From positions 26,849,915-26,913,914 of the forward strand of contig NC_081186.1 in the NCBI RefSeq assembly GCF_029867415.1: a stretch of 64,000 nucleotides of DNA. The letters run 5' to 3'. The notes under the pieces were generated by a model. The model saw nothing but the letters and a program-made list of their open reading frames with translations, made no database searches and was not told the DNA's origin. This DNA is from Vicia villosa. Taxonomy: Eukaryota; Streptophyta; Magnoliopsida; Fabales; Fabaceae. Of this stretch, positions 1 through 64,000 are shown piece after piece. Position numbers and translations under genes: made by a program. Numbering within the stretch: the first letter of the stretch is position 1; every line of letters begins with the position of its first letter.

Positions 1-441
1 TCAGCGAGCTAATAAAATACCAAAAATAGTCAGTCAGTCTGTCTGTCTTTTTAAATCAATTCAAATTCTCTCTCCTAACACAAAGGAGAAACTTTCCCAA
101 TCATTAGCAACAAACACAATCACAATGACACAGAGAAGGTTCCCGTAGAGTACTACGGATATGTAGGGTGCTTAAACTCTTCCATATGTATAACCGACCC
201 CCCGGGCTCCAGAATTTCTAGTCTAGGTGAACCCCCACACTTAGCAAACTCCTAGGGTTTATTTGAGATCTTTTTACCCTCTCCTACTCGTTAGGACAAT
301 TAAAAAGTTCGTGTGATATTGTAGGAAGAACTGAAACAAAATTCATCCCGCCACGGGCGCATTCTCCTTCCAAATTTCGCGTGAAGGGTCTAGTGTGCCG
401 TCCTCCCAAGTGAAACGGGGAGGTAAAAAAACGACACCACA
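1..441 (+). mobile_element. 3' end of an Ogre/Tat-type LTR, cut by the window edge
   Basis: This stretch is the near-identical reverse complement of the left end of the 6.2-kb solo LTR at 40989-47214, so it belongs to the same family in the opposite (+) orientation. It ends in CCACA at 441, matching the TGTGG terminus at 40989. What follows does not match the tRNA-Arg primer site expected inside an element, so 441 should be the outer 3' end of a 3' LTR or solo LTR. The rest lies left of the window. It carries the conserved hairpin at 143-158. Confidence 0.8.
143..158. other. Conserved LTR hairpin (CCGTAG/CTACGG stem)
   Basis: CCGTAG pairs perfectly with CTACGG around a four-base loop, AGTA on the + strand. 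The same hairpin with different stem bases lies at 41276-41291, 40512-40527 and 61829-61844. It sits in the part of the LTR next to its 3' terminus. Confidence 0.6.
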
Positions 442-2666
442 CTATCTCTGGAAGATATCTAAAATTAAGTATCAGAATTAAATCGTTGTCTTGAATGGGT
501 GTCAGAATTAAATCGTTGACTTGATTATATCTGCACTATATCTAGAAGATAATGTTCATTTGTAGGAATAGACTGAAAAAGCAACATTAGTTTTATGCAA
601 TATCGTGATGCATGTATTGTAATGTTTATTTTTTGACATGGATGAGAGTGTTATGCATATGTGATTAGGCGTATGTATGTTATGAATGTGCCATGAGGCG
701 TATGGTGTATGAATGCAAAATGTTATTAGTGATGATAGTATATTGTAGTAGCGTATGGCGGGGAAAATAAATCCCTGTCTGTTATGGAGAATACAGAGTA
801 CAATTCTTCCTTTTTAGTAGGAACTCCCGCTTCATGCTCGAGGATGCTCAGCTGGGGATTTTTGACTTCTTCTTGGGGATGAGAGCCATTTGAATGAATG
901 ACCTTGATGTACCCTGACTGGGATAAGAGAGAAATAACATTGTTCGGAGAAGAGAAAAGTATCGGAGAAACGGTAGTGTCGAAGATGTAAACTCCGTTGG
1001 GGGACTAAGTCTCTGTCGGGAAGAGAACATTTGAAGATATCTTCTCAAGGGTTACTCTGTGGGGATATGATCTTGTGAAGTCAACTCTATGGGAATGCAT
1101 AGATGCCTTGAACATTGCCCCCAGTATTTATAGTAACTGCCATTCATGGACTTGTATTGATTGGAACACACCAATGTGTATTGATCGAAGTGTTGAACAT
1201 GCCTTGCATAGCTTTGCCCCAGCTATTTGAAGAGATTCGCCTCACGAGGACCTTATGAGATGTGTACTATGGGTGACATGACCATAGTACTTAGTATGAT
1301 GCCCCTGACTGAACGGGAAGTAGCTTCAGACCCACTTGGGTGCATGCCTCTGATTGTTTGGCATTCTTGAGAGATTCTTGGAATCTTGACCTGATTTCCC
1401 CAGATCGACTGGATAAACTGTGTCATTCCCCTTGTATACATAGGAGACGTTGCTTCTGAAATGATTTCATCTGTCGAGATAACTTTTGGTCATTAGTTGT
1501 ACCCTGTGCAAATTCTTCCTGATGCTAACATTTGAAATTATGTAGCAAAATATGTTTAATAATGAATTCATGAGATGCAATGCATATGTCTGTCTTGTTT
1601 TTCTGAAAAACATTAAAACAGAAGATGTAAAAGCGTGATGCTTATAAAAACGTGATGTTTGTAAAACGAAATATCAACTCAGCATTTATGATAAACCTTA
1701 AGGAGTCAGGATACCTTTTTTGGTAACAGTATGCTTTCGAACTAACCATGCTTCAGTTAGGACTTTCAAGGGTTGTAACGTGGCTTGGTTCACGGTTTAA
1801 GAAACAAAGGATAATGACTCAAATTTTATTTGTCCCCGTCCCAATCTTCGTGATGTTCTTCGATCCTATGCTCAGTTAACTTTGCATTTAAGTCCTAGCA
1901 GAGCTTTGAAGTCGTAACATTGACATTTGATGATGGTTTCAGCACCGGCAGTTTATTTGGACAGATAATCATCCTTTTTTGTAATGTTTTCTTTTGTTGA
2001 GGATCTGTAGTGACCTCTTTTTGACTTTATTATCCCTAACTTTTGCCTGAACTGTTTATTTTGAGATAACAGTCAGCGGGATGTTTCGCTTTTTGATAAG
2101 TCTCCTTCATAGGTTTTGACTTAACCGTTTCTTCTTTTCTTTTGATGGATGTTTACTGCCGGACTTAATGGTTGCGGGGACCCATCATTATTTGTGCAAA
2201 CAACGGCTAGTATAATTGAGTTAACTGAGTAACTACCCGGCCTCAGGTTATGATTAGGGTTTCAATTTGTACGTGAAAGAAAACTCCTACACCTTAGGCT
2301 CAAAGGGGTTGACGAGGGATTAACATCCTTATATCTCCATTGTTTAGGAATTGAAACAATGCCTGTACATCATCAGCATAGTCTGTTCAAAATCTTACTG
2401 TATGAAGTTGCGGTATCGTTTTCGTCATCCTCCCTCAAAAGGCTTACAACTTAGCAGGAGTTGAATATCACAAAACATATGCAAAGTAAAGACACAATTT
2501 AAAATGAGTGATAGCGAAATAATTTATTCAAGACAAACATATGCAATGCACTGATGATGATTATTAAAACAGATAATGTCTATCATAAGTCGAATGTTTA
2601 AACAAACAGGATAGAAGTTGCAAATGAAAGTAAAGCTAATGAGCCAATAGTCAATCCTTCTAGACA
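442..2666 (-). mobile_element. Noncoding 3' internal region of a decayed Tat/Ogre-like element
   Basis: No credible reading frame. Phrases such as 'ctcagctgggg' near 848 and 'ggggaaaataaatcc' near 760 resemble the noncoding region downstream of pol in the better preserved Ogre at 50337-53410. In minus-strand order it lies directly downstream of the gag remnant at 2667-3440, so protease, reverse transcriptase and integrase appear to have been lost. The element's own 3' LTR is not in the window; the LTR at 1-441 is in the opposite orientation and seems to be a later insertion. Confidence 0.5.
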
Positions 2667-3440
2667 TTAATCAGTCTTGTCATGATTAGGCATGGGAGCG
2701 GTGATCACCATAGGGGTCTTAGGAGGATTAAACTCAATTTCACCAACATCTCCAATGTCTTGGATCTTATTCTTTATTGCCCAGCAGCTATTAGTATCGT
2801 GCCCAGGACTATTGGAATGGTAGGCACATCGCACGTTTGGATTATGTTTAACAGAGGAAGTATTGATGTGTTGAGGAGGATCCCTCACAATAATCATTCT
2901 TGCCTTCAACAGATGTTGCAACGCCTGATCTAATGACATGTTAATTTTGGTGAATTGACGCTTAGGTGCATCTGGCTTGCGTCGTTGTTGTGGAACTGGT
3001 GTAGAGATCAGAACTTCCCCAACAGATTGGTTGTGTTCATTACGACCTTTCTTATTGGGCACAGCATTAGCCATATGAGGTTCCTCAGGTGAATTGAAAT
3101 CAATGATCTTGTCATCGATTAAGTCTTGGATCTTATGCTTCAATGGTCCACAATCCTCTGTATCATAACCAGGACTATTCGAATGATAAGCACATCTCAC
3201 ATGATACTTGTACCCAGGAGCAGGATTGGTAGGAAATGAATATGGAGGCAATAGGGTTATCAAGTTCTGATTGAGCAGTTGTTGTAGAGCTTGAGACAAT
3301 GGCCTGTTTAGTGGAGTTAATGCCCTTTTGGGTTTAGATTTCCAAGTACGTTGGCTACCCTGTTGCCTACGCTGATCTTTCTGCTTCTTGGTTAACAAGG
3401 TTTTTAGCTTGTGTTGCCCCTTGGACAAATTCAGAATCAA
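2667..3440 (-). pseudogene. Tat/Ogre gag C-terminal remnant with two zinc knuckles
   Basis: An open frame of 257 residues corresponding to the C-terminal half of a Tat-lineage gag, the nucleocapsid part that packages element RNA. It contains two copies of a CHHC-like knuckle about 110 residues apart (CAYHSNSPGYDTEDC, then CAYHSNSPGHDTNSC). Each is preceded by a QALQ(Q/H)LL segment and followed by an IQD motif and an acidic stretch. The Ogre gag at 57135-58856 has one such unit (CAFHSGAAGHDTERC), so this gag has either a duplicated knuckle or a different architecture. The conserved retrotransposon-gag domain is missing; just upstream (3441-3500) a short gag-like start codon region is visible but out of frame or stopped. 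No protease follows. Decayed, probably non-coding today. Confidence 0.75.
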
Positions 3441-4524
3441 AGTTTGGTATTGGATGTTCTGCCTAAAGGTCTTTGACTGATTGTTCGAGATCCATTTTTG
3501 TTGAAATAAACAGCGAGGGAAGATGAGAAACCTGTGGTAGAAACCTGTGATGCGATGTTATGATATGCAAATGCAGTGCTTTCAAGGATCTTTAGGAAAT
3601 TTAGTTTGCGACATTAGATTGTAGCTTTGCTGAAGAACTTTCATTTTTGGTCTTTGAACGTCCCTCTTTGAGAATCAAGCTCACCATATCTAGTGGGTCA
3701 TCGCTTCTGATTCGGGATACCTCTGAATTTGGAGGTACATGGCTAGAGGAAAATAAATCCTCTTGCCCCTTGACATGTATAGAGTCTTTGATTTGAAAGG
3801 CATATGGCCAGAGGAAAATAAATCCTCTTGCCCCTTGATAGGAATTCAGTCCTTGATAAGAGCACCTGAAATTGTGCGCCCTAAATTCCTAAGATCCTTA
3901 AAAGGGTTAGTTAATGTGCTATATTATGATATCATGATGTCATGCAAATGTAATGCATTTAGCAAAACATAAGGTAACAAGGACGGGTGAGTCCTACAAA
4001 CAAATCTTGCAAGGAAATCAGAGGGTTAGTAGCACACACACAAGCAAGTCACACAAGTGTCCTTAGGCTTAAAGGCTTGCATGGGGTCTGACCAGGTAAC
4101 TATCCTTCCCCAAAGGTACTTCTATGGATAAAGAGATTTCAGCAACAAGGTTCTACCAGTTACTCAGAATTGTCAGCCCCTCTAAAGCACCCTCGAACAT
4201 GGTACATGCATACCACACAATGATACTTTAAGAAGAAACCTATCTGAGTTGTAGTATCGGGTCGTGACCATAACTTGACATGCATCGAGAATAGCCATCC
4301 CACTACGTTCCTAAAAGTCAAGATGGGTTAAAGGTGACTAAAGGTCCTTAAGCTCCGACGCACCCAAAGGTACATACGTAAACCTCTCTCATGCAAAAGA
4401 GGTACATAATAACCAGTGGAGGCCTAACTCAAGCGCGAACTCTCATATTGGCCAATCCCAAGCATGCACAAGGGAGGTATCCATGACTATGCCGCTCCTA
4501 TCTTAAGTGTACTTGAATCCGGGT
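3441..4524 (-). mobile_element. 5' internal part of the old Tat/Ogre-like element
   Basis: Noncoding DNA between the gag remnant and the Athila insertion. The motif 'aaacagcgag' near 3509 is also found just upstream of the Ogre gag (about 58845), supporting equivalence. It holds a two-copy tandem repeat. The sequence continues on the far side of the Athila element at 11571, reaching the primer site at 11684-11701. Confidence 0.5.
3741..3870. repeat. 65-bp tandem repeat, two copies
   Basis: The phrase 'agaggaaaataaatcctctt' followed by 'gccccttga' occurs at about 3746 and again 65 bp later at 3811. AGAGG and CCTCT flanking aaaataaat could pair as a short hairpin. A looser version (ggggaaaataaatccctg) is near 760. 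Confidence 0.7.
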
Positions 4525-4529
4525 GTAGG

Positions 4530-5847
4530 TGACCGGTAAAATAGCAAGTGTACTATTTTTACCGATGTAGTAATAATGGGATTAACCCCCAAGTATCGAA
4601 CTCACGGACTGCGTAGGAAATATAAGTTATCGTAACGATTCAATTGAATAAAAGAACATGGGGGTTTTGTTGTTTGTTTGGAATTAACGATAAATGATAA
4701 CAAATTAATAGAAAGCGTAAAAATGACTTTAAAACAATATGAGAAATTATGCTAGGGTCAAGTGTATGAATTGCCTTGCAACAACCTTTAATCCTTATTT
4801 GCTAAATATCAGTGTACATGAACTATTACCGAATCTCAAGAGTTATCTTCCCTAATTCCTTAGCGGAAAACCTTTTGATACTGTCTTGTATCCTAATTCC
4901 TTAGAAATTCAAGAAGTGATCAAGCGCAATATAATTTATCAAGATTATTACGGTTACTACGGAGAATCCTCATTCCTAAGCAATAACAACCGTAATATTA
5001 TTGTGCAAACAGCGATAAGGTGGTTTGTTCGACCTAACCCTTAACCGTAAATCAAAAATCTATTTGTCCGATAGATAAAGCAATAAGCACTTTGCACAAT
5101 CAAATAAGTTCACACACATAACGATTTCATAACATAAAGGAAATTAGGTTCATTACAATAGCAATTCAGGGACACCCCTTAACAAGTAACAGTTTAGTTA
5201 CTCATGGCAATTGTCAAAATAACAAAACTTAAGGATGAAGACATTACAATAAGATGAATAGGAATTGATCTTCAATCGCGGATGCTCTTGAAGATTTCTT
5301 CGCTTCAAACCCTAGTGCTTCCAATCCTTCTTTTCACGTTCTCCGACCGTCAAAAAGTGATTTTCTCCTTTCCAAATAGTGACTAAATATCTCTCAGCAA
5401 TTATTCTCCTCCGAAAAGTCCATAATGCCCTTCCTTAAGTGATTGATTCCAAGAGTTGAAAACAAAACTTTTTCTGCGCGCACTTCTGACACGGCCGTGT
5501 CCCATGACACGGGTGGCCGTGTCACAACTCTGTCTTCTTGGTTTTCAAATTTTCAAGTTCTCCTCTTCAGCAAGTGTGACACGGCCGTGTCACAGCTCTG
5601 TCTCACCAAAAACCACTTTTTCTTGCCTCGAATCGTGCCCTGTATCTGCATAACTTAAAACACTACCAACACAAGATCAAAAGCAATGGAAAAATGACAG
5701 AAACTAGAAAAGATAACACACCAGATTCAAATACAAAGATAAATAAAACTAATCAAGAACTAGACTAAAACGACTTAAAATACCACCGAATGAAGTGCTT
5801 TTCCATTGATTCGAACATAGGAACAAGGTGAAATTGGTGGCCGATCA
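4530..5847 (-). repeat. 3' LTR of the Athila-like element
   Basis: 1318 bp, begins TGACCGG and ends CCGATCA on the + strand, with the same length as the 5' LTR. It carries a cluster of TGACACGGCCGTGTC-like palindromes at about 5488-5597. Open frames inside it (for example 5443-5658) occur in the other LTR too and look like chance frames. Confidence 0.93.
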
Positions 5848-5863
5848 CAACCCCAAACTTAGC
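5848..5863 (-). other. Polypurine tract of the Athila-like element
   Basis: On the minus strand the 3' LTR is immediately preceded by GCTAAGTTTGGGGTTG. A purine-rich TTTGGGGTTG directly before the LTR start TGATC is the expected plus-strand primer position. Confidence 0.8.
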
Positions 5864-7586
5864 TCATTACTTGTCCTCAAGTGATGGACGAGAAAACAAG
5901 AGGACACCCATGAATTTTTCTTATGCTCCACAACACAATTCATGCTTCCACACTTGATATTTACTTCCGCATCAAAGTGTTCGATTCCCCTCTCCGAAGT
6001 TTTCCGTTGTACTTCAATGTTGACTCATTCTTTTACCTGCAAGCTCAACCACACTCCTCACAACTTCGCTCTGGGTTAAGTGTTTCACTCATTCATCAAG
6101 GCATACATATCTACTCTTAAATCTTGTACACATTCTAACACAATTCCACATAATCAATAACACACACTTTTTGAGGACTTACGGGTTGTAACGGGGCTTA
6201 GGTTAGGTAGGATAAACAAAGAAATTGGGTACGAGGGTTTATGGTTTGGTATCAACTAATCCCTCCGATATCTTTTTGCACATTACATAATATTTGGAGT
6301 GTTTAGCGATTTTTCTGCTTTCCGGACTCTTAGAACTCTTTATATGATGGCAAGTGTGTAAAACAAAATCAATTTTTCTCTCTTTTTTTTTACACAAACA
6401 TTTTCTTTCTTGCATATGTTCTTTTTTTTTCTTTTCACACTTGCCTCCTTCTTTTGCTACCGGACTCGGTTACCCCAAACTTAATTTTTGCTATCGGACT
6501 CGGACTTATAGTTCATACCAAATATAGAGAAAACAAGAGAGGCTATAAAAAAAATAATTTTTTGTTTTGTTTTTTTTTTTAATATTATTAAAAGAACAAC
6601 ATGGATGATGGGTAAATATTGGTTAACGAGGGATAAAAGATAACAAGGTTGGGTAAGAAAGGCTCAGGGTTAAACAAACAAAAGTGCCTCAGTGCGTGTG
6701 ATCAATTTGTGTACTATATGAAGAACAAATGCAAAATTAGAGTGATGATGCCATCCCTGATGCTCTCTCATGATGAAATGATGTGTTTGGCTTGTATATC
6801 CTCACATGTTAGGCATTGCTTACAGGTTCAACAATGGTCTCCATTTTGTACAACTTCATGTTCGGTTCGGGTTGCTCTAAACTCATTCACTTGGCACCAT
6901 CAAGTTGCGTCTAGCTTTTTCTTCAGTTGTGTCAACTTTCACAGGTGCCCAGGGACCCAATTTAGGATGTGTCTTTCCCCTTTTTCACCTTCATTCCCAT
7001 GATACTATCTTCTGGAATCACATTCATCCTGGTGCACCGAAGACTCAAAACACACATACTTAATTAAAAATAAGGAAACTGAAGTAAAAGGAAATAACCG
7101 AAAATAACTTAAACGAAAGAACCTCCCCCACACTTGAACTCAACATTGTCCGCAATGTGTAAGAAAGCATAAGGGAGACTTACAGTGCTCACTGAGGCAG
7201 AGGTGGAGGGTTGATAGGGGGCCCACCACAAAGAAAATAAAATTTCACCAAAAATCAACGCACCTGCCTGACACGGCCGTGTCACGTGACACGGGTGGCC
7301 GTGTCACGACTCTGCCTTCCTTCCAAAAATGAGTTTCAAAAAGAAAATCCTCCAGGGTTTGTGACACGGCCGTGTCACAGGACACGGGTGCCCGTGTCAG
7401 ACCCCTGAATTCCTCCAAACTGAATTGTTTTCTCAACTCGTTTCTCGTTTCGCAAGTGACACACTGTTTGTACCTACAGAATAAAATGCAAAAACACATA
7501 AAACTTATTAAAAAGAAATCCCGTGGGTTGCCTCCCACGAAACGCTTTGTTTAACGTCGCATGGCTCGACGGTCCATTATCCTTTA
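5864..7586 (-). mobile_element. Noncoding 3' internal region where pol is missing
   Basis: About 1.7 kb between the protease frame and the purine tract, exactly where an autonomous Athila would carry several kilobases of reverse transcriptase, RNase H, integrase and an env-like region. I find no polymerase motif on either strand. It includes poly-T/poly-A runs near 6385-6440 and 6548-6590 and a second palindrome cluster at about 7265-7405. Confidence 0.75.
7265..7405. repeat. Palindromic ACACGGCCGTGT cluster
   Basis: TGACACGGCCGTGTCA (a perfect 16-nt palindrome) and near copies such as GACACGGGTGGCCGTGTC recur four times here, and again in both LTRs (about 5488-5597 and 11206-11315). The motif therefore occurs inside and at both ends of the element. 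Confidence 0.85.
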
Positions 7587-10100
7587 TTAGGGAGGGTACT
7601 TCCTCCTCCAAACTTGATTGCTTGTCACCTCTACAACCACGAACTCAGGAAGACGAAAAGCACGAACCACTTTTCTCTTTAAATCATTACCCACCTTCAT
7701 CTCCTCACCTTGATTTTCCTCTTTCTTCTTCTTCTTCTTCTTCTTAACTTTTTGAATAAACTTAGGAATTATGACAGATGCATGCGATACAGTCACCTCA
7801 CAGACTATGCTTGAGACTTTTTCTAGGAGAGGTTTTGGACCTTTGCTCTCTCCTTTAGTTTTAATTGTGCCAACCGAAAGTTGATTATTTCTATTTGCAC
7901 TATGCTTATTGACTTCCAACACCTTCAATGTTACCTCTTCATCAAATGACTTTACCGTCAGTGTCCCTTTCTCAATATCAAAATTGCAGCGACTAGTAAG
8001 CAAAAATGGTCGACCGAGAAGGATAGGAGTTTCTTCATCTTCGGGAATGTCCATGATGTGGAAATCAACTAGAAAGATAAACTTACCGATCTCTACTAAT
8101 ACATCTTCAGCTATACCATATGACTTCTTAATGGTGTGATCAGCAAATTTCAATTTTGTCTCACTCTCGCTTATCTTTCCAATGTCAAGCTTTTTGAAAA
8201 TAGACAATGGCATTAAACTTACACTAGAACCAAAATCAATTAGCACCTTCTTGAACGTTCTATCATTGATAGTGCAAGGAATTGCCACTGCTCTAGGGTC
8301 TTTCTTCTTGGTTGGAATCCTCCTTTCTGGCGAGACTCTACCACACTTTTCGATTCTAACTTTCTGCTCATCTCCCACTTGTTTCTTCTTAGAAATTACC
8401 TCTTTCATAAATTTCTTGTACAAAGGCATATTCTCAAGTGCTTCAAAGAAAGGTAAGTTAATCTCTAACTTCTTGAACATTGCAGCAAACTTCTCAAAAT
8501 CCTTCTCTTTTGAATCCTTCTTGGCCACTCTAGAGGGGAATGGTAATTTGACCACCGGTTTAGTTTCTTTCTTATTTTTCTCTTCCAGCGGCTTAACCGG
8601 TGATATCACTACTTCAGGCTCTTTCGGATTTTCTCTCACTTCTAGATCTACCTCTATGACTAAGTGGTCATCTATTTCCTCTTCTTCTTCAGGCTCTGGC
8701 GCTTTCTGACTTCTTGTTGTAACAACATTAATTTTTTCTTGGTTTTTTGGATTTGCCACAGTTGAGCTTGGAAGAGTACCTTGTGCATGTAGAGTGAGAT
8801 GCTGTGCTATCTGACCCACTTGAACTTCCAGATTTTTGATTGAAGCTGTTGTGTTCCTATGGTTGTTTCTTGTCTCTTCTTGAAACTGAGAACATTGTCC
8901 AGCTAGTCTCTCAATAGCTACTTCCCATTCTGCCTTCTGAGGAACTTGTTGTTGATCTTTCCATGAGAAGTTTGGGTGATTCTTCCATCCCGGATTATAG
9001 GTGTTAGAATAGGGACTGTTCTGCTTCAAGAACTTGATTTCTTCAATTTGTTGAGGAGTTGCAAAACAATACATAGTTTGGTGAGGGCCATTACAAATCT
9101 CACAACTGACCGTTTGAGCCGGTTGAACTTGAGCCACAGTTTGAGTCTCAACAGTCATCTTTTTCAATCTCCGCTCAACTTCCGCAGCTACCTGATCTTC
9201 TATTTTCACAACTTGCGTTGACAATTTCATATCCACTAATCCTTCAGGTTAGCTAACACTATGGTCATATAACTCCAAGTGTTCATTGGCCGCAATAGCT
9301 TCTATGATTTTTTTAACACCAGTGGCTGTTGAAAAGTTGGATGAGCCACCAGCTGCTGTGTCAATCAGTTGCTTAGTCTTCATTTTAAGACCATTCAGAA
9401 AATTCTGCATTTGTTCAGTGACATCCATGTTGTGAGTTGGGCATGCCACCAACAACCTCTTGAATCTCTTATACGCATCTCCAAGTGATTCTCCTTCCTT
9501 CTGTTTAAAATTTACAATATCATACCTCTTACGGATATAAACAGCAGCGGGAAAATACTCATTCAGAAAGGTTGACTCCATTTGTTGCCATGTGGTAATA
9601 CTCCCAGCAGGTAATGAGTAGAACCACTCTTCAGCGTCATCCGCTAACGTGAATGGAAACATAACCAACTTCTTGGCTTCTTCAGAGTGTCCTTCTATCT
9701 TCAAAGATGTTGTCATAGTAAGAAACCTTTGTAAATGCTTATTAGCATCTTCATTTATTCTTCCTGAAAATGATTTCTTCTCCAGCTGTCGAATTGTTGC
9801 TGGGTGTAGCTGAAAGTGAGCAACATCGACCGGTTGATTTACAATTGTCATCCGGCCAGCTGGTGCATTTGCTCCACCATAATCACCTAACAGCCTTTCT
9901 ACGGGAGCTGCCATCGTTTCAGCCTCTGAATCTGAATGCTCGAAATGAATAGAGAGAATTTCCTCGTTCTCAGATTCCGAAGCTGTCAGAATGTCTTCTA
10001 ACGCTTCCAGTCGTTCTTGCTTTGCTTTTCGAAGCCTAGCTCGCAATGATCGTTCTGGCTCTGCGTCAAAAATAAATTCTGCTGAGGCCTTACCTCGCAT
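7587..10100 (-). pseudogene. Athila-like gag-protease, one frame with a single internal stop
   Basis: Two segments in the same frame, 10100-9249 and 9236-7587, separated by one TAA at 9249-9251. The first 283 residues are the Athila gag: a helical N-terminus rich in Arg, Lys and Glu, then the retrotransposon-gag core (WFYSLPAGSITTWQQM about residue 160, RFKRLLVACP about 217). The second segment has a zinc knuckle CEICNGPHQTMYC near residue 44, a low-complexity acidic/basic linker, then the aspartic protease with LIDFGSSVSLMP about residue 330 and ILLGRPFL about residue 405, and a poly-Lys tail. The active site reads D-F-G where Athila proteases usually have D-L-G. Whether the stop is a mutation or allows some readthrough cannot be told. 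The frame could start at the ATG at 10098-10100. Confidence 0.85.
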
Positions 10101-10223
10101 ACAAAGATTAGACGATTATAAGTAATAAGCAAATCAAATACCAGACAAATAAAAAATATAACAATTTTAGTTGCAGAGCAACAAAAATTCAATTGAACTA
10201 TTCTTCAACTTATAATTTGGCAG

Positions 10224-10241
10224 TCCCCGGCAACGGCGCCA
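10224..10241 (-). other. Primer binding site, tRNA-Asp
   Basis: On the minus strand TGGCGCCGTTGCCGGGGA, 18 nt, is complementary to the 3' end of plant tRNA-Asp(GTC) and lies six bases inside the 5' LTR. tRNA-Asp priming is characteristic of Athila elements. Confidence 0.92.
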
Positions 10242-10247
10242 AAAACT

Positions 10248-11565
10248 TGACCGGTAAAATAGCAAGTGTACTATTTTTACCGATGTAGTAATAATGGGAT
10301 TAATCCCCAAGTATCGAAGTCACAGACTGCGTAGGAAATATAAGTTATCGTAACGATTCAATTGAACAAAAGAACATGGGGGTTTTGTTGTTTGTTTGGA
10401 ATTAACGATAAATGATAACAAATTAATAGAAAGCGTAAAAATGACTTTAAAACAATATGAGAAATTATGCTAGGGTCAAGTGTATGAATTGCCTTGCAAC
10501 AACCTTTAATCCTTATTTACAAAATATCAGTGTACATGAACTATTACCGAATCTCAAGAGTTATCTTCCCTAATTCCTTAGCGGAAAACCTTTTGATACT
10601 GTCTTGTATCCTAATTCCTTAGCAATTCAAGAAGTGATCAAGTGCAATATAATTTATCAAGATTATTACGGTTACTACGGAGAATCCTCATTCCTAAGCA
10701 ATAACAACCGTAATATTATTGTGCAAACAGCGATAAGGTGGTTTGTCCGACCTAACCCTTAACCGTAAATCAAAAATCTATTTGTCCGATAGATAAAGCA
10801 ATAAGCACTTTGCACAATCAAATAAGTTCAAACACATAACGATTTCATAACATAAAGGAAATTAGGTTCATTACAATAGCAATTCAGGGACACCCCCTAA
10901 CAAGTAATAGTTTAGTTACTCATGGCAATTGTCAAAATAATAGAATTTAAGGATGAAGACATTACAATAAGATGAATAGGAATTGATCTTCAATCGCGGA
11001 TGCTCTTGAAGATTTATTCGCTTCAAACCCTAGTGCTTCCAATCCTTCTTTTCACGTTCTCCGACCGTCAAAAAGTGATTTTCTCCTTTCCAAACAGTGA
11101 CTAAATATCTCTCAGCAATTAATCTCCTCCGAAAAGTCCATAATGCCCTTCCTTAAGTGATTGATTCCAAGAGTTGAAAACAAAACTTTTTCTGCGCGCA
11201 CTTCTGACACGGCCGTGTCCCATGACACGGGTGGCCGTGTCACAACTCTGTCTTCTTGGTTTTCAAATTTTCAAGTTCTCCTCTTCAGCAAGTGTGACAC
11301 GGCCGTGTCACAGCTCTGTCTCACAAAAAACCACTTTTTCTTGCCTCGAATCGTGCCCTGTATCTGCATAACTTAAAACACTACCAACACAAGATCAAAA
11401 GCAATGGAAAAACGACAGAAACTAGAAAAGATAACACACCAGATTCAAATACAAAGATAAATAAAACTAATCAAGAACTAGGCTTAAACGACTTAAAATA
11501 CCACCGAATGAAGTGCTTTTCCATTGATTCGAACATAGGAACAAGGTGAAATTGGTGGCCGATCA
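10248..11565 (-). repeat. 5' LTR of the Athila-like element
   Basis: 1318 bp, the partner of 4530-5847. Differences are scattered substitutions, with no length change overall. The 5' part on the minus strand (near 11565) should hold the promoter; I did not find an unambiguous TATA box. Confidence 0.93.
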
Positions 11566-11683
11566 GTAGGATTCGTCCTTCATTTAATTCCCAAGCAACC
11601 TTCAAAATAAAGCAAGCAAAACAAACACTTGAAAACATTTAAGTGATCCTAAACTTTAAGGTAACCCCTCTTTTTATTCGAAA

Positions 11684-11701
11684 TCCCCAGCAGAGTCGCC
11701 A
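11684..11701 (-). other. Primer binding site, tRNA-Arg, of the old Tat/Ogre-like element
   Basis: Minus-strand TGGCGACTCTGCTGGGGA, identical to the primer site of the Ogre at 61651-61668. Complementarity to tRNA-Arg is a known Ogre feature. It fixes the inner edge of the 5' LTR that follows to the right. Confidence 0.85.
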
Positions 11702-11705
11702 GTTC

Positions 11706-13060
11706 TGTAATACGGTGGGAGAACTAACTTTTTAGAAATGTCGCGGTAAGCAAGAGTCGCCACCGACTTCTATTTTATCCAAATTATATAAAGGCTAAAA
11801 GAACAGAAAAAGACCTTTAAAAAGATTTTGAGTTCGGGGGGTAAATTATACAAAGGGAAGGTTTAAAGCACCCTTTGTATCCATGGTTATCCACGGGCTC
11901 TTAATTGCTTAGCTCACTTTGTTTTCAAAAATGTTTGTAATGAATAGAAAAAGAGTTTGAATAAGGACTTTAGCTTGTAAAATAAGCGTAGCCTTTTGAA
12001 TGTTTTTGAAAAAAGGGAAAGTTTGAATTTAAACCAGAGCAAGCAATTAGAAGCAATTACCCTAAAATTATAAAAAATGTTCTTTTAGCTTTTCAGGGCT
12101 ATCCATACCATAAGAGGGTAGAAAGTCCTTTTATTGGATGTAAAGGGTCATTGGAATTATCGTTTTCCATAAGACTGACCCTGCCATAAAGAGGGAAGGT
12201 AGTCTAAGGGAATGATGTAATAGCCATTCTTAGGCAGCAGGCGAGGATACCTTAGCAATGGGACAATCATCTTATTTCCAAGGCAGCATCGAGGGACAAA
12301 ATTGATGATGAATGAACTGAGGGCAACATTTTCTTTAGGTATCCTCGGAATCGAAGGACTTGACTATTTTATAACAATAAGAGGCAACAAAGTAATAAGG
12401 CAACAAGGCAGCAAATCATAAGGCAACAGGCAACAAGAGGGGTTACCCAAAAGTGTGTGTGTGGCACAATCAGGTGGTTAGATTCAGTTATTTTATCTTG
12501 TAATTAGTGATTCTAGGTTAATTCAGGCTTGCACTCCCTAGGATTACTAACCACGCAATTAAAATAAAGGCAGAATTAAAAGTTCCTACGCTATTACAAT
12601 AAACACCTGTAGGGCAGAAAAATAAAGGCAGGAAATAACACCTACAACTATTACAAGAAAACTTATTGCGACCTATACATATTTTCTAATATTTAAAAGG
12701 AAGAAAAATAAATAATTAAATAAAAGCAAAAATTAAATAAAAGTAAAAACTAAATAAAGGCATTCGACAATCATTAGAGTTTTTGAGATGAGAAAAGAAA
12801 TTTGAGCGTTAAAAAAACCTCAACAATTATAAGGTGGTAACACATAAAAAATTAAAAGGGTTAGGAAAGACAGTGATCAATAGTCATGATGAAAAATAGT
12901 TAGTCAAAGAAAATCAGGGTCTAAAAACCTAAAAATAACTAATTATCCTAAAATTAAATTATTACCCTGAAAATAAATCATACAATAGAAAAAAGCAAGA
13001 TGAGTTCTTTGACAAGTTTGCCAAGTGTCAAATTTTTAGAGCCCATGCTATTTATATAAT
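11706..13060 (-). repeat. 5' LTR of the old Tat/Ogre-like element (right edge uncertain)
   Basis: Begins TGTAATACGG on the + strand four bases beyond the primer site. It shares with the Ogre LTRs the phrase AGAGTCGCCACC and the two-hairpin module. The outer boundary could not be placed: no matching ...ACA terminus with a target duplication was recognised, and the LTR may run on to about 14100. No second copy is in the window, so its length cannot be checked. Confidence 0.55.
11848..11896. other. Two-hairpin module in the old LTR
   Basis: Hairpin 1: ATACAAAGGG at 11848-11857 pairs without mismatch with CCCTTTGTAT at 11871-11880 around a 13-nt loop (AAGGTTTAAAGCA). Hairpin 2: CCATGG with CCACGG at 11881-11896, one A-C mismatch, loop TTAT. 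The Ogre LTR has the same layout with different stem bases. Confidence 0.65.
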
Positions 13061-14299
13061 TGCTATTTGTAGAAATGTTTATATAATTAACAATACTTAT
13101 AATTATAATATTAATTAATATTTTATTATTTATTTATTTATTTATGTTTACTATGTATGTATAAAGAATCAATTATTATTATTGGTAGAGTCTTTAACTT
13201 TCTATTTCATGTTGGGCAATATGGAATCACTTGGGAAATCGATTTTGTGCCTTGGAAACAACCAAATTCCCTTGTGCCTTGGAAAAATCCAAATTCAATA
13301 TCAATTTTCCAAATTCAATATCAATTTTGTTTCTTAATACATGCATAACTTCCTCTCTCTCATTTCCATAAATCGTACCACCCCTCTCAACAAAACTGAG
13401 TCTCCCCTCTCCAAAACAGATTCCACACTTTCAGAACCTCTGCTCCTTCCCTTTTCTAATATGAACTGATTTATACCCATAAAACACAATCATCACACAT
13501 CACATCTCAACTCTTTCATCTATTTCACCTTCTTTTTCTTAATATAATAACAACCATGGCAATTTCAAATCATAACAACTCAGATCCAAAGTAAGAAATC
13601 AGAGTTAAAAGAGAAGAAGAGAAACAACACGAAAAAGATATAACTCAGAATTCACGACCGGGAACCATCGAGTTTTCTTCTGCCGCCGTCATCGAAGAAG
13701 AAAATAACAACGGCATAAAACAGATTGTTGTTGCTGCCAACCGATCAAATTCAACATCATCACTGTGACCGCAAACTCCAACCACACTTAAACTCTTCGC
13801 TGACGACGAGAAACGCCACCCCTTCAACCACCGTCTTCGTAACTATGATCGATATTCTCATACTTTCTTTCACAATATTCTCTTTTTTCTTTTTATTTCG
13901 TTTGTATTTTTTTGATTTATGGATCTGAATATGGGTTGTTCTTGTGGTTGATTTATTGTTTTTGATTTGGGTTGACCTCTTGGTGATTTAATTGAATATG
14001 AGTTTGGGAATTTTTTTATGAAAATTTGTTTTTTACGGTCACATTGAGAGAGAAAAGAGAGAGGAGAAGAAAGAGATTTGATTCTAATTATTATTATTAT
14101 TTATTTATTTTATTTAATAAATGTTGCCGCATGTTTTATTATTAATGGTAGTTTGAAAGGTTAAAATATTTTCACTAAAAAAAAGCCGACCAACTCCATT
14201 CTTATTCTTCTTTTCTTTTTTATTTTTTAATTATTATTTAAAAAATAGAAGAATGTAATTAGAATTTTTTTAAATTGACGTCTGTTTCATTTTTTTATA
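13061..14299. other. AT-rich DNA, no supported gene
   Basis: Contains a short direct repeat near 13245-13325 ('ccttggaaa' and 'aattcaatatcaattttcc' units) and a stretch (13560-13850) that looks like the transcribed leader seen in other legume LTRs. It may be the outer part of the LTR that starts at 11706. Short open frames here have no recognisable product. Confidence 0.35.
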
Positions 14300-14304
14300 T
14301 GAGT

Positions 14305-14470
14305 TTAATGGTGGTACACTGTCAGTGTAAAAAAAGATTACACATACATTCAATTAGAATGGTTTAAAGTGTCAAATCATAAAAGTATTTTAAAATTTAC
14401 AGTGTGACTTGACGCTTTACATGGTCGTCATTAGTTGACAGTGTAAAAATAATTTACACTGTCAGAGCAG
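14305..14470. mobile_element. MITE-like inverted repeat (TACACTGTCAGTGTAA termini)
   Basis: The left end reads GGTACACTGTCAGTGTAAA; near the right end ACAGTGTAAAAATAATTTACACTG reads similarly in reverse. The two ends are inverted with respect to each other around about 100 bp of non-coding sequence. I could not define a clean target duplication. Confidence 0.5.
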
Positions 14471-15664
14471 CATCCCTTTTCTCTTTTTATATTATTAGTG
14501 TTTTATTATTTTAGTAATTTTTTATAAAAAATGGAATTGGAATTGGTGTTTTAATTTTTAATGTAATTAAAATATAAATTATAAACATGAAAAGAAATCT
14601 ATTATATACATATTATATATTATAATTTAAAAATATTATTATTTTATTTTTCAATTATTTATCTTATATATAAATATAAAAACTTCATTTATTTCTAATT
14701 AAGGTTGGCTGTGATTGTGATTGCCCCCATCTCAAAGTTCAACTTCATTTTAAAATATCGAGAGGTATAATAAAGGAACAAAATGAAATCTTTGTGAGTG
14801 TCTTCTTTTCATGTTTAAATTTTCATCATAGCGTATGCGTCAAACTTATAATGGTTTTATTTAATTTCTCGATAATAATTTGTAGGTTCCAGTTGCTTTA
14901 CTTATAATTTTTGAGCCGGTGGATGCGGACGAGCATACACAGTGTGTTGGGTCTCATGTTGCAAGTTTACAAAGTGTGTTGGGTTGGTATATTTCATATT
15001 CCATGTTCTGATGCAACTATTATGAAAGCTTTTTTGAGGACATTATAAGTATTATAATGTTGTTGATGTAATTTTATGTTCTTTATGTACAAATCATCTA
15101 TATTTTTTATTGTAATTCTTAATTCTCATAAATATATAAATTTACCTACTATGCACGATGGTTAGAAGAGCGGAATAGGAAAACCAGTAATCTAAAGCTA
15201 TTTGCCAAATTATTTATATTTGATTAGTCAAAACTTTCTATATTAGTTTTAAACATTCTAACCATTTTCATATAATTTGTTTCTTATTTTCATATAATTT
15301 TTCTGTCAATGCTTTTTCTTTGAATTCATTTCCAATAGCCTTAAGTTTTAGTGGTAATATTTTCAGCAATTGCATATCAACCATTGTAACAGGATTCAAC
15401 TTATGTTAAAAAAATAAGTTGCAACTTTTGGTGCTTATACGAATTCTACTACATCCCACATCGGTTATTTTTTGTGATTAGGGTCAACCAACTGTATTTG
15501 ACAGCTTTGGATAGAATGTTTTGATATTTGGACAATCCGTAATAAATGCCAAGATATTTTGAAAGTTGGACAATATATTTAAACTTTATTATGAAGTAAA
15601 TAAAGAGTTTGAAATATAACTCGGACCAATCAACTAGGAGGCAGAAAGACAGGATTGGAATAAA
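14471..15664. other. Intergenic AT-rich DNA left of the Helitron
   Basis: No coding potential or repeat that I recognise. It ends with AAA directly before the CTAG terminus of the Helitron, giving the A of the AT insertion site. Confidence 0.4.
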
Positions 15665-15694
15665 CTAGTGTTTGACCCGTGCCTTCGCACGGGT
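15665..15694 (-). other. Helitron 3' terminus: hairpin and CTAG
   Basis: ACCCGTGC (15675-15682) pairs perfectly with GCACGGGT (15687-15694) around CTTC. On the minus strand the hairpin is followed by six bases and CTAG, then T. An 8-bp GC-rich stem about 10 bp from CTRR is the classic rolling-circle termination signal. Confidence 0.92.
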
Positions 15695-16277
15695 ACCCGT
15701 CGGTCTTGCGCATTGGGTTTTAGGGAAATTAAATAGGATAGGAAAGAATAATAGATATGGGTAAGTTCATATAATAAGGTTAAATGTTTGAAATAGGTTA
15801 AAAATATATGTTGGGCCTTATTGTTGGTTAAAATATGTAAGTTAATAGGACATTAAAATTCATTGGGCCTTAGATGGTAGCTTTGGTGGAGATTACCTAA
15901 TTTTATTGGTGGACTTAATAGGATTAATAGGCCCACAAAAGAATCCTATTATTATTATTATGACCATGTTACATAACGTTGCAATTAAAAATAAAAGAAA
16001 CGTTGGACTTCATAAGTATTCAACGTGTTGGCAATCAAAGGAAACGTTGTGTCTTCATAAGTCTATGTTGGGCATTAATGCTGTAAGAAACACAGGGTTC
16101 GGTGGTAAGTTTGAAGAACAACATGTCACGGGAAAGAAGGTATCCTCTTCGAATGAGGTATGTGCATGTGTTTCTGTTTATGTTGTTTGCAGAGGTTATT
16201 ATAATATTTTCATCCATTTAGAGGTCGTGATGCCGTTTTGATTCCAGTTCACCTGATTGGTTGGAGTTGTAAACACC
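15695..16277. other. Subterminal Helitron DNA
   Basis: No clear gene. Two similar phrases ('acgttggacttcataagt' and 'acgttgtgtcttcataagt', 16000-16062) form a short imperfect direct repeat. A splice-donor-like GTATGT at 16158 and acceptor-like TTCCAG before 16240 could belong to a 5' untranslated exon of the B3 gene that follows. Confidence 0.35.
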
Positions 16278-17517
16278 ATGGAAGCGGATTACGATTGAGA
16301 GGATACTGAGTGGGTCACATGAGAGGGAGGATGTTTTGGAGGAATGGAAGAAACATCATGAAAGATTGAATCGTGTTGAAGATGCTGGTGAAGTTTCTAA
16401 GTTCGGTCAAAAGAATGAATCTGTAGATGCTGTCAGTGTTGTTGAAAATAAAGGGTAATCCTATGATTTTATTTGGTTTTGCATGTTATGATAGTAGGTA
16501 TTGATAAATGTATGGTATTGTGTGATGTTTACTATAGTTTATAATAGAAATTTTTGTTATATTATAATCTGTTATGTTGATTGTAAGTGTGGTGTGTGAT
16601 GTTTGTAAAGTTATATAAATAAATGGATATTGCAGGTTTGTAGTCTGTAAATGAAACTGAACCTCCACAAATTTGAATGTGTTTCCCAAATAATGTGTTC
16701 ACAACTTAGTGTAATGATTATTTTGTATGTTATTGTGTTGAAGGAATAATGGAGATGGGATAGAAAGTGATTTATTGAAAACAGTGGGCGTGAAAGGGAA
16801 GGAAAGAAATGCTGCTGGTGAAGTTTTGTTGAAATGCGACAGCATAGGCGGAGATAAATTGAAGGAGAAAAGTGAAGTTGAAAGGTGGGAGAAAGGAAAG
16901 GATAATCATGTAGGGTCATCTTCTGCGGGATTATCAGATACCGCTGATTTGAAGGAATACATAATGATCTCTTCTGATAGTGAAAGGTAAAGGTTTTTTT
17001 AAGGGATAGGGAATATATTAGAGTAATAGGTATACTGAGGTTGTTGTGTTGGCATTGAGGTGTAAATGTGGTGTTTATTTCAGGGAAATGAGTCCTATAC
17101 ATGAGGAACTGGAAGAAGAGTATTGGACTCGTGAAGTTCATGATGTAAAGAAGTTTTGCTCAAATGTTATGGTAAGTAGTGCGCAAAGTTTATAGTTGTT
17201 GGTACAATGTTGTTATACACAGATGTAATGTAACTGATATTGTTTGTCAATGAGTGCAACATATTCCTGCAGAAGTAGTAGACAAATGTGGTCTTGTTGG
17301 AATGTCAGAGATAGTTCTCTATGATATGGACAACGGGTACCCATATGACTGCAATGTGAAGAAGAGGCCAAAGAGAAAGGAAACATATTTGTACGGAGAG
17401 TGGTTTGACTATGCAAGGGCAGCTGAATTGAAAGAAGGAGATAAAGTGCACTTTGTGATTCGATACCCGCCAGTGTTAGATATTATGGTAACAGTGGAGC
17501 GCAGTGGTGGTCGTTGA
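16278..17517 (+). pseudogene. B3-domain gene A (damaged copy)
   Basis: Proposed exons: 16278-16454, 16744-16986, 17084-17171 and about 17260-17517. The last exon encodes a B3 DNA-binding domain: HIPAEVVDKCG start, YLYGEWFDYARAAELKEGDKVHF in the middle, VTVERSG end. The earlier exons encode a Glu/Lys/Ser-rich linker. Phases agree across the first three introns. Two defects: the frame of exon 1 is shifted by one base soon after its ATG (stop at 16296-16298, open again in the frame starting 16297), and the last intron ends in AA at 17258-17259, where the sister genes have AG just before the B3 domain. Exon 3 ends in SNVM, matching QNVM before the B3 exon of gene C. B3 proteins are plant-specific transcription factors acting in the nucleus; the targets are unknown. 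Confidence 0.65.
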
Positions 17518-17562
17518 TAAAGCTGTTGGTTTGGCAATGTTTGTGGTGGATGAATAGGACAG

Positions 17563-17818
17563 TTTGTTGTTAGTTTGGTTTGTATGTGAATTATGGTTTT
17601 GTTTTTTATTGTTAATTTTGGCAATGGTGTATGTGAACAAAAATTAACAATTATGGTACTATGTATGGTTTTTAATTGAATATTATCAAGTTTGTTGTTA
17701 GTTTGGTTTGTATATGAATTATGGTTTTGTTTTTTATTGTTAATTTTGGCAATGGTGTATGTGAACAAAGATTAACAATTATGGTACTATGTATGGTTTT
17801 TAATTGAATATTATCAGT
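17563..17818. repeat. 128-bp tandem duplication
   Basis: 17563-17690 is repeated almost exactly at 17691-17818 (tttgttgttagtttggtttg...). It lies directly downstream of B3 gene A and is non-coding. Confidence 0.9.
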
Positions 17819-18446
17819 TTTGGGATTAAGTTTTATTGATTGTGCAAACTCTGCCATGGTTTTATTTGCAAAATTGATTACCATTGTGTTTCTAAATTAA
17901 GTATTGCTTATTATAAGTAGTGAAACAGGATCTCTATCAAAATTGATTACCATTGGGTTCCTAATTTAATTATTGTTGGTTATTATAAGTAGTCAAACAA
18001 GATCTCTATAAGTAGTGAAACAGGACCTGTAAATGGTTGCCTATTAAATCTAAATGGTGAACATACAACAATAGACTTATTAAGAATTGAAAATTCAATT
18101 TAATAGTATATGTTAAACAATAATATAGTAATATTAAATAGTTATAAAATAGTTGTAATGTGTTATATTATATTGGGAGGTGAAAGATCAATTGGGTTAT
18201 GGGCAGTAAATGTGTTTTCATGAGGAATATAAATAAAATGAAAACTGTTTTGAAGTGATGTAAATGCAAAGAAGGCTAATTGAACAATTGCATTGAATTC
18301 TATTGGACGGTGGAAAAGTAGCAGGTATGTGAAGAGTCCATTTAGAGTGTTATATAAGTAATGTTTAGGAAGGTTGAAAGCACTAAAAACTGAAGCAGTC
18401 ATCATTACTCTGTAAACAATAGTGTAGGCTGCGAATTTCTAAAAAG
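17819..18446. other. Spacer upstream of B3 gene B
   Basis: AT-rich, with short local repeats ('ataagtagtgaaacaggac' variants around 17915-18030). A TATATAA box at 18351-18357 lies about 90 bp before the ATG of gene B and is a plausible core promoter. Otherwise no gene seen. Confidence 0.45.
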
Positions 18447-19166
18447 ATGGAAGGAAAAGTTGATCAAGCAATGAAAGGTAAAGGTAAACATATCATTTGA
18501 GTGGTTGTTCTGTTACATTTTGAATTGAAAAGCCGAATATGGTTGCATGCAGGTGAAGAAAACTCGGTGAACAAAATGGTTGTGGGGAAAGCTGTCACTT
18601 CTGATAACTCTGTGTATGTTTGAATCAGTTTATGTTGAGTATACGTTTTTATGTTTTTATTTAGAAGGTTTGGCAACATATTGGTTTATTGGTCGTGTTG
18701 TTTGTTTGTATTATGTTTCAGATGCCATGAAGCTGATGGTGAGGATGTTAGCTGCCATGCAGAGCAGCCTGTTGAGTTACCATATTGTATCTGGAAGAAA
18801 GATGTGGTGAATGGGAAGATGGCTCAGTCATGTCTTCTTGTAAGTTATTTTTCGTTTTAGGCTTATTGTCTTAGGGCCCTTAATGGGAAAATCTAATGTT
18901 GTTTTATATTAATATTGTAGGAAATTCCTGAGCATGTTGTGGCAAGTCGCTGGCTACATGGAGTAAGGTTCGTAGATTTGGTCGACTGGGAAAGGGAAGT
19001 CAGGTATGAATGTGAAGTTCATCGTACTAAAAAGGGTCAGATGTTCTTAGGGTGTGGTTGGTACAAATTTTCCAAGGACAGGAGCCTGCTTGATGGAGAC
19101 TCTATGGGTTTCAGCATTAAGGATCCCGTCAGCAAGGAGATACTTGTAACAATGTTGAAAAATTGA
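18447..19166 (+). CDS. B3-domain protein, gene B, intact four-exon gene
   Basis: Exons 18447-18477, 18553-18613, 18722-18839 and 18921-19166 join without stop into 151 codons; all three introns are GT...AG (75, 108 and 81 bp). The product has a short acidic N-terminus and a B3 DNA-binding domain from about residue 60 to 149, with the conserved core GWYKFSKDRSLLDGDSMGFSI and closing strand ILVTML. An intron falls just before the first conserved B3 strand (EIPEHV), as in the sister genes at 16278 and 25214, indicating common origin. B3 domains bind the major groove of DNA in plant regulators (ARF, ABI3, REM and others); with a single domain and little else, REM-type or DUF313-like membership is possible but not shown. 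It is the only undamaged gene in this Helitron. Expression is unknown. Confidence 0.85.
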
Positions 19167-19492
19167 AAAATGATGTAAAAGTTTGTTATAAGTATCTATC
19201 TATCAATATTTTGTAATTCCCTGATGGACTTAGCTCCATCTTTATATTAATATATAAGATTTTGGTATTTAGATGTTTTGCTATACATACATTGAGGCTT
19301 AATAATATAAATGAGAAAGGTACCATAAAACATTACAACATACATATGAAGATATAATTAATTGTTATATTTTTTAACAGTAACGCATCATAAGATTCTA
19401 TTAATATATGAAATTAATGTAGTATAGCATAGAATGCTGTTAGTAATATAGATTACTGTTGTTACAGAATTACTGAGATAAATGTTTGAAAC
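19167..19492. other. Convergent spacer between B3 gene B and the Helitron helicase
   Basis: AT-rich, 326 bp, between the stop codons of two convergent genes; likely holds both 3' ends. No further feature seen. Confidence 0.5.
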
Positions 19493-20980
19493 TCAGACAT
19501 TGTTAAAAACCTCTTTATACACAACATTAGTAGTTTTCCCCTTGAATTTCTTTTCTTCATCATGTATCAGTATTTTGATTCCCTTTTTTGTTGTTACTCT
19601 TGACAATGCAACATAAATCTGGTCGTGTGTAAATACATCTCTTGGTAAGTACAAACCGATGTTATCCAATGACTGTCCCTGTGATTTGTTGATTGTCGTA
19701 GAATAGGAAACTATAATAGGGAACTGTCTTCTATTCAGTTTGAATGGCCATGGTGATTGGGATGGTGACATGTCCATTCGAGGTATGTAAACCAAATTTC
19801 CCAAACCTTTACCGCCCATTATTGAAGCCTCGAGTACATGGGCTGCCATCTTTGTTATGCACAGCCTTGTGCCGTTACACAAACCTTCAGATTGATCTAT
19901 GTTTCTCATGAGCATTATAGGTGTCCCAACCTTTAGTTTTAAGTGATGGTTAGGCAAACCTGATGTTCGGAGGGAACTTAGAAATTCTGGCGTGAGGATA
20001 TCAACTACTGTTGGGTCATGAATCTCAGACTTGTTAACTGAATTTGCGCTGTAGTAGTCACGAATTTCTCCTGCATTGTTGACTGAACATAATTAGTAAA
20101 AGCATAAAATCTATTAATATAATCCATTAAATTATATTTTTGTTGCTTAACCTGGCATTAAGTTAAATATATGGTCATTGATCTGATCAACGATCTCCAG
20201 TGTAGAGGCCAGTATTGCTCGACTTTTAAGGTAATTAACGGATTGGAAATTATTTATGAAATCAGGGTATGTGGTATTGACAATGGCCACAATTGGATCA
20301 TCAAATTCTGTTATTAAAATATCAGGTGGTATGTCGATTTTGGCGGTGCCGTCATTAGGCTCAGATATCCGGCCCTCTCCTATTCTTAAAAGCCAATCTG
20401 AAAACTGTGCTATTTCATTTTTATCAGTCTGTGTTGATCATGTTTGAAGCCGCATGTTTCTTGTCAATGTTAATACCTCAACTGAATGCCATATGTAAGA
20501 TGCATTTATGGCACAGTGTACAATATCGGAACGACTGCCTCTGGGGATGACAGGCAAAATATGTCTAAAATCACCACCGAAAACAACAACCTTTCCACCA
20601 AATACATCGCTGGAATTTTTGTTTGCACTCATAACATCTTTCAAAGTTCTGTCAAGCGATTCTATTGCATACTTACGTGCCATTGGTGCCTCATCCCATA
20701 TTATAAGCTTTGTCTGTCGTAGCATGTCTGCAACATCATCGTTGAATTCAACCTTGCAAGTAGAATTGTCCATAGTTGGTACCGGTATCCTGAACTTTGA
20801 ATGTGCAGTTCTACCTCCTGGAAGTAACAAAGATGCTATACCACTAGTTGCAACAGTTAAACATGTATCATGTTTTGATCTTAAAGTTGCTGTGAGTGTT
20901 CTCCACACATATGTCTTTCCGGTACCACCATAACCATGAAGGAAGAAAACGGCAGGATTCTGAGACTCCACAGCTTGCAT
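19493..20980 (-). pseudogene. Pif1-family helicase domain of the Helitron transposase
   Basis: Superfamily 1 helicase motifs are in order: Walker A GYGGTGKT (about residue 16 of the 20980-20438 frame), Walker B LIIWDEAPM, VVVFGGDFRHILPVIP, LTRNMRL. After a TGA at 20438-20440 the frame continues to about 20155, then an intron, and motifs INKSQGQSL and IYVALSRV follow at 19957-19493. All recognisable ATPase motifs are intact apart from the stop. It would unwind DNA during rolling-circle transposition. Confidence 0.88.
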
Positions 20981-21406
20981 AATTTTTTCATAAATACCTC
21001 TTTGCTCATCTAAGAAATATAATAGTGAGGGTAAAAGAGTGTTAAAATAATCGATTGATTGAATTTCAAAGTGTAAAATAAAATGAATTTAATTGATCCA
21101 ATAATAACCTGTAAGAGCAGCAAACAGATTTTCAAATTTCGAGTTCATTGATGTTGTATCGTAATTACGCTCATCATATATGAGTCTGTTTCCCAACTGT
21201 TCAAGAACATAAGCATTCAGATATGGAATAGGACTAAAATCCTTTAGTGTCCTTCTATTTGCTTGAAGCAGTTTCTCAATTTCTATTAAAGTCAAATTTT
21301 GTAACTCTTCTTGTGTGAGGACTAATTCTGCTTTGATATGAGGAATTGAGTTATAATACTGTTGGTAAGTCATCTGTAGATTGTTATTAAGAAATTCTTT
21401 TGTTTG

Positions 21407-23003
21407 CTATTTTATTTTGCCTAACAAACCTGGATTTGCAGCCAACGCTCTTTGTGCATGTAAGACACCATCAAATAATAGGAGCCAAGATTGTTCCCAA
21501 ACATGTGCAGGGCAATTAACAGCACCTGACAAAAGCATGACGACAAACAGTTTTCGAAGAAAATGACCTGTCCCCCAATGACTTGCCTCCTTTATAGCAG
21601 CTATGTATTCTTTGTCGTCTTCAAGAAATCCCATTGCAAAGCACGCATCTCTAAATATATCAAACTGGATGTTACCCACTGTCCTGATTTCCTCGTAAGT
21701 TGTTGGTCCTTTTGCTACCGTCAACATCATGCGGAGGTAAAACAGTTCACCAGCTGTTGGCGGAACCCATATGAGACGTCCAATGGTGAAGCCTTTTTTA
21801 CGCGGTTTCCATTCTCTTTGTTTTTTGTGATAAACAAACTTTGAGACAAATTAACCGTAAGTTAATGTTCGTGCTTCTTCATATTTAGCATTTGCCACCA
21901 GCCATGCAGTAAACATTGATTCAGTCACACTTGCAGTTTCCAGCATATTTTCCATGCGTGCATAATCTGTATAGTAGATAGGATTCTCCCCAACCAAATG
22001 GTAGAACATACGTTCCACATCTGGTTTTCTGCCATGAATATTGTAAGAGTAAATGCGCCAGCATGCTTCACTGGGGGAGACATACCTGCAATCGAGATAT
22101 TGTTGGATTTCATCAACAGGTTGATTGTTATTTGTTGAAACTGCTGTTGTTATTCTATCATAGCCTTTATTGATATATTTGAAAAGATATTTTATGGAAG
22201 TACTCTGATTACACCATTCCATGTTTATATGTGCCTGGTATTTCATAAGAAATCTGGTGTTATATGGAACCACATGTCTGTTGTCCAAGGTGATACCATT
22301 TTTTTCAATAGTGAAGGTTTTTGATCTTCTCCTATAAAGTGGATATCCCTCTGCATCAACAATAGTGTGTTCAATAAACTTTTTTGGATAGTATTTAGAA
22401 CATCTTCCATTCTTCATACATTGTGAGTTCATGCGTGCGAGGCCACAGGGTCCATGCATCATATGTGCCTTAACTAACTTGTATAAATTGGGATGAATAG
22501 TCGGGTCGGGAATTTCAGCAGAAATGATGTTGTCTATGTCAGATGGTGTTGGGTATCCGCATGTGGCAATCCCCGCTTTTGGAATTCAATGGTGTACATA
22601 TCTATAAAATTGAAAGTTAGTTTGATGTAATATTTTGGTACTCCACAGACACATGATTCAAATGTAGTATAATTAAATGAAACAACTTACATGCAATAAC
22701 TTTTCCGACGACATGGTGTTTTGTAATATCATCCATGAGGGTATCAAACTTTATTTTGAAAACTTTTGAAATGATATCTGGCCTATCATGGGGTTGTAGT
22801 CCTGTTCCTGACAATGCTCTTTTAATTTCAGGCCAATTTGAGTTGCAGGTAAATGTAACAAATAAATCAGGGAATCCCAATCGACTTGAAATGGCCATAC
22901 CGTCAAAATATAGTTGATCCATATATCTCTTGCTACCAACAAATGTTGATGGCAAAACAACTTGTTTTCCTCCGCTTCTGGTGTTCATTTCTTCTATCGC
23001 CAT
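21407..23003 (-). pseudogene. Rep (HUH nuclease) domain with truncated HUH motif
   Basis: Exon 23003 to about 22690 encodes GFPDLFVTFTCNSNWPEI and ends HHVVGKVIA. The next exon, from about 22602, begins MYTIEFQKRGLPHA and then should continue H-I-L-L; instead about a dozen codons are missing and the frame changes at about 22558. It reopens as PCGLARMNSQCMKNGRCSKYYP and reaches STSIKYLFKYINKGYDR, the region holding the catalytic tyrosines. Without the second histidine, metal binding for nicking should fail. An in-frame TAA at 21851-21853 interrupts the same exon, which resumes as FVSKFVYHKK and continues to 21407. Confidence 0.85.
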
Positions 23004-24798
23004 CAGTTTGAGTGGTCAAATTATTATATTTGCCCACTCTTAACTTCGATTGATTATCCCTCTACCAATTCAGTCGTTCGGATTCCATCATAGCATAACC
23101 GTCGACTAAGAATTGTTGAAATAGACGTCTTGAGTAAAGTAGTGTTTTTGCCTCTTTGTGACGTTGTTGTAACCGGTAAGAAAACCAATCCTTAATGCTC
23201 TGACGGTTTTTCCTAGTGACCTCAGTTTCATGGCGATATTTGTGCATTATATTTTTCCTGTAACCATCTTCCCCATAAGGAAATATAAGAGGATACTGAT
23301 ATGCCAAATATGCCGGGTGAAACTCGTCTATTCGTTGTAAACCACCATTGCGGCGCTGAATTAAGATGTTCCTTTTATCAGCAGAATCAATGTCTCCCAC
23401 AATGAGTGCAGCCACTTCTGAGTTAGTAGGTTTGTTGTAAACACGGCCATCTTCGGATCTATCAGAAATAAGCCTGAGTTTTAAATCTATGAAAGAATTT
23501 GTCCTTAAAACATCCCTTGCCATTCTAAAAGCTTTGGCATGAACATTGTGCTCATCTAACATTAGCTTGAGCTTATTGACAACGGGGCGCTCGATGCCTT
23601 TGTTGTCCCTGTGTATTTTTGGCATTCATGAATAAATAGTTCAACAAAATATTTTTATAAACAAATTATGTAATTGTGTCTGAGCAGGCTTACTTGAAAC
23701 ATTTTATTCTGTGTTCAACTTCATTGTCCGTGTCGTAGATGTATAATTGAGCATATTGCGGAGGTTTTCCGGTTTCTGGCAGTAGTGTACCAATTCGATG
23801 ACAGGTCTGACCTTGTAGTCTCAAAGTAGGGGGTCCTCCTCTTTTAGAGTATGTTGTGTCGAATTTCATTCTGGGGGAAGTGAATGAGAACATTGTGTTG
23901 TATGTTCGTATGTTAGCCTGGTAGTTTTTATTGTCTGAATATGTTTTATTAAATAGAAGATCTTGCAACACCTGTGGAGGTTGCTAAAGGAACGGAAGAA
24001 CAATTTTTCCTCCACGGTAGCAACGATGAAACCGAGGAATTGTTGTAATTTTGTGTCTATTCAATTTTTCTTGGTACCACATACATGCTTGGCAGTGTGC
24101 GCATTCATAATTTTGGTCTCCAATATCGTAATATTCTGAAAGAATAAAACACAATATTGAATATGTGCATAATAGAGGAAGTGTACATCATTTGGTTATT
24201 AGTGTATGATGTGGGATATACCTTGAAGATGGGCCTCCTGTAATTGTGCAGGCACTGAATCCTCCTCAGAGTCGGAACTATTAGAAGAATTTAAATTATT
24301 GTCAGAGTTGGAGTCATCATTGTCCTGATAATGAGACTCAGCTGACATATTATGATTTGAGGTAGATGCATGATCCATGTTCTGATTTTGAATAACAATG
24401 TTATTTGAAAATTGAACCCCATAATTTGAATTCTTGCGTCTTGAATTTGCATTTGCGCACTCACTAACTTCAGTATTGATGAAATTTCTCAATCTTTTTC
24501 TGTTATCCAAGATTATCTTCCTTATCTTTCTAGCCATAGCCGTTTTAACAGTGGTTTCATATGTTACATAGGATGTAAAATTAAGATTTAAATGGGAAGT
24601 GAGGTTGTTTGATCTGATACCATTTCGATAATCCCTCTTCGCTTTGAGAATAAGTTTTCTCATATTTCTTGCAATTGATGTTTGAGGACCAGTGTTTTTA
24701 ACAACATCTGTTACCATAACAAACACAAAAATATGGTGAATAATACAAATAAGATTGATTTGTATAGGTTTATGCACACTATATGAGATGTATAGCAT

Positions 24799-25213
24799 GC
24801 TACTTCATGACTTTGAATACTAAATGTTTACAGTTTCTAATTGATGGGTCATTGGTGGGTTAAAATGTCATGAATGCAGTATTGATTTTAAATTTTCTTT
24901 TCATAGTTGAATATATATGAAGTTGGAACTGAATATGAATAGAATGATAGTTATAGATTTAAATTAGCAATTATCCCTCCCTTATAACTGTTGTGTGTGT
25001 TTAATGTATTTAATTTAATTTATATATGTTAATTATAATATTTTATTCGATGCATGTGTTACTATTTTAAAAACACTTTAAGTAAAAACTAATATTATAA
25101 GAAAATAGAAACTGAACAGTTAACCCACTCTCTGCATGTACAAAGTACTTATTTTCTCTTGCACTGAATAGAAGTTTAGCATTGCAACTGGTAGTCGGTT
25201 AGGGTTTTCTACA
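24799..25213. promoter_or_regulatory. Divergent intergenic region between Rep/helicase and B3 gene C
   Basis: 415 bp separating the 5' ends of two oppositely transcribed genes, so it should contain both promoters. It is AT-rich with several TATA-like runs (for example TTATATATG at about 25020). No operator could be identified by eye. Confidence 0.45.
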
Positions 25214-26354
25214 ATGGCATTTTCACACGGAGGTTCTTCTGTGCGGATTCCTTCTGATGATGATAATGATTTCAGGTATGAGCAGTTAGTTTTATTTCAC
25301 TTTTGTATTGGTGTACAAAATAGGGTCTATTGGTGTACAAAATTTGGTAGTGTGGTAATAACAGTTATAAGCAGTTAGCGATGGGTGAAGTATCAATATA
25401 GTTTAATGTTGTATTATGTGTGATATTTGTCAAGAAATCAAATGCTAGTGAATGGCTATTGGGGTTTTTTATTGTGGGATTATATAGTTAGTTTTTGTTT
25501 TATCCAGTCTGTGTGGATCCCGTGCTTGCTCGATATATAACTATTGCTTAGTAAAGAATGCTTCATATGTGGTTGGTTTTTAATCCATATTTGATGTTGG
25601 AATAGCAATGATCAGGCAATGGAAATCATAGGAGAATTAGTAAAGGAAATAGGGTACGATCCTAAGATGGAAAGAAAACGCAGGAACAAACAGCGCGATG
25701 TAACCCCTGGTCGTGTTGTGTCGAATATTGATCTTGGTACACAAAATAGCACAGGCATTGAAAGCAATCACAATGCAGGACCTACAAAGGTAAAAGAGGA
25801 AGCAACAAACATTGACACAACTGAAATCAAAGTTTCAGAAGTTGGTGAAGCAAGTGGATCAAAAGAGGGTAAGAAAGGAAGGCGTACAGCGGTGAAAAAA
25901 ATCAAAGGTGGAAACAGACATTACTGTAGACCGTTCTACAGGTGCTCAAAATTTTTTCTGGAACACTCATGTTACAAATGCTAAATCTACACAGCAGAAT
26001 GTAATGGTAAGGAGACATTTGAATATGATCATCATGTTATTGAAAATGTAAATAGTGTATAATGTTAATGGTTTCTTTATTTCCTCTATGCAGCATTTCC
26101 CTAAGGAAATTGCAAAAAGATGCCTCCGTCGTTTTCATGACGAAATTAACTTGCTCGATGTGAGGACGAAGAACATTGTTACCTGTCAGGTCCACAAAGC
26201 TAATAGAAAGGGAATACCCCAGCCATATGAAAAGTACATGGCGCTGGGATGGTACGAATTTGCCAAATCACTTAACCTCCGTAATGGGGATACAATAGTG
26301 TGGAGTATGCTGCGATTCTCTCCGTATATCTACGTGAAGGTTGAAAGACAATGA
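25214..26354 (+). pseudogene. B3-domain gene C, single-base frameshift
   Basis: Exons 25214-25275, 25606-26006 and 26094-26354, with GT...AG introns. The last exon encodes a B3 domain: HFPKEIAKRCLRRF at its start, the core ALGWYEFAKSLNLRNGDTIVWSM, and YVKVERQ before the stop. Exon 2 encodes a basic/acidic linker (KRRNKQRD; GSKEGKKGRR). Exon 2 has 401 bases, one too many for the frame: the reading frame is lost around an A7 run near 25898-25904 and would end at 25982-25984, while one frame over reads openly through THVTNAKSTQQNVM to the exon end. One extra A (a mutation or an assembly error) therefore separates it from an intact gene. It resembles the two B3 genes at 16278-19166 in exon layout. 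Confidence 0.75.
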
Positions 26355-27223
26355 ATTAACTGCTATTATCAGTTAACCTTGTACTATAGCTGAAATTTAA
26401 TGGGTATATTATATGTTGGGAATGTTTTTTTTTGGTACAATGTATTTTATATATTCTACTGCATGTTATTTTGTAAGCACCTTAGCCAAAATGGGAACAT
26501 ACTAATATTTTGTCTATTTGAAGATCTAATGTATAATTGTTTTCGGGACATACTTTTGAAGTTCTCCTATTATATTATATTAATCCTCTCTGATATGCTG
26601 TTAGTTAAAATGTAATCCGTCACATAATATTGTACCAGCATTACACTAAGATCAGTCATAAAATTATTTATTGATAGTTAACATAGTCAAATGTTTAAAG
26701 TTTTGGTGTTTCTTTGTGAGGCACAATCAATGTTTCATCATACAATATAATGAAAGAATGCTTAGGTTCTGTACATCCAAACAAACCGTTCTTCGCGACA
26801 TCATTATTTTAACTACATGCAGTAGAATATTAGTATATCACGATCAACATCGGATCATTATGTAAAGTTTATAATGTTGAAATAATAAAAAACCAAGGCC
26901 CCATTATAAGAAGTATAGTTAAAATGGGATAAATGTTACACGATACGGTAAAAATAGAGTAGGATAAACATTTTGTCTGTGTGGAAACTATATTTAATGG
27001 AATGAATGGTATATGATAAAAAAGAATCAAAATAATTGATAATAGTATATATAATATGTAGTAGAAGTTGAATCATTTGAATATAATATGACACACAAAC
27101 CATATACATCCTTAAATCAAAATGAACATAACAGAAGCAACATAGTAAGTATTCATGCACTAATTATTACAAAAAACCAAATCACACACATGTTTAAAAG
27201 CAAAGGAAACTAACATCCAGTTT
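26355..27223. other. Convergent spacer between B3 gene C and RPA
   Basis: About 870 bp of AT-rich DNA between two convergent genes. Short open frames on both strands have no recognisable product. Confidence 0.45.
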
Positions 27224-29793
27224 TTATAACAAAGACATAAGCAAAACACACACTAAATAACAATAGATGTAATCAATCTTCTCCATTTTAATTATCTTCT
27301 TTAGCTTGTTTGATGACAGTTCTCCATCATATAATCCGTCCAAATCAGTGGATTCACTTGATGCACCAGGAAAATGCCTCTTACCAGCAGGTGTGACAGC
27401 ATCAGGCTTGTGCTCAGATGTAATTTCCAGGTCCTGCCAGATAATGTTGAAGAATATTACTCAGGAATATTGATATAAATGTAAGGAGGTAAGTGTGTTG
27501 CATTGAAACTCACCGTAACCAATTCACAGTCTTCATTGACATCTGTTTTAGCCTCATCAACACTCTCTTTAATCTATATATAGTTTAACCCAGAAATTCA
27601 ATATAATATAATCATAGGAAACGCAAAAAAAGGCATACACAGTTTAAAATTTGTACCTCCAGAGTCTCAGGTATTACAGTTTGGATTGGAATAGGTTCCT
27701 TGAAAGTTAAAAAAACAAAATCAAAATCAGTCGAAAGATTGTTATAATAGCAAGTCCTCTTTTATAAAATGAATGACAGTTTATAAGAGCTGACCTCATC
27801 TGTTCCCCACTTTTCCTTAAGTTGCTGGATAATAGGATTATTTTTTATAATCATAATGACGGAACAGTTCTTCCAGCGTGGATGCCACTTAACCTTCATA
27901 GCCATTTCCAACTTCAACAATTGATCAAGTGCTAACGGGAAGTCCAATGGATCAGTAATTCCAGCCTATTTAAAGAACCTGTTGTATTAGTGTACGCAGA
28001 GTATCGGAAAGTACATTCTAATTCGTGAGCAGAATATAAATATAACCTGAATCATAGTGTTACGAAGTTGAGACGCAGATAAACCCAAGAGCATTTCACA
28101 TTCTCTGTTCCAGAACAGAACACAAAATTGCAGCTTTTGCCCCCATGAGTAACCTCAATCTCAATCTTATACCTGAAACATCATAAGAAGTTGTTCCATT
28201 AAAAAAGCAGACAACATAGAAACGACACAAACATGACAGAAACAACATAGATTAGGTGAGAACAACTAAAACCTAAGGACTTCAGCCATGGTTTCATGAC
28301 CAGCTTCACACTCAAATGGGGGGTTGTCCCCACGCGCTATAGATTGACACATATGACAGGCACGATAGTACCATCCAAATGGAGACGCGACTAATAATTT
28401 TGTTGTAGCGACAGTAGCACAAAATGTAATCTGGACAAAGAGTAGATAATATCAAAAATTATCACAATAAATGATGAGGTTATAAATATAATATGGAAAA
28501 ATAGTAACACATACATCCGTAAGTTGAATAATCTCAGCAATAGGTAAAACAACAGCCTTTGAGAACAATTTTTGCACAGGAGTCAGCTGTTGATTTTCAG
28601 AATTCTGGGAGGATAATTGGGAATTCCCTCCGAGTTGATCAGACAGGGTTACCCTGCTCTCCTCAGGCATTTTGCAGATCATGGATCATTATCAAAGTCA
28701 TGAATAAAATAATTGCATATAATGGATGATACTAACAACATACCTATCAATAAAGTCTTTCATGACAGAAAAATCAACATCAACACATAAAAGGGTCACA
28801 TTGTAGGTGTTTGTCACAGACAGAGGATACTTTCCTGCAAAGTCAAATTATACCTTGTCAATGGATTTATTACAGATTTTGGAGTTTAAGTATTAATTTA
28901 AAATGATTTAAATAAGTCATGAAATAACCTTCTTCTTTCACTTTGGCATACTGAAGCAACACAACTGTAGGGAGTGATGCAGCAACCCTAACTTTGTTAA
29001 ACCTGATGAATTGATCCGCGTATGATTCCCACAGAGTACAGTTCAACATGTTGTTGCTAAACCATCATCACAACACATTAGGGTATATCACATGATTTTA
29101 CTATCAGGGAGTCTTATGTATAATCAAAAAAAACCTGTGGTCACGCAACATCATGCTAATTTGCTGCTTCTTTGCGTCAGACTCAGTCTATGCATAACCA
29201 ATACTATCGACCATTCCAACGACATCTGGAAAAAATATATTAATTTCACACGGCTAAAAGGCATCAAAACATGAGATAATAAAACACCAAAAAACTATTC
29301 TCACGAATCAGGACATATTTGACAAACTTCCCTGTTTTGATGTCCGAAAAACTTGTAAAATAAATCGATTTCGAGGGTATCTCATGTTTGTCTTCATCAA
29401 GAACAGACGTTCCAGCAGTAAACTTTACCATATATTTGTGTTCTGATGCCTTGAACGCCATAACATAAGGCACCACCTTAAAACTAGATACAGTATAAGT
29501 ATGCCCTAATAGGCATTTTTCGGTGAACACCGACACATGTGGTGCTGGAACAACAGCATGAATATCATCTCCCTGCGCCAAAAACCAAAAAATGTTCAAA
29601 ATTATATAAACATACGTAAATGATAAACATGCCGAAACATAAACAGGGTAATCACCAATTTGTCAACAAAGATCATTTCAAAATGTTCCTTGTTGTTAGA
29701 CACAACATTCCATCTGTGGTGAATCCTAACAACAATCTTCCAAAGCTCTTTTCCATCGTTGATCTCTACTATTCTCTCAACAGGCCTAGACAT
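27224..29793 (-). pseudogene. RPA70-like single-strand DNA-binding protein of the Helitron, broken
   Basis: Plant Helitrons often carry a replication protein A large-subunit homologue, thought to bind single-stranded DNA during transposition. The first exon (29793-29656) starts MSRPVERIVEIND and encodes WKIVVRIHHRWNV of the first OB fold; the second (from 29572) continues with YTVSSFKVVPY. Further exons give VVGMVDSIGYA, the linker with SQNSENQQLTP, and the C-terminal zinc/OB fold with FGWYYRACHMCQ...FECEAGH (about 28300-28400). It ends in a Lys-rich tail near 27224. Lesions: TAG at 29188-29190 in the third exon and a one-base deletion in the C-run at 28140-28144. At least nine exons; boundaries beyond the first are approximate. 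Confidence 0.85.
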
Positions 29794-30125
29794 GATCATG
29801 CAAATTCACACTGCACTGAATTATAACTGCAGAAGTTAGAAAGCATGGAAAGGAAAAGAATGAAAGTGACTGATAAATAGGCAAGCCATTTAAACAGGTC
29901 ATTATTGCGATTAGCCAGTTTGGAACGTGGATAGGCAGAGAAAGTGAAGAACGCGTAACTGCAAGATCATGAGAAGTTGAGAGGGTGAAACTTCCACAGT
30001 AATAACTGCCGCAGCCCATAATACAGAGGGAATGATGAGAGAATGATGTGGAATTTTTTGGAGTGTTTTGCTGATGTGGATAGGCCAATTGATCAGGAAG
30101 TGGTAGACTCTTCTTATATGATAGA
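29794..30125 (-). promoter_or_regulatory. 5' terminal region of the Helitron
   Basis: Runs from the TC terminus at 30125 to the RPA start codon. It should hold the RPA promoter; a CTATTTATC box on the minus strand at about 29871-29879 is a weak TATA candidate some 80 bp before the start. The subterminal sequence CACATCAGCA on the minus strand (30066-30075) resembles Helitron left ends. Confidence 0.5.
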
Positions 30126-30281
30126 TTTTGAAAATGAAGGTTGGTTGTAGAATTTTTCTAGGTAACCAATAAATTATATTTCTATAAGAAAATAATTAGG
30201 GTAGTAATAATAAATAACGGGAAATGTTATATTTATTACAGTATTGAATTATATATAAAATATTAAAAAAAACATATTTTT

Positions 30282-31110
30282 AGTGCCTATTTTTATTTAT
30301 ATATTAATAATTTTTATTATTTTTTAATTATTTAGTCTTTATGTTTACAATCTACTACATTTTATTTTAGCATCTACTCTATGTTATATTGTTTTATTTG
30401 GTATTCTTTTTAAAAAATTATAATATATTAACTGTCAATTTAAATGTGATAATTTATTTAAATATAATCAATAATATTGACTTTCAAATTTTTGTTATTA
30501 TTATTTTGTGTCTTTTATACCATAAAAGCATTTATTACAATATTATAATTTATATTATATTTTATGATATTTTTTTTTAATATCATAATCTATTTATAAT
30601 CTAGCTAATTGCATTAATCTCTCACATAATTATTAAGATTTTAATATCATTCCCTATTTTTATTTATATATTAATAATTATATATTAATAATTTTAGTGC
30701 CTATTTTTACTTATATATTAATGATTTTTTTTAGTTTTTAATTATTTAGTTTTTATGTTTACAATCTACTACATTTTATTTTAGCATCTATTCTATGTTA
30801 TATTGGTTTATTTGATATTCTTTTTAAAAAATTAAAATATATTGACTGTTAATTTAAATATTATGATTTATTTAAATATAATCAATAATATTGACTTTCA
30901 AATTTTTTTAATTATTATTTTGTGTCTTTTATACCATAAAATCATTACTACACTATTATAATTTATATTTTATGTTATGATATTTTTCTTTTAATATCAT
31001 TATCTATTATTTATAATTTAGCTAATTGCATTAATCTGTCATATAATTATTAAGATTTTAATATCATTCCCTATTTATAATCTAGCTAATTGCATTAATC
31101 TCTCACACAA
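30282..31110. repeat. 414-bp tandem repeat, two copies plus a partial third
   Basis: The unit beginning 'agtgcctatttttatttat' at 30282 recurs at 30696 with scattered substitutions, and the phrase 'ctagctaattgcattaatct' appears three times (about 30601, 31019, 31082). Very AT-rich and non-coding. Confidence 0.85.
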
Positions 31111-31143
31111 TTATTAAGATTCATGTTTCCAACAAAAATATTA

Positions 31144-31426
31144 TTCCCTCCGTTTCTTTTTAAGTGTCATTTTAGCAAAAAGTTCTTCAACCAAGATAGT
31201 GGATTGTTAGAGTTACTTTTCCTATCATACCCTTATTTATTTTTCTCTTTCCAAATAAATTCATTCATACACTTTCTTTTTCCAATAACTAGTTGAAAAA
31301 TGTGAGGTGGAGTTATTGAGAAAATAAGGGTATAATTGACAAATTATAACATTAAATTATAAAACGACACTTAAATAGGAACAAAGAAATTCTTCTTAAA
31401 CGACACTTAAAAATGAACGAAGGAAG
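31144..31426. mobile_element. Stowaway-like MITE
   Basis: About 283 bp flanked by TA at 31142-31143 and 31427-31428. The left end reads TTCCCTCCGTTTCTTTTTAA and the right end is its imperfect reverse complement (CTTCCTTCGTTCATTTTTAA), the consensus of Tc1/mariner-derived Stowaway elements. The right terminal repeat is partly duplicated (CGACACTTAAA at about 31364 and 31401). Confidence 0.85.
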
Positions 31427-31847
31427 TATTAATATTTTTTGACATAATATTAAAAATAAAGGGAGAAAATTATTAAGATTCCGTATTTTCTAAAATAATA
31501 ATTAATGTTGTATTAAACTCTAAAATTATATGCAAATATATAATATATCATTCTATATATTGTATTTTTTTATATCAAAATAATCTGGTGATAGTTTAAA
31601 TTAGAAATAAATAAGAAATTAAAATAAATGGAGAATTATAGAGATGAGCTACTTGAATAGAATTGATTTCGTTTATAAAAATAACATATGAACTTATAAT
31701 AAATAAATCACCTAATAATCAATATATAATAAAATAATCAATTGATTAGAATATAATAGATCATATATAAAATTTTATTTAACTAAAGACACTATGAAAT
31801 TAAATTGATCTTTTATTTATTTTGTTTGCTCATAATTAAATATTATT

Positions 31848-32690
31848 AAAATACTCACGTGTGTTTGGTTCGAGGTAGAGCGAGGGGAGGGGAGGGGAGG
31901 GGAGGGAATATTTAAAATGAAATGTGTTTGGTTCAATTTTTAGGAGGGGAGAGGAGGGGAGGGGAGGGGAGCAAAATCCCTCCAAATGACACTTTTTGCG
32001 TTCCTCCGAATCGGGGGAATTCGGAGGGGAGGGGAGGGGAGGGGATCTGAGTTTTAATATTAATTAAATTAATATATTTACTAAAATATCCTCAATTTTA
32101 TTTTATTATTTTAAAAATATTATTTTCTTTCACGTTCGTACTTTTCTTTTTGTGATTTTTTCTTTATTGCTTCCATCAACTTATTATAATTATTCTTCAC
32201 CTTCAAATTATTTTTTATTTTTTATTTAATAAAACTTATAACTACTATAAATTTTTGTTTTTAATTCTAATTTATTTTACGTATTCAAAAGTTGTTATCA
32301 ACACATAGTTTATTTTGTGTCGAAAGTTATAATACGAATCAAGTGTACTCAATTTTTTAAATATTATGCGATAAGTTATAACTTTTTAATCACTCAGTTA
32401 TTAAAATATTATTTCCAAGAAAATATTTATGTAATTTTTACAATTGAATATCATATCACTTATATAAAATTACAAGGATAAAATTGTAAATTATTATTAA
32501 AATCCCTCCCCTCCCCTCGTGAACCAAACATATTTTTAAACGAAATCTCTTCCCTCCCCTCCCCTCCCCTCGTTTGAACCAAACATATATATAATTACAA
32601 AAAATCCCTTCCCTCCCCCCCCCCCTCCCTTCCCTCCATTAAAATCCCTCCCCTCCCCTCCCCCTCATTTGAACCAAACAGACCCTAAAA
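31848..32690. mobile_element. Inverted-repeat element with (GGGGA)n and (CCCCT)n arms
   Basis: The left arm has GTGTTTGGTTC followed by repeated GGGGA (31868-32044); the right arm has repeated CCCCT followed by GAACCAAACAGACCC (32503-32688). The termini are inverted repeats around AT-rich DNA, the look of a non-autonomous hAT-type MITE. AAAAT(A) flanks both ends and may be part of a target duplication. No open frame. Confidence 0.7.
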
Positions 32691-33338
32691 TATCATATCT
32701 GGAGAATAATAATTAAAAATAAAATAACAAATTATATGTAGGAAATTAATAATTTAATTATATATTGAATATTATAATAGTATGAGCGCCAAATAAAAAA
32801 TATTAACCTTTTCAAACTAAATAGGAAAATTTTTAGAACTTTTGCTTTAAAAAAATTAATGCTTTTCGTTTTACCACAAATATTCATAATTGATTTATTA
32901 AATTCTAACATAAACACATTGATGATAGAAAAACTTAAAATCATTTAAAATTATATCAATCCGCTTCTATAATAGATAATAACTTCAACTAATCTAGGGT
33001 TCTAAAAATATTTTTTAAATAAAATTATTATTTTGACAAACAAATTTTAAATTACTTAAAACCTTTTTGTTTGAGATTTTAAATCTTATAAATTATATCA
33101 AACATGGAATAATAAAACTAAGTTGTTTTTCAAAAACTAAATCTCTTCAAATCATAACATACTATAAATATTTAAATTTTTAATTTCTATAATTTCTTTG
33201 ATTCGATTCTAGTATTTATCATTTTATTCACAAAAATCTATAAATGTATAAGTTTTCTAAATTAAAATTGATTTGTTTCTCAGAAATGAAGGTCATCATT
33301 AAAATAAAATCTTATTTATTTATTTATTTCATATCGAG
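32691..33338. other. AT-rich intergenic DNA
   Basis: No coding or repeat structure recognised. It ends in TCGAG, the target duplication of the next element. Confidence 0.4.
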
Positions 33339-35428
33339 TGTAATACCCCGTATTTAATAAAATGTTCAAATGTTATCAGCTAACACTGAGGTTTTATTAT
33401 TTGATGCATTAGAGATAATTTTGGACACTTAAGTTAGAAGTGCTAACTTAAAGATATTTGGTTTATATTCTTTTCCTTTGCTTTTCTTCTTCATTGGCAA
33501 CACAAACACAAAGATAGAGAGATAAAGTAGAGAGAAGGAGGAGAAGAGGAAGAAAAGCTTATGAAGAGGAAAGCTTGGATCTTCATCATTTCTCCGCCGA
33601 ATCGCCTCATATTCATCATCGATAACTCGTATACCAGGTGGGTTCTAGTTAGAAACTTATAGCTTTTGATTTATGGATGAAATCATAAGATTTGATTTGG
33701 GGTTTTGGTAGAAATCATAGGGTTTGGTTCAAACTATGAAATTGATGTTTGTTGCTACTGATAAATCCTGAATAGAGATCATATATGTTGTTTCTATGCA
33801 TTAGTGTGATCTGGAACAAGTTTGGGTATAGAGTTGGTTGGATTGAGCCATTGGTGAAGCAAGAAACAGAGATGGGAACTCAGATTTCGCGCGCTTCGCG
33901 GCGCGAACAGGGGTTCGCGGCGCAAACCATGGGGATATTAATGTGGTTAGGATCTGCCAACAGTACGCGGCGCGTACAAGGGTTGCGGCGCGAACACTAT
34001 GGAAATTTGTGAGGGTTTGCCACTGCCAGAGGTTCGCGGCGCGACCAAGCTGCTGCGCGGCGCGAACTGAAGCTTTCCATGATCAGAATTTAGTTTAATT
34101 AGATAGATTGTTTCGATCATAACTTTTAAACCGTAACTCTGTTTTGGTCGCCGTTCGAAGCGGTATGAAGCTAGAAACATGTACTTTCTAGTAGTGTAGG
34201 TTTTGGGAACAAAGAGGAAATCATTTAATCGGAAATTGGGAAATTTGTTTGATTCTTGGGATTGTTCTATCGTTCGAAAACATGTGAACGGTATACTTTT
34301 GGTATAATGAGTGATTGCCATATAATTGTGATAAATTGCCGTTGATTACATGACAATGATGTTAATTGGTTGGTTGAGTCCTATTGCAGGTGGAGTGGTA
34401 TACCATTGTTATATGTATGTATATAGCAAAGAGGTTTGAATAATTACATGTGTTAAATGAATAAAAGAAAGGTGAGGAAAACTATGATTTGTTAGGTATA
34501 TATGTAGCTTAACAAATAGAACCTAGGATGAAACCTTATATGGAACATACGTATGTTTTGAATCTTGTGAGGAAAGGCTAACATGCCTAGTGGAAAGGCT
34601 AACAAGCCTAGTGATTTGTATGTGCAATCACCACTGTATGATGTATTGATCGGGACCATTATATTTCTTTATTTCTTTTAAATGCTAACAGGCATTCGAT
34701 GTGAAATGGCACTAGTAATCTTGACAGGTTTGATTCCCGCATTGTGTACGAATGGAACCTAACAGGGTAGAGACTTGAGATGGTGTACGGACCATGTGAA
34801 GTGACGATTCATGGGGGAAGGCCCATGAGTCCGAATCCATTTTGTATGTCAATATTTTCCAGAGGATCCATGACTCGTACCACCTCCTAGACGTAGAAGG
34901 GGACGGGAATAGAGGTATACCTTGGTAACGGTTTCCGATTGGTAATGTTGGGTTTGAGTTGTAGAACTCTAAGTATGTTTCCATATAATGTTAGTATGTG
35001 AACTCAAGGTCTAGTTCCTTTGTCATGACTTGAGATTTGATAGGCTAGAACCTTGTAAAGCCGAGAGGATCCATAAGATAGGGAACTCACTGAGATTATT
35101 TTATCTCACCCCATTATATATTGATTTCAGGTACTACATATTCCGCGAAGGGTAAAGAGAAAGCAATTTGACTCTCCTTATGTCTTCTGTTCTTTTGGCA
35201 TGGCGAAGCTTTTGTTGTGGAGTTCTTTTTGTGATCATTGTTTTGATCTAGTTCTTAGTATTTTGTTTTGAACATCCTGTATATATTATGCCATTGTGTA
35301 GAACTTTTGTATTAGGGCATTAATGTATAAAATGTGTTGACTAGGAACTTATTGTATTTCAGTACCAAATACTTGGATTCATGTATACATATATGCTTTG
35401 ACGTATGTATTTATATATGGGTGTTACA
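33339..35428 (+). mobile_element. Solo LTR, Tekay/chromovirus-like
   Basis: 2090 bp from TGTAATACCCC to GGGTGTTACA, flanked by the 5-bp target duplication TCGAG at 33334-33338 and 35429-35433. Inside are phrases common in Tekay-type LTRs: 'ggaactcactgaga' near the 3' part and a splice-acceptor-like TTTCAGGTAC at about 35126. No internal coding region remains, so it formed by LTR-LTR recombination. A cluster of CGCGGCGCGAAC-like words lies at about 33886-34068. Short frames inside are not credible genes. Orientation is assigned from these phrases. Confidence 0.88.
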
Positions 35429-35433
35429 TCGAG

Positions 35434-36001
35434 CAACTTTAAAAAATATTTTTATTTTAATTTCATATTTGATATTATATATTTAAAGACTAAATGATTT
35501 TTTTGGTAACTTAAAAAAAAAAATTAACAAATTCTATTCTTAAAAAATATTTTATAAACAAAATATAGTTTATTATTGATAAAAAATATTTATCTTTTTA
35601 AGTAATAAAGATATTTTTATAAATAAAATATAGTTTATTATTGATAAAAAAATTATGTGCAACTAATAACAAAGACAGATTATAATATTAATATAACTTT
35701 ATTTGTAAATTATAAGTAATTATAAAATTTTTTTTTAACATAGAATTTTTATCTCGTGCCTCGCACGGGTAGATATACTAGTATTACTCTAAATTATTAA
35801 TTTATATTAAAAAAAACAAATTAATTTTATAAAATAAGATTTTAGAGTGATTTATGAAAATAACATGAATTTTATGGTTTGAGAAAAAAAGATTAACGTT
35901 TTAGTGAAAATTTAAATAATAAAACAATAAATCAATAATTAAAAAAAATGAATTACAGAAAAACCAGGAATTGATCTGATATAGTGTGGCTGAATTCTAT
36001 G
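35434..36001. other. AT-rich DNA holding a second Helitron 3' end
   Basis: No gene. A direct repeat of 'ataaaatatagtttattattgat' type occurs at about 35557 and 35623. The only other structure is the hairpin terminus at 35753-35781. Confidence 0.4.
35753..35781 (+). mobile_element. 3' terminus of a second, different Helitron
   Basis: CTCGTGC pairs with GCACGGG (one G-T pair) around CTC, followed by TAGATATA and CTAG, then T at 35782. This matches a Helitron 3' end on the + strand. The matching 5' TC end to the left could not be recognised, so its extent is unknown; it may include the nested solo LTR. Confidence 0.65.
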
Positions 36002-36120
36002 TGGCTAGGCCTTGAGGGTGCATGATGGGAAAGTGGCCAACAAAGTTGTTTGGCCAAAACAAGATAAATGGCCAAAGGAAGTACCTGCAAAGAAGGATAG
36101 TAATAATGTTAATAATGAAG

Positions 36121-36186
<66 letters not shown>

Positions 36187-37246
36187 CAAGAAAAGAATTG
36201 GGGTTTAGAAAATTAAATTATGGACAAAATTACAAATAACCTGATTTGGCAAAATACCAAAAGGTTTTTGGCCAAATACGAATAATCTTGATTTGGCCAA
36301 AAGCCAAAAGGCTTTTGGCCAAATACGAATAACCTCCTTGAGGTCAAGGGATAAAGCTCCTTCCAGTTGGCCAATCCATAGGAAACCTGTTCATAAACCA
36401 TACAATGTTACGGTTAAGAAAACAAATGGAAAAATAAAAAAGTGATCAAAATAAAATCAAAAAAATATAAGAACCTGATCATAAATCAAATAAAATAAGA
36501 TAACGAAGCTACAAATTTTTTGAGATTTTTTTGAAAATATGAAAATAGAAATTAAATCAAATAAAATAGAAAAACGAGAAATTTGCGATTTTGAGCGTCA
36601 AAATCCTATTCTAAAGGAGTATTGTTCCTCGATTTTTTTATGAACTTCTGGAAAAAATTCGGAGCAAATCGAAACAGTAGTTTCAGAATTCGACTGATAG
36701 GCTGGAAAATTGATCACTCTGCTGCAACCGGAATTAGAGTGACAGAAGATTATTCGTAATGGTCAGAAAGGATGGTAAAGCGTTTTTTATGGATGGGTGT
36801 TTAATCATGAGAGTTGTCGATTGTTAGTGTATGGGAATGGGGAATTTGGTAGAGGTGAATGGTTGGTGAATGGTTAAAAATAAGGGTTGTTAGTTATTTA
36901 TAAGAAAGCATTAGGTTAAAAGGAAGATGGGCTTGGACCTCACTAAGAGCTTAATTTATTTTATTTTCTTTATTTGAATTATTTAAATGAATAAATCAAA
37001 ACAACTAAAATAAAACAATTTAAGGGATGATTGGATTAAAACTATGGTCCAATAATGAATTTGCTCAATTTGGATTTTATGCACTGACTCAAAATTTCCC
37101 AACTTTCACCAGCCATAATTTTCCCAGTTCTCATTATTTGGGAATAATTTTGAATTTGTTGGAAAGCTTAGGGTGTCCTCTTCAATTATTTTCGCATTTA
37201 AAGATTTTTGTCTTTAAAAATGAGGGGCAAATTTTGGGGTATGACA
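36002..37246 (-). mobile_element. Probable solo LTR of an Ogre-like family
   Basis: Its minus-strand start TGTCATACCCCAAAATTTGC at 37246 is the typical beginning of legume Ogre LTRs, and a TATAAATA box lies on the minus strand at about 36896-36903. The left edge is proposed at TGGCTAGG (36002) because CTATG before it nearly matches GTATG after 37246 (four of five bases). No internal region is attached. The left edge is uncertain. Confidence 0.5.
36121..36184. repeat. (ATA)n microsatellite
   Basis: About 21 consecutive ATA/AAT triplets inside the probable solo LTR. Frames read through it give only poly-Asn, poly-Ile or poly-Leu. Confidence 0.95.
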
Positions 37247-37259
37247 GTATGAATACCCC

Positions 37260-38380
37260 ACTCTTCTTTTAAATAATATAAATCCACATATATCTAGTGA
37301 ATTCATCTATGAAGCTTAGGAAATATCAATTACCTCTATTCGAGCTGACTTCAAAAGGTCTACACACATCAGAGTGAACATGCTCTAGTTTTTCCTCTGA
37401 CCTCATGGGCAAGTTATGCATGAATTCTTTTCTAGTCTCCTTTGCTTTCCAGCACTCCTCACATACTTGTGACTTGGTTCCTTCACCTGAGATAAGCTAT
37501 ACACCATCTTTTTCAAGTTGAGCTTACCTAGAATTTTGTAGTTTAGATTTTCATATCTATGATGCCACAACCAGTCTTTGTCTCCTTTGACAGTCAAATT
37601 CAGACATTGATGATGATCAACCGTGTTGATCTATACTTTGAAGGCCTTATTGTCTATCAATGGTGCTTTCAAAATAATCCCTCCTTCACCATGATACAAA
37701 TTCATCTGATTCTCTTATAACTTCACATTGTACCTTTTTGCAAGTAATTGACCTATGCTTATCAAGTTACTTGTCATTGACGCTACATACAACACATTAG
37801 TGATACTAGTTTTCCAACCATCCTTTTTTAACTACATACATGTTTCCTTTTCTACATGATGTAACGTGCTTGCCATATGCAAACTTGGTCACTTTATTAA
37901 GTGATTCACCTAACTTGGTGAACAAGTTTTTATTACCAGTCATGTGATTACTACATCATGAATCTAGGTACCATAATTGGTTTGTTCATCTCTTTACTGA
38001 GTATTGGCCATGAGCAGAACATCATCAGAGGCAATTTCTCCAGCATGTGCATATTTCACTTCTTCATTATCTTATGCTCTTAATTCCTTCTTCCTTCGTT
38101 AGTTTCGAGCATAATGACCAAATCCTTGACAGTTGTAGCACTGCACCTCCTTCACATCAACTTCCTTCCTCGTGTAATAATTGATCATGTCTTTCTTGGT
38201 GGATTCACTGTGATTCTTTGAGTTCTTTCTATACTTATCATAATTAGTAAGATTCCTTCTTTGATTTGTCTTTTCTTTTTCAAACTTCTTGATGAATCTA
38301 GCTTGCAATGCCTATTCTACCACCCTCTCTCTTTCTAAGATCCTTTGCTTCACAGCTTCAATCAAGAATACAATACTCAA
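37260..38380 (-). pseudogene. Decayed Ty1/copia gag-protease-integrase fragment
   Basis: On the minus strand in order: gag C-terminus with KFEKEKTN and the zinc knuckle CYNCQGFGHYARN (38099-38308, stop where the last Cys should be), a protease region with CSNHMTG (the aspartate-containing block runs into a TGA), then the pre-integrase block WLWHHRYENLNYK (37403-37597) and the first integrase catalytic stretch HSDVCRPF about 37370. The order gag-protease-integrase is copia-type. Many stops and frame changes; the fragment ends where the neighbouring LTR begins. Nothing functional remains. Confidence 0.8.
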
Positions 38381-39012
38381 CTATTACCTACAGATTTCTA
38401 GTGAGAATAATCACTTCTCTTACCTACAAGTTTCAAGAAGGACATGGCATCCATCCCACAACCTGGGTGGTCTACCTATAGAAACCCTAATGACTACATC
38501 TTTTCTAAACAAGGTTTTCTATATAAAACTAGGTTACAAAGATTTCTATTTATAACTTATTCCCAATTGGACTTGGGCTTACAAATCGCAGCACTCCTTG
38601 CTGTTACAAATCTGCAGAAATCTTCTGCTATAATCAAGGTCTTCTTAATCATGAGTTTCCTAATTTATCTCCTAAATTAGAAACTGTTGAATCTTCAATC
38701 TTCTGATCTGATTCTTCCTGAATCTTCAATCTTCTGATCTGATTCTTCAATATTAATTTGACCTTTAAATTTGCACCACATAGGATTACAAAATATTCTA
38801 CGAATATCCTGTATCTGTTGAGTAACAAACTGAATCTTCCTTCCAGTTTTGCTGGCGCGATGTCATGAGTTGATGTCATGACATTCCATATAACATCTTG
38901 CATGTACCTGTTTTGTTCTTTTTATATTTTCAAGATTACACTTGTATTATGTTTTACTGCTATTATGTTTTAGCCAAACATAGATGCCAATCAACCAATA
39001 AAAGCACTAACA
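38381..39012 (-). mobile_element. Probable copia-type LTR, left edge unclear
   Basis: On the minus strand it starts TGTTAGTGCTTTTATTGG at 39012, directly after a purine tract. A 30-bp tandem repeat ('gaatcttcaatcttctgatctgattcttc') lies at about 38690-38745. I could not place the other end; it should fall close to the gag fragment, at about 38390-38410. Confidence 0.5.
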
Positions 39013-39026
39013 ATCTCCTCCTTTGG
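39013..39026 (-). other. Polypurine tract of a copia-type element
   Basis: Minus-strand CCAAAGGAGGAGAT immediately before the LTR start TGTTAG. It implies that the internal part of this element lay to the right. Confidence 0.6.
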
Positions 39027-40353
39027 CATATTTTGGCTAAAACTAAACATTCATAAATAATGCAGCATAACACAAATACTTCAACTTTTAAGACAACAAG
39101 GAAGAACAGAATTTTACATTCTGAGAATTGGGTTTTACCTTCTGTTCTTCAGGACTTGAACCACATCATAACATCTTCAGTCTGCTACAAAATTCTTTGT
39201 TTCTTTTTACAGTAGCAAAATCAGAATATGATATTCTCTCCCCCTTTTTAGACATAATATGACAAAGAATAATCTGATGTCATAATATGCAGTGGAACAC
39301 CTTCATGCAACACTGATGTACATGAGGAAGACGATGGGAGAAGGCCTTTGTCTTGGAGGACCAATGGTGGCATAAGAAACCCCTTCCTTAGTCTTGAACC
39401 AGAAACCAAATCCTAGCTTAGACCCTGAGAGAGGACTTGAGTGAAAATTGTCCACCAGTCCTAGTAACTCAGAACACAAATCACAATTGTGTTCATAACT
39501 CAGATCACAAATCACAACGACAATAGTTCCTATACTAAAGGTTGTAGATGACGGAACATCGTTGTTAATATTGCAGAAAAACCCATGGTAGAGACCATCA
39601 ACATCCCCAGCCCGTGTTTTTCTTTTTCTGAAGAGGTTTTGGTACAACAACCAATCACAATACCAACCCCAAACACGACTCATAAGAACACACACGAACG
39701 TCATCTTGAGAGAGTTTGATTTTTGTAATCCATGGAGATGCCATTATATAGCCACTGGAGATTATAGGAAATAACGATGGTCTTTGGTCTTGTTCAACGG
39801 TCAAACGGTTAATTAGGAAACAATTCCAAACGCTATTACTTTTTCCAAAGCAGATTTTGACTGTTTTTCTGATAGGAGTTATCTTGAAATACCAATGCAT
39901 GCATAGTCATTGATTGTACTTTACACCGACCACTGATGTGTAGATAAAATTCAAGACATATTTCCTTGTTTGACTTAGAAGATTCAATGTCTTTAACCAT
40001 GTCATGACATCCTGTCAGACATTGTCACTTTTCTTCCTTTTAAGCACATTGCTCAAGATTCTTTAAAATATTAAGACAAAGCATCCTACGGACCAAGTAA
40101 CAGACTCCCCACTTACTCACTAGCCATAGACATAGACTTATCTTGTTCTGAACACCTTGAGACTGTTAGACATACAGCTACCTCATTAGTGTAGAGAAAG
40201 AATTGTGGATTCCAGTTGCACATGGTTAGATTTAACTATTGAGAAATAACTGACAAAAATGTCACATTTTCTTTATGATGTTAAAGTATTTTTAACCAAG
40301 AAACTTTTCTTGACAAAATAAGTCACTCCCCCTATTTGAGATAGTATGAGCTT
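39027..40353 (-). mobile_element. Remnant 3' internal region of a copia-type element
   Basis: Located upstream of the purine tract on the minus strand, so probably untranslated or degraded internal sequence. A 133-codon open frame at 39303-39704 has no recognisable domain. A second purine tract-like CTCAAATAGGGGGAGTGA lies on the minus strand at about 40323-40340, just before the Ogre insertion. No other gene seen. Confidence 0.35.
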
Positions 40354-40480
40354 TGTCGCTACCGCGAAAATTAACAGAGTCGCCACTAACATATTTATCC
40401 TGAAAAGGAAGGGAATGCCAACAAACCACAAAACAAAACAACGGTCTCATGACCAGAGAAAAGGGTAAGGGAGTCGGTTA

Positions 40481-40527
40481 CGCGAGGGGAAGGTATTAGC
40501 ACCCCTCGCGCCCATCGTACTCGATGG
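40481..40527. other. Two-hairpin module in the Ogre 3' LTR
   Basis: Hairpin 1: CGCGAGGGG (40481-40489) pairs perfectly with CCCCTCGCG (40502-40510), loop AAGGTATTAGCA. Hairpin 2: CCATCG (40512-40517) with CGATGG (40522-40527), loop TACT. The identical module is in the 5' LTR at 61798-61844. Confidence 0.7.
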
Positions 40528-41240
40528 TATCCACGCCTGTGTCTAAAACTATGGGTGTGTAAGCAAAATGTGCTAATCTGGACTAAAATGAATGCAGAAT
40601 GTAGGGAAAAGAAAGGATTGTGCTCGCACGGGCCCTACCCCGCTGCCTACGTATCTGTTTTGCGGAATCAGAGCTACCGTAGCTCGGTAACTAGTTTCTG
40701 TTTGTTTTGTGTTTTTTAGGTGAACGAGTTACATTCACACTCCGCTGCTCGACCTTTGGAGACTTATGCTGGGAATGGAGCGGAAATAACAAGTTCTTAA
40801 GAAAAGAAAATCAAAGAGTGTGGTTTGTGTTTTAAAGAATGCATGAGGAAAACCTAAACTAAGGGGGAAAGCTTGCTACCTAATGTTATCATACAAAGGG
40901 TACAAGTCTAATCTAAGCTAGCAACCTACGGGGAAAAGCGAATGCAAACAAGAATATCACACAAACGAGCTCCGCTCGTAAAGCAAACTGTGGTGGTCGT
41001 TTTCTTTACCTCCCCGTTTCACTTGGGAGGACGGCACGCTAAACCCTTCACGCGAAATTTGGAAGGAGAATGCGCCCGTGGTGGGATGAATTTTATTTCA
41101 GTTCTTCCTACGATATCACACGAACTTTCTTATTGGTCCTACGAGTAGGAAAGGGAAAAAAAGATCTCAACTAAACCCTAGGAGTTTGCTAAGTGTGGGG
41201 ATTTCACCTAGACTAGAAATTCTGGAGTCCGGGAGGTCGG

Positions 41241-41291
41241 TTATACACAGGGAAGTGTTTAAACACCCTACATATCTGTAGTACTCTACAG
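41241..41291. other. Hairpin module in the solo LTR
   Basis: CTGTAG (41276-41281) pairs perfectly with CTACAG (41286-41291) around TACT. The first hairpin is degenerate here (ACAGGG against CCCTAC with mismatches) but keeps the loop-like AAGTGTTTAAACA. Confidence 0.6.
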
Positions 41292-41934
41292 GAACCTTCT
41301 CTGTGTCATTGTGATTGTGTTTGCTACTAATGATTGGGAAAGTTTCTCCTTTGTGTTAGGAGAAGGAAATGAATTAATTAAAGAAAGACAGACAGACAGA
41401 CAAACTGACTATTTTTGGTATTTTATTAGCTCGCTGAGATTCCTTGTGAACCTCATGCCTACATATCCCTAGTGGAAGTCAGAGTTTAATGTAGTTCGGG
41501 GAACTAACTAGGGAAATTAATTGTTTTTGGTGCCTTGCTTGAAGCTCAAGGTTGAAGCTTGGAATTAAATCTCTGTTTACAGTAAAGAGACATGGAATCA
41601 TCTCTACAGAAAGGTATTTGTACTATTCTACCACAAACATTTAAAGGAGTGACAGAATAACTGAATTCATTTCATTCAAGAGGGGGACCTTACTTGTGTA
41701 TGTGCAAGTATACCAGTCAAATGCCTCTTAAATGAAAGAAAGATGCTCATCCAAATTAGGGAAAGTTACCACATGTCTGGGTTTTACTGCCAGCTCATGC
41801 CTTTCAAAATCCTAAATGGGAGACTTGATTAAAATTGAAATGAAATGTTTGTTTGTTTGAATGTGGTAGAGTAGTAAAAATATCTCTCTATAGAGATAAG
41901 CTATGTCTATCTACTGTATAAAAGATTTGACTTT

Positions 41935-42570
41935 AGCTGGCTTGTATGAGGCCCAAGCTTGAGGCTTTTTGATTGATTTATTAATATTATTGACTCTGGG
42001 AGATGACTCCACTGGGGATTAATTACAGGGTATTTTTGTGTTCTGTACAAAGCCCAGAATTGAGGCTGACTCTACTTAGGGAGACTCTATTTATGTGCCT
42101 TGTACAAAGCCCAAGGTTGTGGCTAACTGTTGAGGATAATTGAATGAATGACTCTATTTTATGTGCCTTGTACAAAGCCCAAGGTTGTGGCTAACTGTTG
42201 AGGATAATTGAATGAATGACTCTATTTTATGTGCCTTGTACAAAGCCCAAGGTTGTGGCTAACTCTAGCTAGGGAAAACATTATTTTCTGCCTTGTACAA
42301 AGCTCAAGGTTGTGGCAGACTCTTAAATAAACTGAATATGGATGACTCTATGGGGAAAAGATCCTAGGTGTTAGGAATCTTTGACACATGAAAATATGGT
42401 TTATCTGCCTTGTACAAAGCCCAAGGTTGTGGCTACTGAATGATGAAGAACTCACTGGGGAGACTCTATTATCTGCCTTGTACAATGCCCAAGGTTGAGG
42501 CTGACTCTTGACAGGGGAGTTTTATTGTTTGGGTGCCTTGTATGAAGCCCAAGGTTGAAGCTAACTGTTT
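41935..42570. repeat. Array of 'cttgtacaaagcccaaggttgtggct' units
   Basis: The phrase CTTGTACAAAGCCCAAGG and variants recurs about ten times at irregular spacing, with two near-perfect 67-bp tandem copies at about 42098-42231. CTTGTACAAAG includes the palindrome TTGTACAA. A related pair is at about 43322 and 43377. Confidence 0.9.
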
Positions 42571-42614
42571 TTGTTGGTTTTGACTCTACTGAGGAGATTT
42601 TATTTATTGAAAGG

Positions 42615-42985
42615 CTGTTTTTCTTTGGAAGCTAACCCTTTCCAGGGATTTTGACTCAGCTGGAGAAATTATTTGGGTAAAAGACCGACTTTATCATGTT
42701 TTTTGGAGGCTGACCCTTTCCAGGGGTTTTGACTCTTTTGGGGAAATTATCTCCTAAGAGAAATGAATCTTTATTTATTTTGACATTTAATAATTGACTT
42801 TGGAGGCTAACCCTTTCCAGGGATTTATATTAAAAATGAAAGAATGTGTGGAAGCTAACCCTTTCCAGGGATTTTGTTGAAATGGAGGTTGATTTTAATT
42901 GACTTTGGAGGCTAACCCTTTCCAGGGATTTCTATTAAAAATGAAAGAATGTGTGGAAGCTAACCCTTTCCAGGGATTTTTGTTA
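42615..42985. repeat. Array of 'ggctaaccctttccaggga' units
   Basis: The unit GAGGCTAACCCTTTCCAGGG or a near copy occurs six times between 42628 and 42976, partly in 57- to 120-bp higher-order repeats. CCCTttccAGGG can form a 4-bp hairpin in every copy. Non-coding. Confidence 0.92.
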
Positions 42986-43444
42986 AAATGATAATTGATT
43001 TGGGTAGCACTCCATTAATTATTAAAGGATGAAAGGATTGGCAGAAAGATTATCTAGTGGAGACTTCTTGTTTAAATCCCAAGATGAAGGCTGACACTTG
43101 CTGAGGAGAAATAAACATAGATCCTAGACTCTGCTAAGGAAGATTGATGAAGATAAGGGTGACAGAGACTGTCCATGTCTCTCATTCCAAAAATGTACTC
43201 AATGTAGAATTGAGACAAACTTAGCTTGCTTAAAATCTGGTTTAAATTGGAAGAAACTCACCAGGGCAGGCTAAAAGGTGACTAAAGACCTGTTCCTATG
43301 TTTATAAGAAACCTGATGGGTCCTTGTATACAAGCTCAAGAGGAAGCTGGAAATGCTTTTAAGAAGCCTGTGGGTCCTTGTACAAAGCCCAAGAGGAGGC
43401 TATGTAGTTTTGAACTTATTTTGGCTTTAAGCAAATGGGTAAGA

Positions 43445-43920
43445 GGTTTCACCGGGAATAATTCCTCTTTGGGTGGATGTGTCCTATTATTTTTGGATTC
43501 TAAGGTTTTTGCCAAGATGTTTCACCGGGAATAATTCATCTTGGGGGTTTGAACTACAGATCTCTAATTAGGAAAGAGCCTTCACCGGGAAGACATTCTC
43601 AATCCTAGGTCATATTCCTATAATATATATATAGTTTAACTGTCCTAAGGTTTATACTCAAACGTAGTTCTAAACTAATATATATGCACAATTTATATTT
43701 GACAGTAATTTAAATAAAGACTGTAAATTGAAAGCTTGTAAAGCCTAACCTGGATGGAGTGGAGGCCTTTGAAGAAGTATGTACAGAGCCTCAACAGTAA
43801 TTGGTGGATAACAGTTGAATATATATATGATAAACAGTTAAGGGTTTTTGAAAACAGAAGAAGTGAAGATGGACAAAGGTCACATAGGTATCTGAAGAGT
43901 TTCACCGGGAATAATGCCCT
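43445..43920. repeat. Dispersed 'ttcaccgggaataattc' units
   Basis: TTTCACCGGGAATAAT occurs at about 43447, 43521 and 43899, with a shorter TTCACCGGGAA at about 43581. Another short word amplified in the same LTR. Confidence 0.85.
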
Positions 43921-44499
43921 TCAAATACCAGAAGAATGTTTTGAAAACAGAAAGAAGATTTTGAAAATACAGTTTTGAAAACAAGCTAAGAAGAGAAGGT
44001 TTTTGGGACTTACACTCTATTAGAGGCCCAGTACTTTATAGTACTGGTGTAAAAGCAATTTGAAAAATGATTTGGAATGATACAAGGTTTTGTTGTTTGA
44101 AAACCCTAATCATTTGATTTATTCGGAGATTGAAAACAGTTTTGAAAATTGACAAAAGTCAACTTAATTAAGGTAAAAATAAAGACTTTTAACTAATTAA
44201 GACCTAAACAATTAGGGTTTTATCATAAAATTATTTACAAAGTGATTAGGTTAAAATAAAGTGACAATATATATTTAAAGTATTTAAGAAAACATTTAAA
44301 AACATACTATTTTAAACCTAATTAAAATTCATGAAATAAATAATATTTTTATGATTTTTTTGACTATTCACAAAATAGATATATTAAATAATAGGTGTAT
44401 GAAAAATGAAGTGAAAATGATTTAATTTGATAGGTGAATTAATTGTGTGAAGTTGTGAAGAAAATAGGTGTGACAAGTGATAAAAAAATTAGGGATGTC

Positions 44500-44568
44500 T
44501 CCACCAAGGCTTGAACTCACGCCCTTTAGGTCACATACCCAAAACCAAACCACTGGGCCAGCGCGCGC
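44500..44568 (-). other. tRNA-like module 1 in the solo LTR
   Basis: On the minus strand TGGCCCAGTGG (44560-44550) fits a pol III A box and GAGTTCAAGCC (44519-44509) resembles a B box, about 31 bp apart. It is not a complete tRNA: the acceptor stem is not evident. Confidence 0.45.
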
Positions 44569-44650
44569 ATGGTGATAGTGATACACATCCAACACATTAT
44601 ATTTTCAGATAAACGTGTAAATCATGAAAAAAAATAAAAGGAATAAAAAG

Positions 44651-44735
44651 TCTGGGGCGAGGGGGATTCGAACCCCAGACTTGAGGCATGAGGAGACTAA
44701 GAGCGCATGTGAGGCCACTAGGGCAAACGATGTAT
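44651..44735 (-). other. tRNA-like module 2 in the solo LTR
   Basis: On the minus strand TGCCCTAGTGG (44725-44715) fits an A box and GGTTCGAATCC (44674-44664) is a perfect B box inside a GGGG/CCCC T-arm stem. The spacing suggests a long-variable-arm (Ser/Leu-type) ancestor. No acceptor stem, so probably a tRNA-derived relic. Confidence 0.55.
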
Positions 44736-47700
44736 TCGTTTAAAACACGCTTTCAGTTAAATATATTTTAAACCCTCCCCTGAGAATCCAAAAATGGCGC
44801 CACCCACCATCTTCATCTTCAACCTCAAGCTCTTCAAATTTGAACTTCTGAACTTACTCGTTTCTCAACCAAACGTGATGATGTAAAGATGAATTTCACT
44901 CCAAATTTCCTCACGAATCTAAATATGTAACTAATATCTATTTATATTAACTACATCTAACTAATTTACCAGAAATCGTGAAGAACCCTAAATTTTAAAA
45001 AATCAAATTAAATGACTATACTGAAAGATAAATGAATGATGATAGAGGGTTTTCAATCCTCTGATGATGCTGAACAAGATAGAATCGAGCTTTATCACAA
45101 AGAGTGCTTAAATTAAAGAGGTGAGGTTCAGAAACTTACCTCTGAAAATGGAGGTCGTGAGGATGATAGAGAGCACCTGGGCTTGAATGAATGATCTCAA
45201 TAGCTTCCCTGAGACTCAATGATGCTAACTGAATGCTTATTGGAGCTTGAATCCTCCTGAATTGTTCTATGGACCTCCCTCAATTTCAGCTTCAAGTGAA
45301 CATGGAGGTTGTTGAATTTGGAGTTACAGATGAGCTGCAGCCATCTGGTTAGCTTCACTATGACCTGAGGAGTGTGCCTGGATGATTGGCTTGGCTTGAA
45401 ACCTCCTGAATTACTCTACGGACCTCCAACTGCAAGTGCTCCAAATGAGAGGTGGAGATGATGATTCTCCACGCCCAGCAGTGTTCCAGAGGTTTGGATC
45501 ACCTCCAAATGCCTCCCTCAATGTGTTTGAATACTTATTTTCAAAGAGAGAGCTTTGGTTTGAAGAATCCGAGTCTTCTTGCCAAAGGACCTTTGAAAAA
45601 ACTAAGTATGAAGAAAGAAAAGAGAAAGCAAGAATTCTGTTGCTTTGGTGTGTTTTTTGAATGAGAATGAGGCCTCTATTTATAGGCAATTGGTTCAGTA
45701 TAGTTGCAGAAGAGTGAGCTTGCTTAATGAAAGAAGTTTGGTTTCTTAAGCATGAAGGAAGTTTGCAAATATCTCTTATGCAATGATGAGAATTTTGATT
45801 CCATTTGATCAATCCCCTAGCCCTCGATTTTGCTTGATCTTAGGGGACAATTCTGAGCCAGAAATGAGCTCTAATTGGTTGGTGAGAAGATTCCTTGGGT
45901 GATTCATCAATTTGCCATAAATTCACAAATGTAATCATTACATAATCACATGTTCTTGTTTTTAGAATCTTCTTCAATCCTTATGGCATGGTGAAAATGA
46001 ATGCATGGCATTGTTTCAGATATGTTATGGGTCGTGTAGCATCCATAATTGAGGTCATGTGCACAAAATTTCAAAGTTCAAAAATGATGCATGACCTATA
46101 ATTTTACTTCATGAGGCCAACTTTGAACAAGCATAACTCTTAGCTCAAATTGAATTTGGAGAAGGTTGAACACAATTTGGAAAGCCCTAAACATCTACTT
46201 CAAATCATTAGTTTATGTCTTCTTCAGAATCATTTGGGAAATTTGTGAAAAATGAGCCCAAAGTTGGATGAAAACTAGGTTAAAACACTTAGAAAATTTT
46301 CTAAGTGTTTATGACCTAAAACTTCAAAATTTTCAAAACCCTTAAATGGTTGATCTTTTGAAAAAAGTTCTTATGTGAGATGTTGTTTTATTTTGCAAGA
46401 TCTACAACTTTCATGTTGGAAGTTTTTTGAGTTGTGTAGGTGAAATTTTGAGTTCTCACCATGCCCTCAAAAACCCTAATTCCCGACTTTTTGCTCCTTG
46501 ATGAATTTCTTTGGTCAAATGACTTTGACATCCATATATTGATGATATTGATCTTTGAAAGTCATTTTTTTGACCAAAAACCTTAAAAGTCAATGATGAT
46601 CCCACACAGTTGACTTTTCCTGACAAAGTGAATTTTTGGGCTTTTGTGTAGAAACAAGATCTTCTCCTCAAATGAATGATGTAAATGGATTATATTGAGG
46701 TAGTAGAGATTCTTGAATCATGTCTTGAGTTTTGGATCCATGCCCTGATTAAAAGTCAACTATCTTGGTGAATTAGGTCAAAAACCCTAATTGTCGACCA
46801 GAGGACAATGATGAGTGTAGACTTTGAATTGAGGTGTAATGTCCAGTGGATCTTGTTATAAGAGTTATTTGAAGATGATTAATGTCTTTGAATGGTTTCC
46901 TGGGGCATTTTAGGGTTTCCCAAAGGTGATCCCTGATTTTAGTCCTTGATAGGCTCCAAACCCTAGTCTGTTGATCTGAGTAATCCTGTACTTAGATGAC
47001 TGGGTGTCTTAATCAATCATAGGTGTAATAATGAGGCTTTTGAGTCTTATGATTGTATTAGAGACTAATCCCTCTATTGATTGATCCTTTGCCTGAGTTT
47101 TCTTGTCTTTGAACACCCTCGATTGAATGCCAGACTGCCCTGGGTACTTACTTTGACTTGATGAAAATCCTGAAGATATGTCATCTCAGGGGGGTCAAAA
47201 ATTAGGGTATGACACAAACAAACCAACGGCACTGGCCGAGTGGTAGAAAAGCGGTCCCGCCATAGCCAAGGGGAGCAACTCAACCCAAGTCAACCAAGCA
47301 TTAGACCTCGCGAAAATGATCGGGCCATAGACAAGAGGAGCGGATCCCTCTCAGCAACCAAGCTGTCACGGGTCGGAAAGGAAAATGGTGCGTGCGTACA
47401 CCGAGCATCAACGTCGAGCGACGTGAGCTATAGGAAAGGCGGGGGTCCGGCTACATGAACCCTTTTCCTGACATACTCGATAACAAGATCTTGTGCAGGT
47501 TCGGAAGCGAGCAACGCGTAGCATGCGCATACCGAACGGACTCGATGAGACTAGGCGGGGGTTGATTGCTAACCCTTTCCGCGTGCCTTCCATGAGGACT
47601 TAACGGAGTGCCATATAGGACTTATTACACCGTGACTCCCTGCCGCAAAGCACAAATATAAACATACCAACAAAAATAGAGCCTCTTTCGAGGACTTGGC

Positions 47701-48385
47701 CAGATGCATGTCTAAGTCCTACTTCTCATGTTAAAGGATGATGCAAGAAAGCGATAAAGTGCGAGAAAAAATAAAATGAAACGGGATCAATACCAAACGG
47801 ATGATGATCCGTAAACTAAAGCGAAGAGAGCAAGGAAACTAAGGATCCCGCGAGCGAGCTAGCAAAGCCAAAAGTAAATGGTCAGCACACCGATTAGCCA
47901 TGAAAGCACACAAAGGTCGACATGCGCGTCGAGTATAATCACAATACACCTGCAAGAGGAACAAGCAAACCAAACAAGCAGATATAAAGTAAAAGGATCA
48001 TGTCTCCAGGATGAGAACACGACACGAGTGAATAGAATTGTGTCACGCAAGTGAAGCAAGACACTCGAGCAATAAGTGTCGATCGGTGACTATCCAAAAG
48101 CCTTGCACACTAGCACACAAGTTAGAGATAACAAACACCGCAATCGGAATTGCGTTATCGCTATAAACCAAAAGAAATGAGCAAGTAATGTAAACATGAA
48201 ATGGACGATGAAACATCAAAGAGAAATCAAACATGAATGATATACAAATTAATGAAAACCAAGTATCTAATAAGGTAGTACATCTCATAAGCTTTCCGTC
48301 GATATAAAGAACGTGCAAATCGGAGCTACGAGTAAAAAGTTATGCAAGATAGAAGTTAACAAAGAAAACACAAAAATAACACACA

Positions 48386-48640
48386 GGAACCGGTTCCTGC
48401 CTGGGACAACCCGGTTCCTGGTACAAAAAACCAGAGAACAAACCAGCGAAGCAACTGGGAAACGGTTCCCACCTAGGGACAACCTGGTTCCTGGCACAAA
48501 ATCACAGAGGCAAAAACAACGCAGGAACCGGTTCCCACCTAGGGACAACCCAGTTCCCAGTACAAAAACACAGAAAGACAGCAATTTTGGATTGAGTGGG
48601 AACCGGTTCCTGGCTGGGACGAACCGGTTCCTACCATGGA
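48386..48640. repeat. GGAACCGGTTCC palindrome repeats in the Ogre 3' LTR
   Basis: Four diverged units of about 75-100 bp, each with an AACCGGTTCC core (or close variant) followed by 'gggacaaccc' and 'ggttcc'. The same block is in the 5' LTR at about 63472-63722. Frames through it on both strands are low-complexity, not genes. Confidence 0.9.
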
Positions 48641-50336
48641 AAAACAGAATTTTAAGCATTTTTAAAGCCTCGGAACCATTCGCACTCAATCCAAAACTAT
48701 GCCGACTCGAAATTAATCACAAAAGAACATCAAATTATGAATTAAGCACGAATTTACAAGTCAAACGAGCCTAATTATGCAAAGCGTGACACGTCAAGCA
48801 AGGAAAATATCAAGCAGAAACATATACATGAACGTTAAACAATTATGCACATGAAACCATCAACGAATCATAGATCCGAACACGAATATCACAATTCATC
48901 AACGCACATCAATTATATGCAATAAACATCAAATCTAACCACAATTCACATGAACATTATCGATTCGAGCAACAACAAACAAATTCACCGATCAATCATC
49001 ATCAATCATCCGTAAATCAAGAACAAGGTATAGATATAGATCCAAATTCATATAATGATCAACAATTAAGCACTTAATTCAAGGTTCGAAGCTTACCGGA
49101 TGAAGATCTAACCGAAGTGCGAACACGAACTCGATATGAACGCGAACACGACACGAATGCGATGCGAACGAGAAAACGAGATCCGAAGGGAGAGAGGGAG
49201 AGGGCGCGCGCGAGATACTAGTGAGAGCAAGAGAAATTCGAACTCCGATCCTTGATTCTTCAATCCATCTTCTTGATCTTGATGAAAATTGATGAGTTTT
49301 GATGAAAGTTTTATGTAATTTGTGGTTTTGATCCAAGAGAATTGAGAGAAAGTGTTTTTGATCTTTTGGTGAATTGAAATTATGAGAGTTCCCCCTTTGA
49401 TTTGTGAAGAGCAACAAGTTTATATATTGTCAACGCGAAATGTCCAAATTGCCCTCAGTGCGTCTCATTTTGGCTCGTTTTTAAGGAAACTAGGTTCGAC
49501 TCTAAATTCCGGAACGAAACTAATGCCACTATGAAGGTGACCGAATTCGTGACTCATCGCCGCGAGAATTGTCTCAATCCGATAAGCGATGAAGAAAATA
49601 CGCCCGTTTGAATGACGAGAAACGCCGATTCATCTGGTGCGACTGTGCAGAATTTTGCGTGTACCGCTCAAAGAACTCGATAAAACTCCATCTTCGGCTC
49701 AAAATCTGAACAAGCATGTGTGACGAAGAATCGAAGCTAACAAAATTTACGAAAAAATGCCGCCAGAATGGGCTTCATATGATAAAAATCGAAGAAGTTA
49801 TGAATTTTCAAACTCGGCGCGACATACTCGAAAACACACTTTTCACCAAAAGATTACGCCGTTCTTCAAAATGCTGAGAGTTTTTAGTGCATAATCAGCC
49901 GATGGTCTGAACATATGAAAACTTGGTAATGATGGTACGGAGCTCCAGTTAAGTTTTCGAACGAATCCGACGAGCGGATTGTGAGATATGAATTTTCCGA
50001 GGCCCAAAACCCTACATTCAACACTATTTTTCACTGCGAAACCTCAAGTAATTTGCAAATATGACAACCTTCCTCAAAGAATTGGCTTCCGAGCCAAACA
50101 CTAAAGTTGTAGATATCGTCTCAACAGTCAGGCTAACGCGGGAATTCAGCTCATATCACCTTCAGAATAAGACTTGTGAATTTTCTCGTATTTCCACTAT
50201 TTAAACCATTTTTCACATTGCGCTTCTTTAGAACCACAAGAACTCTTTATTAATTTTCTTCAATTTTTGAACGACGAAATAAACGTCGTCAATAACTTAT
50301 AGCTCAAATTAAGAGGGCAAATTTTGGGGTGCAGCA

Positions 50337-53300
50337 GCTGCCCCTATTCAAACTTCTTAAACCTGACGAGTGAGAAACGAAAGTTTCGAACCGTTGAGGT
50401 AGAAGGAGATTGAATACCAGAATGAACTCGAAAATTTGCGCTCTTGATCAACAGAAGATTCCATCTTGCAATAAGAAGGAATGTACCACCCCGCAGGCAA
50501 GGAGAAAAAAACTTCAATTGAACTGGATAACTAAATAAGCTCCAACTTGTGATAAGAAGGAACGGGCACCCACAGGCAGGGGAAAACACTTCAAATGATC
50601 TGGTTATCAAGAGAAGGAACATCTCGACTGATCTGAGCATCATATGTAGCAGATGTCTCCGAACTTGCATCGGGATAGATGTCTTAAGTTGATCTGGGAA
50701 TCGAGGGAGATACATCAGTTGAATCGGACATCAACGGGTAATAGGTATCTCTGATCTGGGAATCATGATCTGGGAGTCTGGGAAGACATCTCTTCTGATG
50801 CAATTAAATCATCAGGTAGATATTCCTACTAATCTGGGAATTAGCGGCTAGCTCCTTCGTAAGACCACGGGGATCCGGAGGAGGTTCCTTCAACTGAACT
50901 GGTAATCAGGATAGGAACAATATCTCTTACGAACTGTGTACGCCGGGGAAAGAATGCCTTTAAACTGATCTGGACATGATGCCAGAAAATAAGTAGGACA
51001 ATCTTCATCTGAAAGACAAAGTCGATCAGGTAGACATCTCCATCTGATCTGATGATATCAGTGGCTTGCTCCTTCGTAAGATCTTGGGAGATCCGGAGGC
51101 GGTTCCTTCAACTAATTTGAATCTGAATATTAGGATAGGAACATATATCTCTTCCGAACTGTGTACGCCGGGTAAAGAAAGCGTCTTCAACTGATGGTTA
51201 GGCATCAGGACTGGGCAGGCGAGTTTCTTCTTTTGAACGAACTAAATCGTCAGGGAGTAGATATTTCCAACTGATCTGATGTATCAGAGGGCTTGCTCCT
51301 TCGGAAGATCTATAGAGATCTGGAGGCGGTTCCTTCAACTGAGTTAGATATCAGGATAGAAACAAATATCTTCCACTGATCTGGGGGCATCGGGAATAGG
51401 AATGTCTTTGAACTGATCTGAGCTACGCCAGAAAATAAGTAGAACAATCCTCTTCTGATTCAAAACATCAGGATTAGTGCCTGTAATGACTAGGCGAATA
51501 TTGCTCTCTGGGGAGCATTTGAATCTGGATAACTTTCCTGCAGAAAGAGACAAATATGATATGATTTATGCATGATGCATGTATGAATGTTTATGGAATA
51601 ACGTTTCCGAGAAGGAAGACGCTACACGCTTAGAGAATGCAATGCGAATGATGCATGATTCGAACGTTGCTTAGGGAGACAACGGATGAGCACTAAATTG
51701 CTGAAGAAGTCCTGAAGAGAGTATAGAACTCTGCGGGGAGGACAAGATGAGTGACCAGGGGTCACAAACTACGAGCTGGCAAAGATGGATCAGAAATCTG
51801 CTGGAGACGATCAAATCTGGATACGAGCTCTGGTTGGGGAATAAATCTTGCTTGAAAATAAGAACATCCCAATTAACTTCTTAGGGAAGACCCTGGCAAC
51901 TTCATTGAAGAAGCAAATTCTCGACACCCTGGGGATGTGAAGATAAGGGCAAGTCATGAAGACAACTCTGATGGGGAGTGACCAAATTACTTGTATAGGA
52001 CGCATTCCGCTGGGGAAATCCTGGACGGACATAGATTCTGCTGAGGATGCATGTGAATCTTTGCTGAGGAAAGAAACTCAGTGGGGAAGACGAATACTTT
52101 TGCACAGCAATCTTCTAGGGATATGAGAGATCCGCTAGGGATAAGGAACTTAGCATAAGAACCTTTTGTTAAGATAACTCCATTGGGGAGTAAGATGACT
52201 CTCTTGGGGAAAACAGGTCAATCTGTTGGGGAGAGAAACACTCTACTGGGGAAAATGAGGAGCTCGGGCAAGGAACCTCATTAAGAGCTTGCTGGGGAAT
52301 CAAATACCATTCAATCATGATTCAATTGGGGAGAAGACATTCCACCAGGGAACAAGACTTCTGAAGCACGGAAAATGCATTGAGACGTGCTTTGATGAGG
52401 ATATGAGAATCTTGGAACGAAGAAAATCTCATCTAGATATACTCAGCTGGGGAATGAGAATCTCTCATTAGGATGCGCTCAGCTGGGGAGTGAGAATCTC
52501 TCATTAGGATATATCCCCCAACACGCAAACACGGCATACTCGAAAGGATGTGCCTGCGAAGTAAACACATGAAAATGCCCCAGGATATGGCATGGCATCT
52601 TGGCCTGCCATCCTAGTCACACAAGACTTTGAAGTGAATTCAAAGGGTTTTATCATTTCTAATCATGTATTGTAAATGCAATGCAGTTTTCATATGCAAA
52701 GTTTAACACAAACTCCGGACGTTTTATGCAAACAAAACAGTAAAAGAAAACAGCTGTTTAAGATAAAAAGATCTTTATTAATTGAAAACAGAATGCTCGT
52801 AAAAGAGCGAACACATTTCAGAAGTAGTTCCTAGTAAGAGGTAACCCCAAATTTATTGAGCACAAGAGAAATGACAATGTGAAACGGATATCCATTGGTT
52901 TCGATCCCGCTATCACTTTTATAACCTTGACGCTCTCATCTCCTTGCTTTGGAAGACCGTACTTATTAGGATTGATCACTGCCTGATCTGATAACGTCAC
53001 TGAACTTGTGGACCCGACGGGGTTTGGTAACTGCTTTAGGGATTTGAGCTGTCAGGTGCAAACTCAAGAACACGGAGTCTTGCTTATCCCTCGGTCGGGA
53101 GCCCTAAACACGACGATTGGAATTTATGAACGCTTTAGGGATTTAAGCCGCCAGGTGCGAACTCAAGAACACGGAGTCTTGCTTATCCCTCGGTCGGGAG
53201 CCCTAAGCATGTATGAAGAGTGATTGCCAAGGTGGCATGCAGGATGTAGACGTTCACTTTTGTCCCTTTTTTGCTTAAGCCACCCTTTCGGGTTTTCAGC

Positions 53301-53410
53301 TTAGCGGGTATATTTGTTTCTTTTTCATTCTTTTGCCTGATTCATTTTCTTTCTTTTCTTTTTTCTTCTTTTTTTCATTTTTTTTTGTTTTTTTTTGTTT
53401 TTTTTGTTTA
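50337..53410 (-). mobile_element. Noncoding region between integrase and 3' LTR
   Basis: About 3.1 kb without a gene. It is built of loosely repeated phrases: 'ctgatctggga', 'gctccttcgtaaga(c/t)c', 'gaactgtgtacgccggg', 'ctggggagtgagaatctctcattaggat'. On the minus strand GAATAGGGGCAGC directly before the LTR start (50337-50349) is the candidate polypurine tract. A 99-bp tandem duplication lies at 53033-53215. Frames at 53271-53692 arise from a T-rich run. Confidence 0.75.
53033..53215. repeat. 99-bp tandem duplication
   Basis: 'gctttagggattt' through 'ggtcgggagccctaa' at 53033-53113 is repeated at 53132-53212 with a few changes, a period of 99 bp. Confidence 0.92.
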
Positions 53411-55468
53411 TCAGGTCAATGCGAAGTATTTTTTGACTACATCTGCGTTCACGGGGTGCGGAAAATTCTCGCCATCCATCGTTGCAAGCATCATGGCACC
53501 GCCAGAGAATACTTTCTGCACAACAAAGGGGCCTTCATATGTCGGAGTCCACTTGCCTCGAGGATCACCCCGAGGAAGGATAATTGTTTTGAGTACCAGA
53601 TCACCTGGTTTGTAGCTTTGGGGTCGCACCCGCTTGTCAAAAGCTTTTCTCATCTTCTTTTGGTATACCTGACCATGACCAATAGCCGCTAAGCGTTTTT
53701 CGTCAATGAGGTTCAACTGATCCATCCGATTCTGTACCCATTCTGACTCGTCAAGCTCGACGTCTTTCATGATCCTTAGGGAAGGAATCTCAACTTCAAC
53801 AGGAAATACCGCTTCCATGCCATAAACAAGTGAGAAAGGAGTTTCCCTAGTCGATATGCGCACAGAGGTGCGATAACCATGCAGGGCAAAAGGTAGCATT
53901 TCGTGCCAATCTCGGTAAGTCACTACCATCTTCTGCACAATCTTCTTAATGTTCTTGTTAGCCGCTTCGACAGCGCCATTCATCTTTGGACGATACGGAG
54001 AAGAATTGTGGTGCTTGATCTTGAAGGACTCACAAAGCTCCTTCATCATCTTGTTATTGAGATTCGATCCATTATCAGTAATGATCTTCTTAGGAATCCC
54101 ATAACGACAGATTATGTTGTGCTTGATAAAATGAGTAATCACTTGCTTGGTGACATTCGCATAAGATGCGGCTTCAACCCACTTGGTGAAGTAATCGATG
54201 GCAACCAAAATGAAGCGATGTCCATTAGAAGCAGTAGGCTTAATCTCTCCAATCATATCAATGCCCCACATTGCAAAAGGCCACGGAGAAGTCAAGACAT
54301 TCAAAGGCACAGGCGGCACGTACACTTTATCAGCATAGATCTGGCACTTGTGACAAATTCTAACATGGTTATGACAATCAGTTTCCATAGTGGACCAATA
54401 GTAACCAGCCCTCAAGATCTTCTTAGCCATCGTATGCCCACTAGAATGGGTACCAAACTCGCCTTCGTGCATTTCTTCGATGATTTTCGAAGCTTCTTCT
54501 TTCACAACACATCGGAGCAACACACCGTCATGACGCCTCTTGTACAATACTCCACCGTTGAGGTAGAACTTAGCTGCAAACCTTCTCAAAAACTTCTTAT
54601 CAGTCACCGACGCTTCGGGAGGATACTTTTGAGTTTCGAGGAACTTTTTAATATCATGATACCAGGGATTGTCGTCCAATTCGACATCGGCCTCAAAGCA
54701 GAACGCTGGTTCGTCCAGCCTGTTAATGGTGATGTTAGGCGCCTCATTGGCCCATTTCACTTTGAACATGGAAGCCAAAGTAGCGAGAGCATCAACAAGA
54801 TTATTCTCTTCTCTAGACATATGCTCGAAGGTGATCTCATCAAAGTATGGAATAAGTCTCATCACATGCTCCCTGTATGGAATCAAATTCTGATGGCGAG
54901 TTTCCCAATCTCCATTGATCTGGCTAATGACAAGATTGGAATCACCATAAACTTTCAAGTACTTGATTCGCAAATCGATCGCAGCTTCGATACCATAGAT
55001 GCAAGCTTCATACTCAGCCATATTATTAGTGCAATCAAAACAAATTCTGGCTATAAACGGAATATGAAAACCTGAAGGAGAAGTAATCACATCTCCAACA
55101 CCATTCCCAAGTGCATTAGAGGCACCATCGAACACGAGCGTCCATCGCGATCCTGGTTCGGGCCCTTCCTCTGGTCCGGGAATGTTACAATCTCTGATGT
55201 ACAAAACATCCTCATCGGGGAATTCAAACTTCATCGGTTCATAATCTTCGACAGGATGATGCGTAAGATAATCTGCCAACACACTACCTTTGATGGCTTT
55301 CTGGGTAGTATACTGGATATCGTATTCAGTCAAAATCATTTGCCATCTGGCTACTCTTCCGGAAAGAGCGGGCTTCTCAAAGACATACTTAATAAGATCC
55401 ATCTTGGAAATCAATAAGGTGGTGTGAACCAACATATACTGCCTCAGCCGGCGAGCAGCCCACACCAA
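53411..55468 (-). pseudogene. Ogre RNase H and integrase part of pol
   Basis: An open frame of 685 residues, separated from the reverse transcriptase only by one in-frame TGA at 55475-55477. First the end of the RT-linked RNase H (RLRQYMLVHTT, ADYLTHHP). Then a second, archaeal-type RNase H as in Tat elements, with FDGAS, MAEYEA, YGDSNLV and LVDALA marking the four acidic residues (about 110-230). Then integrase with an HHCC finger (GEFGTHSSGH...CHNHVRICHKCQ) and the catalytic triad in WGIDMIGE, IITDNGSN and NGAVEAANKN. The C-terminal end has GDLVLKTI and the GPF..KVFSGGA block. Apart from the upstream stop it looks intact. Confidence 0.92.
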
Positions 55469-55474
55469 AGCACA

Positions 55475-56875
55475 TCAAGTTTTCTCGAGCAGTGAGTATC
55501 GGGATTCACAGTCGGTAAACTTTTTGCTAAGGTAGTATATTGCATGCTCTTTTCGGCCAGACTCGTCATGTTGACCCAGCACACATCCCATTGAATTTTC
55601 AAGAACTGTGAGGTACATAATCAAAGGCCTTCCTGGCACCAGAGACATTAGTATCGGAGGTTCTTGCAGATACTCTTTCACTTTTTCGAATGCTTTTTGA
55701 CAATCATTATTCCACCTGGCCGTCTGATCTTTTCTTAATAATTTGAATATTGGTTCACAAGTGGTCTTAAGATGAGAGATGAATCTAGCAATGTAGTTCA
55801 ATCTCCCTAAGAAACCACAAACCTCTTTTTCTGTTCTCGGCTCAGGCATCTCTTGTATAGCTTTTATTTTCGCATGATCGACCTCAATACCTTTTCCACT
55901 AACAACAAAGCCCAACAACTTTCCGGATCGCACTCCGAAAGTGCATTTGTTTGGATTCAACCTCAATCTGAATTCCCGAAGCCTTTCAAACAACTTCTGC
56001 AAGTGAACCAAGTGCTCTTCTTCAGTGTGAAATTTTGCAATCATGTCGTCGACATACACTTCAATCTCTTTGTGAATCATGTCGTGAAAAAGAGTCACCA
56101 TGGTGCACTGATACGTTGCCCCGGCGTTTTTCAACCCGAAAGGCATGAATTTATAGCAAAAAGTTCCCCACGGTGTGATAAACGTTGTTTTCTCCATGTC
56201 TTCTGGTGCCATCTTGATCTGATTGTACCCAGAGAAGCCATCCATGAAGGAAAACACTTTGAAAGGAGCAGTATTATCCACCAACACATCAATGTGGGGA
56301 AGAGGAAAATCATCTTTCGGACTCGCCCTATTCAAATCCCTGTAGTCCACACACATCCTGACCTTTCCATCCTTCTTAGGTACAGGAACAATATTAGTGA
56401 CCCACGGCGGGTAATTCACAACTTGCAGAAAACCAACATCAAACTGTTTCTCGACTTCTTTCTTAATCTTCTCAGACATATCTGGACGAGTCCTTCGAAG
56501 CTTCTGCTTGACAGGAGGACTATCTTCCTTGAGAGGTAGACGATGTACCACAATATCTGTATCTAGACCAGGCATATCCTCATAGGACCAAGCAAAGATG
56601 TCCGCATACTCTTTCAACATAGCAATAAGCCTCTGCTTCACACTATCCTCAAGCGCAGCCCCTATCTTGACTTCTTGGACCTGCTCTTTGGTGCCAACAT
56701 TCACCATCTTGATTTCCTCCTGATGCGGTTGAATTGCTTTCTTTTCTTCCTGTTTTAACAATCTGGCCAATTCATCAGGGAGATCATAATCTTCATAAGC
56801 TTCCTCCTCGGCTTGGTAGATCGGATTGTCAAAATCATAATAAGCAATAGCGGAACTATTACCAATGGAATCCAT
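55475..56875 (-). pseudogene. Ogre reverse transcriptase part of pol
   Basis: 466 residues. An acidic N-terminal region (YYDFDNPIYQAEEE) typical of Ogre precedes the RT: VDYRDLNRASPKDDFPLP, FSFMDGFSGYNQI, FMPFGLKNAGATYQ and the catalytic YVDDMIAK (about residues 170-285), then the connection and the start of RNase H (LGQHDESGRKEHAIYYLSK). It ends at a TGA after LLEKT, where the frame simply continues in the next segment, so this is a nonsense mutation within one pol gene. The start near 56875 follows a splice-acceptor-like TGCAG at about 56891. Confidence 0.92.
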
Positions 56876-57134
56876 GGTGGTGGAACATCTGCATGATTGA
56901 TGTTTTTATTTTAGTTTTATTTATTAAGCTATGTGCAAGTGTGTGCAAAAACATTGCCATTTAAAGGAAAAAGTTAAAAAGAAAGACAGAGAGCAAAACA
57001 TTTGAATGCAAAAACGTCCTTTTATTTCATGATTAACTTTGAAAATGCGAACTGCATGGCCCTACAAATGATTCACTACGCCTTGGGCAGAGCGTAGGAA
57101 TTATGTCATGATAAGAAAAGTAAAAACAAGGAAT
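56876..57134 (-). other. Intron-like gap between gag and RT
   Basis: 259 bp with stops in all minus-strand frames, AT-rich, ending in CATGCAG before the RT frame. Ogre elements are known to have a spliced intron near this position. No aspartic protease motif is present here or at the adjoining ends of gag and RT. Confidence 0.6.
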
Positions 57135-58856
57135 TTACTCCTGAGTTTGTGTAACTTGGATGACATCTTCGATTGTCCAGTTGCGAGGCATCTCTCCAGG
57201 AATACTTGGACGAATCCAGTTATCAAAATCACAGTCACTATCCAGCTCTCCACCATTGACAATGGCATTCACAGCTGGACCCCCATGGGTAGGCATCAGA
57301 TTATTGACAATATTGGGCGTAGGAGTGAATTGAATAATCTTTTGATCCAACAAGTCCTGTACTTTGTTCTTCAACGCAATGCACCTCTCTGTATCATGCC
57401 CAGCAGCACCTGAGTGGAAAGCACATCGTGCGTTTGCATTGTAATTCGGAGACTGTGTGTCCGGAGCATTCGGAGCATCTCTCAAAGTAATCTTCTCAAT
57501 CTTGAGCAAATGTTGCAACACCTGAGCATAGGTCATAGGAATCGGATCAATCTTTCTGTGAGGCCTAGTCCTGGGAGGATAACGATCATTATTGGAATGC
57601 TGTCCCTGCTGATGCTGTTGTTGTTGCTGCGGCACTGGGATCATGACAGCATTAACCTGTGAATTATTTCTTCCTGAACCCCTTCTTCCATAGATGGCAT
57701 CCACATTCCCTTCCTTCCTTCTGGCATAACCCTCAGCTTGCTTCTTACCACCAGCAGAATTAGAAGAAGCTCCCAACTGAATTTTCCCCATCTTTAGACC
57801 CATCTCAACACGTTCGCCATATCTCACCATTTCAGAAAAGTTGGCTGAAGCACTACAAGCCAAGTAATAGTGTCCAGACAAAGTACTGGTGAACATATCA
57901 ATCATCTCACGTTCAGTCATCGGTGGTTGAACCCTTGCAGCTAACTCGCGCCATTTCTGAGCGTATTCCTTGAAAGATTCTTTAGACCCCTGAACCAAGC
58001 TCTGCAACTGAGTCCTATTGGGTGCCATGTCAACATTGTACTGATAATGCTTAATGAAGGCCTCCACAAGATCTCCCCAAGAATGAATGTGAGTGCGCTC
58101 GAGTTGCACATACCACCCCAAGGAAGCCCCAGCAAGACTATCCTGGAAGAAGTGCATTAGAAAACCCTCATCCTCAGAATATACGGACATCTTTCGATAA
58201 TATGCCTTAACATGAGTCATAGGGCAAGTCGCCCCATTGTATTTGTCAAAAGATGGAACTTTGAATTTTGGTGGAATCCTCACACCAGGAACCAGCCCCA
58301 AGTCATTGATATCCATGCCTAACACTCCTTTGCCTTCAACAGCTCTGAGACGTTCTTCAATCAGACGATACCTTTCAACCTCATCATGTGCACCCTCAGC
58401 ACTATGTCTTGATACCTGATCAAAGTTCTCAACATTGAAATCCAAATTACCACGGTTCTGATTATCTCTCCTTCCCAACAGACGAGACGGAGGTGGAGGT
58501 GGAAACCCGTGATGCTGATTGAAAGGATTATAGTGCCCTCCCACGTGATCAAACTCATTCGGATCATGGTGATCGTCAATCCTTCTAGACACATCATCAA
58601 ACAACCCTTGATGTCCTCCATTATCATTCCTTCTAGAGTTCTCGACAAGAACTCGCAAGTCATCCTGCCCCTTGGTCACATTAGTCAATGCTTCCATAAA
58701 CTGCGCCATCTGCGCATTCATCTGCTCCGTTAATTGAGCTCTCATCTCTGCCATTTGTTCCTGGATCTGTTCCATCTGCCTTCTCTGATTGCTCCTGGTC
58801 GGATACGGGTGATTATCCGTCTTAGAACTCCTTCTGATAACAAAACAGCGAGACAT
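57135..58856 (-). CDS. Ogre gag
   Basis: About 573 residues from the Met at 58856 (an in-frame Met nine codons upstream is less likely). A basic, Gln-rich coiled N-terminus (QMEQIQEQMAEMRAQ) leads to the retrotransposon-gag domain: KVPSFDKYNG, ASLGWYVQLE, WRELAARVQPPMTEREM (about residues 205-360). A Gln/His-rich linker and a zinc knuckle CAFHSGAAGHDTERC (about residue 490) follow; the protein ends WTIEDVIQVTQTQE. Gag forms the virus-like particle and packages RNA in the cytoplasm. Open throughout. It is followed by the intron-like gap and RT, with no protease. Confidence 0.9.
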   Translation of the reverse strand: MSRCFVIRRSSKTDNHPYPTRSNQRRQMEQIQEQMAEMRAQLTEQMNAQMAQFMEALTNVTKGQDDLRVLVENSRRNDNGGHQGLFDDVSRRIDDHHDPNEFDHVGGHYNPFNQHHGFPPPPPSRLLGRRDNQNRGNLDFNVENFDQVSRHSAEGAHDEVERYRLIEERLRAVEGKGVLGMDINDLGLVPGVRIPPKFKVPSFDKYNGATCPMTHVKAYYRKMSVYSEDEGFLMHFFQDSLAGASLGWYVQLERTHIHSWGDLVEAFIKHYQYNVDMAPNRTQLQSLVQGSKESFKEYAQKWRELAARVQPPMTEREMIDMFTSTLSGHYYLACSASANFSEMVRYGERVEMGLKMGKIQLGASSNSAGGKKQAEGYARRKEGNVDAIYGRRGSGRNNSQVNAVMIPVPQQQQQHQQGQHSNNDRYPPRTRPHRKIDPIPMTYAQVLQHLLKIEKITLRDAPNAPDTQSPNYNANARCAFHSGAAGHDTERCIALKNKVQDLLDQKIIQFTPTPNIVNNLMPTHGGPAVNAIVNGGELDSDCDFDNWIRPSIPGEMPRNWTIEDVIQVTQTQE

Positions 58857-59397
58857 AAGATATAAGCCCTGCAAAACCTGCAAATATATGACATGTATGA
58901 TATATGAATGATATGCATGAAATGTTTGTCAATTTTCAGGTATCCAAGAGTTCATCCCACTTTCAGATAGGACATAGAAACCCTGATACCGAATATATCT
59001 GAACAACAATCCACACACGAGAATAATTCATCAAACTAAGCATATTTCATTCAACATAACTGAGAATTGGAGTTCGTACAAACAAAACACATAATCGTGT
59101 CACAATGTGCTCATAAGGCATACAAAAGAAATCCAGAATATCAAAATGCGACCCCATCCAACAATCCTGGATATGGGCGACAAACATAAAAAATAAACAG
59201 CAATTCGCCCATAGGCCAAACAAATCCACTCCACAGCAGCACTAGGACCGTCTGATAACAGAGTGAGCTCCTCCATCTCCTCTCCGCTGGGCTCAGATTC
59301 TTGCGAGCTCTTCTTCAAGTCGAGCTGACTTGACTTTTTCTTCCCTCAATTGCTTTTCTGAATCCTGCACCTTTCTCTTGCTATTGTTTTCAGACCT
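58857..59397 (-). other. Spacer between ORF1 and gag
   Basis: The ORF1 reading frame continues past its stop at 59398-59400 for some 45 more codons with coiled-coil character (SEKQLREEKVKSARLEEELA) before another stop, so the ORF1 stop may be a recent nonsense change. The remainder is non-coding. Confidence 0.5.
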
Positions 59398-60804
59398 TCA
59401 CAACTTCGCACATTCTTGCTGTTTTCGGTACAAGCTTTCTTCCATCAAGTCCTGAGATCGCCTTTGGGCACGTGTCATGTTTGAACTTTCACCTTGCGCA
59501 TGTTTGAGCTTACGGGCCAATTCTGCCTTTTCATGATCTTGAAAATACCTCTCCAAGCCAACCTCTTCGTCCTTTGCTTTTAGCTTGATGTTGCCCGCTT
59601 TGGCTTGAATATAGATTTCAGTCGCAACTGTATCATATAAAACCACGGGAGGTTGTTCGTACAATGGACATGACCTCGTAAATGGCAACAACAGATCTGC
59701 CGCTTTTGCCTCAACCCACTTCCTGTAAGGACCCGTAGCAATAGGAACCTTCTTGCTCAAAGTAGTCTGATCTCTCTTGTGGACTTTAGTCCAAGCATAT
59801 GCTATCTTTTCCAGCTCCAGAGGATCTTTACCATCGGCAAAGTACACAGATTCAAATGCTTCTACATGCTTCTGAGACCCTTCCATTGCATACCCCAATT
59901 GACGGTAAGCGAGCATGGGATTATAACTAATACAACCTCTGGTTCCCATGAGAGGAACATTGGAATATTGACCGCAACTAGTAATGATGTTCCAAACCTT
60001 CCCCACACAATAGTTCCACCTGATGTTATAAGATGTGAGGTTAACAATCCTATCCGACCACTTGAGAGAACTCTTCATGAGCACAAAAGGTCCTCTCACC
60101 GGCAAATGCAACATGAACCACTGATACAACAACGGAAGACACGAGCCAACAACATATCCTCCCTTCTTATGTCTCGAATGGATCGAAAAGTAAGCATCTG
60201 CAAGCAACGTTGGCACAGGGTTTTTGTTCATGAAGACACAAATCGCCGCCAAACTCATAAAGTTCTCCCTTGATGGGAATAAGACAATGCCATAGATCAT
60301 GATAGCAAGCAAACGACTAAAATCAACCCAATACTCTCTCTTAGCCGCATCCTCAGCCCTACTAATCAAAAAGCAAAGATAGAAACCAGAAACACCGCCC
60401 GATGACTTCCAATTTCTTTCCACTTCCTTTATACCCATGTGAAGAGCTTCAGCTATCCTTTCAAACCTCACAACCTTGGGAACTCGAACAAAAGGTACAT
60501 CATCAGTAATTCGGATATTGAGTATGTAAGAAAACTCCTCGAGTGTTGGGACCAGTTGATAGTCCTGGAATGTAAAACATCTCAACTGTGGATCATAGAA
60601 CTGAAACAGGGTAATCAAAGCCATCAGATCAAAAGATGTATTGAGGATGGAGAGAAAATTGCCATAATCATGATTGAAGTCATGGAGAACCTCCCCTTTC
60701 AACCGAGAACTCAACCCTATCAACCCCGAAACATCTATATCCGGAATCTTGTAAGCGCTTGTATGCCTCGTACGTTCTTTGATAGTATCAGTGGGAATGT
60801 CCAT
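59398..60804 (-). CDS. Ogre ORF1 protein
   Basis: About 468 residues from the Met in MDIPTDTIKERTRH (60804); the open frame extends 81 codons further upstream but that part has no gag or ORF1 likeness, and a TTTTTCAGG acceptor-like site lies just before the chosen start. Content: YKIPDIDVSGL, LITLFQFYDPQLRCFTFQDY and LVPTLEEFSYIL near the start resemble the plant mobile domain seen in Ogre ORF1 and in plant MAIN-like proteins, followed by LADAYFSIHSRH and a charged C-terminus. The role of ORF1 in transposition is not known. It is characteristic of Ogre elements and placed before gag. Confidence 0.85.
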   Translation of the reverse strand: MDIPTDTIKERTRHTSAYKIPDIDVSGLIGLSSRLKGEVLHDFNHDYGNFLSILNTSFDLMALITLFQFYDPQLRCFTFQDYQLVPTLEEFSYILNIRITDDVPFVRVPKVVRFERIAEALHMGIKEVERNWKSSGGVSGFYLCFLISRAEDAAKREYWVDFSRLLAIMIYGIVLFPSRENFMSLAAICVFMNKNPVPTLLADAYFSIHSRHKKGGYVVGSCLPLLYQWFMLHLPVRGPFVLMKSSLKWSDRIVNLTSYNIRWNYCVGKVWNIITSCGQYSNVPLMGTRGCISYNPMLAYRQLGYAMEGSQKHVEAFESVYFADGKDPLELEKIAYAWTKVHKRDQTTLSKKVPIATGPYRKWVEAKAADLLLPFTRSCPLYEQPPVVLYDTVATEIYIQAKAGNIKLKAKDEEVGLERYFQDHEKAELARKLKHAQGESSNMTRAQRRSQDLMEESLYRKQQECAKL

Positions 60805-61650
60805 CTTCAACTTGAGTGAACTCCTGAATATCCCTGAAAAATATGACATGCAAATGCTTATTATTATATACATTTTTTTTTTGCATTTATTTTGGGAAAT
60901 AAATATGCTATGATGCAAAGTGGTGGGACTTGTTGCCGCCCACCGGGCATTCTGGACTGCCGGCAACACACATAATACAGAGCCAAAGGTTCGGCCCCAA
61001 ATAGTATACCATACAGAACATAGAATGTCAAACCACGGAGCCAACACCCATAGTTAACAACACACTGGAATAAAACACAGATCACCACTCGAATAAGAAC
61101 CATAGTACCCCACGAACAGGAACCAATAGTATACTCGAACGAGAACAGCGGTAACCCACGAACAAGAACCAACAGTACACTCGAACGAGAGCAGCGGTAA
61201 CCCACGAACAAGAACAACGGTCACCAACAATATACCTGTTAAGCAATGATTGATTCCCGCCCCACTCACGGGTAAATCTAGGCCAGGGTAGGTCGAAAAG
61301 CCAACAGAGGATTGAATGTAGGCGTTATCATACGATATTGCCTCATTCCACCAAGCTCTGCCCGTGGATACGTGATCAGATCAATCAGGCATACGCCTTC
61401 TGTCTGTCACGGCCACTCTAGTCCTAGTTCCTAAGGTATCACTCATAGCCTGGGTATTGGGCCTTTTACCTCTTGAAACACCCACCCAACAGACAGAAAT
61501 CCAGACAGTCCAGAATATGATGCAGAAAAGTAAAGCGCAAATAGGATGCAATGCAAACAGGTAAATATGTAAAACAATAAAACACCCAAAGATAAACACA
61601 CAAGCGCTAGGATCGACTCTCCGAGTCCGGACCCGCAATAGGTCGAGACG
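60805..61650 (-). mobile_element. Leader between primer site and ORF1
   Basis: About 850 bp, no credible gene. Contains repeated 'cgaac(a/g)agaac' phrases ('aacccacgaacaagaac' and relatives, 61075-61225), giving an imperfect tandem array of about 40-50 bp units. Confidence 0.7.
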
Positions 61651-61668
61651 TCCCCAGCAGAGTCGCCA
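61651..61668 (-). other. Primer binding site of the Ogre, tRNA-Arg
   Basis: Minus-strand TGGCGACTCTGCTGGGGA, two bases inside the 5' LTR, complementary to tRNA-Arg as known for Ogre. Confidence 0.92.
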
Positions 61669-61670
61669 GC

Positions 61671-64000
61671 TGTCGCTACCGCGAAAATTAACAGAGTCGC
61701 CACTAACATATTTATCCTGAAAAGGAAGGGAATGCCAGCAAACCACAAAACAAAACAACGGTCTCACGACCAGAGAAAAGGGTAAGGGAGTTGGTTACGC
61801 GAGGGGAAGGTATTAGCACCCCTCGCGCCCATCGTACTCGATGGTATCCACGCATGTGTCTAAAACTATGGGTGTGTAAGCACAATGCGCTAATCTGGAC
61901 TAAAATGAATGCAGAATGTAGGGAAAAGAAAGGATTGTGCTCGCACAGGCCCTACTCCGCTGCCTACGTATCTGTTTTGCAGAATCAGAGCTACCATAGC
62001 TCGGCTAACTAGTTTATGTTTATTTTGTGTTTTTTAGGTGAACGAGTTACATTCACACTCCGCTGCTCGACCTTTGGAGACTTATGCTGGGAATGAAGCA
62101 GAAATAACAAGTTCTTAAGAAACGAAAATCAAAGAGTGTGGTTTGTGTTTTAAAGAATACATGAGGAAAACCTAAACTAAGGGGGAAAGCTTGCTACCTA
62201 ATGTTATCATACAAAGGGTACAAGTATAAACTAAGCTAGCAACCTACGGGGAAAAGCGAATGCAAACAAGAATATCACACAAACGAGCTCCGCTCGTAAA
62301 GCAAACAAACCAATGACACTGGCCGAGTGGTAGAAAAGCGGTCCCGCCATAGCCAAGGGGAGCAACTCAACCCAAGTCAACCAAGCATTAAACCTCGCGA
62401 AAATGATCGGGCGATAGACAAGAGGAGCGGATCCCTCTCAACAACCAAGCCGTCACGAATCGGAAAGGAAAATGGTGCGTGCGTACACCGAGCATCAACG
62501 TCGAGCGACGCGAGCTATAGGAAAGGCGGGGGTCCGGCTACATGAACCCTTTTCCTGACATACTCGATAACAAGATATTGTGCAGGTTCGGAAGCGAGCA
62601 ACACGTAGCGTGTGCATACCGAACGGACTCGATGAGACTAGGCGGGGGTTGATTGCTAACCCTTTCCGCGTGCCTTCCATGAGGACTTAACAGAGTGCCA
62701 TATAGGACTTATTACACCGTGACTCCCTGCCGCAAAGCACAAATATAAACTTACCAACAAAAATAGAGCCTCTTTCGAGGACTTGGCCAGATGCATGTCT
62801 AAGTCCTACTTCTCATGTTAAAGGATGATGCAAGAAAGCGATAAAGTGCGAGAAAAAATAAAATGAAACGGGATCAATACCAAACGGATGATGATCCGTA
62901 AACTAAAGCGAAGAGAGCAAGGAAACTAAGGATCCCGCGAGCGAGCTAGCAAAGCCAAAAGTAAATGGTCAGCACACCGATTAGCCATGAAAGCACACAA
63001 AGGTCGACATGCGCGTCGAGTATAATCACAATACACCTGCAAGAGGAAGAAGCAAACCAAACAAGCAGATATAAAGTAAAAGGATCGTGTCTCCAGGATG
63101 AGAACACGACACGAGTGAATAGAATTGTGTCACGCAAGTGAAGCGAGACACTCGAGCAATAAGTGTCGATCGGTGACTATCCAAAAGCCTTGCACACTAG
63201 CACACAAGTTAGAGATAACAAACACCGCAACCGGAATTGCGTTATCGCTATAAACCAAAAGAAATTAGCAAGTAATGTAAACATGAAATGGACGATGAAA
63301 CATCAAAGAGAAATCAAACATGAATGATCTACAAATTAATGAAAACCAAGTATCTAATAAGGTAGTACATCTCATAAGCTTTCTGTCGATATAAAGAACG
63401 TGCAAATCGGAGCTACGAGTAAAACGTTATGCAAGATAGAAGTTAACAAAGAAAACACAAAAATAACACACAGGAACCGGTTCCTGCCTGGGACAACCCG
63501 GTTCCTGGTACAACAAACCAGAGAACAAACCAACGAAGCAACTGGGAACCGGTTCCCACCTAGGGACAACCCGGTTCCTGGCACAAAATCACAAAGGCAA
63601 AAACAACGCAAGAACCGGTTCCCACCTAGGGACAACCCGGTTCCCAGTACAAAAACACAGAAAGACAGCAATTTTGGATTGAGTGGGAACCGGTTCCCGA
63701 CTGGGACGAACCGGTTCCTACCATGGAAAAACAGAATTTTAAGCATTTTTAAAGCCTCGGAACCATTCGCACTCAATCCAAAACCATGCTGACTCGAAAT
63801 TAATCACAAACGAACATCAAATTATGAATTAAGCACGAGTTTACAAGTCAAACGAGCCTAATTATGCAAAGCGCGACACGTCAAGCAAGGCAAATATCAA
63901 GCAAAAGTGCAACACATGCATTTGTACAAACACTTTGAGTGCGTCGCAAGCCATATACATGAACGTTAACAATTATGCACACGAAACCATCAACGAATCA
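61671..64000 (-). repeat. 5' LTR of the Ogre (partial)
   Basis: Begins TGTCGCTACC on the + strand and matches the 3' LTR throughout, without the 6.2-kb insertion. About 19 differences in the first 630 bp. It contains the two-hairpin module (61798-61844), the GGAACCGGTTCC repeats (about 63472-63722) and a segment of about 44 bp at 63905-63950 absent from the 3' LTR. The last part, including the promoter end, is outside the window. Confidence 0.92.

What the first reader, a model, noticed from the sequence alone, without database searches (positions are those of the whole stretch)
15665..30125. A Helitron carrying a family of three B3-domain genes
Seen: three + strand genes (16278-17517, 18447-19166, 25214-26354) inside clear Helitron ends, each with a last exon coding a B3 DNA-binding domain and an intron just before the first B3 strand. 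Known: plant Helitrons carry Rep/helicase and often RPA, and can capture gene fragments; B3 proteins are plant transcription factors. Inference: an ancestor Helitron captured a whole B3 gene that was then duplicated within the element, at two positions (beyond the helicase and between helicase and RPA). Repeated, complete, multi-exon cargo is unlike the usual single truncated capture. I know of no named Helitron family defined by B3 cargo.
Basis: partly seen in the sequence, partly recalled or inferred. Interest (0 to 1): 0.88.

Follow-up and report, generated by a model that had tools for sequence, protein, structure and literature searches.

The report
Helitrons with built-in B3 gene family
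A rolling-circle jumping gene in hairy vetch carries its own family of plant-type B3 DNA-binding genes as standard equipment, found beside the transposon's helicase at more than a hundred places in the genome.

Summary
The window lies in Vicia villosa. 15665-30125 is a Helitron in minus orientation (A|TC...hairpin-CTAG|T) with decayed RepHel and RPA genes and three antisense B3 genes. Only the middle B3 gene is intact here.

The B3 genes belong to a Helitron family; they are not a one-off capture. Of the 40 scored matches to the family's 3' terminus, 36 have gene 1 at 1.1-1.5 kb, 35 gene 2 and 31 gene 3; wrong-side and opposite-strand controls are zero. Seven of eight 3' ends and all seven 5' ends inspected in other copies are exact. 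Of the 150 scored helicase matches, 138 have a B3 exon antisense just 3' of the helicase, in at least three subfamilies; controls zero. Six Helitron B3 domains form one clade apart from 29 sampled host domains (112) but share their intron position. Gene 3's B3 exon is under strong purifying selection; gene 2's signal is weak; gene 1 is often interrupted.

Best reading: a Helitron lineage with an old, integral B3 family, probably regulators acting on the element itself. Function is inferred. My literature searches found no description of it.

The parts
15665..30125 (-). Whole Helitron, 14,461 bp, in minus orientation
   Evidence: Ends; collinear copies elsewhere in the genome with the same exact ends
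15665..15693 (-). 3' end: GC-rich hairpin followed by CTAG|T
   Evidence: terminus of the related subfamily searched genome-wide
30106..30125 (-). 5' end: A|TCTATCATATAAGAAGAGTC
   Evidence: terminus of the related subfamily searched genome-wide
16231..17517 (+). B3 gene 1, broken: start lost, stop at 16270-16272, last acceptor AA; later exon pieces 16279-16454, 16744-16986, 17084-17171, B3 exon 17260-17517
   Evidence: exon limits are my reading of splice signals
17560..17820 (.). Two tandem copies of a 128-bp unit between genes 1 and 2
18447..19166 (+). B3 gene 2, intact reading frame of 151 codons: exons 18447-18477, 18553-18613, 18722-18839, 18921-19166
19493..24804 (-). RepHel gene in pieces (Helitron_like_N, PIF1, Pif1_2B), broken: second HUH motif lost, premature stops
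25214..26354 (+). B3 gene 3, frameshifted in exon 2: exons 25214-25275, 25606-26006, B3 exon 26094-26354
27224..29799 (-). RPA-like gene in many exons (one exon matches DUF223), with a premature stop near 29190; limits approximate

Best explanation
This is one old, decaying copy of a large Helitron lineage in Vicia villosa whose gene set is RepHel, an RPA-like gene and a family of B3 DNA-binding genes lying antisense to the helicase. SHOWN: fixed gene order and spacing in many copies, exact Helitron ends, several subfamilies with a B3 gene beside the helicase, and purifying selection on gene 3's B3 exon. INFERRED: an ancestral element took up a plant B3 gene with its intron; it duplicated before subfamilies A and B split; copies were kept because they help the element. 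Most likely the B3 proteins bind DNA of the element and regulate it, as activators of its own genes or as sequence-specific anti-silencing factors in the manner of the VANC proteins of VANDAL transposons. My odds: integral element genes 0.95; at least gene 3 useful to the element 0.75; acting by binding the element's own DNA 0.5; anti-silencing in particular 0.3.
For: Of 40 scored 3' ends, 36 have gene 1, 35 gene 2 and 31 gene 3; wrong side 0, opposite strand 0. Gene 2 has gene 1 upstream at 108 of 133 listed loci and gene 3 downstream at 74 of 133, 57 of them at 6.5-8 kb. Exact ends with unrelated flanks. 138 of 150 scored helicase matches have a B3 exon antisense on the 3' side within 5 kb; three controls 0. 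One clade of six Helitron B3 domains, support 100/98. Gene 3 B3 exon: 15 of 17 substitutions synonymous where 20% is expected, p=4e-9, while its linker exon shows no constraint, p=0.72. Tandem repeats in both subfamilies A and B, the kind of target VANC proteins use (PMC5735166, abstract).
Against: No expression, binding or methylation data. Gene 2's selection signal is weak: p=0.12 against C1612, 0.017 against C2_129. The gene 1 B3 exon matches only in part in 6 of the 8 fetched copies with a match, and 32 of 124 listed gene 1 hits match residues 58-115 only. The selection rows share the window branch and are not independent, and dS differs between segments (0.34 in gene 3 against 0.11-0.18 in gene 2 and RepHel, window against C1612). 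A k-mer scan of one copy found no candidate binding motif beyond AT repeats. Twelve of the 150 helicase matches have no listed B3 exon.
Confidence: 0.6

Rival explanations
1. Passengers: B3 genes were taken up once by an ancestor and are carried along without use, copied only because the element is copied.
For: Helitrons often carry gene fragments (PMC6431247, passages). Genes 1 and 3 are broken in the window copy, gene 1 is interrupted in many copies, and gene 2's selection signal is weak.
Against: Gene 3's B3 exon is strongly constrained; B3 exons stay next to the helicase in at least three subfamilies; gene 1-type and gene 3-type domains are kept in both A and B.
Confidence: 0.2
2. Transposition cofactors: the B3 proteins bind the element's ends or single-stranded intermediates and help RepHel or RPA.
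For: They are inherited with the helicase and RPA genes, and are DNA-binding folds.
Against: No repeated site at the ends was found. In the one copy of the class lacking gene 3 that I examined, RepHel is mostly deleted while genes 1 and 2 remain, so those two need not act with a helicase of the same copy.
Confidence: 0.15
3. Host manipulation: the B3 proteins act on host genes, or compete with host B3 factors, rather than on the element.
For: Nearest solved relatives by sequence profile are host REM-type factors VRN1 and At1g16640.
Against: Nothing here points to host targets.
Confidence: 0.08
4. Ordinary host B3 genes that happen to lie beside Helitron pieces.
For: V. villosa has many ordinary B3 genes, some in arrays.
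Against: The same genes recur at fixed distances inside the same ends on all seven large contigs and group apart from the host domains sampled.
Confidence: 0.01

Closest known systems
Plant Helitrons with RepHel and RPA genes, e.g. the relatives of DHH_Mothra of rice (PMC4683698; abstract, first part of Results)
   Same: TC and CTAG ends with a 3' hairpin, insertion between A and T, RepHel plus an RPA-like gene.
   Different: About three B3 genes on the opposite strand, at set positions. The parts of that paper I saw mention no B3 gene; its captured gene fragment is an APG6-like reading frame.
Helitrons with captured gene fragments (reviewed in PMC6431247, passages)
   Same: Host-type genes between Helitron ends.
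   Different: Multi-exon genes shared by many copies and by several subfamilies, one under strong constraint. [quoted passage not shown]
VANC anti-silencing proteins of VANDAL transposons (PMC5735166, abstract)
   Same: Working comparison only: a DNA-binding protein encoded by a plant transposon; tandem repeats present in the elements.
   Different: Different fold family and transposon class (recalled: VANDALs are Mutator-like elements); no binding, methylation or shared-motif evidence here.
REM-type plant B3 proteins (VRN1, At1g16640)
   Same: B3 fold; best profile matches in the PDB, E 0.002 and 0.004; intron two codons before the conserved Pro.
   Different: The Helitron B3 domains fall apart from the 29 host domains sampled and sit in mostly short single-domain proteins.

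Membership tests
Helitron | 5' TC and 3' hairpin plus CTAG/CTRR | tested here: met
Helitron | Insertion between A and T without target duplication, shown by unrelated flanks at exact ends | tested here: met
   Seven of eight 3' ends and seven 5' ends printed for other copies; no empty site was compared
Helitron | RepHel with HUH and two-Tyr motifs and a PIF1-type helicase | tested here: met
   Domains in the window; PHAHIL and YLFKYINKGYD in 9 of 10 fetched copies; HUH broken in the window copy
Helitron (subfamily B and the third group) | Helitron ends | not tested
   Ends not reached; only helicase similarity and linkage were seen
Plant B3 domain | Match to Pfam PF02362 above the gathering score | tested here: not met
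   E 2e-6 to 9e-4 in the window, all under 30.1 bits; the gene 1-like exon of subfamily B has no Pfam match at E<=1
Plant B3 domain | B3 fold | tested here: met
   One model, of P0001; best PDB matches are plant B3 domains
VANC-like anti-silencing system | Short binding motif repeated in non-coding parts of the element | tested here: inconclusive
   Tandem repeats exist, but a k-mer scan of one copy gave no clear motif
VANC-like anti-silencing system | Protein causes loss of methylation over the element | not testable with these tools
   Needs plants and methylation data

The most novel reading that the evidence does not exclude
A lineage of Helitrons turned a plant B3 transcription-factor gene into a diversifying family of self-directed regulators, perhaps anti-silencing factors, whose binding specificities co-evolve with repeats in each subfamily. 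This would be a VANC-like system invented independently in rolling-circle transposons, and a possible source of new B3 genes for the host.
Probability: 0.3. Interest if true: 0.92.

Novelty: new variant of a known kind. Interest (0 to 1): 0.82.

Why it matters
Genes found on Helitrons are usually treated as accidental fragments. Here a multi-exon gene family is a standing part of a Helitron lineage with well over a hundred copies, so the use of host-type transcription factors by a rolling-circle transposon becomes directly testable. It also warns annotators: the 12 V. villosa clusters of 'uncharacterized' proteins found look like transposon genes, and counts of B3 or REM genes in vetches may be inflated by them.

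Tried and rejected
Host-neighbour reading: rejected by co-location. Recent single capture: rejected, since gene 1-type and gene 3-type domains pair across subfamilies A and B.

Relatives outside V. villosa: three protein searches gave 12 V. villosa clusters plus two metagenome proteins (P0004, P0005). P0005 reads almost exactly like exon 2 of gene 3 in other V. villosa copies, so it is probably vetch DNA. These searches need shared five-residue words, so absence elsewhere is not shown. Viral and prokaryote contig scans found no relative.

A VANC-like clustered motif: not found in one copy. Ends of subfamily B: its 3' side runs into a 41-bp tandem array and no end was reached. The class of copies with genes 1 and 2 but no listed gene 3: the one examined has a different 3' end, a mostly deleted RepHel and a diverged RPA region; its 5' end was not resolved.

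Literature: ten searches. Five pair Helitron or rolling-circle transposon with a B3 or REM term (9, 35, 36, 122, 132) and gave 6, 0, 1, 0 and 0 papers; no listed title or abstract start reports B3 genes in Helitrons. I read matching passages of two of the papers (PMC8056531, PMC10881582), which are unrelated; the rest I saw only as a listing. Neither V. villosa genome paper mentions Helitrons in its main text (term search). Subscription papers and preprints are mostly not in the library.
Full report
Host. The window is G000:C7:26849915-26913914 of an assembly of 2,034,964,285 bases in 1,888 contigs. Vicia villosa Vvill1.0 has 2,034,988,938 bp in 1,888 scaffolds (PMC10659084, passages), and V. 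villosa proteins sit on contigs whose lengths equal those of C1, C2 and C3. The host is hairy vetch, so the V. villosa proteins found are products of other copies in the same genome.

Anatomy. 15665-30125 is a Helitron in minus orientation. Reading along it: 5' TC end (30125), RPA-like gene, B3 gene 3 (antisense), RepHel, B3 gene 2 (antisense), B3 gene 1 (antisense), hairpin and CTAG (15665). Gene 2 reads as 151 codons in four exons. Gene 1 has lost its start, has a stop at 16270-16272 by comparison with P0006, and its last acceptor is AA where C2_43.0 and C3_76.1 have AG. Gene 3 has one base more than the five copies aligned with it. The second HUH motif reads PHAD in the window and PHAHIL in 9 of 10 fetched copies. 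Stops interrupt RepHel and RPA. This copy is old and very unlikely to be autonomous.

B3 identity. Pfam E-values of the three last exons are 5e-5, 2e-6 and 9e-4, under the gathering score. A profile of the family finds VRN1 and At1g16640 in the PDB at E 0.002 and 0.004. An AlphaFold model of P0001 (mean pLDDT 68.7; residues 1-51 under 50, most of the domain above 80) has plant B3 domains as its best PDB matches.

Copies. The genome searches score only the best 150 (proteins) or 40 (DNA) candidates and list a part of the matches, so counts are samples and lower bounds. Gene 2 (query P0001): 268 exon matches, 1,081 candidates. Gene 3 B3 exon: 150 matches, 1,215 candidates. Gene 1, last two exons: 185 matches, 1,525 candidates. 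Listed hits of each of the three genes lie on all seven large contigs and on many small ones.

Linkage. I paired the listed hits by side and strand: 133 gene 2, 124 gene 1 and 92 gene 3 rows, with 26 gene 1-like and 58 gene 3-like rows of lower identity kept apart. Gene 2 has gene 1 upstream within 6 kb at 108 of 133 and gene 3 downstream within 30 kb at 74 of 133, 57 of them at 6.5-8 kb; 62 have both. Controls: gene 3 on the wrong side 1, on the opposite strand 0 and 0; gene 1 on the wrong side 0, on the opposite strand 0. Starting from the termini: of 40 scored 3' ends (816 candidates) 36 have gene 1 at 1.1-1.5 kb, 35 gene 2, 31 gene 3, and 19 a listed 5' end, 13 of those at 13.2-13.96 kb; wrong side 0, opposite strand 0. 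Of 40 scored 5' ends (444 candidates) 28 have gene 3, 25 of them at 3.77-3.84 kb, and 25 have gene 2; wrong side 0 (opposite strand was not run for the 5' ends). The longer distances suggest later insertions into copies, as seen in C4_28.6 and C3_11.4.

Boundaries. I fetched ten gene 2 loci. Of eight whose 3' region was printed, seven begin exactly at CTAG, with flanks that differ from one another; the eighth, C3_76.1, has another Helitron 3' end. C4_28.6 and C5_120 showed no 3' end in the stretch fetched. Six 5' ends, and that of C1867, start at the same TC; C1867 and C1612 share their 5' flank but not their 3' flank. Over the element the copies are 94-99.8% identical to C1612, C3_76.1 apart (88% over genes 1 and 2). 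The window copy is 73-93% identical to them by segment, C3_76.1 apart.

Other subfamilies. Subfamily B (C970, C3:217.7 Mb) has a gene 1-like B3 exon, a gene 3-like exon and a third B3 exon ('x'), all 3' of a RepHel match. Gene 1-like and gene 3-like hits pair at 6 of 26, five of them at 9.36-9.42 kb. Exon x lies 3.03-3.15 kb downstream of a gene 3-like exon at 26 of 36 close copies and 12.9 kb at one more; wrong side 1, opposite strand 0. In the genome x has 150 matches scored of 1,241 candidates: 36 at 92-100% identity, 43 at 62-75% and 71 below 49%. A helicase C-terminal query from subfamily B gave 150 scored matches of 1,063 candidates. Of these, 138 have a listed B3 exon antisense on the 3' side within 5 kb; same strand 0, 5' side 0 and 0. 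Gene 2 lies 0.82-1.01 kb away at 78; x-type exons lie 0.90-1.37 kb away in subfamily B, 1.98-2.16 kb away in a third group, and 3.05 kb away at one locus. Seen from x, 33 of 36, 25 of 43 and 1 of 35 typed low-identity hits have such a helicase; the other 36 low-identity hits were not typed into the script. Twelve helicase matches have no listed B3 exon. The helicase matches are those nearest to this lineage, so 138 of 150 says nothing about Helitrons at large. The ends of subfamily B and of the third group were not seen; calling them Helitrons rests on the helicase.

Origin. In a maximum-likelihood tree of 35 B3 domains (83 columns) the six Helitron domains form one side of a branch with support 100/98; gene 3 pairs with its subfamily B counterpart (99/80), gene 1 with its own (97/74). 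The 29 host domains come from 20 loci that I chose from the 150 hits, so a nearer host relative may be missing, and gene 2 is a long branch. In all six Helitron B3 genes the exon starts two codons before the conserved Pro, with AG before it except in the window's gene 1. Of 12 host exons printed, 10 have an AG at the same place, one (L015) three codons before the Pro, and one (L018) did not cover the place. No transcript was checked. A shared intron position argues for DNA-level origin from a plant gene; when and from which gene is open.

Selection. Nei-Gojobori counts, window against other copies. Gene 3 B3 exon against C1612: 15 synonymous, 2 nonsynonymous, p=4e-9. Gene 1 B3 exon: p=0.007 and 0.02 with the two full-length rows (C2_43.0, C3_76.1); six truncated rows were not tested. 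Gene 2 B3 exon: p=0.12 (C1612) and 0.017 (C2_129). RepHel pieces against C1612: p=2e-7 and 1e-4. Gene 3 linker exon: p=0.72. The tests use rounded counts, a simple model and rows that share the window branch; the window copy's own decay adds nonsynonymous change. The gene 2 B3 exon has no stop in any of the 10 fetched copies; the gene 3 B3 exon is full length in 7 of the 8 that match it as gene 3; the gene 1 B3 exon matches only in part in 6 of 8, and 32 of 124 listed gene 1 hits match residues 58-115 only. So the helicase and gene 3 are clearly constrained, gene 1 probably was but is often interrupted, and gene 2 is uncertain.

Mechanism. Shown: DNA-binding-type genes are inherited with the helicase, at set positions, in several subfamilies, and one is strongly constrained. 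Inferred: they act on the element. VANC proteins are the nearest working model (PMC5735166, abstract): encoded by a plant transposon, sequence-specific, with targets that often form tandem repeats differing between related elements. Subfamily B has at least 59 units of a 41-bp repeat beside its gene 1-like gene, the window copy a 128-bp duplication between genes 1 and 2. A k-mer scan of one copy gave nothing clear beyond AT repeats.

Novelty. In the searches made (listed under tried and rejected) I found no paper that reports B3 genes in Helitrons; a review calls full-length gene acquisition by Helitrons exceptionally rare (PMC6431247, passages). The element is a Helitron by every feature tested; what is new is the standing B3 family. 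Hence: new variant of a known kind.

Noticed in passing
L029-L032 (contigs C1612 and C1867); C755: C1612 and C1867 carry the element with the same 5' flank but different 3' flanks; C755 also has its 5' end at base 688 of the contig. Could be an assembly artefact or transposition that began upstream of the element.
   Followed up: partly
L043-L044 (C3:76.1 Mb) and L054: A class of copies with genes 1 and 2 but no listed gene 3. The one examined joins the gene 1-gene 2 half to a different Helitron 3' end and a diverged RPA region, with RepHel mostly deleted.
   Followed up: partly
L053 1571-4000 (C4:45.7 Mb): A tandem array of at least 59 copies of a 41-bp unit beside the gene 1-like gene of subfamily B.
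   Followed up: partly
Contig C370 330-820 kb; C3:194.1-194.2 Mb; C1478: Clusters of gene 2-like (68-74%) and gene 1-like (61-67%) exons tens of kb apart, as if a locus with the element had been duplicated in tandem.
   Followed up: no
Genome-wide: Below 49% identity there are 71 further scored, dispersed matches to the third B3 domain; most have no helicase in my lists, so the transposon-linked B3 superfamily may be much larger.
   Followed up: no
window 7590-10115 and 53414-58928: Long minus-strand reading frames that look by eye like retrotransposon gag and pol; not searched against a library.
   Followed up: no
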